Assembly: GCA_029582165.1 (NCBI GenBank)
Contig: CM055870.1
Span: 17,920,332-17,984,331, forward strand
Length of the DNA stretch: 64,000 bases
Source of the DNA: Portulaca oleracea
Lineage: Eukaryota; Streptophyta; Magnoliopsida; Caryophyllales; Portulacaceae
Direction of reading: 5' to 3'
A program made the position numbers and the translations under genes. Positions 1 to 64,000 of the stretch are shown in pieces. The first letter of the stretch is position 1, and every line of letters begins with the position of its first letter. The notes beneath the pieces are model-generated. The model made no database searches, was not told the origin of the DNA, and was given only the letters and a program-made list of their open reading frames with translations.

Positions 1-1480
1 AGAGAGAAGGAAAGGGGAGTTTGAATTAGATATACGATATATATTTATGAGAACCTTGTTTGAATTATAATTAATGGGATTAGATTTGGGGATTTGGAGG
101 GGGTGTAATTGTGTAAATAAGGGGGAATTTGTCTCTGGTGTGTATTTGCTTTTTGTTTTCTCTTTCCTAGTAGCAAAAATATCAGCTTTAACTCAGACAA
201 AGCTTTAATTCTTCAATTGTATGCACCCTCTTTGCACCTTTCTCTCTCTAAAATGGGTTTTCTCTATCTAGATATATTTGAAAGGGAAAACAGGGGAGAT
301 GATGACCCCTGTCTCTGTATACTCTTATTTGAAAAGGAAAACAGGGGAGTTTGGGTTTGGGGAGAGAGGAGATTTGGGGGACAAGGGATTTGGAGGAAGA
401 TGCTATGAGCTATTTAGCGACCATGGATTACAATTTTTTGAGCTTTCTCTCTCTACAACTTGAGATGAAGAAGAAGAAGATGATGATGAAAATGAGTTGG
501 GTGGCAGAGGGAGTGGCAGGGGAATTGAAGAAATTAGACTTTTCTTTTTTTATTTTCAGAAGGTAAACCTGTTATAGCAGGTAAGAAGGGTATTTTTGAT
601 CGTAATGGAAAGTTAAATGGTAATTTTGATTGCTTTAAAAGTTGAGTGGTATTTTTGATTAAATTGGAAAGTGTAAGGACATTTTTATCCAAGCACTTGT
701 ACAACTTCCCTTTCAGAAGAGTGAATGGAAGTAGTTTTGCACTTGATATATAGCACCTTCAATACACAATTCAAGAATTTGACGATAAACGAGAAGATAG
801 AAGTGGATGAACGTTGAACTGAAGTAGAAGAAGAATGAAGAAGAACGGCTGGGAGGGTGGGGTTTTAATTGGTCTTTTTTAAGTGAAAAGTTGAATAATA
901 AATTGTCTCAACTAGAGTTTTTTTAATGAAGGGCAAATTTGTAATTTCAACCCTTTGATTGCTCTTCATATGAAAAAGTAGATATAAATAATATCTTATT
1001 TCCATTGGGACAAATGGGGGCAATTGCCCCCCTATCTTGACCTGACTAATATAGATTCTGCGTTTCTTGTTTGAATAATTTCTTTGTGGAGCAATTGATG
1101 GAGGTCCTAACAATTAAGTAATAAGTCTTGGGTTCAATACTTACTAAGGTCATTTCTATTTTATTTTGCCATCCCATGCTTTTTTCCTTCCTCCTTTTCA
1201 CATACTTTGAGAAAAATATATACAACTGTGGAACCCGAGAAAATCTCCATGGTGTCCCTCGCGGTGTATGGCAAGTCGAAAGGGGTGCCTTTTCTTTGAG
1301 GGGATTTGCTTGAATTCCCCACTTATTAATTTTCCTTTATTATTATGCTCAAATGACAAATTTTGAATTTTATTTAGAAATGAAGAAATTATATTCAATT
1401 AGAAAATAAAAATGAGAAAAAGGAAAACAAAATACGCAAACCAAAGTGTCTCGGGATCCGAACCAAACCCACTGATTGGG
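1..1480. other. AT-rich non-coding sequence, no gene recognised
   Basis: No reading frame here looks like a known protein. There are purine-rich stretches (GAAGAAGAAGAAGATGATGATG around 465-490) and pyrimidine-rich leader-like sequence, but no splice-consistent gene model. The short frames near 217-566 overlap each other in different phases and have low-complexity composition, so I treat them as chance frames. Confidence 0.6.
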
Positions 1481-1484
1481 TCAC

Positions 1485-1828
1485 ATACCTGGAGGCATGC
1501 TGTTGGTCTGAGGTTCGAAACGATTCCCAAGGCTGGGGATCAGACCCGAACCAATAGACCACCAGACCACCAGAATACCTGGAGGCATGCTGTTGGTCTG
1601 ATGTTCATGAACGATTCCCAAGGCTAGGGATCAGACCTGAACCAACAGACCACCAGAATACCTGGAGGCATGTTGTTGGTCTGAGGTTCAGGAACAATTC
1701 CCAAGGCTAGGGATCATACCCGAACCAACAGACCACCAGAATACCTGGAGGCATGCTATTAGTCTGAGGCTCGGGAACGATTCCCGAGGCTGGGGATCAG
1801 ACCCGAGCCAACAGACCGAGCATTTTGA
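1485..1828. repeat. Four-copy tandem repeat, period 83-90 bp, rich in nested palindromes
   Basis: Copies begin at 1485, 1575, 1658 and 1741, each with ATACCTGGAGGCATGC or a close variant. Each copy contains GGTCTGA and, about 35 bp on, the complementary TCAGACC. In the fourth copy an inner perfect dyad, CTCGGGAA-CGA-TTCCCGAG, lies between them. Other copies carry the same block with C-to-T or G-to-A changes, mostly at CpG sites, as expected from methylation-driven decay. The array lies 100-450 bases inside a possible LTR element read on the minus strand. Confidence 0.9.
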
Positions 1829-1935
1829 TTTTATTTCGTCAATTTTTGATTTTCTGTTTGAACATTAATATCTAAAATCGAAATAAAATTCAAAAAAGGC
1901 CAAAAGAAACAAAATAATTAAACAAAGAGTCGCCA

Positions 1936-3033
1936 ATTAATTTTTACAAGAGAATTAATAAACTCGAAATTGATGACTCCACTAACCATGAATCAAAATA
2001 TTCGGATCCGGGGGTAAGGTTACGGATTCGAGACTTAAAATTCTCAAATTCGTCTGTTCAACGAACGGACTCTACTAAACAGGTTAATTAAAGAAAAGAA
2101 AGAGAAAAAGAGAAGAGTAGAGACTAGAGAGGGAGAATGAATTATCGTAATTAATATTATTTAGTTACATGCGAATGCGGTATTAAATACGAGAAATAAA
2201 TGCATAAGAAGCAAAAGGAATTAAACAAGAATAAGGTTTATTTACAAGCATTCAAGTTTAATTAAGTTGAGTTTATTATTACCTCATATTACAAGATAAC
2301 ACAAGTGGAAGAAATAGAGAGAGAGAGAGACTAGAATGCTAAGTAAAATGAATGCAAAATTAGAGAAATGAAGGAAGGAGAAGAGAAAAAATCACCTAGT
2401 GTATATAGTCAATACGCTAGGGTGATTCTAGTGTAAAGGGTGAATGGAATAGGATGGGGTATTTATAGGTGAAATCGGGGTAGAAATTAGGGTAAAAAGG
2501 AGGGAATGGCAGCCACAATACTTGCAGGCATGGTGGGCTTCGGAGGCTGCCCAACTACACATTTCCCTAGGTCAGCACGTTTCTCGAGGCAAACCGGGTC
2601 GGGCTTGACCCACCCATATACCTGGCGGTATGTTGGGTCTAGGAAAAGCCCAATTTCACGCTTTCCGAGGCAATTTGGGTCGGGCCTGACCCGCCAGAAT
2701 ACCTGCCGGAATGTTGGACCTAGGAAAAGCCCGACTACACGCATCCCGAGGTCAACACGCTTCCCGAGGCGCTGGTCTGCATAACCAACCACCGCATACC
2801 ACCGTGTATGAAGGCGGATGTACCAGACTGCACCGCACTGCGTTGGGTCGCGCGTCAGGTCTGATTGGGTTATTTGGGTTGTGCCCTTTTGTGATGATTT
2901 TTCCTTCATTTCTTTATCATCTTTTGCATTTCAAAATTCTTGGCATTTTCTAAATTATTCTAAAATAAAAGAAATTCAAAATAAATTACAATATTTGTAA
3001 AGCTGAATTGAATGACAAAATTCAGCGTCTACA
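1936..3033 (-). mobile_element. LTR-like relic, minus orientation (boundaries uncertain)
   Basis: Read on the minus strand it starts near TGTAGACGCTG (3033), has a TATA-like box CTATAAATAC (2469-2460), then pyrimidine-rich leader sequence, and reaches TGGCGACTC (1935-1927), which could be a primer-binding site. No second LTR, target duplication or pol domain is visible, and the two proposed ends do not form a clear TG...CA pair. It may be a solo LTR plus leader or another kind of repeat. Called from layout only. Confidence 0.4.
2520..2770. repeat. Degenerate tandem repeat upstream of the LTR-like TATA box
   Basis: Blocks with TACCTGGCGGTATGTTGG and TACCTGCCGGAATGTTGG recur about 100 bp apart, alternating with GGGTCGGGCTTGACCC and GGGTCGGGCCTGACCC, which have palindromic GGGTC/GACCC arms. 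The wording resembles the array at 1485-1828. It is GC-rich in an AT-rich setting and lies 50-300 bp upstream of the minus-strand TATA-like box. The overlapping frames here (for example 2487-2909) are repeat-encoded and not convincing proteins. Confidence 0.7.
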
Positions 3034-3572
3034 ACAACTATAGAAAATAATTAAAAAAATATAAATAAGAGACCAATAAATTTTATTCTTTAACCTATAA
3101 TATTATTAATTTAAGGGTATTCAATAAGTAATCTAAAATTTGTTTATTTAATAAAGTGAATGAAATGAAATTAAAAATTTATTTATTTATTATGTTGTAT
3201 GTTTGAATAGTTAAGGCAGTGCATTAGAAAAAATATATTTATCCCTAAATAAATTACATTATTTACAATTTATTAATGTATCATTTTTCTCTTTTCCTGT
3301 AGTATAAATATATTTTGTAATTTCTTTTGACACAATAGAAAACCAAATCCAAAACCAATACTTCAAAGTCTCGCTCAGGTGGGATATAGAGGGATCAAAT
3401 GTAGCAGTCTTACCCCTAAATTTTACAATTTAGAGAAACTGATTTCAATTTGCTCAATATTTAGAAATCGTCCCCTACCTACTGCTCCATGAAAAAAAAA
3501 ATATATGAAGTTTAATGAGACATTTAACTTTAGCCAATTACAATCTAAGTTGAGAAATCAAGCTATTTTAGC
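3034..3572. other. AT-rich intergenic sequence
   Basis: Nothing recognisable beyond A/T-rich non-coding sequence. Confidence 0.6.
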
Positions 3573-3580
3573 TATCCAAA

Positions 3581-4382
3581 GGAACTAATAACACATACCT
3601 CCCTCAAAGTTTTGTAAAATGAGAATTTTACCCTCCATATTTGAGAAATCTTAATGACCCAACCTAACAAACCCTAAATACAATAAATATGATACTTAAC
3701 TATTGTTGATATCAATTTTATCTACTTTTTAAAATTTACTTGATGAATACAAATGGTGAAAATTCCAAGTTAGCCTTCATTTAAAAGTTCCCAACTCCCC
3801 AATTTATTTTTCTACCCAATCAACCCCTCCCCCTTGGATTTTTTTGTTGGCCGCTGAAACCCAGCCAACCCTAGCCTTTAGTTTTCTCATGTTCGCTTGT
3901 TCAACATCTCAGTCCTCATGGCTTCTTCGTCGATCTCCACAATTTATTTAAAAGTTTCAAATTATTTTTTTTTTGTTTGTTCATGTCTACCATAGCCACA
4001 GTGGAACCACCAACATCTCAACCTTTCTCCACAATTTCTAACAAACCATGAATTATCGATCTTGTTTCTTGTTTGATGGGTTGTCATTCAATTTCTCTCA
4101 GTTTCAGGGAGGAAAGAGAATTGCAAGAAGCGTCTAAAACAAAAGTATATTCAATTTAGTAATGATGTGGGTAATTTGGTCTTTTTAATTTAAATCTTGA
4201 GGGTATTTTTGTCAAACTAAATAAAATGACAGGGATAAACATGTCCAGGTCGTTGACTAATCGGAAAAAGTGTATATTTATGTAAACAATAAAGGTTAGG
4301 TTAGGTAATTGAGATTTCTCAAATATGGAGGGTAAAATTCTCATTTTAAAAAACTTTGAGGGAGGTATATGTTATTAGTTCC
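3581..4382. mobile_element. 802-bp MITE with long terminal inverted repeats and 8-bp target duplication
   Basis: The left end GGAACTAATAACA followed by CATACCTCCCTCAAAG is mirrored at the right end for about 65 bp (CTTTGAGGGAGG...TGTTATTAGTTCC). Both sides are flanked by TATCCAAA (3573-3580 and 4383-4390). No transposase frame is present, so it is non-autonomous. An 8-bp duplication suggests hAT. The long TIRs and a possible 9-bp reading (CTATCCAAA) would also fit a Mutator-like element. Confidence 0.85.
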
Positions 4383-4528
4383 TATCCAAAGTATGAATAT
4401 TTTGACATAATAGAAGTATTATAATAATTCTCCCCCTCAACATTTAGGTCTAGCTTCGTCCCTGTCAACAATAGTTAGGTATGACAATTGTTACTTTTAG
4501 TATTTGTTTGGTAGGTAATTATGATTTT

Positions 4529-4592
4529 TAAAATATGGAGGGTAAAATCCTTATTTCACAAAACTTTGAGGGAGGTATATGTTATTAATTCG
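4529..4592. repeat. Extra right-end TIR copy of the 3,581-4,382 MITE
   Basis: AAAATATGGAGGGTAAAAT followed by ACTTTGAGGGAGG and TATGTTATTAATTC repeats the right terminus of the neighbouring element, about 140 bp further on in the same orientation. No partner left end is seen, so this is a truncated second insertion or a duplicated end. Confidence 0.75.
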
Positions 4593-4951
4593 TAAATCAA
4601 GCCTAGTTCTTAGGTTTTATTGGTATGCAATTGAGATTGTTTTAATCTTATACCACAAGAGATTGACTTTGTAATCTCTGCGTCTTTGATGGAATTGTGT
4701 GAGGCTCATGTGTGAGTGTTAAGTTCTCAGGTTGTAACTTTAGTGGAGGTTTGGGGATTTCTAATTAACACTTGTAATCTTCTGATAGTGTATCGTTTAT
4801 GGATTTTATTTCCCGATTTGGGTTTTTCACGCTAAACCCTTGGATGTGAATCTTAATTTATTTTTCGCTCTTATTATTGTTAGTATGTAGCTAGTATTCT
4901 CTTTCCTAATGTGTGGGTAGAAATGTTTTCCCCTTCTCCAAGCTTGTGACT

Positions 4952-5169
4952 TAGAGCTGGCAAAATTTTGTCCGATCCGGAATATTCGTATTGTCCAACT
5001 TGGAAAAAATCGGGTCTGGACATAGATTTTTTGTCCGAGTTTTGATATTGACCAAATATTCCTTCATTCGAATTGTCCAACACGAAATAAAACCGGGTGC
5101 GGGCATGAATTTCTCGTTCGAATTTTGATATTGACCGAATTTGTCTGACCCGAATTTACCCAAACTCTA
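4952..5169. mobile_element. Small hAT-like MITE relic with internal duplication
   Basis: It begins TAGAGCTGGCAAAA and ends in sequence complementary to TAGAGTTTGGGTAAA. The start resembles the TAGAGCTGGG terminus of the hAT element at 18,985. Inside, a block with ATTGTCCAAC...GGGT...CGAATTTTGATATTGACC occurs twice, about 80 bp apart. No clean 8-bp target duplication is visible, so the call is tentative. Confidence 0.4.
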
Positions 5170-7494
5170 ATTTTTGCTTGCGCTAATGTGACTATGATTA
5201 ATTCCCCCTTTCTATATATACTCAAGGCTTATAAGGACTAACGAAATATGGGTATTTTGATTTGTAATGTATTTGATGACAACGAAATATGGGTATTTTG
5301 AAACCCTTCCTCAAAAATCTCTCATACATTGTATCCATTCTTGAACAGTGATGTTTGTAGAGCAACCTCTTTATAGTTGAAATGGTGGTTCTCCTTTAAT
5401 TCATGTTTGGCGAGACTTTTTCTTAGTGTTTCTTGATTGATTTGCTGGTGGTCATATTTTTAGACATCCATCTTGAAGGCCTAGATCATTTTTGATGGAG
5501 ATTTTCATTTAGAGGTGACCAAATTCAACTCTATTTACTTGTTTTGTTGCAGAATTCATATAGTTGCTATGTGGCCTTAAATTCGGGAGTTTAAGAGGTG
5601 TTTTTGGGAGCGTTTCAATCATGAAATGATAGCTTAGTGTTTTGGCATGTTTCGTTATTCATGGTAGCTAGTTAAAGTTGATTCTGTGATGTTTGGAACT
5701 TGAATTCCAATATTCATTCAATCTAATCCTCTATGAATTCTATTGAATGTTTTGTCTAGATATTTTGCTTCTAAGCCTATTTTATGATCCTTGGGTGATC
5801 ATACATTCATAATATTAGTCTTTCTAATCACATTATGGATAAATTGAACCTTTGGATTTCAAAGCACCGCGGCCAAATTTTCTTACGTAGCACCAAAGAT
5901 GTTTGTTTGCCTACGTGATACATATATTGTAGTGTAATCTCAAATTTTAGTATCCTAGATTGTATTCCAAATTATCGTGCATTAGCTTGTAGTACTCCAA
6001 AGTATAATATATTGAATTGCAGTACTTTAAATATTCATCAATTCATGTATTGAATTATAGTAGTTTAAAATATTGCTCAGATTAAACCAATTCAATGGTC
6101 ATGTATTAAAATTCAATGATCCAATAGTTGAACTTACTATGGTACATTTCTAAAAATCAACTTAACATTGTAATATTATTATTAAATGATATCCTATTTT
6201 TCAACTTACTGTCATGAATTTGCCAAACTTGTAATGTTGTATTCTTTTAATGATACTTTCTACTATAAATTTAGTAATAACAGTCTTGATCTGACAAAAT
6301 TGACACGACTCAAATGATCCATCTTAACCCAAACCCACCCAAACTCGAAAATGCCAAAAATAATTAACCCAAAATAGACCCATGCCCGAAGTGTCCCAAC
6401 CCCCACCTGACTTGACTCCTATTTATCTTTCACCAAAGTGTTCGTTTTTTGGAGATAATATTATTAGACAAAAAAACACCTCGAAATCAACCCAACACAA
6501 GCTTGAACCTTGTTCACCCCAAATTGTCCAACCCAAATGGGTCCAACCCAAACTCATTTCAAGTGACCCAATTGACAGGTCAAATTTTATATAACACATC
6601 ATTTACATGCAGAACAATTAATAGTCGTCTTCAAAAATGTGACGAACATAAATATTGCACCTATAGGGCACAAAATCTTACATAAAATTGTCTTACCATA
6701 AATTCACTGTGAGATATACAACTTTATTGTGATCTTTTATGAATATAAGGATGACCAATAATTTATTTAGAATGATTCTGATAATAATAATCCCTTTGTA
6801 TGCTATTAGTTACACCCATACTTAAAATTTATTTTAATATGACTTATTAATTATAGTAAATATCCAAAGGGTCACTTTAAAAAAAAAGCACGTCTTACAA
6901 TAATTTTACATAGAATCATCTCCAATATATCACTCAAAAAACAATTAGGTGCTCCTCATTTTGTGAAAACTATTTTTAAGCCCCATATTTCTAAAATACA
7001 TTTTAAAATAACCTATAATTAAAGTTAATTGTTAATTGACAAATTTAGTAATTTGAACATGTAGTTAGCAAGATTTTGGTGGAAAATTACTTGAAAATAT
7101 TTATTGTCAGTGAACGTCAATACTCAAAAGATGATTTTATCGCCAAATAATCAACTAAACTGTATCTTAAAATATAATCTAGAAAATGGGGACCAAAAAT
7201 AATTTCCACGATCAAGGTTACACTCCAATCGTTTTTTGTTAAGCACTCACAAAAGACATGCCCTGATGCACCCACACGTACAGCGTCGCAATTAAGAATT
7301 AAGAGACAGTTGTAGAAGACCACAAATTCAGATTTCTCCAACTCCAGCCTACAAAATTGACCACTATTCAACCCAACCACGATGACTCAACAACCACAAA
7401 GTGCGGGTTTCTTTTACTACAATAGAGCCTGTTCAATTTTAAGATCTAAGTTACACAAATACTACAGATTACAATTCAAAATCTCAACTCAATG

Positions 7495-7498
<4 letters not shown>
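5170..7498. other. AT-rich intergenic sequence downstream of the aspartate kinase gene
   Basis: No convincing coding sequence. Around 6,290-6,590 there is a stretch rich in AACCCAAACCCA and GACCC motifs of the kind found inside hAT-type ends, but no paired termini were found. Confidence 0.55.

Positions 7499-7500
<2 letters not shown>

Positions 7501-7548
<48 letters not shown>
7501..7548. repeat. (TA)24 microsatellite
   Basis: An uninterrupted TA dinucleotide run about 125 bp beyond the aspartate kinase stop codon on the 3' side. Confidence 0.98.
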
Positions 7549-7550
<2 letters not shown>

Positions 7551-7674
7551 CTGGCAGGAAACAAGTAGGAATTGTTCCAAAGTATTCCCCAGACCCTGCT
7601 GCTGGAGACTTTGTCTCGTCTGTTGGGAACCCCACCAGCTCAAGCAAAAATGCAGCAGCAATGACCCCTTAGAA

Positions 7675-10600
7675 TCAGTTATTCAAGCGAACTGCTGAGC
7701 CATTTCCAGCTGTTGCACCTCTAAGGTGCAGTTCAGGAGGATCACCGCTCTCAAAAAATTCATTGTGTAAGGCCTTGACGCATTTTTCAGCTTCATCATC
7801 ATTAACTATCAGAGATATGTTGACCTGGAAATTAGCAGATACGACACTTAGTGCAATGACACTGGGCAAAATCAAGTCAGAATATGGACGGCTCTACAGA
7901 CATACAGACCTTAGATGCTCCTTGTGAGATCATCTGGACATTGACATTGTTTGTCCGAAGAACATGGAAAGCCTGCCAATAAAAGGAGGTAATATGAGCA
8001 ATAATAGTAAAGAAACCTAGCAAGAATGATGTGGGATGCGCCAACAAAGTAGGTAGGATTTGACAAGCAAACCTTCTCTAGTATCAAAGAAGAATACTGG
8101 ACATTTCCGATCAGGGAGATAATTGATCGGTGCTGAAGCAAATTGACAACTGCAATCTTTTCCAGCTCTTCCACCACACGGTCAAGCTCCTGCTCCACAA
8201 ATATATTAGTTTGCAATTTTCATCATTACCATTGTCAACACCATTCCCACTTGCTGCAGAATACACAGGACCAATGAATATAGTAAACTCAAACATTGAG
8301 TACAAACACCATACTCTTGCCTGCTGAATCAGTTCTCTGCTCCAAAGCTTTGACGGGTCCAATGTAAGTGAGATACTGACTTCACTAGTAGCAACAACAT
8401 CCACAGAGATTCCTAAATCTTCGAAAATCGAAAAGACCTGCTCGAAGGACCAAGGCAAATCATTCGCGATTAAATGGCATTGTGTGGCCAGTATGATACA
8501 AATAATTAGGCGGTAGAAAGGGCAAAGTTTTCCTGACCTTGGCAAGAAATCCAAACTGGCCAAGCATGCGAGTACTGACTATGTCCAACATTGTAACATT
8601 TCGTTTCAACACTATGCTAGTCAGTAGAACCTGTAATTCAAAGGAAACTATTCAGTGGAAAAAGTAAAAATGTCAGTACTCGGAGCTTGTTCTAACACAC
8701 ACCTCGCTCATATCTCGTGCCCTGTTGATGAGTGTCCCCGGAGCCTTTGGGTTGTAAGAATTTTTTACTCTGACAGGCACATCTCCTTCCCTAGCAGGTC
8801 TCATTGATTGTGGATGCAGGACCTACAGATGGCATACAATGTCTCATTAGAAATCAATATCAACAGAACACCCTTGCATTTACTAGGGGGGGAAAAAAGG
8901 CTGCAGTGAAGACCGCTGTATTTAATTCATGTAAGAAATTGTCCCCAAATTACTCAAGGGTTCTCAAACTACAGATAAATGGCAGGGGCAAACAGGGTGG
9001 CTATTTAAAACAAACTTCGACCATGATTGACTCATGTAAAACTTCCTTCTTGCAGCCTTATAAAAGGTAGCATCATATGTACACTGAAGCAGCTAACTTT
9101 ACAAATGCCAAGCACCACAAGATTAAATAGATTATAACTCCTTACCTGTGCCCCAAAATATGCAAGCTCTGCAGCCTCATCAAATGTCAAATACGGTACA
9201 GGTTTGGCTCGAGGATATATTGTTGGATCGCATGTCAAAACACCATCAACATCTTTCCACACCTGAGAATTAAAACAAGAGCTAATTTTTTTGATGTGTG
9301 TAACTTGAACGCCTTTTCAAATATGGAAACAAAGCATGTTATGATCATATTGATCTCACAATAATGGATGAGATAAATGCACCTGTATCTCCCGCAAACC
9401 CAGCGCTTTGCCAATGGTAGTAGCTGTTAAATCACTGCCACCCCTACCCAATGTTGTGATAGAACCTGACTTGCAACCCTATAATTCAAAGAATGAGTGT
9501 CAATACAAGACAACCACTCAGAGATCAAATTTCCAATTATGAATCTCAAAGAAAAATTAATAGAATCCCAACCTTTCCAAGGAACCCTGTAACAATGGGA
9601 ATGGCAGGATCAGACACCCAATCATCATGCAATCTCTTGGCTAAGGCTGGATATGTTGCTTCTAATATATCCGCATTTGTGAAGTCATCCGTTGTAATAA
9701 AGCCAATCTCAAATGCATCATACTGCAATGCTCTAATTTTATCATAGTTAGCATCTAATCTACTAATTGACAGTACATCAGTAACAAATTCCAAGGAAAG
9801 CCCAACATAGAAAGAAAAGTTACACTCAGTTCAATTGGAAACTAACTAGTCTTCAATTGTCTTTTCCAGTGAAGGTTTTTAATGTCAATTGCCAACTCGT
9901 TTAATTTGTCAAATCTATGAAGCACACATTATACGTAGCCAGCAGGGACACAAGGGCCTGGTGCAAAAGGAAAAAGAAAATCGACTGCAAGTTATAAGAC
10001 CTCCATTACATCAGCATGATTAATTATGAATGTCAAACATGCATCATAAACACTTGTTTGCCACTATCTAGAACAGCTTCTTTTTTGCATTTTCACTTCA
10101 TGACTGCCTTTTCAAAAGCGGATGAATGATTCATCTTAACTAATAAAGATGGAGAAGCCATAGCATTATGTTACCATGTGGGTTTAAGTTACCGAAGCCA
10201 AACTCCACCACTCTCAATAACCTATGTCCTTCAACAAAATTGATGGTTCTAGGTGTTTGTGGAAACCACAAACTGGAAGCAAAGCACGTTAGTTAGAGCA
10301 CAATTGTTACGAGTTTTTTCTGTAACTTGATGAACTTCATTATTGTTTCTGAAGGAATGAGCAGCTCAATACAATCTTAAAGCTTATATAGAAGCATATC
10401 AGGCAAAATGGAGAGGGAAAAAAAGCTCACAAAACCAAGCTCTAACTAACTTAACTAACTCTAACAGCCACGAAAACCAATAAAAAATAAAGAAGAAAAT
10501 AAAAAATCAATGATCTCTAACATCAACAGGCAAGTTTTCAGCAGCTGTACCAGCTTTATTATCAGTGAATTCAATAAAAGGCTCTGCAAATTATAAACTT

Positions 10601-11824
10601 TCCCAGCCCATTGAAAATCAGTCACATTAATCCAGAGTAACTTCAACAAGAGTAACTCATGGCATCTAGGTTTTGCCTTATTAAACAACTCATGAAGAAG
10701 TGAAACTTACTTGGCGAGCCTTGGCTCCAATTTTGTTCATGTATGCGGCAAAGATTCTGGTGGACATGCACTCTCCGAATGAAACAAGGTAGTCCTTGGT
10801 ACGTGGGGTTAGTTCTTTCATCATTGCAATCCCCTTGAGAAGCTGCTCTAACTCCTCCAAATGCGCTGCAAACATTTTGAAAACAAATTATTAGTTGAAT
10901 TACCGCTCAGGAACAGGACACTCGAACCATTCCCTGTTCTTTGGATTGGATAAAATGAGGTTTGGAATCAACTTTGGATAGATTCAATTGGATAAATTAT
11001 GATGCTTTTTTTGGGAATTGTAGTTTTAGAGAGGTTTTTTTGGGGGGAATTGCGTAAGGTTTGGATTGGAAAGAGTTATGAACGGGGCAAGCCCAATTGT
11101 AAAATTGACAGAGATGCTTACAGGAGATAACAGAAATGTCAATTCCCAGCTCGTCTACAGTCCTGGAAGAAATTATCAGTCAATTCATTCAGCAGCAGAA
11201 GGGGGGAAAGATAGAAGAAAGGAAAATGGCAATAGCAATACAAAAACAAAATTACCGGTAATGGAGATCCTTGATGAGGCTGAGCTCTGGGATATCAGAG
11301 GCCTTGGATACTCCACAGCTGACTGCCTTCTCTCCCGCCTGACCACAAGAAACCAAAACATTCTTGCGATCAACATGGTGATGAATGAATGCATACATGA
11401 AATGAAATGTAAAGGAGGTTATACATACGTTAAGAAGATTATTGGTGGTCTTTCCCATGGCAGAGAGGACAACAACAGGGCTCTCTTCAGGAAAGCTGAG
11501 GATGAGATCGGCGACTTCCCTCATCCTTTCAGCAGAAGCGACAGATGATCCGCCGAACTTCATAACCACCGTGAAGTTATCCCTGGGATTCGAATCGGCA
11601 GCATTGCCATGACTCCTCTCAATTTGCTCAACCTTCTGACATCTGACACCGGAATCTCTCCTCCTCGTCCTACAAGCAAGGGAGGAGCGGGACAGCCGAG
11701 AAATGGAGGAAAGGGAAGCGCCGAATTTGAGGGTGGATGCTGAAGAGGAGGGTGAAGAAAATTGGGGAGATGAGGAAGTAGTAGGCCTGGTGCGGACGCC
11801 ATGGAAATGCAAAGAAGCTGCCAT
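7675..11824 (-). CDS. AK: Aspartate kinase, monofunctional, plastid (13 exons, 567 aa)
   Basis: Catalyses ATP-dependent phosphorylation of aspartate, the first step to lysine, threonine, methionine and isoleucine, in the plastid. Exons (minus): 11824-11429, 11338-11256, 11162-11122, 10865-10711, 9722-9573, 9478-9383, 9262-9146, 8822-8703, 8630-8538, 8437-8315, 8189-8073, 7972-7910, 7824-7675. All introns read GT-AG and phases close to 567 aa, near the usual length of plant monofunctional enzymes. Residues 1-65 are rich in Ser and Arg, as in a plastid transit peptide. The kinase signature KFGGSS is at 89-94; TTDDF and TLGRGGSD mark the aspartate/ATP site in exons 5-6. The C-terminal third (about 390-560) is the ACT regulatory region, with [12 protein letters not shown]. 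No homoserine dehydrogenase domain follows, so this is the monofunctional, lysine-sensitive type. Exon 3 is only 41 nt. The exon 10 donor is ambiguous: GT after QAR, or a GC donor six bases earlier. Confidence 0.95.
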
Positions 11825-11966
11825 TGTTGCTGGGATTGGGGGTAGGAAGTCGACGAATTTGATGGGAAATGGGAAATGGGAGGCACGAACTCAGTGGGCT
11901 CTCGCCGGCAGGGGTGTCTGTGCTTGTTTGGAGCTGATTACGTGAGCTGGTCAAGAGGCCCAAGTT

Positions 11967-12000
11967 GAAACAGAAACAGAAACAGAAACAGAAACAGAAG
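11967..12000. repeat. (AACAGA)n hexanucleotide repeat upstream of aspartate kinase
   Basis: Five to six copies of AACAGA, that is a TCTGTT pyrimidine tract on the gene strand, 143-176 bp upstream of the start codon. It probably lies in the 5' leader or promoter. A TTTATAAT-like sequence sits about 40 bp further upstream (near 12,030), but I would not call a TATA box from it. Confidence 0.85.
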
Positions 12001-12341
12001 CATGCGGTGGGAGAAAAACGAAAGGAAATTATAAAGTTGTAGTAGGGTTTTTGCGTTCTCTCTTCTAGTTAGACACCTCGAGAGTCGAGAAGCTACAGCC
12101 TCAACTTCTCTGCCACCAACCACATTCGGATCCTTTTGGTCTGGATTATGGGGGCCCTTTGTATATTGAGTCCGCCACTCTCCCATCCCAACCTTCGCTT
12201 TTAGTTGTTTGTTTCTATTTGCATTGTGGGCTTTGGCCCTAGTATGTAACAGTATGTTTTGTTTTCTTACTCCATTGTCTAGCCCTTCGATCAAATCCAT
12301 TATGTGAGGTGGAGGAATCCATCACCTCTTAGTCTATCATG

Positions 12342-12567
12342 GCCCCGTTTCTTTACGGTACTGACCATTACATACACACGCACAGAATCACATATTCCAC
12401 CACAATCTATCGTAATCTATCATAACCCATCATAATCTACTTTTTCTAATTTAATTTATCTTTTTATTAAAAGTCAAACTTTCCACAATTAACCACAATC
12501 CACCACAATTTTTCCAAACTCACCACAATTCCACCACACCGCAGCCATCCGTATAAAAGAACGGGGT
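12342..12567. mobile_element. MITE-like element in the aspartate kinase upstream region
   Basis: The left end GCCCCGTTTCTTTACGG and right end CCGTATAAAAGAACGGGG are imperfect inverted repeats about 225 bp apart, enclosing repeats of CCACCACAATC and ATCATAATCTA. Flanks TCTATCAT and TCTATGTC could be a decayed 8-bp duplication. About 520 bp upstream of the aspartate kinase start codon. Confidence 0.5.
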
Positions 12568-12696
12568 CTATGTCTTATTAGAGCATGTACAATGCTCATT
12601 TCAAATTTTTGAAATTTTAGTAGGGATCTACGCTTCCACATCACATATAATTTCTATATTTTGGAATTTCATGTCATTCTTCTTTTTTTTTTTTTG

Positions 12697-13751
12697 AGAT
12701 CAAAACAAGATGGCATTCCTGTGAAGATTGCATCGATACAAGGTCCTCCTGAATCTACTGCCTAACTTCCTCAGGGCCACCATTTGTCCAGACCTTGGTG
12801 TGGTTACATGGAATATCTAATCTAGCAGCCTCATGTGCTGCTTTATTTAAAGGATTTTTGGATGATAATATATCGACCTTTGGGAGTATTGGATTGTAAT
12901 ATACCGACTTTTATTATTGGACAACAATATCCTTGACCTTTATACCTATGTGACATTATTGTACCAACAGTAACAAAGTGGGTGGTGAACCGGTCTCCAT
13001 GTTAATGTTGTTAGCGAATGAAAAAAAAAACCTGGCCCACCTCAATAACCCAGTTAACCCCTCCTTTTTTTCTCAATAAGCACACTACAAGACATGGGTT
13101 GCTTGTGTGTCACGTCAGTACCGAGACCGCTTCACCACCCCTTTAGTTACAATGCTGAGACCGATTTTTTTTTAACGGGGGTTAGTGAGACAAACGGAGA
13201 GCTTAATGGGGCTATTGGACAAGGGTCGTTTATTTTCCCTCCGCCTGCCGGTCAACACGGAGACCAGTTCACAGTCACCACCCCCTCAGTTACTATTGGT
13301 ATAATAATCTCATCTAAGTGTAAAAGTCGGAGATATTATTATCTAATAATAAAGGTTGATATATTACAATCCACTACTCTCAAAAGTCGATATATTGTCA
13401 TCCAATATCCTTTATTTAAATGCTTCCTAACAAAGAGAAAGAAACTGACTCAAAAAACTCAATTAAGCGAAAACAATCTGTGAGGAAAACTGCAGAATAT
13501 CCCTTCTTCAGCTTTTTGTTCTGCAGGGCATAATAATTCTCTTGGGAGTCCATTTCCAGAACAAGCCGCCGGATTCCCGGTGATCCAGCAATCAGAAGGC
13601 CAAATCTTGCCGCGCCCGCTTCAACTACCTCTGGGTCCCAGTTTGCTTTGGTCCTGGTGCACGCCACTGCTATGCATTTCCCTGTGTCATCTCTGATTAC
13701 AGCACCCAATCCTCTTTGATGTTGAAATCGCAGGGATGCATCCACATTCAC
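12697..13751 (-). pseudogene. LINE RNase H domain, interrupted by the MITE
   Basis: The frame from 13,751 reads NVDASL…GLGAVIRDDTGK…EAGAARFGLL…LVLEMDSQ, the RNase H fold typical of the C-terminus of plant L1 elements. The aspartates in NVDAS and LEMDS and the Glu in VEAGAA are the expected acidic residues. The frame runs into the MITE at 13,410 and resumes at 12,851 with KAAHEAARL, ending shortly before the poly(A) tail. Confidence 0.8.
12852..13410. mobile_element. 559-bp Mutator-like MITE inside the LINE RNase H region
   Basis: Terminal inverted repeats of about 125 bp start GGATTTTTGGATGATAATAT on the left and, read from the right, GGATATTGGATGACAATAT. TTTATTTAAA flanks it on both sides (12,842-12,851 and 13,411-13,420), a 10-bp duplication typical of Mutator-like elements. 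Removing it restores continuity of the LINE RNase H reading (…SLLGS joined to KAAHEAARL). No transposase. Confidence 0.85.
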
Positions 13752-14044
13752 CTTTACCGTACCCCTATCTGGTGCTTGCCGTGTCTTTGGTTCTCCTTCT
13801 TTTCTTTCCTCCGGTGACGCTGTTCGTCTTTCCTCCGGTGACGCTGTTCGTGTCTTTCATTCAGAGAATTTCAGTCATCCATGGCCTTGTTGAGCATGCT
13901 TTCCAGGCTCCATTTCCTTCTGACAAACACCCATATGTTTCTCCCTTGCCACAACTGCCCTATTATACTCATCATTAGTCCCCTCACCTCGTCCGTAACC
14001 GTATTGAAGATCTCATGGCACCAGTCCCCGAAACCTCTATTGCT

Positions 14045-14997
14045 TCAGTTACTCACTTCCAATCGAAATGGGCTCTTGGCCCACATTTCCTTTGCTTCTA
14101 TGCAGTCCAAGAAAACGTGGGTGGTGGTTTCATAGCCTTCGCCGCAAGTTGGGCACACAGTATCCACCTCCATTCCTCGTTTTGCTAAGTTGACCCGGGT
14201 GGGGATTGCATCCTGGATGGCTCGCCAACACAAATTCAAAGTCCAGGGTTGGGTCCTCACTTTCCAGAACATTGTCTATCTGTCGTCCTAATCGCCGGAG
14301 CTTCCGGGACCGCTTAATGTATGTCTGTAGTATTTCAGCTGTTGGACAAGGTGGTAGGCACTCCTAACAGCAAATTCTACATTCTTTGACAGTGACCAAC
14401 ATAGATAGTCTGGTTCGTCCTGAGATCGCAAAGGGATGCTCTGAATTTCCTAAGCTTGTTGCTGGTTGAAAATCTGCTGGATCACATCCATGTTCCATTC
14501 TCTCCTTTCCCAGTCGATTAACTCTGCTACTACTGCATCCTCCTGTAACAGTCTGGGTGCTGTTTGCACCATATTGTTTACTGATTTGGGCATCAACTTG
14601 TCCTTCCAAATTTTGATGGACACACCGCTTTCGACCACCCACATTGACCCCTCCCTTACCAAGTGACAAGCCTTTAGGATGATCTGCCATGTATAGCTAG
14701 GTTGGTACCCTGTGGTTGCCTCCAAAAAACTCGTCTTTGTTAAATATCGGGCCTTCAGAGTCCTTGCTCCCAGATTGTCCAGCTTCGTCACTAGTTTCCA
14801 ACCCTGTTTTGCAAGCAAAGCCATGGTGAAGTTGTGAATTTTTTGAAAATCCATCCCCCTTGCCGCTTTTGTTTGCACATCCTCTCCCAAGAGGTCCATG
14901 TTAGGCTGTAACCCTCCTCCTTCAGCCCCCACCAGAAGCGCCGACACAATTTTTCCACTTCATCACACACGTGCTTTGAGATTTCAAAACATTGCAT
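14045..14997 (-). pseudogene. LINE reverse transcriptase C-terminus and zinc-binding domain
   Basis: Frames at 14,997-14,791, 14,947-14,450 and 14,272-14,045 together give the region after the polymerase (MQCFEIS…RRFWWG, FNMALLAKQGW-like, IKIWKD) and a zinc-binding segment (CWRAIQDAIPTRVNLAKRG, CPTCGEGYETTTHVFLDC). They are in different phases, so at least two frameshifts separate them. The first residues continue directly from the sequence at 25,717 across the LTR cluster. Confidence 0.85.
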
Positions 14998-15259
14998 TGC
15001 ATAGCTTGGAATATGTTCGGTCTCATTTTGAGCCGAATTAAGACCGTAAATTGAGTATTTTTTTGTTGCGATTTCTTCACTTGATTGGAAAATTAGTGTG
15101 ATTTGCAGATCTTAATCCAACTTCATAGAGAAGTGAAAAAAAGTGGAGAAAAGATGAAAATTTAAGAGAGAATTGGAGAATTGAAAAGAAGATGAGAAGA
15201 AGAATTAAAGGAAGTGGCCCAATAGCGTGAGGTCCGGCCCAAGAGTGAGCAGAAGACAA

Positions 15260-15436
15260 AAACGCTGGCAGCGCCTAGATCAGAGACAAGAAATTTGGCG
15301 TTCATGCAAAACGTTGGCAGCGTTTTTAAAATGCTACCAGCGTTTAGTTCATATTTAAGCTTAACGTAGTAAAACGTTGCCAGCGTTTAGCTTCACAAAC
15401 CAAAAAAGGCGGAGAAACAAAACGCTAGCACCGTTT
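15260..15436 (+). repeat. U3 palindrome array, motif AAACGCTGGCAGCGTTT
   Basis: Five diverged copies of a 17-bp dyad at 15,260, 15,309, 15,329, 15,372 and 15,420. The arms AAACGCTG/CAGCGTTT are perfectly complementary in the inferred consensus. The last copy ends 14 bp before the TATA box. The matching LTR of element B keeps two nearly perfect adjacent copies (24,965-25,001). Confidence 0.9.
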
Positions 15437-15450
15437 ATCCCAGCATCCCT

Positions 15451-15459
15451 TATAAATAG
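15451..15459 (+). promoter_or_regulatory. TATA box of LTR A
   Basis: TATAAATAG lies mid-LTR, downstream of the palindrome array and about 765 bp before the LTR end. The same box is conserved in the B, C and D LTRs, so it is the likely element promoter. Confidence 0.7.
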
Positions 15460-16217
15460 AAGACTTCGCCGCAACAGTCGTGGGATTTCTATAGATATAT
15501 TATTTTTAGTTAGTTTTTAGGTTTTCTCGCTTTTAGTAGTATTGTTCTAGGGCTTAGTTTTCATTGTTTTGCTTTGCTTTTGCCTACCGTTATTCTTCGA
15601 TTATAATTCAGTCTTTCAATCTTTAATCCAATTCAAGTTTTCAATTCTTGTTCTTCTCGCTTTTTGTTTCTAGTCTTGTTACTTCGAATTATTAGTATTA
15701 GTTCACAACCAAATTCCACTTTTTAGTGAAAGAGGAGGATTAAGAGTTCACAAATTCTCCCTTCAGGTGAGGATTTGGGGGATTCTTAGTAATCCGAATC
15801 ACAACTTTTGTTTGTTCGGAAGAGTTCGTAATGTTAGCAAGGGAAGGTAGAGTGAAGAGAAGACTGTGTCTGTCGGTATACTCTACTCCCTTAATTTCAT
15901 CGGGTCTTTTAATTTAGTTCATATTTGCAATTTAGATTGTTATTTATTGCTTTCTTGATTATGCTTTTGATTTCTTGTTTAGTTTCTTGTTCTTGTTCTA
16001 GTAGTTAGGTTTTGTTTTCAATTTCTTGTTTTCTTGTTTCCTAGTTTAGTTTCTTTAGTTAAGTTTTGATTTCTTGTTCTTGTTTTTGATTCATAACTAA
16101 TTTAGTTTAAACCTGCAAATTAAAATCTTACCAAACCAATTTCCTAAAAACCAAACACACCATCGCTGTGGATACGACTACCCCTACTTTTTACCCCAAA
16201 TTTCTACGGCCGAACAA

Positions 16218-16235
16218 TGGCGCCGTTGCCGGGGA
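16218..16235 (+). other. Primer-binding site, complementary to tRNA-Asp
   Basis: TGGCGCCGTTGCCGGGGA starts one base after the LTR. It is complementary to the 3' end of plant tRNA-Asp(GUC), which ends …TCCCCGGCAACGGCGCCA as I recall it. The same site with one mismatch each is at 24,183-24,166 (B) and 60,498-60,481 (C). Confidence 0.85.
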
Positions 16236-16388
16236 TGACGTTATTTGGTAAGATTAGGTTATTGGTTTGAGTGTAAATAGTTTATTGTTTTATAGGTTCT
16301 TTCAAAAAACAAAAAGTGTGAACATAAATAATTGAAAAACGAAAAAAATAAAAAATAATAAAAAAATAAAAAAATAAGAAAGAGAGTT

Positions 16389-17944
16389 ATGATTGATATT
16401 AGGGTTCCACAATTTGAGCAAGAAATATTTTGGAGATATTTTGTTAGATTGCAGGATTATGTTGCTCAATGTGAATCATATGGTATCTCACATGATACAC
16501 TAGATGTCTTGGGTATTGTGTTTAAATTATGAAACTCATAATCTCTTAGAATATTATGAGTTTTCTAACCTAAGAGAAGATGATGCTTTGGAATTTCTTG
16601 AATGGTTGTCTAGGGATACATATGAATATGAACAACAAAATTCTCCCTTTGACCCCCATATTTCAAATTTTGCACAACCCTCTGAGACTTTAGCCATACC
16701 ATATCATGAACACCCCCAAAATCTGAATGATCAATCTAATAGTGGGGGATATATGGGAACTTTTTCGGAGACCTTAACTGAACAATGATGTGATATTCCC
16801 TTGTATTTTGATGAACAATCTTATGATAGGGATTATGTAGAAAATTCTCTTGATCTTCCCCAATGTGATGCTGTTGAGTCTCATCCTTTGTGCTCATATT
16901 GTGATTCGTCGAGCCATGATTCTGATTCTTGCTTGCAAGTCGAAATAGATGATTTTCGAGCTAACATGTGTGCGAAAATGAATGATATGTGTGCAAAAAT
17001 GACTGAGTACACGCGTGAATTTTTACATGAGACTAGACCTAGGGTAGAAATTCCTTCTTCACAAGTGGTTGATTCGATAGTTGAAGTAGATCATTCATCA
17101 TCTTTGAGTCCTGAAATGCATGTTGATTCTTCTGTGTATGATTATGATGAGGATGATGACTACTATAACATGCCTAGTTTTGCATGTATCGAGCTTAGGA
17201 AACCCTTAGCTCTAGCTGCACCCAGTGAGCATGAGAAAATTGATGATTTTGTGTGTGATGATGTAGAACTTGATGAAAACATGTTAGATGATGAACCATT
17301 GTCCACACCGTTATCCATGCTTTTATGTGAAGAGAAGGTTGAATCCAATGAATGCCATGATACCTGTGCTGATCTTGTTGAGAGTGAAATCAAATCCTTG
17401 TTAATTGAATCTGTGCTTGATACTGAATTATTCACTTTCATTAAGGATCATTGTATTAATTAGTCATTATCTACCCTTTCTTGTGAATCCATTGAAAATA
17501 ATGTGAAATCTTATGATGATGAACTTGAGTCTTTGGGGATTGATCCTAAGTGTTTGAACTTGGTTTGTGACAATGATATTTTTGATGGTGATATGCTTTA
17601 TGAGTCATTGTTTGCATCCAAGTCTGTGCATGAGAAGGTTAAGGAGTGTATTGTATTGCCCCCTCCCGTTGATTTTCATACCCAGTCTCCATTTACAAGT
17701 CAATGGGAGGAATCATTTCATGTCTCCTTTTAAGGTGCCTAGGAAACTTGTGTACATTCATGTAGTCTGTTAATTCTATGACTTTTCTAAGATCTTTGAT
17801 AAACTGTTGAGAGCACTAACGTTTGCTGATGGAATTTTGAGATTGTACTCTTATGTTCACCACTCTGAGATGCATGCTATGATGCATGACTTATTACTGC
17901 GAGCATTGAATGGTTCTGACATGGTGCCCAACATCTTGAGGTGA
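16389..17944 (+). pseudogene. Gag-like gene of element A, broken
   Basis: Begins MIDIRVPQFEQEIFW and follows the same protein as the 382-aa frame of element C, including the zinc knuckle CSYCDSSSHDSDSC (C-x2-C-x4-H-x4-C) and an acidic DYDEDDDYY stretch. Breaks: a frameshift near 16,520, a TGA at about 16,786, a TAG near 17,461 and a frameshift near 17,720. It ends at the same …LR-stop as the other copies. No protease, reverse transcriptase or integrase follows. Confidence 0.85.
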
Positions 17945-17975
17945 GATGGAGTGGCTGATGCTCCATAAATGGGTT

Positions 17976-18675
17976 AAAAGTTTTAGGCTATGTGGACTCA
18001 CAGGATAGAGCTCATTCAACTAGACCTAGCCCAAAGATTTGCGACATGCATATTTACACTTACTAAGATAGTCAAAGCAGTTAAACACACTATTCATTAC
18101 TAATTGACTCAAAATCAGAAGATTTGCAAATTCAGTTTCAAAAACTTTTAAGTTCTCAACCAAACTTTTCAAGGTGAAGCAAGACAAACTGAAAGTCTAA
18201 TCGGTTTACAAATCATCACCGAAGGTGTTCCGGACAGGCTAATCCTAATTGATAGAAATTTTAAAAATTTCGCCTAATTTCAATGATAACTGAAGTTGTT
18301 TCTCTCCAAAAACTAATAAGGCACTTGTGCCACCCCACTCTCACACAAAAACTCTACAATGTCCTCATTGTGAATAAGGCGACACCACACTTAAAGAAAA
18401 AGCACCTAAAAGAAAAGGGAAAAAAAACTCAAGCCGGCATGCATGCCTCCCCCACTCCCACACAAAAAGGCCAACAATGTCCTTATTGGAATCAGAAATG
18501 GAGATAAGCAAGCACAAGAAAGGAAAGAAAAAGAAATACACCAAAAGAAAAGAAAATAAAATAAAAGAGGGAAAAGAAAGATAAGGAAGGATATTACCTT
18601 GTTGGGTACTGAGTATACCCAAACAATGAAGTCTTAGAACAATTAACCCATTTATGGAGCATCAGCCACTCCATC
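17976..18675 (-). mobile_element. 3' non-coding region of element B, centre of the inverted repeat
   Basis: Contains CACTTGTGCCACCCCACTC, CACACAAAAACTCTAC and AATGTCCTCATTGTGA, which match 58,380-58,620 in element C in order and orientation. It therefore belongs to the minus-strand element B. The junction with element A is at about 17,975, a few bases after the shared CTCCATAAATGGGTTAA, which is present in both arms. Confidence 0.75.
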
Positions 18676-18984
18676 TCATCTCAAGATGTTGGGCACCATG
18701 TCAGAACCATTCAATGCTCGCAGTAATAAGTCATGCATCCTAGCATCTATCTCAGAGTGGTGAACATAAGAGCACAATCTCAAAATTCCATCAGCAAACG
18801 TTAGTGCTCTCAACAGTTTATCAAAGGTCTTAGAAAAGTCATAGAATTAACAGACTACATGAATGTACACAACTTTCCTAGGCACCTTAAAAGGAGACAT
18901 GACAAATGATTCCTCCCATTGACTTGTAAATGGAGATTGGGTATGAAAATCAACGGAAGGGGGCAATACAATACACTCCTAAAC

Positions 18985-21900
18985 TAGAGCTGGGCAATAG
19001 GTCGTGTCGTGTCAATTTCGTGTTCGTGTCGAAGTTAAACGTGTTGGAAAACCTTCAACCTGAAACCTACCCATCTAATAAATGGGTTGAAATTTCTTGA
19101 CCTGAACCTTTTATTAAATAAACGGGTTGACCTGAACCTAACCCATTTAACTAAATGGGTTAAACGAGTCAAGTTCGAATAACCTGTTTACCTTTTAACA
19201 CATATATTATTTAACAACGATAAACTTGGAAATATAAAATGCATTGGTTTCCACCATTTATTTATTATTTATCAACTCATTTATTCAAGACCTCTTGACA
19301 TTTGACATAGCCTAAATTAAAGCTATGCTAAACAAGGATGAGGTGACTAAACTACCAGGGACAAGCTAAACATATGATAACTATATAAGCTAAACATATG
19401 ATAACTACCAGAGGTATGTTCCTACAAAGTGGTATGTTCCTACAAAGTGGTAAGAAACATGAAATAACATTAAAAAAAATGCAACAGAGGTCTAAGTGGT
19501 ATGTTCCTACAAAGTAGATCTTGGATTCACTTCACTTCCAGCCTCATTTTTCAATGTTCCACTATCTCCATCTTCATTCAAACTCATCTTCATGACATCT
19601 CCACATAACTCTTCCAAATCAGGTTGACAGGACATGAGCACTAATAAAAAAAGATGAGAAAATCAAGTTAATTAAATAAAGAGAAAGAAAGCAAAGAAAA
19701 AATGACAATAAAGAAAGAAATAAAAATAAAAGACATTACCTGGTTTGTCATAAAGCCAATCCCTTAAACAAATTGTTGCTTCTACAGTTTGTGGTTTAAG
19801 AGAACTTCGATATACATCAAGCACTCTTCCACCCACACTGAACGCTGATTCAGAAGCAACAGTGGATATTGGGATAGCCAAAATGTCTCTTGCCATTTGG
19901 GATAGTATAGGAAATCGAGCTTGGTTCATACTCCAATAGCCAAGAACATTAAAGCTCTCAATGCGGGGCAACTTAGCATCCTCCAAATACATCTCCAACT
20001 CAGTCTTAATGACAATTTTAGAGAGTTTGTTGGAATAATAATCAAAATCCTACAATAAAAGCATAAGAAACAAAGAAGTAAGAATTAATCAATGCATAAA
20101 GTTTGCTAAGCACAAACGATTGGTTGGAATAATACCTTCATGAATGAATTTGAGCCTCCTTCAGTGGCAGGAGATGAAATGTTAGTAGATGATGAGTTCA
20201 TAGTGGCAGAAGATTCCTCTGAAACTTTTGCATACTCACTATATAAAGCTACCAACTTATCTTTCAACATAGACAAGTACATATTGCAATTATCCCCATA
20301 GATCTTACTGTAGGCCCACTCAACAATATGAAATTTGTACCTTGGATCTAATATCACGCCAATGCCCATTATGGTGCTAAACTCATCTCAATACTTCTCA
20401 AATTTAGCATACATCTTTGTTGCCATGTTTTTCATAAAACCATCACCCTCTTCCATTTCATGTTTTAAGAATACTCTTACTCTCACAACATTAGTAAAGT
20501 AGATGTTAGAAGTAGGGTATTTAGAACCAGAAAAAGCACATGTAACCTCATAAAACACCTTCAAAAAGCCACAAAGCTTCTCAATCTTATCTCACTCATC
20601 ACTTCTTGGACAATGAATAAAGTTCCATCAACAATTTCCAAATGGCTAAACACCTTTTTATAATAAAGAGCACTTTCAAGCATAAGAAAGGTAGAATTCC
20701 ATCTAGTTGGGACATCTTGCCTCAAACCTTTAGAGTGCACAAGATCACAAAATTTCACCGAATCAAGGAACCTTTGTTTCCTAGCTTGAGAACCCTTACA
20801 ATATTTAACACATTCCCTAACTTTCAAAACAGAAGCATCTACTTCCTTTAGACCCTCCTTAACAATTAAATTCAAAACATGAGCACAACAGCGTACATAA
20901 AAATAATCACCATCACTCACAAGTTTTAATCGACCCTTCAACATATCAACACATACATCATTAGATGTAGCATTGTCAACAGTCAAAGACATAACTTTCC
21001 TATCAATGCTCCATTCTTTCAGCATAACCAAAGTTTTCTCCGCTAAAGCAACCCCGTTATGAGGAGGAGGCAACAATGAAAAGTTTAGGATCTTTTTATG
21101 CAAAACCCAATGATCATCAATGTAGTGAGCCGTAAGTGATATGTAACCATCAGTGTTTATGGAAGTCCAACAATCAGTGGTGAATGATATCTTACCAGAG
21201 AAGGATTGCAAAAACACTTTCATTTTTTCCCGCTCACTTGCATACAACTTAAGTAAATCACTCTTAGTTGTCTTCCTTGATAATACTTTCACATCAGGGT
21301 TTAAATAAGAAAACAACTCCTTGACAACATCATATTCACAGAATTGAATAGGCAAGTCATGCTTCACAATGCATACAACCATCATTTTGCGAAAGATCTC
21401 AGGTTGAAAAGCAGGGTGTCTACTGCTCAAAGACCCAGACAAATTTTCCAACAAAAGTTGCCCAATATCCCTATAATCCCTCTTCTTACAATTATCCAAA
21501 TGCCTTTTCAAATTACCCGTACCATGTTTGCTGTCTCCAGGATAAGTTTTCCCACATTTTTTACATTTACAAAACAGATTACCATCTTCATCAGGCTCTA
21601 GGAACTCATAGTGTTTCCAAACAGGAGATGTGAGTTTCCTTTGGCGTTTAAAAGCCTTACCAATTACTGGTTTATATGTACCAGTCCTCACTGAAGTGAC
21701 CTTCTGGGCAGATTTGGCATGTTTACTGTCCTTGACCTCAGCCACTTCTTCTTCCCCATTTAAATCAACATTGATGGGCAATGAGTCTGCAAAAGGCCAA
21801 TTAATCATACAAATATCCAAGAATATATAATAGAATTTAATACAAGAAAAGTTAAAATTATGAAATACATGATAAAAAAACAACCCACTAACTAATTTAG

Positions 21901-22755
21901 GCAATTACAATTTAATCTAATTTGTAAACAGTGAGGAGGGTAGAATGAATTTAATCAATTACAATGTACGTGTATGATGTATCCACTTTCTTGAAATTAG
22001 GCATCAACAAGGATAATCAAGCTCCCAAAATATCCACAAATTGACTGACCCATCAACTAATTCACAATCAAAACCCATAAATTTCACTCTTACTAACAGT
22101 AAATTAAACTGAAAAAGAGATTAATTAATCACTTAGTAGGGATGAGAGTAACTAATTAGGAGTAGCTTACCAAATAATGAAGAAATTCGATCGCCGTGCA
22201 ACAGTGGATTGTATATATAATTGATGAACTGTAGAGAATTTGGGGCGTGGGTCTGAATGTTTGATACTTTGAGTTTGAAAGTATGAAACTATTGAAAACG
22301 CATCACTGCATGAGGCTTTTAAAGATGGGTGATTGGGTGTGTGTAGTGTTAAAGAAATTTTCATTTTTTGGGTAATAAAGTAAGAAAGGAAGTTAATATA
22401 TTAATTTTGGCGTACAATCAGCAGAATATCAAAATTATATCATGATTATTAAAGGTCAAAATCAAAATTTATAGTTTACTTCCAAAAAAAATTGTATTTC
22501 CCTCCTAAAATTAAAAAAAACTTAAACGGTAAATGGTAAACGGTAAATAGGTTACTCATTAACCCATTTATTAAACGGGTTAAATGTGTCCTTTTTCGTG
22601 TTGACATTTTCAACCCAAACCTAACCCAATTATTTAAACGGGTCTATCGTGTCAACCCATTTAATTAAACGGGTTGAAAATCTGTACACAGACCCGTTTA
22701 ACTTCGTGTCGGTTTCGAGTCGGTAATCGTGTCGAGTCAGTTTTTCCCAGCTCTA
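18985..22755 (-). mobile_element. hAT-superfamily DNA transposon, 3.77 kb
   Basis: The termini are TAGAGCTGGGCAAT (left) and, read inward from the right, TAGAGCTGGGAAAA. An 8-bp target duplication TCCTAAAC is perfect on both sides (18,977-18,984 and 22,756-22,763). Subterminal regions are packed with AACGGGTT/AACCCATTTA motifs in both orientations (19,080-19,190 and 22,510-22,690), as expected for transposase-binding arrays. One minus-strand transposase gene lies inside. Inserted into the gag-like gene of element B. Confidence 0.95.
19672..21904 (-). pseudogene. hAT transposase, inactivated
   Basis: The first block (21,904-20,561, 447 residues) has a BED-type zinc finger (C114-x2-C117, H135, C139 after WKHYEFLEP), then FTTDCWTS and SLTVDNATSND, which carry two catalytic aspartates of the hAT fold. 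The second (20,369-20,106) is the middle domain with GVILDPRYKF. The third (19,998-19,672) is the C-terminal dimerisation region (PILSQMARDILAIPISTVASESAFS). A one-base deletion near 20,592 shifts the frame and a TGA at about 20,383, where TGG would be expected, stops it. The upstream start and any 5' exon are unclear. Confidence 0.9.
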
Positions 22756-24165
22756 TCCTAAACCTTCTCATGCACAGACTTGGATGCAAACAATGACTCA
22801 TAAAGCATATCACCATCAAAAATATCATTGTCACAAACCAAGTTCAAACACTTAGTATCAATCCCAAAGACTCAAGTTCATCATCATAAGATTTCACATT
22901 ATTTTCAATGGATTCACAAGAAAGGGTAGATAATGCCTAATTAATACAATCATCCTTAATGAAAGTGAATAATTCAGTATCAAGCACAGATTCAATTAAC
23001 AAGGATTTGATTTCACTCTCAACAAGATCAACATAGGTATCATGGCATTCATTGGATTCAACCTTCTCTTCACATAAAAGCATGGATAACGATGTGGACA
23101 ATGGTTCATCATCTAACATGTTTTCGTCAAGTTCTACATCATCACACACAAAATCATCCATTTTCTCATGCTCACTGGGTGCAGCTAGAGCTAAGGGTTT
23201 CCTAAGCTCGATACATGCAAAACTAGGCATGTTATAGTAGTCATCATCCTCATCATAATCATACACAGAAGAATCAACATGCATTTCAGGACTCAAAGAT
23301 GATGAATGATCTACTTCAACTATCGAATCAACCACTTGTGAAGAAGGATTTTCTACCCTAGGTCTAGTCTCATGTAAAAATTCACGCGTGTACTCGGTCA
23401 TTTTCGCACACATATCATTCATTTTCGCACACATGTTAGCTCGAAAATCATCTATTTCGGCTTGCAAGCAAGAATCAGAATCATGGCTCGACGAATCACA
23501 ATATGAGCACAAATGATGAGACTCAACAACATCACATTGGGGAAGATCAAGAGAATTTTCTACATAATCCTTATCATAAATATTGATCATCAAAATACAA
23601 GGGAATATCACATGATTGTTCAGTTAAGGTCTCCGAAAAAGTTCCCATATATCCTCCACCATTAGATTGATCATTCAGATTTTGGGGATGTTCATGATAT
23701 GGTATGGCTAAAGTCTCAGAGGGTGGTGCAAAATTTGAAATATGGGGGTCAAAGGGAGAATTTTGTTGTTCAGATTCATATGTAACCCTAGACAACCATT
23801 CAAGAAATTCCAAAACATCATCTTCTCCTAGGTTAGAAAACCCATAATATTCTAAGAGATTACGAGTTTCATAATTTAAACACAATACCCAAGACATCTA
23901 GTGTATCATGTGAGATACCATATGATACATATTGAGCAACATAATCCTGCAATCTAGCAAAATATCTCCAAAATATTTCTTGCTCAAATTGTGGAACCCT
24001 AACATCAATCATAACTCTCTTTCTTATTTTTTTATATTTTTATTATTTTTTATTTTTTTCGTTTTTCAATTATTTATGTTCACACTTTTTGTTTTTTGAA
24101 AGAACCTATAAAACAATAAACTATTTACACTCAAACCAATAACCTAATCTTACCAAATAACGTCA

Positions 24166-24183
24166 TCCCCGGCAACGGTGCCA
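24166..24183 (-). other. Primer-binding site of element B
   Basis: Minus strand TGGCACCGTTGCCGGGGA, one mismatch from the element A site, directly next to the LTR end at 24,185. Confidence 0.8.
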
Positions 24184-24184
24184 T

Positions 24185-25185
24185 TGTTCGATCATAGGAA
24201 TTTGGGGTAAAAAGTAGGGGTAGTCGTATCCACAGGGATGGTGTGTTAGGTTTTCAGGAAATTGGTTTGGTAAGGTTTCAATTTGCAGGAAGCAGTAAAT
24301 AGTTTAAACTAAACTAGTTATGAATTGAAAACAAGAACAAGAAATCAAAACTTAACTAAAGAAACTAAACTAGAAAACAAGAAATTGAAAACAAAACCTA
24401 ACTACTAGAACAAGAACAAGAAACTAAACAAGAAATCAAAAGCATAATCAAGAAAGCAATAAATAACAATCTAAATTGCAAATATGAACTAAATTAAAAG
24501 ACTCGATGAAATTAAGGGAGTAGAGTATACCGACAGTCTTCTCTTCACTCTACCTCCCCTTGCTAACATCACGAACTCTTCCGAACAAACAAAAGTTGTG
24601 ATTCGGATTACTAAGAATCCCCCAAATCCTCACCTGAAGGGGGAATTTGTGAACCCTTAATCCTCCTTTTTCACTAAAAAGTGGAATTTGGTTGTGAACT
24701 AATACTAATAATTCGAAGTAACAAGACTAGAAACAAAAAGCGAGAAGAACAAGAATTGAAAACTTGAATTGGATTAAAGATTGAAAGACTGAATTATAAT
24801 CGAAGAATAACGGTAGGCAAAAGCAAAGCAAAACAATGAAAACTAAACCCTAGAACAATACTACTAAAAGCGAGAAAACCTAAAAACTAACTAAAAATAA
24901 TATATCTATAAAAATCCCATGACTGTTGCGGCGAAGTCTTCTATTTATAAGGGATGCTGGGATAAAACGCTGCCAGCGTTTTATAAACGCTGCTAGCGTT
25001 TTGTTTCTCCGCCTTTTTTTGTTTGTGAAGCTAAACACTGGCAACCTTTTACTACATTAATCTTAAATATGAACTAAACGCAGATAGCGTTTTAAAAACT
25101 CTGCCAGCATTTTGCATGAACGCCAAATTTCTTGTCTCTGATCTAGGTGCTGCCATCGTTTTTTGAACGCCAAATTTCTTTTCTC
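24185..25185 (-). mobile_element. LTR of element B, outer end missing
   Basis: Minus-strand copy of LTR A: U5 motif (24,218-24,239), TATA box near 24,945 and palindrome array 24,965-25,170. It matches LTR A as far as the segment around 15,255. The first 240 bp of U3, including the TGTTCGG terminus, are absent, and plus-oriented LTR sequence begins instead. Confidence 0.8.
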
Positions 25186-25189
25186 TTCT

Positions 25190-25716
25190 TCAAGGTTCTT
25201 GTATTCTTTCGGTTATTTTTCTGTTTTTCTAGTATTAGTTCCACAAAAATCTAATTTTTAGTGAAGATTAGGATTAATGTTCCTCGAATTCTCCCTTCAG
25301 GTGGGGATTCGAACAGTCTTAGTAATCCAAATCACGCCTTTCTTGTTTGTTTGGGAGAAAGATTGATGATTCATGATTTCAAGATTCAAGATTAGTGTCA
25401 TGAATGCTAGGTATAATTTCGTTTCCTTAATTTCAGTAATTAGTTTAGTATTTACATTCATCGTTCTTGATTTTTTTTAAACTGCTTTCTTAGTTAGAAA
25501 TTTACTTTCTTGTTAAATTAGGTTTAGTTCATCTTTGAGTTCTTGTTTTCCTTAATTTTTATTGCTTTCAATCTTGATTAGTTTAGTTAGTTTAATTATT
25601 TACAGCTTCCTGCAATTTGAAACCCAAACCAAACCAATTTCCTGAAAACCTAACACACCATCCCTGTGGATACGACTACCCCTACTCTTTTTACCCCGAA
25701 TTACCACAACCGAACA
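25190..25716 (+). mobile_element. 3' part of a related LTR, plus orientation
   Basis: Aligns by eye with about 15,640-16,216 of LTR A (leader, CCCTTCAGGTGGGGATTC, U5 motif CATCCCTGTGGATACGAC, end CCGAACA) but is clearly more diverged than A is from B. It forms the right edge of the cluster; LINE coding sequence resumes at 25,717. Confidence 0.75.
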
Positions 25717-27281
25717 AGATAGCTTGAATGGCCGCCTTGATCAAAACCTCTCCCCCATCTTGATAATATTTTTTCCTTCCAACCCTTCAATTTCTTCCAG
25801 ACTCGGTCAATGATTGTCTTAAAAGTCACCCCTTTCGATCTTCCTATAACAGTGGGAAGCCCAAGATAGCGTTGCGAAGCCTCTATAACCTTAAAATTCA
25901 ACCTCCTTTGGAACATTTCCTGCATATTTTCGCTCACATTTCGGCTAAAAGAGACCTCTGATTTCTCAACATTGACCAGTTGCCCGGATAGTTTTTCATA
26001 CCGGTGGAAAATTTGCAGAATTTACGATGCTTCATTCTGGCTCGCTCTGGTGAATAATAAACTGTCATCCGCAAAGAAAATATGCGAAACAGTTGGCACT
26101 CCATTGCATACCCGCACTCCATGAATTTGCTTCTTCTTTACTGCGCCTACTATCAAACTAGAGAACACCTCCGTACACAAGATGAAAAGGTAGGGAGATA
26201 GACGGTCTCCCTGACTGAGCCCCTGTTATGGCTGAAACCATGATGTAGGTTGGCCATTGACGATAATTGCAAAAGATATCGTCGTCACGCATCGCATAAC
26301 AAGGTTCCTCCACTATTCATGGAAACCCAACCTCCGTAAAACTTTCTCTAGAAATACCCATTCAACCCGATCATAAGCTTTGCTCATATCCAATTTTAGC
26401 GCCATGTAATCCTTTCCTCCTCTTTTCTTCCGTTTCTTGAGGTAATCGAATTGCTCAAAAGTAACTAGTACATTGTCTGTTATCAACATGCCTGGTATAA
26501 AGGCACTTTGGGACTCATGGATTATCCAGGGGAGAATCTTCTTCAATTTGTTCACAACAGCCTTTGATATGATCGATTTTGTAGATGGTGTTGCATAAGC
26601 TTATTGGTCTGAAGTCCTTTGGCCCCGTCACTGCCTTGATTTTTGGTATTAGCATAATATAAGTCGAGTTGAACTCCTCTAGGTCGCCTTCGCCTCCATC
26701 ATTCGGGATATTCATCACAATTCTAGTAACGTCACTCCTGATTATATGCCAATATCTTTGAAAGAAAAGTGCGGGCATACCATCGGGTCGCGACGCCTTT
26801 GTAGGATGCATTTGTAATAGAGCATTATGTATCTCCTCACAGGTGAAAGGTCGCAGCAAATCTCTGTTTATCTCTTCAGTTATCACCAGTTGCAGTGCTT
26901 CATCAAACTCCTCCCAGCCTCCTGGATTGGATGATCTGAAGAGCTCTTCAAAATATTGCATTAATACCCTGTCAATCTCCTCAGACTCATACACCCATTC
27001 TCCATTATTATTTTGTAGCTGCATTATTTTAATTCCTTCTCTCTCTAATGGTTGCTTTTTGGTAAAAAAAACCTTGTGTTTCTATCTCCCTCAGTAATCC
27101 AAGACTGTCTACTGCGTTGTTGCCACATCATCTCTTCATGTTGCTCCAACTTGTCCAACTCTCTGTTTAGCTGTCCTATTTGATCAACTACCTCTGCATA
27201 TTGCTCAAACATTGTAGCTTGTCCATCTCCTCTTTCTTGTTTTTTTATATCCTCTCCGATGGACTTTTGTCCCCGAGCCAA
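25717..27281 (-). pseudogene. LINE reverse transcriptase, broken
   Basis: Successive minus frames: 27,281-27,045 (…SWITEGDRNTRFF), 27,024-26,515 ([54 protein letters not shown]), 26,555-26,313 ([17 protein letters not shown]…[14 protein letters not shown]) and the catalytic FADDSLLF near 26,070. The phases differ, so several frameshifts exist. The segment ends in LKGWKEKILSR…IQA at the LTR cluster and continues at 14,997. Confidence 0.9.
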
Positions 27282-27380
27282 ACCTCTTCTTTAACTCCTT
27301 GCAACAACTAAGTCCGTCCGCCATGCCTCAGGTATTTAGCCAGGCTTCGTCCACCCTTTTTCACTGCCTTCCTCTACCGT

Positions 27381-28157
27381 TCATGCTTTCTCGAATCTGC
27401 AAGGTCTACGCTTGCTCCTGGAAGTTTTATATCTGGCAGGTTTTGCGTGCCGACACTCTATGAATATTGGCAGATGATTGGATTTTCGTTTCGTCAGATG
27501 AGATACCAATGCCCATGGTAATATAGTCTTCCACCCGTCATTCGCTAAAAATCTGTCCAATCTCTCTTGTATATTCATCTCTTCCCCTTGGTTATTTGAC
27601 CATGTGTAGATATGTCCGATATATCCAAGGTCCTGCAGCCCACACCTATTTATCGCTTCCTGAAAATTGTTCATTAACCTCCTGTCTGCTCCATTGCCCC
27701 CTTTTTTCTCCCCCTCCTCCAAAATGGCGTTGAAGTCACCAAAACATAACCAAAGGAGTGCGTTTGTGTTTAGCATATCCAACAATTCCCAAGTTTTCTC
27801 CTTGTCTCTGTCCTCCGGCCATCCATATATTCTTGTCGCTCTCCATACCGGACTCTCGTCTTGGGCAATATGTTCCATGTCTATATGGTTTTGGGACATG
27901 GACTTGAGGGATAGGTTGAGATGGGATTTCCATAACATTGCCAAACCTCCATTCCTTCGTCGCCCTGTACCCATGCAATCAACAATCACCCCGTTCTTGT
28001 ACCTTAGCTTGTGTTTTATTTTTTCCATCACAATAGTCTTCAGCTTCGTTTCCGATAAGAAAACGATATCGAGATCTTTGTTGTTCACTATGCCTTTTAA
28101 GGTATTTACAGCCTCCGGGTTCCCAAGCCCTCGGCAGTTGTAGGCTAGGGCATTCAT
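27381..28157 (-). pseudogene. LINE AP-type endonuclease (start of ORF2)
   Basis: Starts MNALAYNCRGLGNPEAV with N8, E36 in LSETK and GDFNAIL (140-146), the order of an APE-type LINE endonuclease that nicks target DNA. The terminal signature normally read S-D-H is S226-N227-H228, so one catalytic aspartate is changed to Asn. The ORF2 start overlaps the ORF1 stop by four bases (ATGA, 28,157-28,154). The frame is lost after 27,381. Confidence 0.9.
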
Positions 28158-29409
28158 GGCGCTTGGCGGGGCTGCGCGCCAGCCTCCACCACATCTACTT
28201 TCTCACTATCCACTCCCACCACTACAACACTTCTTCGTAGTTTACTGCTCGGCTCCTCTCGTATTTCAACTTCTTCAATCTCACGTTTCCTCATTCTAAC
28301 TTCTACAACCCGACTATGATTTCCAGCTTTTGAAGGTAAGCATGGAATTCTTTTCCATTTCCCCACCACTGTGCCCTGCGGGATTTCTTCCTCAGTAACA
28401 GTCTGATGCACGTCCACCCTGTGATTTTTAATTGATATCTTCTGTGCATTCCGCTCTTCTTCAACACTTTTGTCCCCCGTACCCCGTCCTTCATCATTTA
28501 CGTTTATTTTGATGAAGCTTACTGCCATCTCCTCAATTTGTTCCTTTGTCTTTTCTTTCTCAACCGCCTTTGATTTGAAGGTTAGCTTTCTGGCACTATT
28601 CCCCCCTTCATCACTTTCTTGATATTCCCCCCTTCCTCCTCTCCTACTACTTTTCCATGGGGATGCCCTAATCCATTCTCCGTAGTTGTAGACAACTCCT
28701 TCCTCATCATTGTCTTCCTTTTCCAAGCAATCTCTCTCTATATGGCCTACTCTTCCACAAAAATAGCATATGTTCGGCAATTCCTCATATTTCACCATCA
28801 GCGTAGTTATTGATCCATCCTTTCGCTGCACATCCACTTCATCCGGGAAAGGCTCTCTCAGGTTCATCAGAGCTTTGAATCTGAGAGTCTTTGTCCAACC
28901 TTTGTTGCACTCCTCATCTATCTTCACCAACACCCCAATAGAATTTGCTAGGGCTGTAATATTCGAGTTCTTTTTTCCATCAAAAGGCGGATCGTAAATA
29001 TGCACCCAGAATGGGGCATGATCAAGCATCTCCTCCATCTCCGATGGTCGTAGTCCTTTTACCACACATTTAAGGACCACCGTGCTTTTATCGAATAGCC
29101 ATGGCTCCTCCTCCTCCACTCGCTCAACATCCTTCTAGTGATAGAACTGAAATAAGAATAGGTTTGTCCTATTTCCTTTGATTCCATTCCATGTTTTGGG
29201 CTGCATATTTTCTCCATTGTTTGCATGAACGCAAAAGCATTAAACTTTCTCGTCGTCCACAATTTCCCCACTAAGTAGAGATCCAGTGCGGATGGTTCAT
29301 CCCCTTAACCTTCGTCGTCATCCCACCTTACCAACATCTTCTCCTTTTTTTCCTTTCTTTCGCTCACTCCCTTGCTTTTCGATCCACTTCCTTCCCTTGT
29401 GGAAGCCAT
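28154..29409 (-). pseudogene. LINE ORF1, gag-like with zinc knuckle
   Basis: The likely start is at 29,409 (MASTREGSGSKSKG). A TAA follows about 33 codons on (near 29,308), and a frameshift near 29,120 joins to the long frame EEEEPWLFDKSTVVLKCV. The frame has the DUF4283-type core, FDGKKNSNITALANSIG, and a CX2CX4HX4C knuckle CYFCGRVGHIERDC, then a basic Ser/Arg-rich tail. It ends in QPRQAP overlapping ORF2. Confidence 0.85.
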
Positions 29410-29547
29410 GGATGCTCCTGCACCGACAGGTAGGCAGCGACGACCATTAGACCCCCAAAACCTAGAAAACTAGGGCATAAACTCTCATGTGGCTCCAGAA
29501 CCGGGAGGGAAGGTTTAAAAAAAAAAAAAAAAACTCAATGTCATTCT

Positions 29548-31430
29548 CTCTACAACCATAAGAATTCATTCCACCCTTTTACTTTAAAATATCATTGTGG
29601 GCCCCTCTTTTCATTATAATTAATAAATTTATTTATGTTAATAATAAATTTATTATTATTATTCAACATGGTTTTTAAAAGTAAGAAATTTAGCAACTTA
29701 AATAAATAAAAAAAGACTTATCCATTATTCTTTATTTTGTAAATATTTAAATTGACATCTTAAAAATATATTAATTTACTATAAAAAATAAACAAAAAAG
29801 ACAAAACATAAAGACACACAGTTAATTACACATTAAATTACAAAACAGTAAGGTCAAATATTTCATCCAAGAGAACATACTTGGTTTTTCTTTTTTTTTT
29901 TTTAAATTTTGAAATTCATTAAAAAATTATTTAACCCCACAAGAATTCCAAATCTCTGCTTTAATCCTTCTCTTGTTCCACCCATTTTTCGTTCCACGCT
30001 GCAACATGTTTCATGGGCACGCATGAGAAATTCCAGTGATTTGATTTCGCGCTGTCTATGCTCTTATGGTGGTCTTTTGCATCCAGAATGGATGAGGGAG
30101 AAAAAAAATATATAAAAAGAAAAGAAGATTGAGAATGGGAGAAAGAATGCTTGGGTGCTCTTTTACGGAGTGTAACTCATGTTTATTAAAAGGAGCATAC
30201 GTGCAATTCACAGCCAACAACCTTTCCCCTTTTTGTTTTTGTTTTCTTGGTTTTTGTCTTTTCTCCTTGATAATTAATTGACTTTTCATTTTCATTTGTT
30301 ATTTTGTACAATTAAAATATTATTTTTTGCCCCACTTGTTCTTCATCTTATTCCTTACCATGTTCTCCACCATAAGCAATACTCATACTCTACTATTTAT
30401 GAAAATATTATTATTTGTATTATGTGCTCTTCATTTTCAAGAACATCATAAGATATAACCTTAGAGTTTGTCAGACTTAACTTTGATGGTTGACAATAAC
30501 TCGTCAACTATCATTGGCTCCATCATCAAAACTTGGGCAACCTAGCTCCCAAGAAAACAACGTTTGACTTGTATATGTTAAACATATAGCTAGCATTTCT
30601 TTTGAGCTTGGATCAAACTCTACTTTTCATAGTTGTAAGAGCAGGTAGTTTCTTCTAGGAAGTTACATTTCGACAAGGGATAGCCATGGCCCTGTAGACT
30701 TGAAAAAAATGTATATTAGTTACAATAAGTGGTAGTAGTTTAAGTGGCTAGAATATGATTTTCAACATTTAGAAAGTCACTAGTTCAAGTTTTGAAGGGT
30801 ACTAAAGTGTTCTTTTAAATTTAATTTGTTGCAATTTGATGAACTCTGTTTGTTGATCAATGTTAGTTGGCCCCTCTCACATTATAACCTGGCTTCACTC
30901 ACATACTCCATGGTTGATGATCGAATCTCCATCAATGACTAAATTTTATTCAGAGCAGTAAAAAAAAGCGTAGTTTGCAGGTAAACACAGGTCGTAAGTG
31001 CAGAGTGGATAATGTAAATACAGGAGAGATAATGTAAGCGTAAGTTATTGCATTTTTTTTTCAAACCATAAGTAATTGCAATTTAGGGACTTGTTGGTGA
31101 CGTTGTTATTACCATATTAATTAATATTTTATATAGCTATATATATATATATATATATAAATACAATTCTAACAAACTTTTATAATTATGTACAAAATTG
31201 AGAAAATACATACAGATCTTGTTCATAATATGCATTTCATACAAACTACATATTTTTTGCGATGCCATGTAATTTGTCAAACTTTCACATATCTCATCCC
31301 TAAATTGATTCATTACTTCTCTATTTGAATATCATAAATTGTGACATTAGAAACAATTAGAATATCAGTTGATCTTTTTGAACTTGGCTGCCTTTTCTGC
31401 TATATTTATGAAGTTATGTAGCGTCTAGCT
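29548..31430. other. AT-rich intergenic sequence with (TA)n tract
   Basis: No gene recognised. There is an A/T-rich low-complexity stretch at 29,600-29,800 and a short (TA)n run at about 31,136-31,159. Confidence 0.55.
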
Positions 31431-31630
31431 CTCTATAATTTATATGGATTTGGTGCCGCTTGGGTACTTGAGACATTATGTATTCAATATCTTCCAAGTG
31501 TTTTTAACACTCCAAATGTTCTTTCAATTGTCATTCTAAGTGAAGAATGATAAAAATTGATACCTCTTTATAGTGAGTAGGTCCAAACTTTTTGAAATCT
31601 TGAACATGGTAACAGACTCCCTTATCCATG

Positions 31631-31687
<57 letters not shown>

Positions 31688-32635
31688 AATAGTGTTGGAA
31701 ATGCAGAATCGACCAAATAATATTTTCCTAACCATATAAAGTGGATGTTAAACATTAAAAATTCATTTCCGATCAACATGAAGTAGAAATGTACGATATT
31801 AAACATTACCTTTTGGAAGATGTCAGAAACTGAGCTGGAGATTAATCAAGCTATGTTGGAGAACTCTCTCATCATGAATACTCCCTTCCCACCCGACATT
31901 GATATAAGTGAACATCATATCAAATGAGCATACACTAATACATTCCAACTCTTGTTATATTTACGATCTCGATATGTCCCTTCATTATCATTTACTATTG
32001 CTAGAATGTGAGTGTCATCGTCTAATGCGCCAATGCAATCCTAATTCATACTGACATAACATTTTAACCAAAGTAATTAGCAATATGCTTGAGCTTAATA
32101 AATTACAATATATTAGAACTTTTCTAGACATACATACCTCAAAGAAGGGCCAATATTTCTTTATATTACGTCTAGATATAGGACCTCGTTCAGGACTTCG
32201 TTTAGTCTTTGATGTGGCCTAATGATATCGACATACAACTTCACCAATGCTACCAATACCTTGGTTTGATACTCATATATGACTGAGATATTGTGCTTGA
32301 ATTGTTCTCCAGCTTCTCGATAATTTGCCCCTCTAGCCAATATAAACAAAAATATTACCAACTATTCAAGGGCATTTATTTTGCGACCATCTTGCAATAA
32401 ATTTATCTCAACCATGATCTTCACTAGATAATTAAAAGCATCTGGAGTAAGCGTAATAGTTGTTTAAATTTTCGGGTCCATAGTTTACGATTCTATAATT
32501 AAAAAGGGCACCACTTTCACCGGGTAGCCTTGGAATTGTTGTCTTCATTTTTCGTTTTGATAATGGTTGTTCGCCTTGACGACGAAGAGCAACGTAAATA
32601 CCAATATCTTCGCCATCCATTCTATAAGTAACCAA
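31431..32635 (-). pseudogene. PIF/Harbinger transposase relic
   Basis: Minus-strand fragments read in order: DAFNYLVKIMVEINLLQDGRK (near 32,440), LARGANYREAGEQF…LVALVKLYVDIIRP (32,330-32,200), KKYWPFFE (near 32,160), CIGALDDDTHI (near 32,010), KYYLVDSAFPTLLD (near 31,710), YHVQDFKKFGPTHYKE (near 31,600) and HSSLRMTIERTFGVLK (near 31,510). This is the DDE-nuclease order of plant Harbinger transposases. Stops occur throughout and a TA microsatellite breaks the frame after LVDSAFPT. I found no terminal repeats. Confidence 0.85.
31634..31684. repeat. (TA)n microsatellite inside the Harbinger relic
   Basis: About 25 TA units between the codons for LVDSAFPTLLD and YHVQDFKKF, so the expansion post-dates the loss of function. 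Confidence 0.95.
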
Positions 32636-32699
32636 AAAGACATAATCAAAGCATGATTAGTGTACGATAGAAGAAGGTCTCAACATTAACATAACCAAG

Positions 32700-33990
32700 T
32701 AGAGATGACAATAATTTTTGTAATAACGAATAATTCTTGGAACAAAATCACAACAATATACAACAATCTACTGATAATAATAACATAAACACACTAAAAA
32801 GTAGTTTTGACCCATAAACTACTTAATCTAGCTAAACATGATGATGTATGAAGAGGTTAGAGCTCATAGTAATCATGTTTCACAAGTTTGTCACACAAAT
32901 ACTCCCATGTGGCATCATTGTCTGGTAGTCCTGAGAAAAAATTCATCTCGTCCTCCTTCCTAATAACTTCCATACATGGGAATCCAAATGAATTTCAGTG
33001 AGTTTTATCTAATAAAACTCCTTTAACTCGTGCACAACTATTTGCATTATTTTTTAGATGATCTGAATTAATGCTAAAAAGAAGATATAGTAAGCCTTTT
33101 ATGGTGTTTGAATTTCTGATTTGTAATTTATTGCCATGAGAAACATTTCTAGGTTTCCTTTGAATGGTTTTATAACTCCAGAACTAGCTCTACCCGTTAA
33201 CTTGCAAGAACACTATGTTGTCTTGAACATGGGTTTCCTTTGAAGGGTTCAGTCATTTACATATATTAAGTACTTGACATTGAAGCTAGGTTCTATATGA
33301 GGTATTATATCCATTTTCAGGTTATCATATTTTCTAAGTTATTTAGAAAACGACATCCTTGACCACGTGTTATCATATGTATCCATCTTCTGGTTATGGT
33401 ATTTTTTGGTGAGCTTTCTAGGATCTTTAACATAGAAATCTATTATGATAACATAGCATGTAGTTCGTATATAATTTCTGATGAGGTTGAATTTTTCTTG
33501 GAAAACAATACTTGGTTAATTGTGAATAGAAACGCAACACAAGATGAAAGTGAAGGTTGCATCTAATTGTAAATTGTCAACACCTACCTTAGAGTGAAAG
33601 TTTGCTTGTATTAGAAATCTACTATGAAATTGAAATGGAAATTATGTCATCAAGTGAATTTAGAGTAGTATAAATGTTCCAAAATGGAGATAGTTGGTAG
33701 CATATATGTAGGCACATATAGCCTATAGGTGGACCAAGTGGTAGTATGTAGTTATTAATTATAATTTACAGATTTTAATGTTTTTCTTAGGTAAGGATGA
33801 GATTTGGGCATTTGAAGTCATGTATAATTGTTGTATTTAACTATTGAGAACTGAATTTTATTCTTTTGGCTTGCATGATGTTTCATCTTCAATGTCTTTT
33901 AGACTTTTATAGACACCATAGTAGAGCGGTACAACAAGCTAACCTCACATGGTCGTGTGACCTCTGTGGATGCATCATTTTGGCATTCCA
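32700..33990. other. Intergenic sequence, no gene recognised
   Basis: A minus-strand stretch near 33,000-32,860 (EVIRKEDEMNFFSGLPDNDATWEYLCDK) could be the tail of the second Harbinger protein, but I cannot support that from one fragment. Confidence 0.5.
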
Positions 33991-33993
33991 CAC

Positions 33994-34312
33994 CTCTTGC
34001 ATAAGAATACATACATCAGTGTTCGAACATTGCATTATTAGCAACCCAAACCACAAATGTAAAGCTACATTTATACACACCTCTTACATAAGAATACATA
34101 CATCAGTGTTCGGATATCGATTGCATTATTTGCAGCCAAAACCAACCAAATGTGTAGCTATCTTCATACAAGGCTATAACTTCCAGCCTGGAATGACTCT
34201 TACATAAGAATACATACATCAGTGTTCGGATATTGATTGCATTATTTGCAGCCCAAACCAACCAAATGTGCGGCTATCTTCATACAAGGCGATAACTTCC
34301 AGCCTGAACATG
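33994..34312. repeat. Three-copy tandem repeat just downstream of the NAGLU-like gene
   Basis: CTCTT(G/A)CATAAGAATACATAC followed by ATCAGTGTTCG begins at 33,994, 34,081 and 34,197 (spacings 87 and 116 bp). The last two copies share about 110 bp, including TTGCATTATTTGCAGCC and CAAGGC(T/G)ATAACTTCC. It ends about 90 bp before the NAGLU stop codon on the minus strand, so it may lie in the 3' UTR. Confidence 0.9.
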
Positions 34313-34403
34313 CTATGATGTGGCCCTGGGCTGAAATGCCACTTGCTATCTACTCTTCATAACAATAAGATAACCTTCAAAAACAAGAGGAAGAACAAGG
34401 CTC

Positions 34404-37400
34404 CTAGCTGAAGTATTTCTGGTACAATGTCTTGGCCATGACAAGTGAATCACCTCTAGCCTTGGTGGGGTATTGCTTTGTATCAGCTTGCCATTGGTTA
34501 GAATAAGAAATCCATTCCCTTCTCCACGCATCTACTTTAAACGTCCCATTTTCCCTCAAAGCTTTTCGAAGGTGATCGAAATAGATTGAAGCACGGGGAA
34601 GGTAATAGTCTTCAAGGAGTCCACTCCAGAATTTGTTTGCTAATTGCAAAAGTTGAAGACACCAAAAATCAGAGGGTGATTACAGTTTGACACTCACAAA
34701 CTGTAGCAGAGGAACGTAACAAAATGAAAATTTACCGTAATCGTGGAGTTTGCTTTGATTAGTTTCTGTTGTATCAAACCACATTGTGATCTGAGTCCTT
34801 GCATTCCACTCGTACTGGTGCAAGCAAAGTCGATAAAAATGCAAGTATAAAATCAGATCACAATCGATAATGACAACTCCTTACTGTACTTTGTTAAAGG
34901 GGCAGGGAAAGAAGAATCAAGGGGTAAATCAATTCTCACCTGCCTCATCTCCCTAGAATTCAAAGCCAAACTTTTTGCACGTTCTAGCCAAGTTCCAAGC
35001 AGGAAATTATCATCAGTAGCAAGAAGTTGGTCAATTTCTTTGATAAGCCCTATAAATTTCTTGCTCTGCAGATCTAAAGTTTCCAAGTCGTTCCGCTGGA
35101 AAGCAGTCACTGCCTTTAGGTATACATCATTTGCAAGTTTTGAAAGTACTTGCCGAGTCAAGTCAACCAAGTCATACCTGCATGTAAAAAGCCACTTTAT
35201 ATATATGCTAACAGTTTCCTCGTTTATGTCATCTGATTTCACATGGACCAAGAATTCAGAAGTTAGCCACAACCAGAGACAACTTTTGGGCAGGTTCGGG
35301 TGGGGTGAATTTTTGCCAGGCCTACTTATAACCATCATTCGTCTTAATTTTTTTTTCTTCCAATTGTAGCATTTTCAAAAAGAGCTATTTGGAACCGATA
35401 GCTTGGAATGGAACAAGTTTTAATTAAGCATCCATTTAGCAGTGTGATTTGCTGCCCCCCCCCCCCCCCCAAACACACATACACACAAAAGAAAAAGGAA
35501 AAGCGAAACATCTTTTTCCAAGCAGCTCATGCAACCAATGACCCCCATCATGACCAGGAAAAAGGACCAGATAAGTTTTGTGTAACCTGAAAGTGGTGCT
35601 TCCAGCAAGATCCTTCCCTGCCTCAAGAAACAGGCTTAACGCCTTGACGACCTCCTGAGTTGGATACCACAAATGTGGTTGTGGAAGGGAAGACTTTGAC
35701 TCTAACAAAGTATGTCTGGAACTTCCCGAATTAGATAAAACAAATGAACGTATTGGGTTTTCATTTGCTGGATCCCAGTCAGGAAACTCAACAATATAAT
35801 CCTTGTTGTGGTCCTGAACAAGAAAACAGACAAAAGAAAGCAGAAGATTAAAGCAGAAGACTACAGAAGCCGCCAGGCATCATCAAAAGAAACAAAGCAG
35901 TGAATCATGTTATGCTGTTCATAATTCAATCTTCCGTAAAGATATATACTGCAAGCATACACCTCCTGTGAGAAGTGTTTGAAATTCTTCAAGATTATGG
36001 ACTATATATGCAATGCAGCATGCCTAATAGTCATACCTAGTTTGCTTAATGCACAGAAGCAATTTATTCTGCACATTGTATACCAAATGCCAACCAAACT
36101 TATAGGAATTAGAAGGTAATTCAGTTTCTTGAGGAAAGTCCTTAGACAGTTAGACATCCATGGAATGATATATCACCATATACGGGACATTAGAGTTCGC
36201 ACAAGGAAAACCCTAAATGCACAATATCCTAAGAAAGCAGAAAATTTTAAATATATGAGTACTCCAAATCCACAAATAGCTGCTCATACCAAAACATTCA
36301 GTATGAGGATTTTTAAATTATCTTATGAGTAATCAAAAGATTGCACCACCAAAGGGTGCCGTGCCACCCATGTACTTGGGGCTAGAAAAAAATAATCATG
36401 ACTACAAGCTCTCATGCAAGGTATTATCTACAAAATCAAACTCAAGTTACTACCACCATGAAGCACTATGCTTCAGCTATACACAATTCTCAAAAAGTAA
36501 AGCTTGAAATTTTAAAAGGACGAGACTTTGTCCTCAAAGATCTAGTGATTCCTCTCCTTTCAAATACTCCATTCAAGCTACAACTGCATCACTGACTAAA
36601 GAAAGTTGAACCTAACAGACGCCAATAAAGGAAAGAGATAAATGCCGAAGAGACAAATCCCAGCTGCAATGAACAAGGAGACCAGACGTTGTGTTGACTC
36701 TTCCTCCTAATGTTACATATAACACCTACCTAGGCTGTTAAAATTTCTTCTTTTATGCAAATCATCTGTGAGAATTTTTCCTTTAGTTGCCGGCGAAACA
36801 AAAAACACTTTCATGGGAGCTTTAGAATGCCAAATTGCTTTAGCAGGAAAAGGAAGATAGTTACCACCACAGAAAGTGAGGCAGAAACTCTTGACAATAA
36901 AATCACTTTTACCAGGGTCAGAAGGCATCTATCAACACCCTCACGAGAAACGTACATTTAGCCAGAAAATGACACATGCTATCCTCTTCCCAATCATTGG
37001 AACTTCTAGGAACAGTGATGTTCCAATGTCTTTGGCCATTCCAAGTAACCAGTTCTTGGACCATAGCATCTTTAGGAAGCGCCATCAAAAAGAGGCCAGG
37101 AAATTGAATTTTAAAAGGCTTGCCCCCACACCAAATATCATGTCAAACAAATACCCTTGACCTAATTTCAGTGGGAGATATTTTCCCTACTGAACAGAGA
37201 AATTACTTTCATCTCTTTATGTCATGAGACTAGACTTCTACCATTTCCTTACATAACCTCTTAACTGTCTTTCTTTCTCCTTTTTTTATTAATATATATT
37301 CTTGAATTTACTAGCCATAAGATTTGATGATACATGTATTGTCACCATACAATAATGTAAGATTAACTTACCGCAATGCCATCCGTACAGTTATAAATAG

Positions 37401-40400
37401 TATGGTAAAGAATTTCCCAAGCTGTCTCCAGCTGATGAACAGATTTACCGTAGCGTCTACTAGTGTAATTTTTAACCCATTCCTGTAAGCAGATCACAGA
37501 ATAAATTTTGTAAATAAGACCTCACGAACAATTCATGGCAATACAATACGATGCAATGTTTCTTTTCAGAGTGAAGGAAATCGGGACATGAAAAAGGAAT
37601 AAAAAGAGAATGCATCTGCCCCTTTAGACATTGATCATGGATTTAAACCATCACACATGAAGGCTGAAAGATACGGTAGAAGCTATAAAACCCATTTCTA
37701 TCAAATTTTGCTACACAAGGGAGATATAGAGGGGTGCAAATGGCAGTCAAGTGAGCGGAGCATCGACAATTTCGAAAGCGAAGAAGCCGGGGGGGGGGGG
37801 GGGCGGGGAAGACATGGGCAAGTGAGCAAAAAGCAAAGAGATGAAATACAGTAGATGAAAGACAGTAACAATGACATAAAATCTCAACAACAGACCATTA
37901 AGGTAAATATCTCAAAAACTTGGACATGGATGTGTAAAATTAGGAATCAAATTGTGAGTTTAATATGTGATTATCGACCAGAATTAACAGAATTAGTAAA
38001 GTTGCATGATCATAAGCCTTAATTTAATTCATTGTTTGATTGTGGCTTATTCCCTAGATTTTTATTTTATCATTTGATTTAATCCTAGAATTCTCCATTT
38101 TCAGTTAGTGGGAACTAGATAGTAAACCAAATCTTGCAAAACTCGATTTGCTTCTGAGCAAAGGGCTAGTTTGGTAGGTTGCTTGGTTGGGTCCTTGTGG
38201 AGATGATTTTTTGATCAGCTACAATATACCCATGCACTTGGAGCCGATCACATTCACTGCTGGCCAGATCAGACATATGTATCCATGTCAACAAGAGAAC
38301 ACTTTGGTGGATCAAAATGCCAAGTAAACTATTCCTATGCTTTGAATGAGCTCCAAGTCAAACTAACATTAATAACAGCAGAAAATCAAACAATGTTTGA
38401 CAACTAGGGCTCCAGGAGCATCCATCTTCATCAGCAATGAGATCTAATCAGAATGATTAACTTACTGTAAGTTGGACTTCTTCACTTCGAAATGCCATTT
38501 CAGACATAAGCTCATATACGACTGGATTATGTTCTATTCCTTCCATGCACATACCAACACCAACCTAGGTTGAACAAGAAGATTATTAGCATGGAATATC
38601 AGCTGCTGCCCACATACACAGCATCAGGTACAATGACGAATCACACTATACCATGGTTGAATTTCGACTGGTCCGTGCATCAACTGGGCCAGTAGATATG
38701 GAGTCCAAGATGCCATACATTTCAATATTTCCACCAAAGTTGTGAAGCATACACCTGGTTTGTCATTGACAACTACTTAGCAATGGTACACAGATTGACA
38801 ATTACCAATCTGACAGTAAATCACCTAAAATGAACATTTCATTATGTTATGTACAAGACTAACCAAATATAAGGAGTGCCATAGAATTGAGAGGACATCT
38901 TCCATATAGGTTTGACATCAGCAAAAAGATCAAGAACTATCATCTTTCCATGTGGGACTGAATGAAGAAGCGCCTAACATCATATAGCAACAGCAGAGAA
39001 TCAATCCAATGATGTTCAAAAGTTGATATTGGACAAAGGAAGAGCCATGGTCATGGAAATGCTTGGTCAAAAGAATCTTTATTTGATAGAACAAATAAAA
39101 GAAATCACTAACACAGCAAATCATGTTTGACAAAATTCAATAACTCACTTTCATTTGAGGTGGCTTCCAAAATGTAGAATCTGAATAGAATAGCCATCCC
39201 TGAAATTGCGGTAGTTATTTGACTGATGCTTTACAGTAAATCAAAGAGGCAAAATGTAATTGACATGCCAGCATAATAATGATGTACATTAGATAAAGCC
39301 AAAGAAAAGATCCTCCAGCACATCTGTTACTCAAATACATTAATGTGGCAATATACTAAATATTTGTATTTGTCTTTCATTAGCAAGATAATGAAAGACA
39401 GTGATGTTCCCTCTGGAGACTTGCTCCCTTCTCTTTCTTAAGCACTGGCCATCTTTTCATTTCGTTGTACAGGGATGCCATTTCATCATTGATTTAGCAG
39501 CAAGAATCATGCAGTCATCTCCTATCTTAGGAAGGTTTCTTTGGTACGAAGCCCAAGAAGAAGAAGGCTTTGGTTATACCTCATGTGATTTTTTGAGTTA
39601 TCTGGTATGAAAGGAACCAAAGGGTTTTTGAGGTAATTGAAATCCCTCTTCAGAGATTGCAAGACAATTTTGTCAAGTCTCCCTTCTTTTGGGTGAATGG
39701 GAAGTTTAGCACTTCCTCTTTTGAGGTGGTAGATTTTGTGGATAGTTTGTTTTTTGGATGTATATAACTCTGTATGGCGTTAGCTGAGCATCACTTCTTT
39801 TATCCCATTGTTAATATACATCTTTTTCCAAAAAAAAAAAAAATTGCTTAAGCTCCTTATCAATCTATCAGAGAAGATGGAAAAAAAGGATACTATTGAA
39901 TAACGAGCCTATTCCTGCAGAGGATCCACCATTTGACCAAGAAGAATAAGAAGATACCTGCATAAGCCAAACCGCATTCTCATCACCTTGGATCATTGCT
40001 TCATATACAGCAGCCCCAAGTGATGAGATATAAGTTGGATCATCAGTAGGTGGAGCATTCTCATTGAATGTGTCACTGACCATACGACAACAAAGAACAC
40101 AACACTCATTAGAAAATAGAAAAGGGGAGGTACAAACCGATAATCATACCTGTGACAGCAGCATTTGCAAAAAAGCACAACTTCCTTATTCTTGCAAAGC
40201 TTAATTTTGACAAAGCACAAACAATATACAGAGCTAAAACTGTCTAGAATCAGGGGGATGGATACAAGTTGATTGCTGAGCAGCAGACCATTTGCTTGCA
40301 ATCAGTCAGGAAAGGAACAGACCACCGAAACAACCACAGAGAGTCTTAACTTACCAGATAGAATCACAAAATTGGTTATAAAAGATGAGGAAACCACACA

Positions 40401-43400
40401 ACAAAACCTGGCAACAAATCAAGCTAGAAGTTCAAAATAGCATTTGCAAAAAGAGTGACCTAAAAATGGAGGTGGCAGCGTGGCAGACACTCCAGCAGAG
40501 CATGACTAAACAAACAACTCATAATGATAATGTTTACGATGGAATGAAAAAAATTATACATAAACTTGCTCCTATATGGCAAACTCTGGGACAAGCAAAA
40601 TGTAAAGATCAGTTACCAGTTATAGATGTCAGTCACGTCTCCATATTCTGTGAGAAAAGTTAGCAGTTGTTACTATACGTTGAAGTGGAAATTAATAATT
40701 TAAAAAAAAGGCAAAGAAATGAAAGCAGGACATTGACAATGTAAGTGTTGCATCAAACTTTTCCATAAAATCTCGCAAGATAAAGAGATGAAAGAGCATC
40801 ACTTAATTCCAAGGATATTTCATGTCATACAAGACATCCAAACTGTTGTTCCAAACGCTAGGCCATGTTCCCGAGAAATTTAAAAAAAAATCCAGAGCAG
40901 AGGGTATTTTTTTTTTTTTGGTGTGTCGGGGAGGACTGGGAGACTAACAAAATGGATCCAGAAATTATTCAAACATAAATATGGGACTGCATTAGCCAAA
41001 ACAATGGGACTAGTGCCAATTACTATATTTCTTACACAGGGCCACATTGTCTAACAAACCCCCCCCCCCCCCTCTTTCTCTGTTGCTGTACGTGTGTGTG
41101 TGTTTGATCTTAAATTGGTGATAAATTTTAAGTCAGGTATGTATCAATTCTTTTGGCTACTCTTGTGGCACTTCACAATCCAACATAAACAAAAGAGAGA
41201 CCTTGGGAGAAATCAAATAGATCATCCGAAAGTCGAAAATTCCGTATAAGATATTTTTTTCTGGGTGAGAGTTTCAGTCTTGCAGATCCAGAAATACTGT
41301 AATCCCTAACCACCTAAAACTTGAGAAAACCCAATAGCTTTTGTGGTGCTTGTTTTAAAAAGTTCAAGTAAATTTATACTGATTTCAATATGCTTTCTTC
41401 CAACTAATGGTGCCCTGGACATGTTGCAAACAATATACATCCGCCCTTGGGGTTGGGGATTTACAAACGCAAAATCTGCATAATATCAACAATATATTTT
41501 TAAAAAGGACACCTATGGTTTGGTTAAGTAAAATTATGAGAATCATGAGTGTCAAATACATTGTATACGTATAGGGGCATGAGCAAACAACAAAACCATA
41601 GACATCACTGCCAATAAAGGCATAACAGGTTAGCAGCTATTAAGAGGTTTGGTATGGTGACAATGAGACATCACACAGCAAAACTAGGTAAATTATGATC
41701 CAAAATTTCCACTTTTTCATAAGTAAATGAAAGATGTATTGGTATGACACCAAGGGGACAATATAAAAACACTATGCTCTCAAGCTCACATCAAAAACTT
41801 ACCTACAACCTAAAAAATCTCTCACCATTAAGTAGAATGCTAGAAAACTATACAAGATGCTCAAAAAGGGAGCTCGAAATCTTTGAAGGACATAGTTGTG
41901 TCCTCAAAAATCCATCAAACTCTCTCCCAGCAAGTAAACCACCAATAGCCAAAAGAAATGTAATATTCACTATTGTAGTTGGTCAAGACGAGAGAAGCAT
42001 CTTATAACTTGTAAGCTCTAGAACTTTTAATATCCACATCGTTATCAATAACACAATCAGCGATAAACTGCTGGGCAAGTTGCAAATACACAGCTCACCT
42101 TTAATTTGTTGCTTTATGAAGGCCTTGCCAAGTTCGACAAATAAAGGATCGGAAGGATCCAGGAGAAATGTACAACACCATCTGGGGTCACCACTGATGG
42201 TATTCCTGAGGGCAGGGGGAAAGGAAAAAGAGATAGCTAAGGATACAGAATATTAGCTCAATACTGCAATGAGGTCCGAAGGAAAAGAGCACAAAAAGTG
42301 ACATACCAGTTCCCCAGCCTAGTTATATTTGAAAAAGGGTACTTTTTTTTTAATGCTGCAGGTACATTTCCAGAAAATGAAGGCAACACTGGATACATAT
42401 TCATCAGATATAGTCAAAGGACTTGGTAGCAGAAATAATTGTTCATGAATATGAAATATCAATGAAAACAAACATCTGTTAATCACTTCAGTAATAGCAA
42501 TTCAATCATGCTTATACCCATAACATACGTTACTTGTTACCCCTTGAACTCCATCAAGAGTGGATTGTTGGCAGTTAAACATAGGAATCTTAACTCTACA
42601 GTTGACAGGCTTTTCCATTAGATCCTGTATTCAAAATGTGGCCATCCCCATCACAAAACAGCTGCACGAAAGGCATTAGCGTAGGGCAAGCACACCTTCA
42701 CTACACGACAACCACAAATGGAATGTGATTGCCACATTATGGCAATGTTAACGTACCAAAACCAAAACTGTATTTTGAATCCTTGCATTAGACCATATAC
42801 TAAGTGTCACTCACATGCTACTCCAAATTTTTTTTTAAAAAAAAAATACAAGAAGACAAAGGATGTTTACCAAGACATTCAATGTAATTTATGCAAGTTA
42901 CATTATAGGGATGGAGATACAATGTACCCAGGTCACGAGTAGTTATCAACAGTAAATATTTAGCAATAGACCCTATGGTGGTCACCAGAGATATATTCGA
43001 CAATCAACATACTATATTGTTGACCACCAAAGTAACATGGGCACTCCATATGGCCAGCATTGGCCTTATAATAAAAAGAACTGGACATCAAATATCTACT
43101 TCAGTCATACCAAAAAGCAAACTGATTTTACCTGGGGTCATCCCTAGCTCCAACATGCGTGACAATATCAGTTTCTGTAATGCTAGTTGCTGATCTAACC
43201 AATTTTGTGACAACGGCCCGCCCCACCTTTTTGCATGACACACATTGGCTGTTAGAGTTGAACAATATAAATGCCAAAGGATATTTTGTTTAAGCTCAAT
43301 TTCATACAAGCAAGTTGCTGGGTATTTACAATGTCATATCAAACAATAGATCATTGAACTCGACAAGAACATGTACGTCAATAACAATAGCACACCAACA

Positions 43401-46400
43401 ACTAGCAACCACTTTTTAGATCTGAATTTCTTTGCCCTTTCTAAGTTTTCTTTAAGCATACAAGAACGTAACTTTTACAAAAAAAAAAAAAGAAAAAAAA
43501 AAGCGGAGGGATCCTACAAAATTACTCGTGTGCCAAAATGATGTGTTTAGTGTTCCAAAAAAACCTTGATTTCTGGCTACGGAGTCAGATGCTCTAAATA
43601 TACAGAACTGAAAGGATCGGGACAGCCACCAATTCATGTCGCAGAAGTTCATTTTATCTAGAGCTAGGAAAACCTAAAATGACATGATAACAAAACCTGA
43701 ATCCTACCTGAAATTATTGAGAGAAACACTAACCAAATTGATTTTGACCAAAAGTTGACATGAGTTGACCAATTAGTTTAAACATGATATCTTTTAAGTA
43801 AATTTAAGCTATGTTGAAAGTTGCCAAAAAATCACCTGGTTATGTCAGCCCGAACTGACTTGTTACCCAGTTCTAAATTTTAAGAAAGGTCAATCGATCA
43901 AGAGATTATTTCACATCTTGTTGGTTCAAACTATTTTTCCAAAATACGATGCAACCAAACAATAATTTTTCAAAGTTATTTACAATACTGACCCATGCAG
44001 GTTTCCCATGCGTGCCCATGCTTGAAAAGCAGGCCCACCGAAGAAATCATTCAGATCTTCTCTGCTGATATTAAAATCCTGCGATGAGAGTACATAGATT
44101 ACATGTTACCAATTCATAGAACAATATCCTTTGCAAGGAGTGATACTCTCACAAATTTCAAGGCTTCGTTATGGACATAATAAGCATGATTTCGCACGAG
44201 TTCATCTGAGTTAAAACCCAAAGAGCAAATACTAACAAGAATATTAATTAGCCAAACTGAGGAGATGACAAAAGGGATTGCTAGTTTACAACCCAAATTA
44301 GAGGTAAGTAAAATGGTGGTAAAGAAGGGTAAAGAGAAGAGAGAGTTACTAAATTGTAATCCTTAGAATTTTAATAATAAAGACCCAAAAAATGCAATGG
44401 AGAAGTCACGATTCTTATTTCCCCTCTTTGCTCCTCCTTATTCTTCAAGTATGTAGCCTAAATATCATATAAGTGGTTCTACTTAGTGCAATTAACCTCC
44501 ATTAAGCATAAATCGTCCGGAAGACACTGGTATTGACATCAAGTACCTGAGAACTGGGACAAAAGTGATCAGAAACGAACCCTCCAGAACCAAATATCAA
44601 CCTAATAGATAAATAGGGACATGGATCCATGGAGTTTCCACAAAAGAAGTTCCAACTTGGTTTTAAATGAACAACAAGTCAACCAACATAACCCTCTCTC
44701 TAATATGTGGAGGCTTTATCCCTATCCTAGAGCAAATTTCTCTATTGTATAAGAAGGGAGCATGAACAGTTCCAACAGCAATTAGCAGAGGTGCAGCTTA
44801 CGCCATCATACACAAACATACAACAGAGGAATTGCTCCAACTACTTCGCATAAAAGCTTTTAAAAAAAGTTTCAACCTGATTTTTATTGGACTACATGCT
44901 GCCCAGCATAACACTCTCTAAAAGGTTCAGCTGTTTTGAACATATGCTACAGAAAACCTTTCCAACTATCAAGAAAGCCAGCATAAACAATTTCAGTAAC
45001 AATTAACAGAGATGCAGCTATTGCAATCAGATACAAAGGGAAATTTTTCCAACCTCTTACCATAAAGGCTTTTAAAGAAGTCCCAACTTGATCTCAGTTA
45101 TTATACACCACCCAACATAAATATCTTACAGTTTGAATGTTTGATGTTTCAACTTTTAACCCTATAAGATCTCACAAGCTAGCATGAACAAGCTCAGCAA
45201 CAGACCAGTGACCACCGAGATTCAGCTGATGCAATCAAATACAACAGAGGAATTCTGTCAACTACTCACCATAAACACTTTCTGCCAAATTGCTTCTTGG
45301 CCCGTAAATGCTAAAGGCAAATTAATTCCTTGAAGTGCCATCCAATCAATCTCTTTCTCCCATCTTTCCCAATCCCACCAAACAAAGGAATCTATAATGC
45401 AAAGCTTCAGTTAGTTCCAATATGTGGCCTGAGATAAGAAGACAGAAGAATAATTTTCCCGGCACAGAACAAAAAAAAACAAAAAAGAAGGAATAATCAT
45501 GGTGATGATTAACATGGTGTGAGGACACCAGCAAAGGCAGGAAGTCATTTTAGAGAGACAAAATTAAGTACAAGGGAGACGATTGATCACAAATAGACAA
45601 TCCAAATCCAAACATTCTTCATAAAGCCACAAAAGCACACCACACTAAAGGCAACTAGTCCATTAATCCTTTACCATGTAGCACACACTGTTACCTTCTT
45701 TTCTTTTTTTGTTTTGGGGGGGGGGGGGGGGGATGAGTTTTAAAAAAAATTGCATTAGATAGACCTAGGGGCTGTCACCCATGTACAAAAGGGGCATTAC
45801 ATAAAAACATCATGCCCTGGAACCATCATGTAAACATTCTCTACAAAAGCACACTATAGTTTCTTCTACCATGAAGTGCATGCCTTGAATAACATAAGAT
45901 TCTTGAAAAGTAGAGCTTAAAATCTTAGAAGGACGATGGTTTGAATCAAAAATCTGATGATTGATTTCCTTTCAAACACACACCACCAAATGGCCAGAAG
46001 GATCATCTTCCCCTTTTTCATTCTTATTCTCCTAGCCACACTACATCTTTGACAGATAAAGGTTCAACCCATTCAACACCCATCCAAAAGGAGACAAATG
46101 CCAAATTAACAGAACCCAATGGCAATGAATAAAGAGAGATGGTTTACTGGTTCTTCCTCTTCATGACGTGTAAAACACCAGCTAGACCCATCAAACTTCT
46201 TCTTTTTTTTTTTTTTTTTGGCACACATCCTGCATGTGAGCTTTTACTTCAGCAGCTCCCCACACCGACAACAACAAAAAAAAAAAGAAAAGAAAATGGA
46301 AAAAATGAAGGGAGACTAAAACTTCCAAATGACCTTTTACAAGAAAATCAAGGAAATTTCACCGTCATAAGCCCTTTGGCAAAAACTCTTGACAATGAAA

Positions 46401-48820
46401 AGAGCTCTCTGGGTCATAAGGATAAAGTATCACACTAATACCCTCATAAGTGAGCTTGGCAATCATCCTAGTGAGTGAAGCAAAAGTTAGCACACACTTT
46501 CCTCCTACCAATCAGAGCACCTTGATAAAGAATGTTACAATGACTTCGCTCATGCTTTCCAGAGAACACATCTTGCAGTTTAAACTCTTTCAGAAGAGCC
46601 ATCCTAAAAACATTAGGAATCTGAATGTCAAGATGTTGGAGCAAGCACAAGCATCATGCCAAACAAGCACCATAGACCCATTCTTCACCTCAAAATACAG
46701 AACGGATTTCAAACCTTCCATGCCAGCTAAAAAGGATTCCCATCATGCCACGCTATTTCATTTGCCTTTGTACGTCCTTTCCTCAAGGTGTGAATCACTG
46801 ATTCATCCCGTTCCCACCGTTTAAGCCTACCATCTATTATGACTCGCAACTTAACATACTCTTATCTTCTCTCACAAGCCTAAGACTGATAAGTCAAGCA
46901 TGTCCTTGTCCCTCTGACAATTAGTAAGCTCAAATTGTCATGCATAATGGCATAATGTAGTTAAGCATGATAGGATCCCAGCAATGAAACGACAGGTTAA
47001 AGTTTTCCATTGAGCCAGGTACATGCCTAGCGTTAAAATTTAGGAGTACAGCAAATAATAAATGTCTTCAAACCCATGGAGAGCAAAACTCACAGCTTGA
47101 AGTAACAACATTCTGGTAATAATTCCAAGGTACTGGACGTTTGAAGACCAATCCACCATCATCTACAAGAGGAAGTGATCCTGGCTCTGGAACAGAGGCT
47201 ATTTGAACACCTCCTGTCTTCTCCCATGAAATATGCCCACCACAAAAATACTTCAAGTACCAATGAAGGCCTGAGGTAATTTCCACTGCTGTTGTCCCCT
47301 TAATCCTGAGAAACAACAATGATTAAGAGCAGTTACCTGATGTTCTTCTATTCATTTTTCCTTAATATATTTCTTTGCCTTTTCTTTTAGCATGCCTACT
47401 TGAAAAACATAAATATTTGATACTCCCTCCGTTCCATATTAATTGTCATTTTGTTGACCGTCATAGTCTCCAATGTCACTCTTTGATTGATAATTTCTTA
47501 CATAATATTTTATTAATAATATACTAGTACAATATCATACTTTTATGATAGTATTTTTTTGTTACGAATCTAATAATAGTAATTTTATATAATCAGTCAT
47601 TGTATATATTGAAAAATTTATGGACAAAAAACTCTATGTTCGACTACACAATTTCCAAAGATGGCAATTGACATGGAACGGAGGGAGTAGCGAAGTTTTC
47701 TCTGTTAAGCTCAGGATACATGAGAAATCCATTTTGACACAATAATAAATGGCTGAGAATTTTTCCTCACTCTCACAAGATTGTTTGAATTGTTCTTCCC
47801 AATATGGACATGTCAAAAACTAATGTTTTTTCACTTCTAGTGGTTGCCAACACTTGATGGTTATGTCAACAGTTAGCGATTTTCAAATGCTTGCAAACAG
47901 TTGATTCTAACTCTGGAAAAACCAAATGATGCTCGTGAAGAGGCGTCGCCCATGTCAACCAGAAAATAAGTGGTTCATGGAAGGGAAGTTTCTGCACAAC
48001 TGAAATGAATACTAAGATTTGAAAAGAACGATGGTATTCTGCTTACACTATCTCCGGGCCATTCTTCCTTGATTTGCTGTAATTTTCAATCCGGAAGCAA
48101 CTGGATCCATCGCAAATATCCTAACAAGTTGAAACCAGATATGCAAATAAGTACACATATCAACCATAATTCCTGACACAACTCAGGTGTAACTGATGTC
48201 AAATATGACACATTCATGTCAGAAAGAGCGGGTAACAAATTCATTCATCAAAATTCACATGCCTAATTTCATATTAGAGCTTACGCAATCCACGAGACGA
48301 GGCGTAAAACAAACATAAAATCACATCCAATTCGTATATGCATCTCTTCAATGAGGCGGCATAACATTTTGCTCAATCAATTCATAATGTTGATCAAATG
48401 GAACTGACACCCGGAACTTAATCATTCATCTAACGAACATACCCCTCTCTTGGTGAGCTTAATCCCATGAGTGCAAGATAATCAGGGATGGGTGAATAGT
48501 TATGCAGACAAAAATGCATGTAGAGGACAGCTTAGAATTTCATATCAACCCAGTAAGACACTAGAGAAACTTGCTTATGAAAGCAAAAATCATACCTTGG
48601 GAATTATCTTGAACTCAAAACTGGATAAGTGAGAAGGCAATAACCTCCGAAGGACGCCTTTAGCTGCCAACTCCTGGACTTCTGGAGTTGAACGCTGAGA
48701 GTCTAAGCGGCTGATTAAAGCCCTTATCGATTCTGGATATGGAAATTGTGAAGAATCGGAAAGTGAGATGTTCGCCAGCAGCCAAAACAAAAGCATAAAA
48801 ACAACTTTGAGACCAGGCAT
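34404..48820 (-). CDS. NAGLU: Alpha-N-acetylglucosaminidase, GH89 (19 exons, 801 aa)
   Basis: A glycoside hydrolase that removes terminal alpha-linked GlcNAc; the plant protein is secretory or vacuolar. Exons (minus): 48820-48596, 48120-48047, 47305-47094, 45391-45270, 44078-43993, 43226-43132, 42388-42307, 42205-42099, 40647-40617, 40075-39958, 39199-39149, 38973-38864, 38754-38652, 38564-38466, 37482-37372, 35813-35587, 35177-34940, 34814-34736, 34639-34404. Every intron is GT-AG and phases close to 801 aa, close to the Arabidopsis protein. The chosen start gives a signal peptide ([20 protein letters not shown]); an in-frame ATG 20 codons earlier adds only a CA-repeat-encoded His/Thr run. 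The N-terminal domain has [23 protein letters not shown], the barrel has [17 protein letters not shown]350 ([10 protein letters not shown]) and E480 ([15 protein letters not shown]) correspond to the two catalytic glutamates known in human NAGLU (DTFNE and PEGI contexts). The C-terminal helical domain ends [18 protein letters not shown]. No break is seen, so it looks functional. Confidence 0.95.
36340..36930 (-). mobile_element. Truncated LINE tail in a NAGLU intron
   Basis: The minus frame 36,928-36,713 reads [19 protein letters not shown] and [16 protein letters not shown], the zinc-binding region after plant LINE reverse transcriptases. Sequence to the left resembles the other LINE tails at 41.7-42.0 and 45.7-46.0 kb. 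Same orientation as NAGLU. Confidence 0.6.
37790..37803. repeat. Poly-G run in a NAGLU intron
   Basis: About 12 G interrupted by one C. Similar homopolymer G/C runs are at 35,455-35,470, 41,060-41,071 and 45,716-45,732; all are intronic. Confidence 0.85.
39370..39842 (+). mobile_element. Truncated LINE tail with poly(A), plus strand, NAGLU intron
   Basis: Plus-strand reading gives [13 protein letters not shown] and LQDNFVKS…FWVNGK sequence, the end of plant LINE ORF2, then a 3' UTR and poly(A) at 39,829-39,842. It is antisense to NAGLU. 5'-truncated. Confidence 0.6.
41735..42010 (-). mobile_element. Short LINE tail relic in a NAGLU intron
   Basis: Shares the block GAAATCTTTGAAGGACATAG followed by TGTCCTCAAA with 36,505-36,540 and, more loosely, 45,915-45,960. 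It is part of the 3' end of one LINE family present three times in this gene. Confidence 0.45.
45716..46850 (-). mobile_element. Truncated LINE tail in a NAGLU intron
   Basis: The minus strand near 46,720-46,600 encodes [21 protein letters not shown], the segment before the LINE zinc-binding domain. The 3' UTR-like part, with CATGAAGTGCATGCC on the plus strand, ends at a G/C homopolymer. Several stops. Same orientation as the gene. Confidence 0.5.
47423..47687. mobile_element. Stowaway MITE (Tc1/mariner type) in NAGLU intron 2
   Basis: Termini CTCCCTCCGTTCCATATTA and, at the other end, ACATGGAACGGAGGGAG are inverted repeats flanked by TA (47,421-47,422 and 47,688-47,689). This is the standard plant Stowaway end; 265 bp and no coding capacity. 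Confidence 0.95.
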
Positions 48821-48842
48821 GGCTGCTCTGGAGCATAGATTG

Positions 48843-48845
<3 letters not shown>

Positions 48846-48873
<28 letters not shown>
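48846..48873. repeat. (TG)n microsatellite just upstream of the NAGLU start codon
   Basis: About 14 TG units, (CA)n in the mRNA sense, 26-53 bases before the chosen ATG and so probably in the 5' UTR. Confidence 0.95.
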
Positions 48874-48981
48874 TAATCAAATGTGCTTTAGTGCTATGTG
48901 CTCTGGCCTGTGCTTATCATCACAGTTTAGTTTAGGCGCCCTCAATGTGGTCAACCATCGTAATTCATAAACGATTGCTTG

Positions 48982-49060
48982 CAAGAAATTCACGGAACCT
49001 TTTTTTTTTTAATATATATATACAAGAAATTCACGGAACCTTTTTTTTTTAATATATATA
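48982..49060. repeat. Tandem duplication of a 41-bp segment
   Basis: CAAGAAATTCACGGAACC followed by a T run and AATATATATA occurs twice in direct succession. It lies about 160-240 bp upstream of the NAGLU start codon. Confidence 0.95.
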
Positions 49061-49292
49061 CCGTATGCCGTGATGTTTTGCAATTTATTACATATTTCTA
49101 AAGAATATGTTTCAAATATGTTAATTAACTTTGGCCAACTGAGTGCTAGAGAGAGAAACTCTCAACTTGGAAACGTAAGTTAATAGGGTTTCTAGAATTC
49201 TGATGAGAAACCAATCTCTTCCCACAATCAATTTTCCAAACACCCTCATTTAATGTTCAGCTGCCCAACTACCAGAAGACGTGGACAAAGGG

Positions 49293-49861
49293 TAGGGGTG
49301 TTCACGGGGCGGGTACTCGAACCGATTGGATAATTTTTTCATGCCGAAAATTCGAGCGCCAAACCCTCGAACTGCAGAATCAGAATCAAACTTTGGTCCG
49401 AAAGTTTTAAGGATCGGTTAACCAAAAAACCCGATTAATTATAATCATATTAGTTTCCACTTTTTATTTTCCGTCTACAACTATCAGTAGCACCAACAGC
49501 AGAATTACCAACATCATTAACATACTTAAAAACCATACAATATAAAATTAGGGTTTTTTCAAGTTAAAAATTTGGGTTTGGACCTTGATAGTGGTCAATG
49601 GACTGAAAATTTTAGAATAAAATAGGCAAAAATTATTAAATTAAATTTGGATTAAAATGTTAAATTTAATTTCGGGTATTTCGGGTACCCGAAATCGCCA
49701 AGAGGCTGATCCGTAACCGAACCGATTAACCGGAAAATAATCTGGGGCGGGTACCCGACCCGATTAAAATTGATTTTTCTGGGGTGGGTACCCTAAATTT
49801 GTGACTGGGTAGCAAGTTTCCGGATCGGGTTTTTCGGGGCGGTTAATTATGAACACCCCTA
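49293..49861. mobile_element. 569-bp hAT-type MITE upstream of NAGLU
   Basis: TAGGGGTGTTCA at the left and TGAACACCCCTA-like sequence at the right (one base differs) are flanked by ACAAAGGG on both sides (49,285-49,292 and 49,862-49,869). Inside are repeated GGGTACCCGA and CGAACCGATT motifs. No transposase. Confidence 0.9.
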
Positions 49862-49869
49862 ACAAAGGG

Positions 49870-50210
49870 TAGCCAATCTCTTCATCGGAAATAACCGAAG
49901 TAATTATTCTGCAGAAGGAATAGTGCAGGAAAGATTGTAATCTTCAGGCGATCCTCACAGTCTTGAGTTGAGTGAAATGACGCTTTGGGATAGTTTAGTA
50001 GCCAGCACGACTCCAAATCAACGGTGATGATGGGAGAGCTTTTACTACTTGCACAATCTTTGGAGTCAGTTATTATCTGATGGGATAGTTTGAAGAATAA
50101 ATAGGCGTGTCTGGCGACGGCGGAAGTGATGATGATGAGCTGCATATGTGAAGCTAAGTAGTTAATGTTCTCTGCTTGGAGGTTAGACGTCAGATCGAGT
50201 TAAGGCTAAG
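49870..50210. other. Intergenic sequence, no gene recognised
   Basis: No similarity recognised; lies between the MITE and the second LINE. Confidence 0.5.
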
Positions 50211-52498
50211 GTGAGTCTCTTCTTCTATTTAAGGAAGGATTTGGTTATGGCAGTGGCATCCAAATGCATCCCTCCTCACAAACGGAAAAAATCACAAAAA
50301 AAGGGAGCTTCTCAATCGAGCGTGATATCCTTTCTTTTCCCTTTTAACAATCCTAATGTTCCAGAAACAAATGACTACCCTTTCATCAGGAAAGAACCAA
50401 ATGTGGTCATTTCTGAAGCTTCACCTGAAGCTTGCCAAGAATGGAATGGAATCTTTCATTCTTTGGTTTAGTTGCTGATATGACACTTTGGAATGCACCA
50501 ACTCTAGAGGATGAAATCAACCGTCACTTTATTGCTCATGAGGTGCTTCACTACATCCGGAGGAAGAAACAACGGAAGAAGATGGGAGCTATCAAGGTGG
50601 ATATGCACAAGGCGTATGATTGAGTCAGATGGGACTTCGACAAGGGGACCCCCTTTCCCCCTATTTGTTTATCCTGTGTCTGAATGTTCTTGTCTCCAAC
50701 CTCAAGATCACTGCAAGTAGGCAACAAATTGCTGGCATAAAGGTAGCTAAAGGAAGTCCAGAGGTAACACATCTCTTCTTTGTTGATGACTCTCTATTCT
50801 TCACAGAGTTATCCACGTTGCCTTGTCTCAACCTCAAAAATCTCATTGATGAGTTCTGCTTGATCTCGGGGCAAGTGGTTAATATCAATAAATCCCATTT
50901 GATGGTCTCACCAAATGTATCTGAGGAGGAAAAAGATGGCTTCAAAATCCTGTTTGGGTACCAAGTGGAAGACTCCTTTCCCAAATACCTGGGGATTCCA
51001 CCTGTAATCCAAAGGAACCGAACCACCCAATTGGGATTCATGATAGATGCAGTGGAGAAGCAATTGCAAGGTTGGAAGACCTCTCTCCTTTCTCCTCCTG
51101 GCTCCTGGAAGATTAGTTCTTATTAATGCGATCTTATTGGCTCTTCATAGACACATCCTATTAGTGTATAAGATTCCAAAATCTCTCGCTAATAGGGTGG
51201 ATGCATTAATGATCAACTTCTTATGGTGGACCAGTGGCAACCACAATGGCAAACGTTGGGTGAATAAGGAAGTCCTCATGTCGCCAAAGAGCAAAGGAGG
51301 TCTGGGCTTGAGGAGGACACCCTGGGTGAATGATGCTCTTCTTGTGAAACAAGCCTAGCGCCTGGAGCAAAATAAGGATGGGCTGCCAGCAAGAATCTAC
51401 AAAGCCAGATACAAGCAAACTTCACCATTGGCACTTTCCTCATTTGAACCGAAACGAGGATCTCCTTGCTGGAACAGTCTTTGTAGAGCGGCAAAAAATT
51501 TAAGGGGTGGGATCAAAGTTAAAGTCAACTCTGGGAAGCAATGTCGCATTCTCACATACAGTTGGGAGGGTTCGGAACCCTTGCAATTGTAGGAGGACCA
51601 TAATAGAGCTACGTGGAACAATAGAACAGTTAGTGATCTGAGAAGAACCATGGAAGGAGATTGGAATTGTCGGCTAATTCGTCAACTTTTTATCGATAAG
51701 TGAGCTAAGGCAATTTTAGCCTACCCAGTATGAGATTCAGCTGAAGATGACTCCATCTATTGGGGCTTCACACAAAATGGGAACTGTTCGGTTGTAATTT
51801 TTGTGGTTTTATGAGTTAGGGTTGTCGGTCCACAGGGATGGGTGTTTAGGCTTGATTAAGGGTAATCGGTTCGTGTAAATGAGTTTTTCTCAAGGCGAAA
51901 AGCAATAAATTATGTAAATAAAAGCAATAAACTAACCTAGACATAATAATAATTAAGAAAGCAATAAAAGATGAAAGCAATTAAAAGGCATGAATGAAGA
52001 CAATGAATGAACAATGAAATTGGGAATGAGAAATTATACCTTTGATGACTAATCTTCAATAAACCTTCAATCTACACTTGAATTTCCCCCGAACAAGCAA
52101 GAAATTGTGGTTTGGATTACCAAGAATCCCCCAAATTCTCACTAGTAAGTAGAATTGGAGTTCCTTGACCCTCCTCCCCACTAAAAATGGAGTTGATTGT
52201 GGCTAACACTATAAAGCTTGGAAAACAAGTCAACAATGGAGATTAGAGAGAGAAAGAAAGAAGAGAGAAGAGAGAGAAAGCTTTGTAAAACTTCAATGGA
52301 AACTTGCTTGAATTGAGAAAGCTTGAGAAAGTTTGAATACAAATGCTAGAAATCAATGAAAGCTTGAAGAACAATGAAGAACAATTGAAAACTTGAAGAA
52401 CAATTAAGAGAGATTAAAGCAAATAAAGGAAAGCAATTAAATCTAATTCTACTCCTAAACTACCTAGGCTAATTGATTATTTAGATTAATACAAGTGG

Positions 52499-52508
52499 GT
52501 ATTTATAG
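52499..52508 (-). promoter_or_regulatory. TATA box of solo LTR D
   Basis: CTATAAATAC on the minus strand, downstream of the palindrome array, in the same position as in the other LTRs. Confidence 0.65.
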
Positions 52509-52573
52509 AAGAAGGAAAAATACAACCCCAAAACCCTAGAACAATCGCAGCACGCGCGTCTGCAGACAGTGTG

Positions 52574-52678
52574 GCTTGGGCGAGCAGAAATTTGGCTCGG
52601 GCGAGCAAGCGTTCTGGCTGGTGTTTTTGTTGCTCCAGAACCCTTGCTCGGGCGAGCAGAAATTTGGCTCGGGCGAGC
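52574..52678 (-). repeat. U3 palindrome array of LTR D, motif GCTCGGGCGAGC
   Basis: Four copies (52,574, 52,595, 52,646 and 52,667; the first has CTTGG) with arms GCTCG/CGAGC. They come as two pairs, each spaced 21 bp and joined by AGAAATTTG. The array is 66-180 bp upstream of the TATA box. Confidence 0.95.
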
Positions 52679-54242
52679 AAGCGTTAGGCGATTTCCCTGC
52701 CGACTTCAAACACGCATAACTTCTTCATCCGAACTCCGTTTTAGGCCCGTAAGATATCGATGGAAAGCTCTCGGTGTGTACTTTAAGCTCCCAAAATTTC
52801 AGAGCCATCGGAGTTGTAACGAAGGAGTTATGACCCAAAGGGTGAAGGCAAACGTATTTCAAACCTTTAAGTTTGTACCGTTCCCCTGTTTGCGCCAATC
52901 TTGATATGGAATTTCCGACTTCGGTTTCGCCTCGGCTCTCGGCTTGGGTTGACTTGGTTTGACTCGGATCTCGGCTCGGGTTGACTTGGTTTGACTCGTG
53001 AAATAGCTCGGAATTCCCTAAAAACCTTCAATTAAGCCCAAACTTCTTCTAACTCCTTATTTTCCTACAAAACACTAAATCATTATATCTAATATATAAA
53101 TAGGGGTTAAAACAAGCAAATATACCCCTATAAAAGAGAAGAAATTCGGCTCGAAACAAGGCCGAACAGGAACTACTCAGCAAAATCAGGTTATAGATAT
53201 CTTTGGGAGAAGGCAAATGAAGGTGGAACATGGGGAAGGAAAGTGTCACTTCAAGAGGAATACAACTGCCCAACCTAAATGGAAAAAATACATGTCTGGA
53301 ACGTTGTCCAAAATGGACTACGTACGGTGGATAAAAGGAGGAAGTGGGACAATAGCGCGTATCCGCTTTGTGGTCTCTATGGCCAGGCGCTAGAATCAGC
53401 ACAACATATTTTTAAGGATTGTGCATGGACTACAGTGGTTTGGTTTGCGTTAAATTTGGGTATTATCAACCAGCACATGTTCCTCTGCCGATCAATACAT
53501 GGATCCATAATTGGTTGACTCTTATGTTCAAAAAGCGTGAGGAGGGGGACAGAATGGCTCAAGAGTTTCTGGTCGTCCTGTGGACATTTGGCTGAGTACG
53601 AACAAGAAGATTTTCAATAACTCACTCCCACCAATTCGAGAAGTCCTTAGTTGGGTTAAACAAGACCTGTTTGGACTAATGGAGTGCAACGGAAATCGCA
53701 AGAGGAAAGAACAACAGCTGACAAGGGCGCCACAAACGATAGAAGCAGGCGAGAAGGGAACCTTCAAGTGGAGATTAGGAGAAGGCAGTACACTGCAAGG
53801 AAGTTATATCAGTGATGAAGCATGGGATAGGAATTCGTTACAGGGAGGCATTGGTTGGGTTCTGAAAATGGGGAATACTAGAATTGGGCAGGGGGCGGAA
53901 TGTAGTTTGGCTCTATCTATTTTTCAAACAGAGGTACAAGCAATTGAGGTTGTTCTGAAGGATGCTATCCGGAGAGGATTGAGAAGGATTTTGATTGAAA
54001 CCGATGTTGCTCTAGTAATCACAGCCTTCCGACGGCCAAACGCGTAATCCAATGTGTGGCAATCTGCTGACAACATGCAGAAACCTTTTTTTACATTTTG
54101 ATCTTTGTATTATCAATAAGGTAAGCAGGGATACCGTTAGGGAAGCACACACTCAGGCCCAACGGGCTAAGAGGGGAAACCTTCCTTAAATGGGTAGGTT
54201 TATGTATTCGCTTGACTGTCTTACCTTAACAAAAAAAAAAAA

Positions 54243-54529
54243 TTGCTAATTATTCACTTTCAATAATAATTGTTCATTTATATCTATACCTAGTGGTGGA
54301 TCTAGACAATTTTATTTGGAGTGTCCAACTAATATTAAATAATATTCTTCCCTAAAAAAATTAATATTCATTAGTGAATGTATCATTTAATTATTTTTTC
54401 ACACTTTTTTTTATTAATTTATAATTATTTGACAAAAATAATAAGTTAGACCGAAAATAGGGAAAAAGAATAGTGGACCTCAAGAAAAAAAAAAGTGACC
54501 AACTAGTTTAAGAAACTTGAATTAAAAGG
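54243..54529. other. AT-rich sequence between LINE tail and gypsy relic
   Basis: No feature recognised. Confidence 0.5.
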
Positions 54530-55675
54530 TTACTTTAGAAAAAAATTCAAAGAGTTTAAGGCCTCATGATCGGAATGTAGCGCAAATTGAATTGGACGAA
54601 GGTAATGAGTCCAATGATCCAATGCTCGAACCAAAGCATAAAATTTCTTGTCATAGGTCAAATAGTTCTTCCTTGAGCCATTAAGCTTCTTACTGAAGTA
54701 GGTTATACAACATTGATTTTGCATGAGAACAACGCCTATACCCACCCTACTCGCGTCACATTCAACTTCAATACTTGAGTGAAATCTGGTAAAGATAGAA
54801 CCGGAGCTTCACAAAGCTTGGATTTCAACTTCTCCAAGGCACCTTGAGCCGCTATAGTCCACTCAAGCGTACCATTTTTCAAACACTCTGTGATTGGGGT
54901 AATGAGGGTCCTAAATCCCCGGATGGATGTATGACCATGAAAACTTCGCACTTCAGTGATAAAGGAGGAAGAGTTGGATGGTCTCAACCTTAGAAGGACC
55001 CATCGAGATACCTTCTTTCGAGACTATGTACCCCAAGAAGATGATTTAGGGGTTGCAAAACTCACACTTCTCGATTTTCCCATATAACTTATTTTGCCTC
55101 AATAGCTTGAACACCACTTCCAAATGTGAAAAGTGTTTGCTCTCGTTCTTGGAATACCAAGGATATTATCGAAGTAGACCACCACAAACTTCTTGATATA
55201 GGGGCAAACCTTCATAGGCCACATAAATACTTGGGGCATCACACAACCTAAATGGCATGACCAACCACCCATAGAGTCCACCCTTGGTTTTGAAGGTGAT
55301 CTTCCATTCATCACCTTCCCTGATTCGAATCTGATAGTACCTACTACAAAGATCAATTTTTGAGAAGATGCACGACTCATGGAGCTCATCCAACATGTCA
55401 TTAAGCCTCGGTATAGGACACCAACATTTGGTAGTGATATTGTTGATCTCCCAAATGTAAACATTTGGTATAGGACACCAACATTTGGTAGTCATTAAGC
55501 CTCATCCAACATGTCAAGACACTTTGGAACGTACCATCATTCTTTGGAATTAGCAAGGGCACAACCGACCATGAACTCCTGTTTGGAGCCCAATCCTCAA
55601 AACCTCTGAAACATGGCTAAGGTAAAGGAAGGGGCACAGTCGTGAACTGTGAAGTCACGCCTGTGACCTCTGTCT
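54530..55675 (-). pseudogene. Ty3/gypsy pol relic (reverse transcriptase and RNase H)
   Basis: Minus-strand reading: LLIPKNDGT (near 55,550), [40 protein letters not shown] (55,410-55,290), then VVYFDNIL where YVDDIL is expected (near 55,160), FRTLITPITECLKNGTLEW (near 54,900) and GIGVVLMQ…YFSKKLNGSRKNYLTYDKKFYALVRALDHW (54,745-54,600). This is the order of a plant gypsy polymerase followed by RNase H. Frameshifts, a local scrambled duplication and the insertion of element C make it a relic. Confidence 0.9.
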
Positions 55676-55680
55676 GTCCT

Positions 55681-56185
55681 TGTTCGGTTCGTAGTTTTGT
55701 GGTTTTTATAAGTTAGGGTTGTCGGTCCACAAGGATGGGGTGTTAGCCTAATGAGGAAATTGGTTTGCGTAGAGGTTTTCAGATGCGAAAAACAGTAAAT
55801 AATGAAAGTAATTAAACTAATATTAGCAATGATTCAAACAATCAACACTAAAGAAAGCATGAATTACAACATGAACAAACACTAAACAACAAGAAAGAAG
55901 AAAGCAATTAGAAATCAATAAAATGAGAAAACAATAAAACTAATGATGAAATTGAGAACAAGAATTATACCTTCAAAGCATTAAATCTTCGCTACTTCTT
56001 CATCTCGAATCCTTCACCTCGAATTTTCCCCCGAACAAACAAGAAAATTGTGATTTGGATTACTAAGAATCCCCAAATTCTCACTTGAAGAAGAATTTGT
56101 GACTCTTAATCCTCCTCCTCACTAAAAGTTGGATTGGTGGTGAACTAGCACTAGAAAACTTTGAATCAAATCAACAATGAAAACT

Positions 56186-56217
<32 letters not shown>

Positions 56218-57063
56218 AAAACTTGGAAATTGCTTGAATTGAAATTGCTTGAAAGAGAGTTGATTACAAATGCAAGAAAACTTGAAGAACAATTAAAGCT
56301 TAATGAAAATGCAATAAAACCTAATTCTACTCTAATCCTAATCTAATTCTAAGTCTAGATGCTAAAAACTAGATTCTGTAATGCTGAAATGTTTAGGGTA
56401 TTTATAAAAGGAATGGAAACAAGCCCAAAACCCTACAACTAAAGCCCAGCCGCTGCTTTAATTTCCGCACAGCGGATCATCGTCGCGGGTGCGACGAAAC
56501 AGGTCGCGAGTGCGACCTCATTCTACCCCTTTTCCTTCATCATTCGCTCACAGCCACCGCGAGTGTGACAGAGTTTGTCGCGGGTGTGACACCATTCTGT
56601 CTCGGGTGTTACAGAGTTTGTCTCGGGTGTGACACCATTCTGTCTCGGGTGTGACACCATTATGTCTCGGGTGTGACAGAGTTTGTCTCGGGTGTGACAC
56701 CATTCTGTCTCGGGTGTGACAGAGTTTGTCTCAAGTGTGACACCATTATGCCTCCTTCCCCTCTACTTCCTTCCTTGGGCTGTAGTGTCCGCTACAAGGG
56801 ATTTAGGGGGTGTTGCGCCCCTGTTTTACACCAAAAATGGGGAAAGAGTTCCCGGGTCGGTTCCGCTTTCTTTCTCGGCTCGACTTGGCTCAGGAAATAG
56901 CTCGGGATTCCCTAAAAAGCCTCTATTAAGCTCATTTTTCCTTCTAACTCTTTATTTTCCTACAAAAACACAAATTCATCATAGCTACTATGTAATCAAG
57001 GGGCTAAAACAAGCAAATCACCCTATAAATGATAACAAATTCGGCTCGAAACGAGACCGAACA
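55681..57063 (-). repeat. 3' LTR of element C (1,383 bp)
   Basis: Begins TGTTCGGTCTCG (57,063) and ends CCGAACA (55,681). Contains the U5 motif (near 55,722-55,737), a (CT)n tract (56,187-56,216), a TATA box TTATAAATACC (near 56,408-56,398) and a nine-unit tandem array in U3. Confidence 0.95.
56482..56755 (-). repeat. U3 array of the 3' LTR of C: GTCGCGGGTGCGAC palindromes and nine 21-22-bp units
   Basis: Two dyads with arms GTCGC/GCGAC (56,482-56,495 and 56,503-56,516) are followed from about 56,556 by nine units of the form GTCTCGGGTGTGACACCATTC or …ACAGAGTTT. The units keep the GTC…GAC ends but have lost the inner CpGs. The 5' LTR has only six units (61,368-61,498). Confidence 0.95.
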
Positions 57064-58818
57064 ACACTCCCACATAAGGGTTTGCTCACCCCGAGCAAAC
57101 TAAAACAAAGAATAAAAAGAAAAAGAAACTAACTACCCTAACAAACTTTCGCAGGAATCGCGGATGCATTTAGCACATGCATCAAGCCCCTTAAACCCCT
57201 TGGCAGCCCAAGTGGACGAGGAAGGTCTCGTGAGGGTTTATAAACGCTCTACCCACAAAAACAAAGGAAAAGAAAAGAAGAAAGAAAAAAAGAAAAAGAA
57301 AAAGAAAAGAGAAGAGAAGAGAAGAGAAGAAAGAAGAGAAAGAAAAACTCAAGACCAAAGAAAAAAATTGAGGAGAAACACTTTGTGAGATAAAAGAGGC
57401 GAAATCAAGAAAAGGAGGTCGACACCAAGGAAATTCACACACACAGTCGCGAAGCTAACTACTCAAACAATGCATTCACTCAACTAGGAACAGTTAATAA
57501 GCACTATCAAGGTAACTAGCAAGAATGTTACTCGACTTCACATTTTTCACCTCACTCATGCATAGCTTGATGGGTTTCTCGTGCTCAAGTGCAGTGTTTC
57601 AAGCTTGTTTTTGTTCAAGTCAAGTTTCAATGGGATAGAAATAACTACTCAAACACCCATGCTCAATATTTAATTAATTAATGGCGGTTCATCTCCCTAT
57701 TTGGTGTCGCCCTTGGCTTGGTGAGGGTCGCAGGTTACATAGAGATCGGTTCTACACTTATTGCATTCAACGCTTTGCTTGATGTCAGTTTGTTCGAGAA
57801 TTGCGTGGCCCTAAAAGGGGTCTACTCTCCCAACATAGATCATTTCCATTCACATATGAGGTGCTTAAGGGGCGTAAACGCCGCACCACTCACACGATCT
57901 ATGTAGGTGAACCAACATTTTCACTTAATTCAACTATTTTTGGTGTTAGTCTTTTCTGGAATTGCACGGGCCATAAATGGGGTCTACCCTCCCAACATGG
58001 GCTACTCCATATGCAAACGAAGTGCTTAAGGGGTAAGAGCGTTGTACCACTCATACCAACCCGTGTAGGTGTACTAACTTTCAATTACTTTCCATTGCTT
58101 TTCAACTTTTCTTACTTAGAGCATGGATATTCAAAAAGCGAAAACTTCCCTCCTAAACCAAAACCATCACATTAACTAGCCTAGAAGTGAATTTCTAAGG
58201 ATACCACACGGTTGCAAATACGGGTGAGGTTATTATGTTTAAGAAAAACAACAATCAAGATCGAAGCCTATCAAGCATTCACTAACTATTCCTAACTAAG
58301 CAATTGCACTATTCTCGCAATCAACGACACAACCATATATACAAACTACCCTTAGCCGATAAAAATTTTAAAAGTTTCGCTTAAATTCATGATACTAAAG
58401 ATGTTTCTCTTCCAAAAATTGTACATGCACTTGTGCCACCCCACTCCCACACAAAAACTCAACAATGTCCTCATTGTGACTAAGGTGACACCACACGCAA
58501 AATAAAACAAAGATCACACAAAAGAAAAACTCACAAAAGAGAAAAAAAAAATACAAGTCGGGTCGGCATGCATGCCACCCCTACTCCCATACAAAAAGGC
58601 CAACAATGTCCTCATTGGAATAGAAATGAAGGTAAGCAAGCACACGAAAGAAAAGAAAAAGAAACACACAAAAAGAAAACAAAAGAAGAAAAGAAAGCCA
58701 ACTTACTAACTATATTTACAAGAGAAGATAACAATATTACCTGGTTGGGTTCTGAGCATACCCAAACAATGAGCTCTCAGAAAAATAAAACCATCTATGG
58801 AGCATCAGCCACTCCATC
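57064..58818 (-). mobile_element. Long 3' non-coding region of element C
   Basis: No pol frame. It includes a purine tract on the given strand (57,262-57,350, AAAAGAAAAG/GAAGAGAAGA), two diverged copies of a block with GTCTAC(T/C)CTCCCAACAT and AGGTGCTTAAGGGG-like sequence (57,800-57,880 and 57,970-58,040), and the conserved block CACTTGTGCCACCCCACTC near 58,430. The region next to the 3' LTR, read on the minus strand, ends GTGGGAGTGT and may be the polypurine tract. Confidence 0.7.
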
Positions 58819-59245
58819 TCACCTCAAGAAGCTAGTAACCATGTCAGAACCATTCAACGCCCGTAGTAACAAATCATGCATTCTTGCATGCATCTCCAAG
58901 TGGTGGACATAAGAGCACAATCTCAATAGTACATCAATAAACGTTAGTGCTATCAACAATTTATCAAAAGCCTTAGAAAAATCAGTGAAATGACGGACTG
59001 CAGGAAGATACATGACTTTCCTAGGCACCTTAAAAGGAGACATGACAAATGATTCCTCCCATTGACTTGTAAATGGAAATTGAGTATGCAAATCAACGGA
59101 AGGGGCCAATACAACACATTCCTTAACCTTCTCATGCACATACTTGGATGCAAACAACAACTCATAAACCATATCACCATAAAAAAAATATCATTGTCAC
59201 AAACTAAGTTCAAACACTTAGGATCAATCCCCAAAGACTCAAGTC
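58819..59245 (-). pseudogene. Frameshifted C-terminal part of the gag-like protein of element C
   Basis: Frames 59,234-58,953 and 59,172-58,819 continue the protein after the 382-aa frame (GIDPKCLNLVCDNDIF, VHEKVKECVVLAPSVD, SQWEESFVMSPFKVPRK, LLRLCSYVHHLEMHARMHDLLLRALNGSDM). Element A has the same text, so the ancestral protein was roughly 510 residues and C has at least two frameshifts here. Confidence 0.8.
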
Positions 59246-60358
59246 ATCATCACAAGATTTCACATTAATGGATTCGCATGAAAGGGTAGCTAATGCCTCA
59301 TTAATACAATGATCCTTAATGAAAGTGAATAAATCAGTATCAAGCACACATTCAATCACAAAGGATTCAATTTCATTCTCAACAAGATCATGTTCAATTG
59401 CATCACAAGCACCACAACATTCATTAGACTCAACCTTTTCTTCACACAAAGGCATGGACAATGGTATGGACAATGGTTCATCATCTAACATGTTTTCATC
59501 AAGTTCTACACCATCACACACAAGATCATCATGTTTCACATGCTCACTAGATGTATCTAGAGCTAAGGAATTGCTAAGTCTGATGCATGCAAAACTCGGT
59601 CTATTATAGTAGTCATCATCCTCATCATAATCATACAAAGAAGAACCATTATGCATTTCATGACTCAAAGACGATGACTGTTCTACTTCAACTATCGACT
59701 CAACCACTGGTGAAGAAGAAGTTTCTACCCTAGAACTAGTCTCATGTAAAAATTCACGCATGCATTCAGTCATTTTCACACAGAATTCATCCACTTTAGG
59801 TTGAAAACAAGAATCAGAATCATGGTATGGAGAATCACAATGTGAGCACAAAGGATGAGACTCAACAACATCACATGGGGGAAGATCATAAGAGTTTTCT
59901 ACATAATCCCGACCATAAGATTGGTCATCAAAATACAAGGGATAATCACATGATGGTTCAGTTAAGATCTCCGAAAAAATTCCCATATATTCCCCACCAC
60001 TAGATTGATTATTCAGATTTTGGGGGTACTCATGATACGGTATGGCTAAAGTCTCAGAAGGTGGTGCATAATAAGAAGGTTGGACACTAGGAATAACATT
60101 TCTTTGTTCAAGCTCATAAGTATCCCAAGACAACCATTCAAGAAATTCCCAAGCAACATCTTCTCCTAAATTAGAAAACCCGTAAAAATTGAAGAGATTT
60201 CGAGTTTCATAATTTATACCCTCATAAACAATTCCCAATATATCCAATGTATCATAAAAGATACCATACAATTCACATTGAGCACGATAATCATGTAATC
60301 TTGCAAAGTATCTCCAAAATACTTCATGCTCAAATTGGAGAAATCGGGGACTAGCCAC
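59210..60358 (-). CDS. Gag-like protein of element C (382 aa)
   Basis: The longest intact frame of the family, starting about 120 bp after the primer-binding site. Residues 9-60 (FEHEVFWRYFARLHDYRAQC…LGIVYEGI) resemble the FW-x2-Y…L-x3-C…YEG core of plant Ty3-type gag proteins; this is a pattern match by eye. A zinc knuckle CX2CX4HX4C lies at C171, C174, H179 and C184, followed by an acidic stretch (YDYDEDDDYY, about 241-250). No protease or pol domain. The frame is probably truncated at its C-terminus by frameshifts. A role in packaging element RNA is inferred from the family. Confidence 0.7.
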   Translation of the reverse strand: MASPRFLQFEHEVFWRYFARLHDYRAQCELYGIFYDTLDILGIVYEGINYETRNLFNFYGFSNLGEDVAWEFLEWLSWDTYELEQRNVIPSVQPSYYAPPSETLAIPYHEYPQNLNNQSSGGEYMGIFSEILTEPSCDYPLYFDDQSYGRDYVENSYDLPPCDVVESHPLCSHCDSPYHDSDSCFQPKVDEFCVKMTECMREFLHETSSRVETSSSPVVESIVEVEQSSSLSHEMHNGSSLYDYDEDDDYYNRPSFACIRLSNSLALDTSSEHVKHDDLVCDGVELDENMLDDEPLSIPLSMPLCEEKVESNECCGACDAIEHDLVENEIESFVIECVLDTDLFTFIKDHCINEALATLSCESINVKSCDDDLSLWGLILSV

Positions 60359-60480
60359 AACTCTTTTTTTTTCTTTCTCTTTTTTTTTTCAATTTTTGTG
60401 ACTACATTTTCTTGGAAGAATCTAGAAAACTATAAACTATTTACACACAAACCAATAACCTAATCTACCAAATAACGCCA

Positions 60481-60498
60481 TCCCCGACAACGGCGCCA
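60481..60498 (-). other. Primer-binding site of element C
   Basis: Minus strand TGGCGCCGTTGTCGGGGA, one mismatch to the element A site, adjacent to the LTR end at 60,500. Confidence 0.85.
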
Positions 60499-60499
60499 T

Positions 60500-61004
60500 T
60501 GTTCGGTTCGTAGTTTTGTGGTTTTTAGAAGTTAGGGTTGTCGGTCCACAAGGATGGGGTGTTAGGCTAATGAGGAAATTGGTTTGCGTAGAGGTTTTCA
60601 GATGCGGAAAATAGTAAATAATGAAAGCAATTAAACTAATATTAGCAATGATTCAAACAATCAACATTAAAGAAAGCATGAATTACCACATGAACTAACA
60701 CTAATCAACAAGAAAGAAGAAAGCAATTAGAAATCAATAAAATGAGAAAACAATAAAACTAATGACGAAATTGAGAACAAGAATTATACCTTCAAAGCAT
60801 TAAATCTTCGCTACTTCTTCATCTCGAACCCTTCACCTCAAATTTTTCCCCGAACAAACAAGAAAATTGTGATTTGGATTACTAAAAATCCCCAAATCCT
60901 CACTTGAAGTAGAATTTGTGACTCTTAATCCTCCTCCTCACTAAAAGTTGGATTGGTGGTGAACTAGCACTAGAAAGCTTTGAATCAAATCAACAATGAA
61001 AACT

Positions 61005-61042
<38 letters not shown>

Positions 61043-61813
61043 AAAACTTGGAAATTGCTTGAAAGAGAGTTGATTACAAGTGCAAGAAAACTTGAAGAAC
61101 AATTAAAGCTTAATGAAAATGCAATAAAACCTAATTCTACTCTAATCCTAATCTAATTTTAAGTCTAGATGCTAAAAACTAGATTCTCTAATGCTGAAAT
61201 GTTTGGGGTATTTATAGAAGGAATGGAAACAAGCTCAAAACCCTACAATCAAAGCCCAGCGGCTGCTTTAATTTCCGCACAGTGGATCATCGTCGCAGGT
61301 GCGACGAAACAGGTCGCGGGTGTGATCTCATTCTGCCCCTTTTCCTCCGTCATTCGCTCACAGCCGTCGCGGGTGTGATAGAGTTGGCCGCAGGTGTGAC
61401 ACCATTCTTTCTCGGGTGTGATAGAGTTTGTCTCGGGTGTGACAGAGTTTATCTCGGGTCTGACACCATTCTGTCTCGGGTGTGACACCATTCTGCCTCC
61501 TTCCCCTCTTGTTCCTTCCTTGGGCTGTAGCGCCCACTACAAGGGATGTAGCGGGTGCTACGCCCCTGTTTTGCACCACAAATGGGGAAAGAGTTCTCGT
61601 GTCAGTTCCACTTTCTTTCTCGGCTCGGCTTGGCTCGGGAAATAGCTCGGGATTCCCTAAAAAGCCTCGATTAAGCTCATTTTTCCTTCTAACTCTTTAT
61701 TTTCCTACAAAAACACAAATTCATCATATCATAGCTACTATGTAATCAAGGGGCTAAAGCAAGCAAATCACTCTATAAATGATAACAAATTCGGCTCGAA
61801 ATGAGACCAAACA
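60500..61813 (-). repeat. 5' LTR of element C (1,314 bp)
   Basis: Begins TGTTTGGTCTCA (61,813; one base changed from the family TGTTCGG) and ends CCGAACA. Contains (CT)n (61,007-61,040), TATA box TCTATAAATACC (near 61,216-61,205), and the U3 array with a GTCGCAGGTGCGAC dyad near 61,293 and six 21-22-bp units to about 61,498. Confidence 0.95.
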
Positions 61814-61818
61814 GTCCT

Positions 61819-62056
61819 CCAAGACCTTATTCTACAAGACTTCCCAAAATTTGGCCAACGCCTTAGTCTCTTCTTTATTCTTGTTGAGGTACGAAAATCT
61901 CCCCTTAGAAGGGCTCTTGGCCAATCCATAGGATGACCACAAATATCCTTCCCGGGTATGGGTCAAAGGCGAACTACAACTCCAAATGACTTCGGGAGGC
62001 AAATTATCTTGCCTTCGTGAGCAAGTTGGAGAATGGGCCCTAATCCACTTCACCAA
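61819..62056 (-). pseudogene. Upstream fragment of the gypsy pol relic
   Basis: Continues the element C target on the other side of the GTCCT duplication. The frame KWIRAHSPTCSRRQDNLPPEVI…KNKEETKALAKFWEVL has no motif I can assign; position and strand suggest the region upstream of the gypsy reverse transcriptase. Confidence 0.45.
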
Positions 62057-62459
62057 TATATAAAATTTTGGATGAAAATATCTTTTATGGACATTTTAAT
62101 TATTTTAGAAATCACCTTGAAATTTCATACTTTTCAGTATTTTTCAAAAATTGTGACTAAAAAATTTTCATATTTTTTAGTGTTTATTTTTAAAATGTCC
62201 AAGATGATAGATAATGACCTTCAAATTTAATGTTTTAATTACTTTTGATAAGACAACCAAATCCATGATAATCATCAGTTATTTTTTTTATATTTTTCAA
62301 TATTGACCATTTTTCCAAACCCATAGAGACGTGAAAAAATAATGGTACTCCCGCGTGCATGGTATCTGGAGTCTAATTTTTTTTCTTTTTTCTACACAAC
62401 AAGCCTAGTCCAAATTTAACTTTAAGATTTCAATGCGGTCTATTTTTTTTTACACAACA
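62057..62459. other. AT-rich sequence, no gene recognised
   Basis: Contains two copies of TACACAACAAGC (62,393 and 62,452) preceded by T runs, a short local duplication. Confidence 0.5.
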
Positions 62460-62921
62460 AGCTGAGGGAGGCTAAGAAAATCTATGAGGGAGATGATTAG
62501 GGGTGACTTGAAGCAGCTAGACCTAGTGAAGGACATGACACTAGATAAGAGTGTGTGGAATGCTACGATTAAGGTAGTCGGGTAAGGGGATGAAAGGTTT
62601 ATCGATTGGACACCATGTATTGATTTTTTGTGTATTCTCTTATGTTTGTCTTGCAGATGTTTTTCAAGAAAGTCTAACTTTTATTATGCAATTGCACCCC
62701 ACCAAGAGCACACATGTCTACATCTTTATCTCTTCCCTTGTATCTATGACTCACTTCTTCTCTTGGATCCTCTTTCGGTTTTCAATTTCTCTCTTTTAAG
62801 TCCACCGGAATCAGCCTATTCATGTGCTTTTGTGCATGGGGAGAAGGATGCCTACATCTGGATCTCTTCAAACCCCACGTCAACGGGATTATACTAAGGA
62901 CGGTTGTTGTTGTTGTTGTTG
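62460..62921 (+). mobile_element. 3' tail of an RTE-type LINE or derived SINE ending in (GTT)n
   Basis: Plus-strand reading near 62,490-62,590 gives MRGDLKQLDLVKDMTLDKSVWNATIKVVG, the C-terminus of plant RTE-like reverse transcriptase proteins, then a 3' UTR with GTCAACGGGATTATACTAAGG and a (GTT)5 tail at 62,903-62,921. A TTG-repeat tail is characteristic of this clade and of TS-type SINEs. 5'-truncated. Confidence 0.65.
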
Positions 62922-63107
62922 TAATTCAACCAATTTGTATTCATTTATTAATTTTAAAATTTTCTTTGTAGTTCTTATTGCAGTTTTTGACCTTTGCATC
63001 TTTTTCCTTAAATTGAGTAGTTGATATTAATAGGGACGAAACTAGCCTTATAACTAGCCTTATAAGGGGTCAAATTAATCTTCGTGGTCCTAAATTTTTA
63101 TGTATAA

Positions 63108-64000
63108 CTAGTAAAGAATGCTCGTGCTTTGCACGGGCTAAAAATTATAGGTTTGCAATATAAGTTTGGTATAATAATGTTCATTAAATTTATTATATTA
63201 AATAAATATTGCCGTAGATTAAAATAAATATGAAAAATGACAAATAATAATATAATATTATATAATTTATATATAGTATTATATTTATTTTTCAAATACA
63301 ATATATACCAATTTAGTTTTCATACTATTGTCGTATGTTAACAATTTTAATGTTTTCATTGTACAAATATTATAATTATATCAAAATATATTTACATAAA
63401 TACACCCGATCGTATTTATCTAAAACAGAAATACACTCGAGTCATGTTGTTAGAGTGAAATTTTCAAAGAAACTTTTACTACCAAAGAACATCTATCTCA
63501 TATTTACCTGAATTTGAAATACACCTGAGTCATGTTTTTAGAGTAAAATTTACGCTAAATCGAAATACACTAGACCCTCGTTTACCCAACCAAATATACA
63601 GTCGACGTATTGTTTAATTATTATACTCGATGATAAAAGAGTAAATTCGTGTGTAAACACAAGCTAAAGACAAGTTGTTATAATTAATTATTATATCAAA
63701 AGGCAAAATAATAAGTTCGTGTGTGAATACAAATAAGTAGGGTAGACAGCAAAATAATAAAAAATGTAACTACGGCTTTTAACATAGAGTATATTAATAA
63801 GAAAATTTGTATACTTTTGTAAACGTATACTTTTGCCTATCTACCTTTTATAGACCACTAAACCAAAAATCAATTTAAGAATTAATATATACTTAAAAAC
63901 TCATTGTCAAATTATTTTATATAATACTTTATCTACAATGTGTGGTTTTGTAAATGTTTTGCTATACTACCATTACACAAACTTCAAGTGTACGATACAT
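63108..64000 (-). mobile_element. Helitron-like 3' end (element runs off the window)
   Basis: The minus strand reads GCCCGTGC-AAA-GCACGAGC, a 3' hairpin, then ATTCTTTA and CTAG, followed by T (63,107). A hairpin 8-12 bases before CTRR with insertion before T is the Helitron signature. The interior to 64,000 is AT-rich, with recurring AAATACAC(C/T)(C/T)GA blocks (63,395-63,600) and no gene. The 5' TC end is not seen. Confidence 0.5.

What the first reader, a model, noticed from the sequence alone, without database searches (positions are those of the whole stretch)
56482..56755. LTR family with a swappable, CpG-rich palindrome array at one fixed U3 position
In A/B, C and D the LTR ends, TATA box, U5 motif and primer site are shared, but the segment just upstream of TATA differs completely. 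Each is a small tandem array of dyad-symmetric words: AAACGCTGGCAGCGTTT (A/B), GCTCGGGCGAGC (D), GTCGCGGGTGCGAC (C). The architecture is kept while the sequence is replaced. Possible meanings: binding sites for a dimeric host factor that differ between subfamilies, replication-generated hairpins, or arrays that attract or evade methylation. I know of no description of this exact pattern.
Basis: partly seen in the sequence, partly recalled or inferred. Interest (0 to 1): 0.75.

Follow-up and report, generated by a model that had tools for sequence, protein, structure and literature searches.

The report
Palindrome arrays in plant retrotransposon promoters
A family of plant jumping genes carries small arrays of mirror-symmetric DNA words just before its promoter, and the words differ between branches of the family; this closely resembles control-region arrays already described in other plant retrotransposons, here in what looks like a different lineage.

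Summary
The window looks like plant DNA holding one LTR family (TGTTCGG..CCGAACA ends, tRNA-Asp-type primer site): C is a complete copy without visible pol, D a solo LTR, A and B truncated, E a remnant. Dyad words do lie upstream of the TATA box in A/B, C and D, but the description needs correction. In the cited LTR only two of 13 words keep all six outer pairs; the amplified 21-22-bp units carry a broken pair. A/B words are mostly dispersed. C and D are not fully unrelated: words lie at similar positions, show weak residual homology and differ partly by paired changes. Unseeded tests of dyad excess are mixed: significant for B and C in one, for A/B only in another, never for D. Best reading: promoter-proximal U3 enhancer arrays of symmetric protein-binding sites that turn over fast. 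The architecture is published for Sireviruses (palindromic RM boxes upstream of TATA) and U3 replacement between subfamilies for Tnt1; by its primer site this family is neither. New variant of a known kind. Function is inferred, not shown.

The parts
55681..61813 (-). Element C, complete LTR retrotransposon without visible pol; 5-bp target duplication GTCCT at 55676-55680 and 61814-61818
55681..57063 (-). C 3' LTR
60500..61813 (-). C 5' LTR; LTR-LTR K2P distance 0.064
56481..56496 (-). C3 TATA-proximal dyad word CGTCGCACCCGCGACG
56502..56517 (-). C3 second dyad word GGTCGCACTCGCGACC, 21 bp from the first
56555..56742 (-). C3 array of nine degenerate units, 21-22 bp apart
56781..56817 (-). C3 upstream dyad pair, decayed (words at 56781-56796 and 56802-56817)
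56399..56406 (-). TATAAATA of the C3 LTR
61291..61327 (-). C5 TATA-proximal dyad pair (61291-61306, 61312-61327)
61365..61487 (-). C5 array of six degenerate units
61526..61562 (-). C5 upstream dyad pair TGTAGTGGGCGCTACA and CGTAGCACCCGCTACA, 21 bp apart
61209..61216 (-). TATAAATA of the C5 LTR
60481..60498 (-). C primer-binding site of tRNA-Asp type (TGGCGCCGTTGTCGGGGA)
   Evidence: the tRNA-Asp assignment is recalled, supported in kind
59210..60358 (-). C internal ORF, 382 aa, gag-like with a C-X2-C-X4-H-X4-C stretch; no Pfam match
51785..53168 (-). D, solo LTR; target duplication GGAAC at 51780-51784 and 53169-53173
52572..52680 (-). D dyad words: 52572-52587, 52593-52608, 52644-52659, 52665-52680
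52500..52507 (-). TATAAATA of D
15014..16216 (+). A 5' LTR
15259..15437 (+). A dyad words, five copies of AAAACGCTGGCAGCGTTTA type
15451..15458 (+). TATAAATA of A
16218..16235 (+). A primer-binding site TGGCGCCGTTGCCGGGGA
24185..25163 (-). B LTR, truncated in U3 (the scripts used 24184-25167)
24964..25162 (-). B dyad words, six copies; the TATA-proximal one sits in an 11-bp perfect arm
24942..24949 (-). TATAAATA of B
25168..25716 (+). E, LTR remnant with the shared U5 block and LTR end but no U3 array; its left edge is approximate

Best explanation
The segment is the promoter-proximal enhancer of the LTR: a set of 14-19-bp, roughly two-fold-symmetric DNA words, 4 to 13 per LTR, standing from about 13 to about 410 bp upstream of the TATA box. 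Each word is most likely a binding site for a host factor that binds as a dimer and recruits transcription when the element is induced. Words multiply by duplication and slippage and are lost by decay, so subfamilies end up with different words. C and D share word positions (pairs 21 bp apart, next pair 51-53 bp away) and seem to have diverged from one ancestral array by changes that often hit both arms of the dyad; A/B has another array. Shown: positions, symmetry of the words, spacing, paired changes, weak C/D homology. Inferred: protein binding, dimerisation, enhancer action, induction.
For: Words sit upstream of the TATA box in all five LTRs that keep this region (A, B, C5, C3, D). Each word set is more palindromic than its permuted columns (p 0.001 or less; words picked with dyad-shaped seeds). 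Paired change in C+D words: covariation score 0.397 against 0.142 in shuffles (0 of 500) and at most 0.120 in slid controls; 15 cells changed on both sides against 5.0 (0 of 500). C words alone: score 0.317 against 0.163 (0 of 500), cells 8 against 3.1 (1 of 500). C/D word zone z 3.0. In C/D words sense-strand mismatches are 7 G.T against 15 A.C, which does not look like sense-RNA constraint. Published analogues: Sirevirus RM boxes, where symmetry is called frequent in regulatory sequences, box I of Tnt1 included; [quoted passage not shown] a statement that TE cis-regulatory regions are often arrays of sometimes palindromic repeats.
Against: No factor is identified and there are no expression or binding data. 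The amplified C unit has a broken pair, so amplification did not need perfect symmetry. The number of pairs changed on both sides is not above shuffles, either in C+D (5 against 3.5, reached by 81 of 500) or in C alone (2 against 2.2, 395 of 500); further pair types are reached by 28 and 203 of 500. A/B words show no paired change (0 of 8 pairs; 79.5% paired against 80.0% in shuffles) and no 10.5-bp phase (0.29 and 0.07). Unseeded tests are never significant for D and mixed for A and C. Between the two C LTRs the array diverges faster (K 0.111) than the flanks (0.057 and 0.050), so it is not conserved after insertion, alignment of repeats permitting. The common register of C and D words was my choice, and related copies can inflate covariation. 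Only three array types from one window.
Confidence: 0.57

Rival explanations
1. Neutral tandem-repeat turnover. U3 is weakly constrained, short repeats expand by slippage or template switching, and the dyads are partly chance, picked out by eye.
For: C amplified units are imperfect dyads; the inverted/direct ratio of C (0.10-0.12) and of the D array alone (0.22) is within the range of ordinary arrays; unseeded unit tests give C p 0.070-0.169 and D p 0.19; the array differs in length between the two C LTRs and diverges about twice as fast as its flanks; counts of pairs changed on both sides do not exceed shuffles.
Against: Dispersed A/B words with unrelated spacers and p 0.002 for symmetry; covariation scores above all shuffles and slid controls; same place in the LTR in three array types.
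Confidence: 0.23
2. RNA hairpins. The 3' LTR U3 is transcribed, so the words fold into stem-loops in the element RNA, acting in RNA function or serving as sources of silencing small RNA.
For: Strong local folding in array windows (120 nt, 60 shuffles each), minimum sense z: A -5.3, B -4.1, C5 -7.3, D -6.4, each below the other windows of its LTR (-4.2, -3.5, -3.8, -2.3); long stems in the folds of the D array and the C5 upstream pair; maize Sirevirus palindromes are reported as small-RNA mapping hot spots.
Against: C3 array windows are not the lowest in their LTR (-2.3 against -3.0); G.T mismatches are not favoured over A.C in the sense strand (7 against 15 in C/D, 6 against 5 in A/B); strong folding is expected from any DNA dyad.
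Confidence: 0.12
3. CpG module: the words matter as CpG-dense DNA that attracts or evades methylation.
For: CpG observed/expected 0.82-1.18 in the arrays against 0.57-0.88 in the rest.
Against: CG transition fraction between the two C LTRs is 0.17 in the array, 0.17 overall, 0.24 before and 0.12 after it, so neither shielded nor singled out; the A and B arrays hold only 14 and 9 CpG.
Confidence: 0.06

Closest known systems
Sirevirus RM boxes (Ty1/copia; Bousios et al. 2010, PMC2829016; section 9 read in full, passages of other sections)
   Same: Repeated palindromic words mostly in the upper half of the LTR, upstream of a TATA box, forming CpG islands; word sequence differs between elements while dyad symmetry is kept.
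   Different: Sireviruses are Ty1/copia; 12 of the 13 listed words have a CGG-CCG core, absent here; at least eight copies per element there (linker copies counted), 4-13 per LTR here; the primer site here is of tRNA-Asp type.
Maize Sirevirus LTR palindromes (Bousios et al. 2016; not held, known only from passages in PMC10760457 and PMC5311732)
   Same: Palindrome clusters in the regulatory region of LTRs, of high sequence variability.
   Different: Linked there to small-RNA mapping; no such data here.
Tnt1 superfamily U3 subfamilies (PMC1838419 and PMC3316501, passages read)
   Same: Subfamilies keep most of the element and differ in U3; U3 BII boxes bind host factors; box I is called symmetric in PMC2829016.
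   Different: Ty1/copia; the passages read do not describe replacement of palindromes at one place.
Del LTR CpG islands (PMC4029996; two sections read in full, abstract and passages of others)
   Same: Length- and sequence-variable CpG-rich segment in the 5' part of LTRs.
   Different: Chromovirus lineage, eudicot copies without islands; no palindromic words described in the parts read.
Athila-lineage elements Diaspora and Calypso (PMC1142308, passages read)
   Different: Diaspora has protease, reverse transcriptase and integrase domains; element C shows no pol ORF. Its primer site starts 5 bp past the LTR, here 1 bp. No U3 palindromes in the passages read.

Membership tests
Sirevirus with RM boxes | Palindromic repeated words in the LTR upstream of TATA | tested here: met
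   (many copies decayed), against the description
Sirevirus with RM boxes | CGG-CCG core in the word (12 of 13 listed elements) | tested here: not met
   word lists; table and text
Sirevirus with RM boxes | At least eight copies of the word per element | tested here: inconclusive
   C3 13, C5 10, but A 5, B 6 (truncated), D 4 per LTR
Sirevirus with RM boxes | tRNA-Met primer site (that Sireviruses have it is recalled; one search reports it in all Ty1/copia lineages that use complete tRNAs) | tested here: not met
   primer sites read TGGCGCCGTTG..GGGGA; TGGTATCAGAGC is absent from both strands of the window
Sirevirus with RM boxes | Ty1/copia reverse transcriptase | not testable with these tools
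   element C has no other sense-strand ORF of 120 aa or more between its LTRs
Athila/Tat (OTA) Ty3/gypsy | tRNA-Asp primer site (used by Diaspora and Calypso; not exclusive to them) | tested here: met
   (C and B each one base different from A); the tRNA sequence itself is recalled
Athila/Tat (OTA) Ty3/gypsy | Reverse transcriptase, RNase H and integrase phylogeny | not testable with these tools
   no pol found in the copies at hand
Non-autonomous gag-only LTR element (TR-GAG type, definition recalled) | LTRs, primer site and gag-like ORF, no pol | tested here: inconclusive
   ORF of 382 aa with a CCHC-like stretch, but no Pfam match at E 0.1
Tnt1-type U3 subfamily structure | Subfamilies share the rest of the LTR and differ in U3 | tested here: met
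   A also differs from C beyond the first 75 bp of U3

The most novel reading that the evidence does not exclude
Two-fold symmetry itself, not the word, is what selection keeps: in a Ty3-type lineage apart from the Sireviruses, U3 words have been rewritten by paired changes in both arms at fixed positions (C against D) and replaced outright (A/B), a convergent promoter architecture that escapes recognition by the host while keeping its dimer-binding geometry.
Probability: 0.22. Interest if true: 0.6.

Novelty: new variant of a known kind. Interest (0 to 1): 0.38.

Why it matters
If the pattern holds genome-wide, palindromic promoter arrays are not a peculiarity of Sireviruses (called a Sirevirus-specific feature against the other elements compared there) but a recurrent design of plant LTRs. 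The C/D pair would then give a direct way to ask whether dyad symmetry is selected as such, by counting paired changes at matching positions across subfamilies.

Tried and rejected
Host-genome census: the same genome search was sent 13 times and never answered. Relatives elsewhere: the gag-like ORF gave no related locus in viral contigs (one pattern match, not confirmed) and one protein, P0001, 75% identical over 23% of the query, from a 1341-base JGI contig. LTR or primer-site patterns gave 0 matches in viral contigs and 0 in prokaryote genome contigs; the C3 LTR found nothing in plasmids. An A/B word of 17 bases hit two viral contigs once each; I took these as chance and did not follow them.

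Considered and rejected: helical phasing as a general rule (coherence 0.88 in C5 without its upstream pair and 0.90 in D, but 0.57 in C3, 0.29 in A, 0.07 in B); methylation protection of the array; auxin-response dimer sites for the C unit (TGTCTC half-sites are present, but the spacing looked wrong; recalled knowledge, not tested).

Corrections made on re-reading: the header says 1000 shuffles, 300 were run; the duplication check printed an empty list because of a mis-set slice, and the 8-bp duplication is read from the flanks it printed. For the C/D word alignment 20 of 27 word copies were given, the seven dropped being identical duplicates. After adding the faster divergence of the array and the pair counts that do not exceed shuffles, I lowered the best explanation from 0.60 to 0.57 and the novel case from 0.25 to 0.22, and raised the neutral rival from 0.20 to 0.23.

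Full report
What is there. The window looks like plant nuclear DNA (inference), 37.4% GC. It holds five copies of one LTR family. C (55681-61813, minus) is complete: LTRs of 1383 and 1314 bp and the target duplication GTCCT on both sides. D (51785-53168) is a solo LTR with GGAAC on both sides. A (plus) and B (minus) are truncated copies, 95% identical over 2.4 kb. E is a U5-bearing remnant. The primer site next to the 5' LTR is TGGCGCCGTTGCCGGGGA in A, with one base different in C and in B. I recall this as the complement of the tRNA-Asp 3' end; [quoted passage not shown] C has a 382-aa gag-like ORF without Pfam match and no other sense-strand ORF of 120 aa or more between its LTRs, so it looks non-autonomous; shorter pol remnants were not looked for. 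The two C LTRs differ by K2P 0.064.

The words. In element sense, A and B carry AAAACGCTGGCAGCGTTTA-type words (5 and 6), C carries CGTCGCACCCGCGACG-type words (13 in C3, 10 in C5), D carries TTGCTCGCCCGAGCAA-type words (4). All lie upstream of TATAAATA. In C3 two of 13 words, the TATA-proximal ones, keep six of six outer pairs; the amplified units read TGTCACACCCGAGACA and have an A.G mismatch. Against the proximal word it has A-T in place of C-G at one pair, both arms changed.

Is it more than chance? Results differ by test. Perfect-arm counts against 300 shuffles: C5 and C3 p 0.007 (arms of 5 or more), B 0.060, A 0.19, D 0.21; longest arm B p 0.003, C5 0.040, the others not significant; other segments of these LTRs p 0.15 or more. 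Circular repeat units: A/B p 0.002, C 0.070-0.169, D 0.19; 15 other tandem arrays of the window all above 0.14. Inverted/direct word ratio: A 0.71, B 0.59, D 0.40 (array alone 0.22), C 0.10-0.12, against 16 control arrays at 0-0.38 apart from one of 3.0 with a single direct pair. Column permutation, with words picked by dyad-shaped seeds: p 0.0007, 0.0003, 0.001 for A/B, C, D. I conclude that the dyads are real in A/B, likely in C and D, and decayed in many copies.

Kept while replaced? C against D: the first 190 bp align at z 19.9, the middle of U3 not at all (z -0.3), the word zone -195..-70 weakly (z 3.0, p 0.008; the proximal pair alone z 2.7, p 0.014), the stretch to TATA well (z 7.9). 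Word starts relative to TATA are -90, -111, -164, -185 in C and -80, -101, -152, -173 in D. With C and D words in one register (my choice), the covariation score is 0.397 against 0.142 shuffled (0 of 500) and at most 0.120 when partners are slid; 5 of 6 pairs show a change on both sides, which 81 of 500 shuffles reach. C alone: score 0.317 against 0.163 (0 of 500), 2 of 6 pairs, which 395 of 500 shuffles reach. The tool warns that relatedness can inflate the score. A/B words: no paired change; the A array has no homology to C or D arrays (z -1.2 and -1.7; B not tested). So 'replaced' fits A/B against C/D, while C and D look like one array that has diverged.

Mechanism. DNA dyads serving as dimer sites in a U3 enhancer fit best. 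For RNA hairpins: array windows fold strongly in A, B, C5 and D (minimum sense z -4.1 to -7.3) but not in C3, and sense-strand wobble is not favoured. For methylation: CG transition fraction between the C LTRs is 0.17 in the array and 0.17 overall. For neutral turnover: the C array diverges at K 0.111 against 0.057 and 0.050 in its flanks, though repeat alignment may inflate this.

Known relatives. Bousios et al. 2010 describe palindromic repeated words upstream of TATA in Sireviruses, forming CpG islands and differing between elements. Tnt1 and Retrolyc1 subfamilies differ by U3, and Tnt1 BII boxes bind defence-induced factors. Del LTRs have plastic CpG islands. This family fails the Sirevirus core and primer-site features. 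A search for papers with Athila, palindrom, LTR and retrotransposon listed 20 of 24; from titles and abstract openings none describes U3 palindrome arrays in that lineage, but only four of them were opened, in passages or single sections (PMC6911290, PMC11963269, PMC2829016, PMC10794571).

Limits. One window, three array types, no host-genome census, no expression, methylation or small-RNA data, and no named host species.

Noticed in passing
18985-22755: hAT-like transposon (by BED zinc-finger ORF 20561-21904, PF02892, and an 8-bp duplication TCCTAAAC at 18977-18984 and 22756-22763) inserted in element B.
   Followed up: partly
52715-52832: The D LTR holds a segment with inverted-repeat ends (CATAACTTC..AACTCCG / CGGAGTT..GGAGTTATG) next to the word array (read); I recall similar stretches in other plant LTRs.
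   Followed up: no
25118-25182: The B/E junction lies at a repeated stretch GAACGCCAAATTTCTT (read), suggesting a recombination event in the U3 array.
   Followed up: no
26515-29119: LINE-like fragments on the minus strand: endonuclease (PF03372) and zinc-knuckle (PF14392) ORFs; a third ORF (26515-27024) has no Pfam match.
   Followed up: partly
50620-51126 and 53580-54047: Reverse transcriptase (PF00078) and reverse transcriptase-like/RNase H (PF13456) fragments on either side of the solo LTR D.
   Followed up: partly
11252-11824: ORF with the start of an amino-acid kinase domain (PF00696), probably an aspartokinase exon.
   Followed up: no
1485-1817: Tandem array of an 83-bp unit, about three to four copies.
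   Followed up: no
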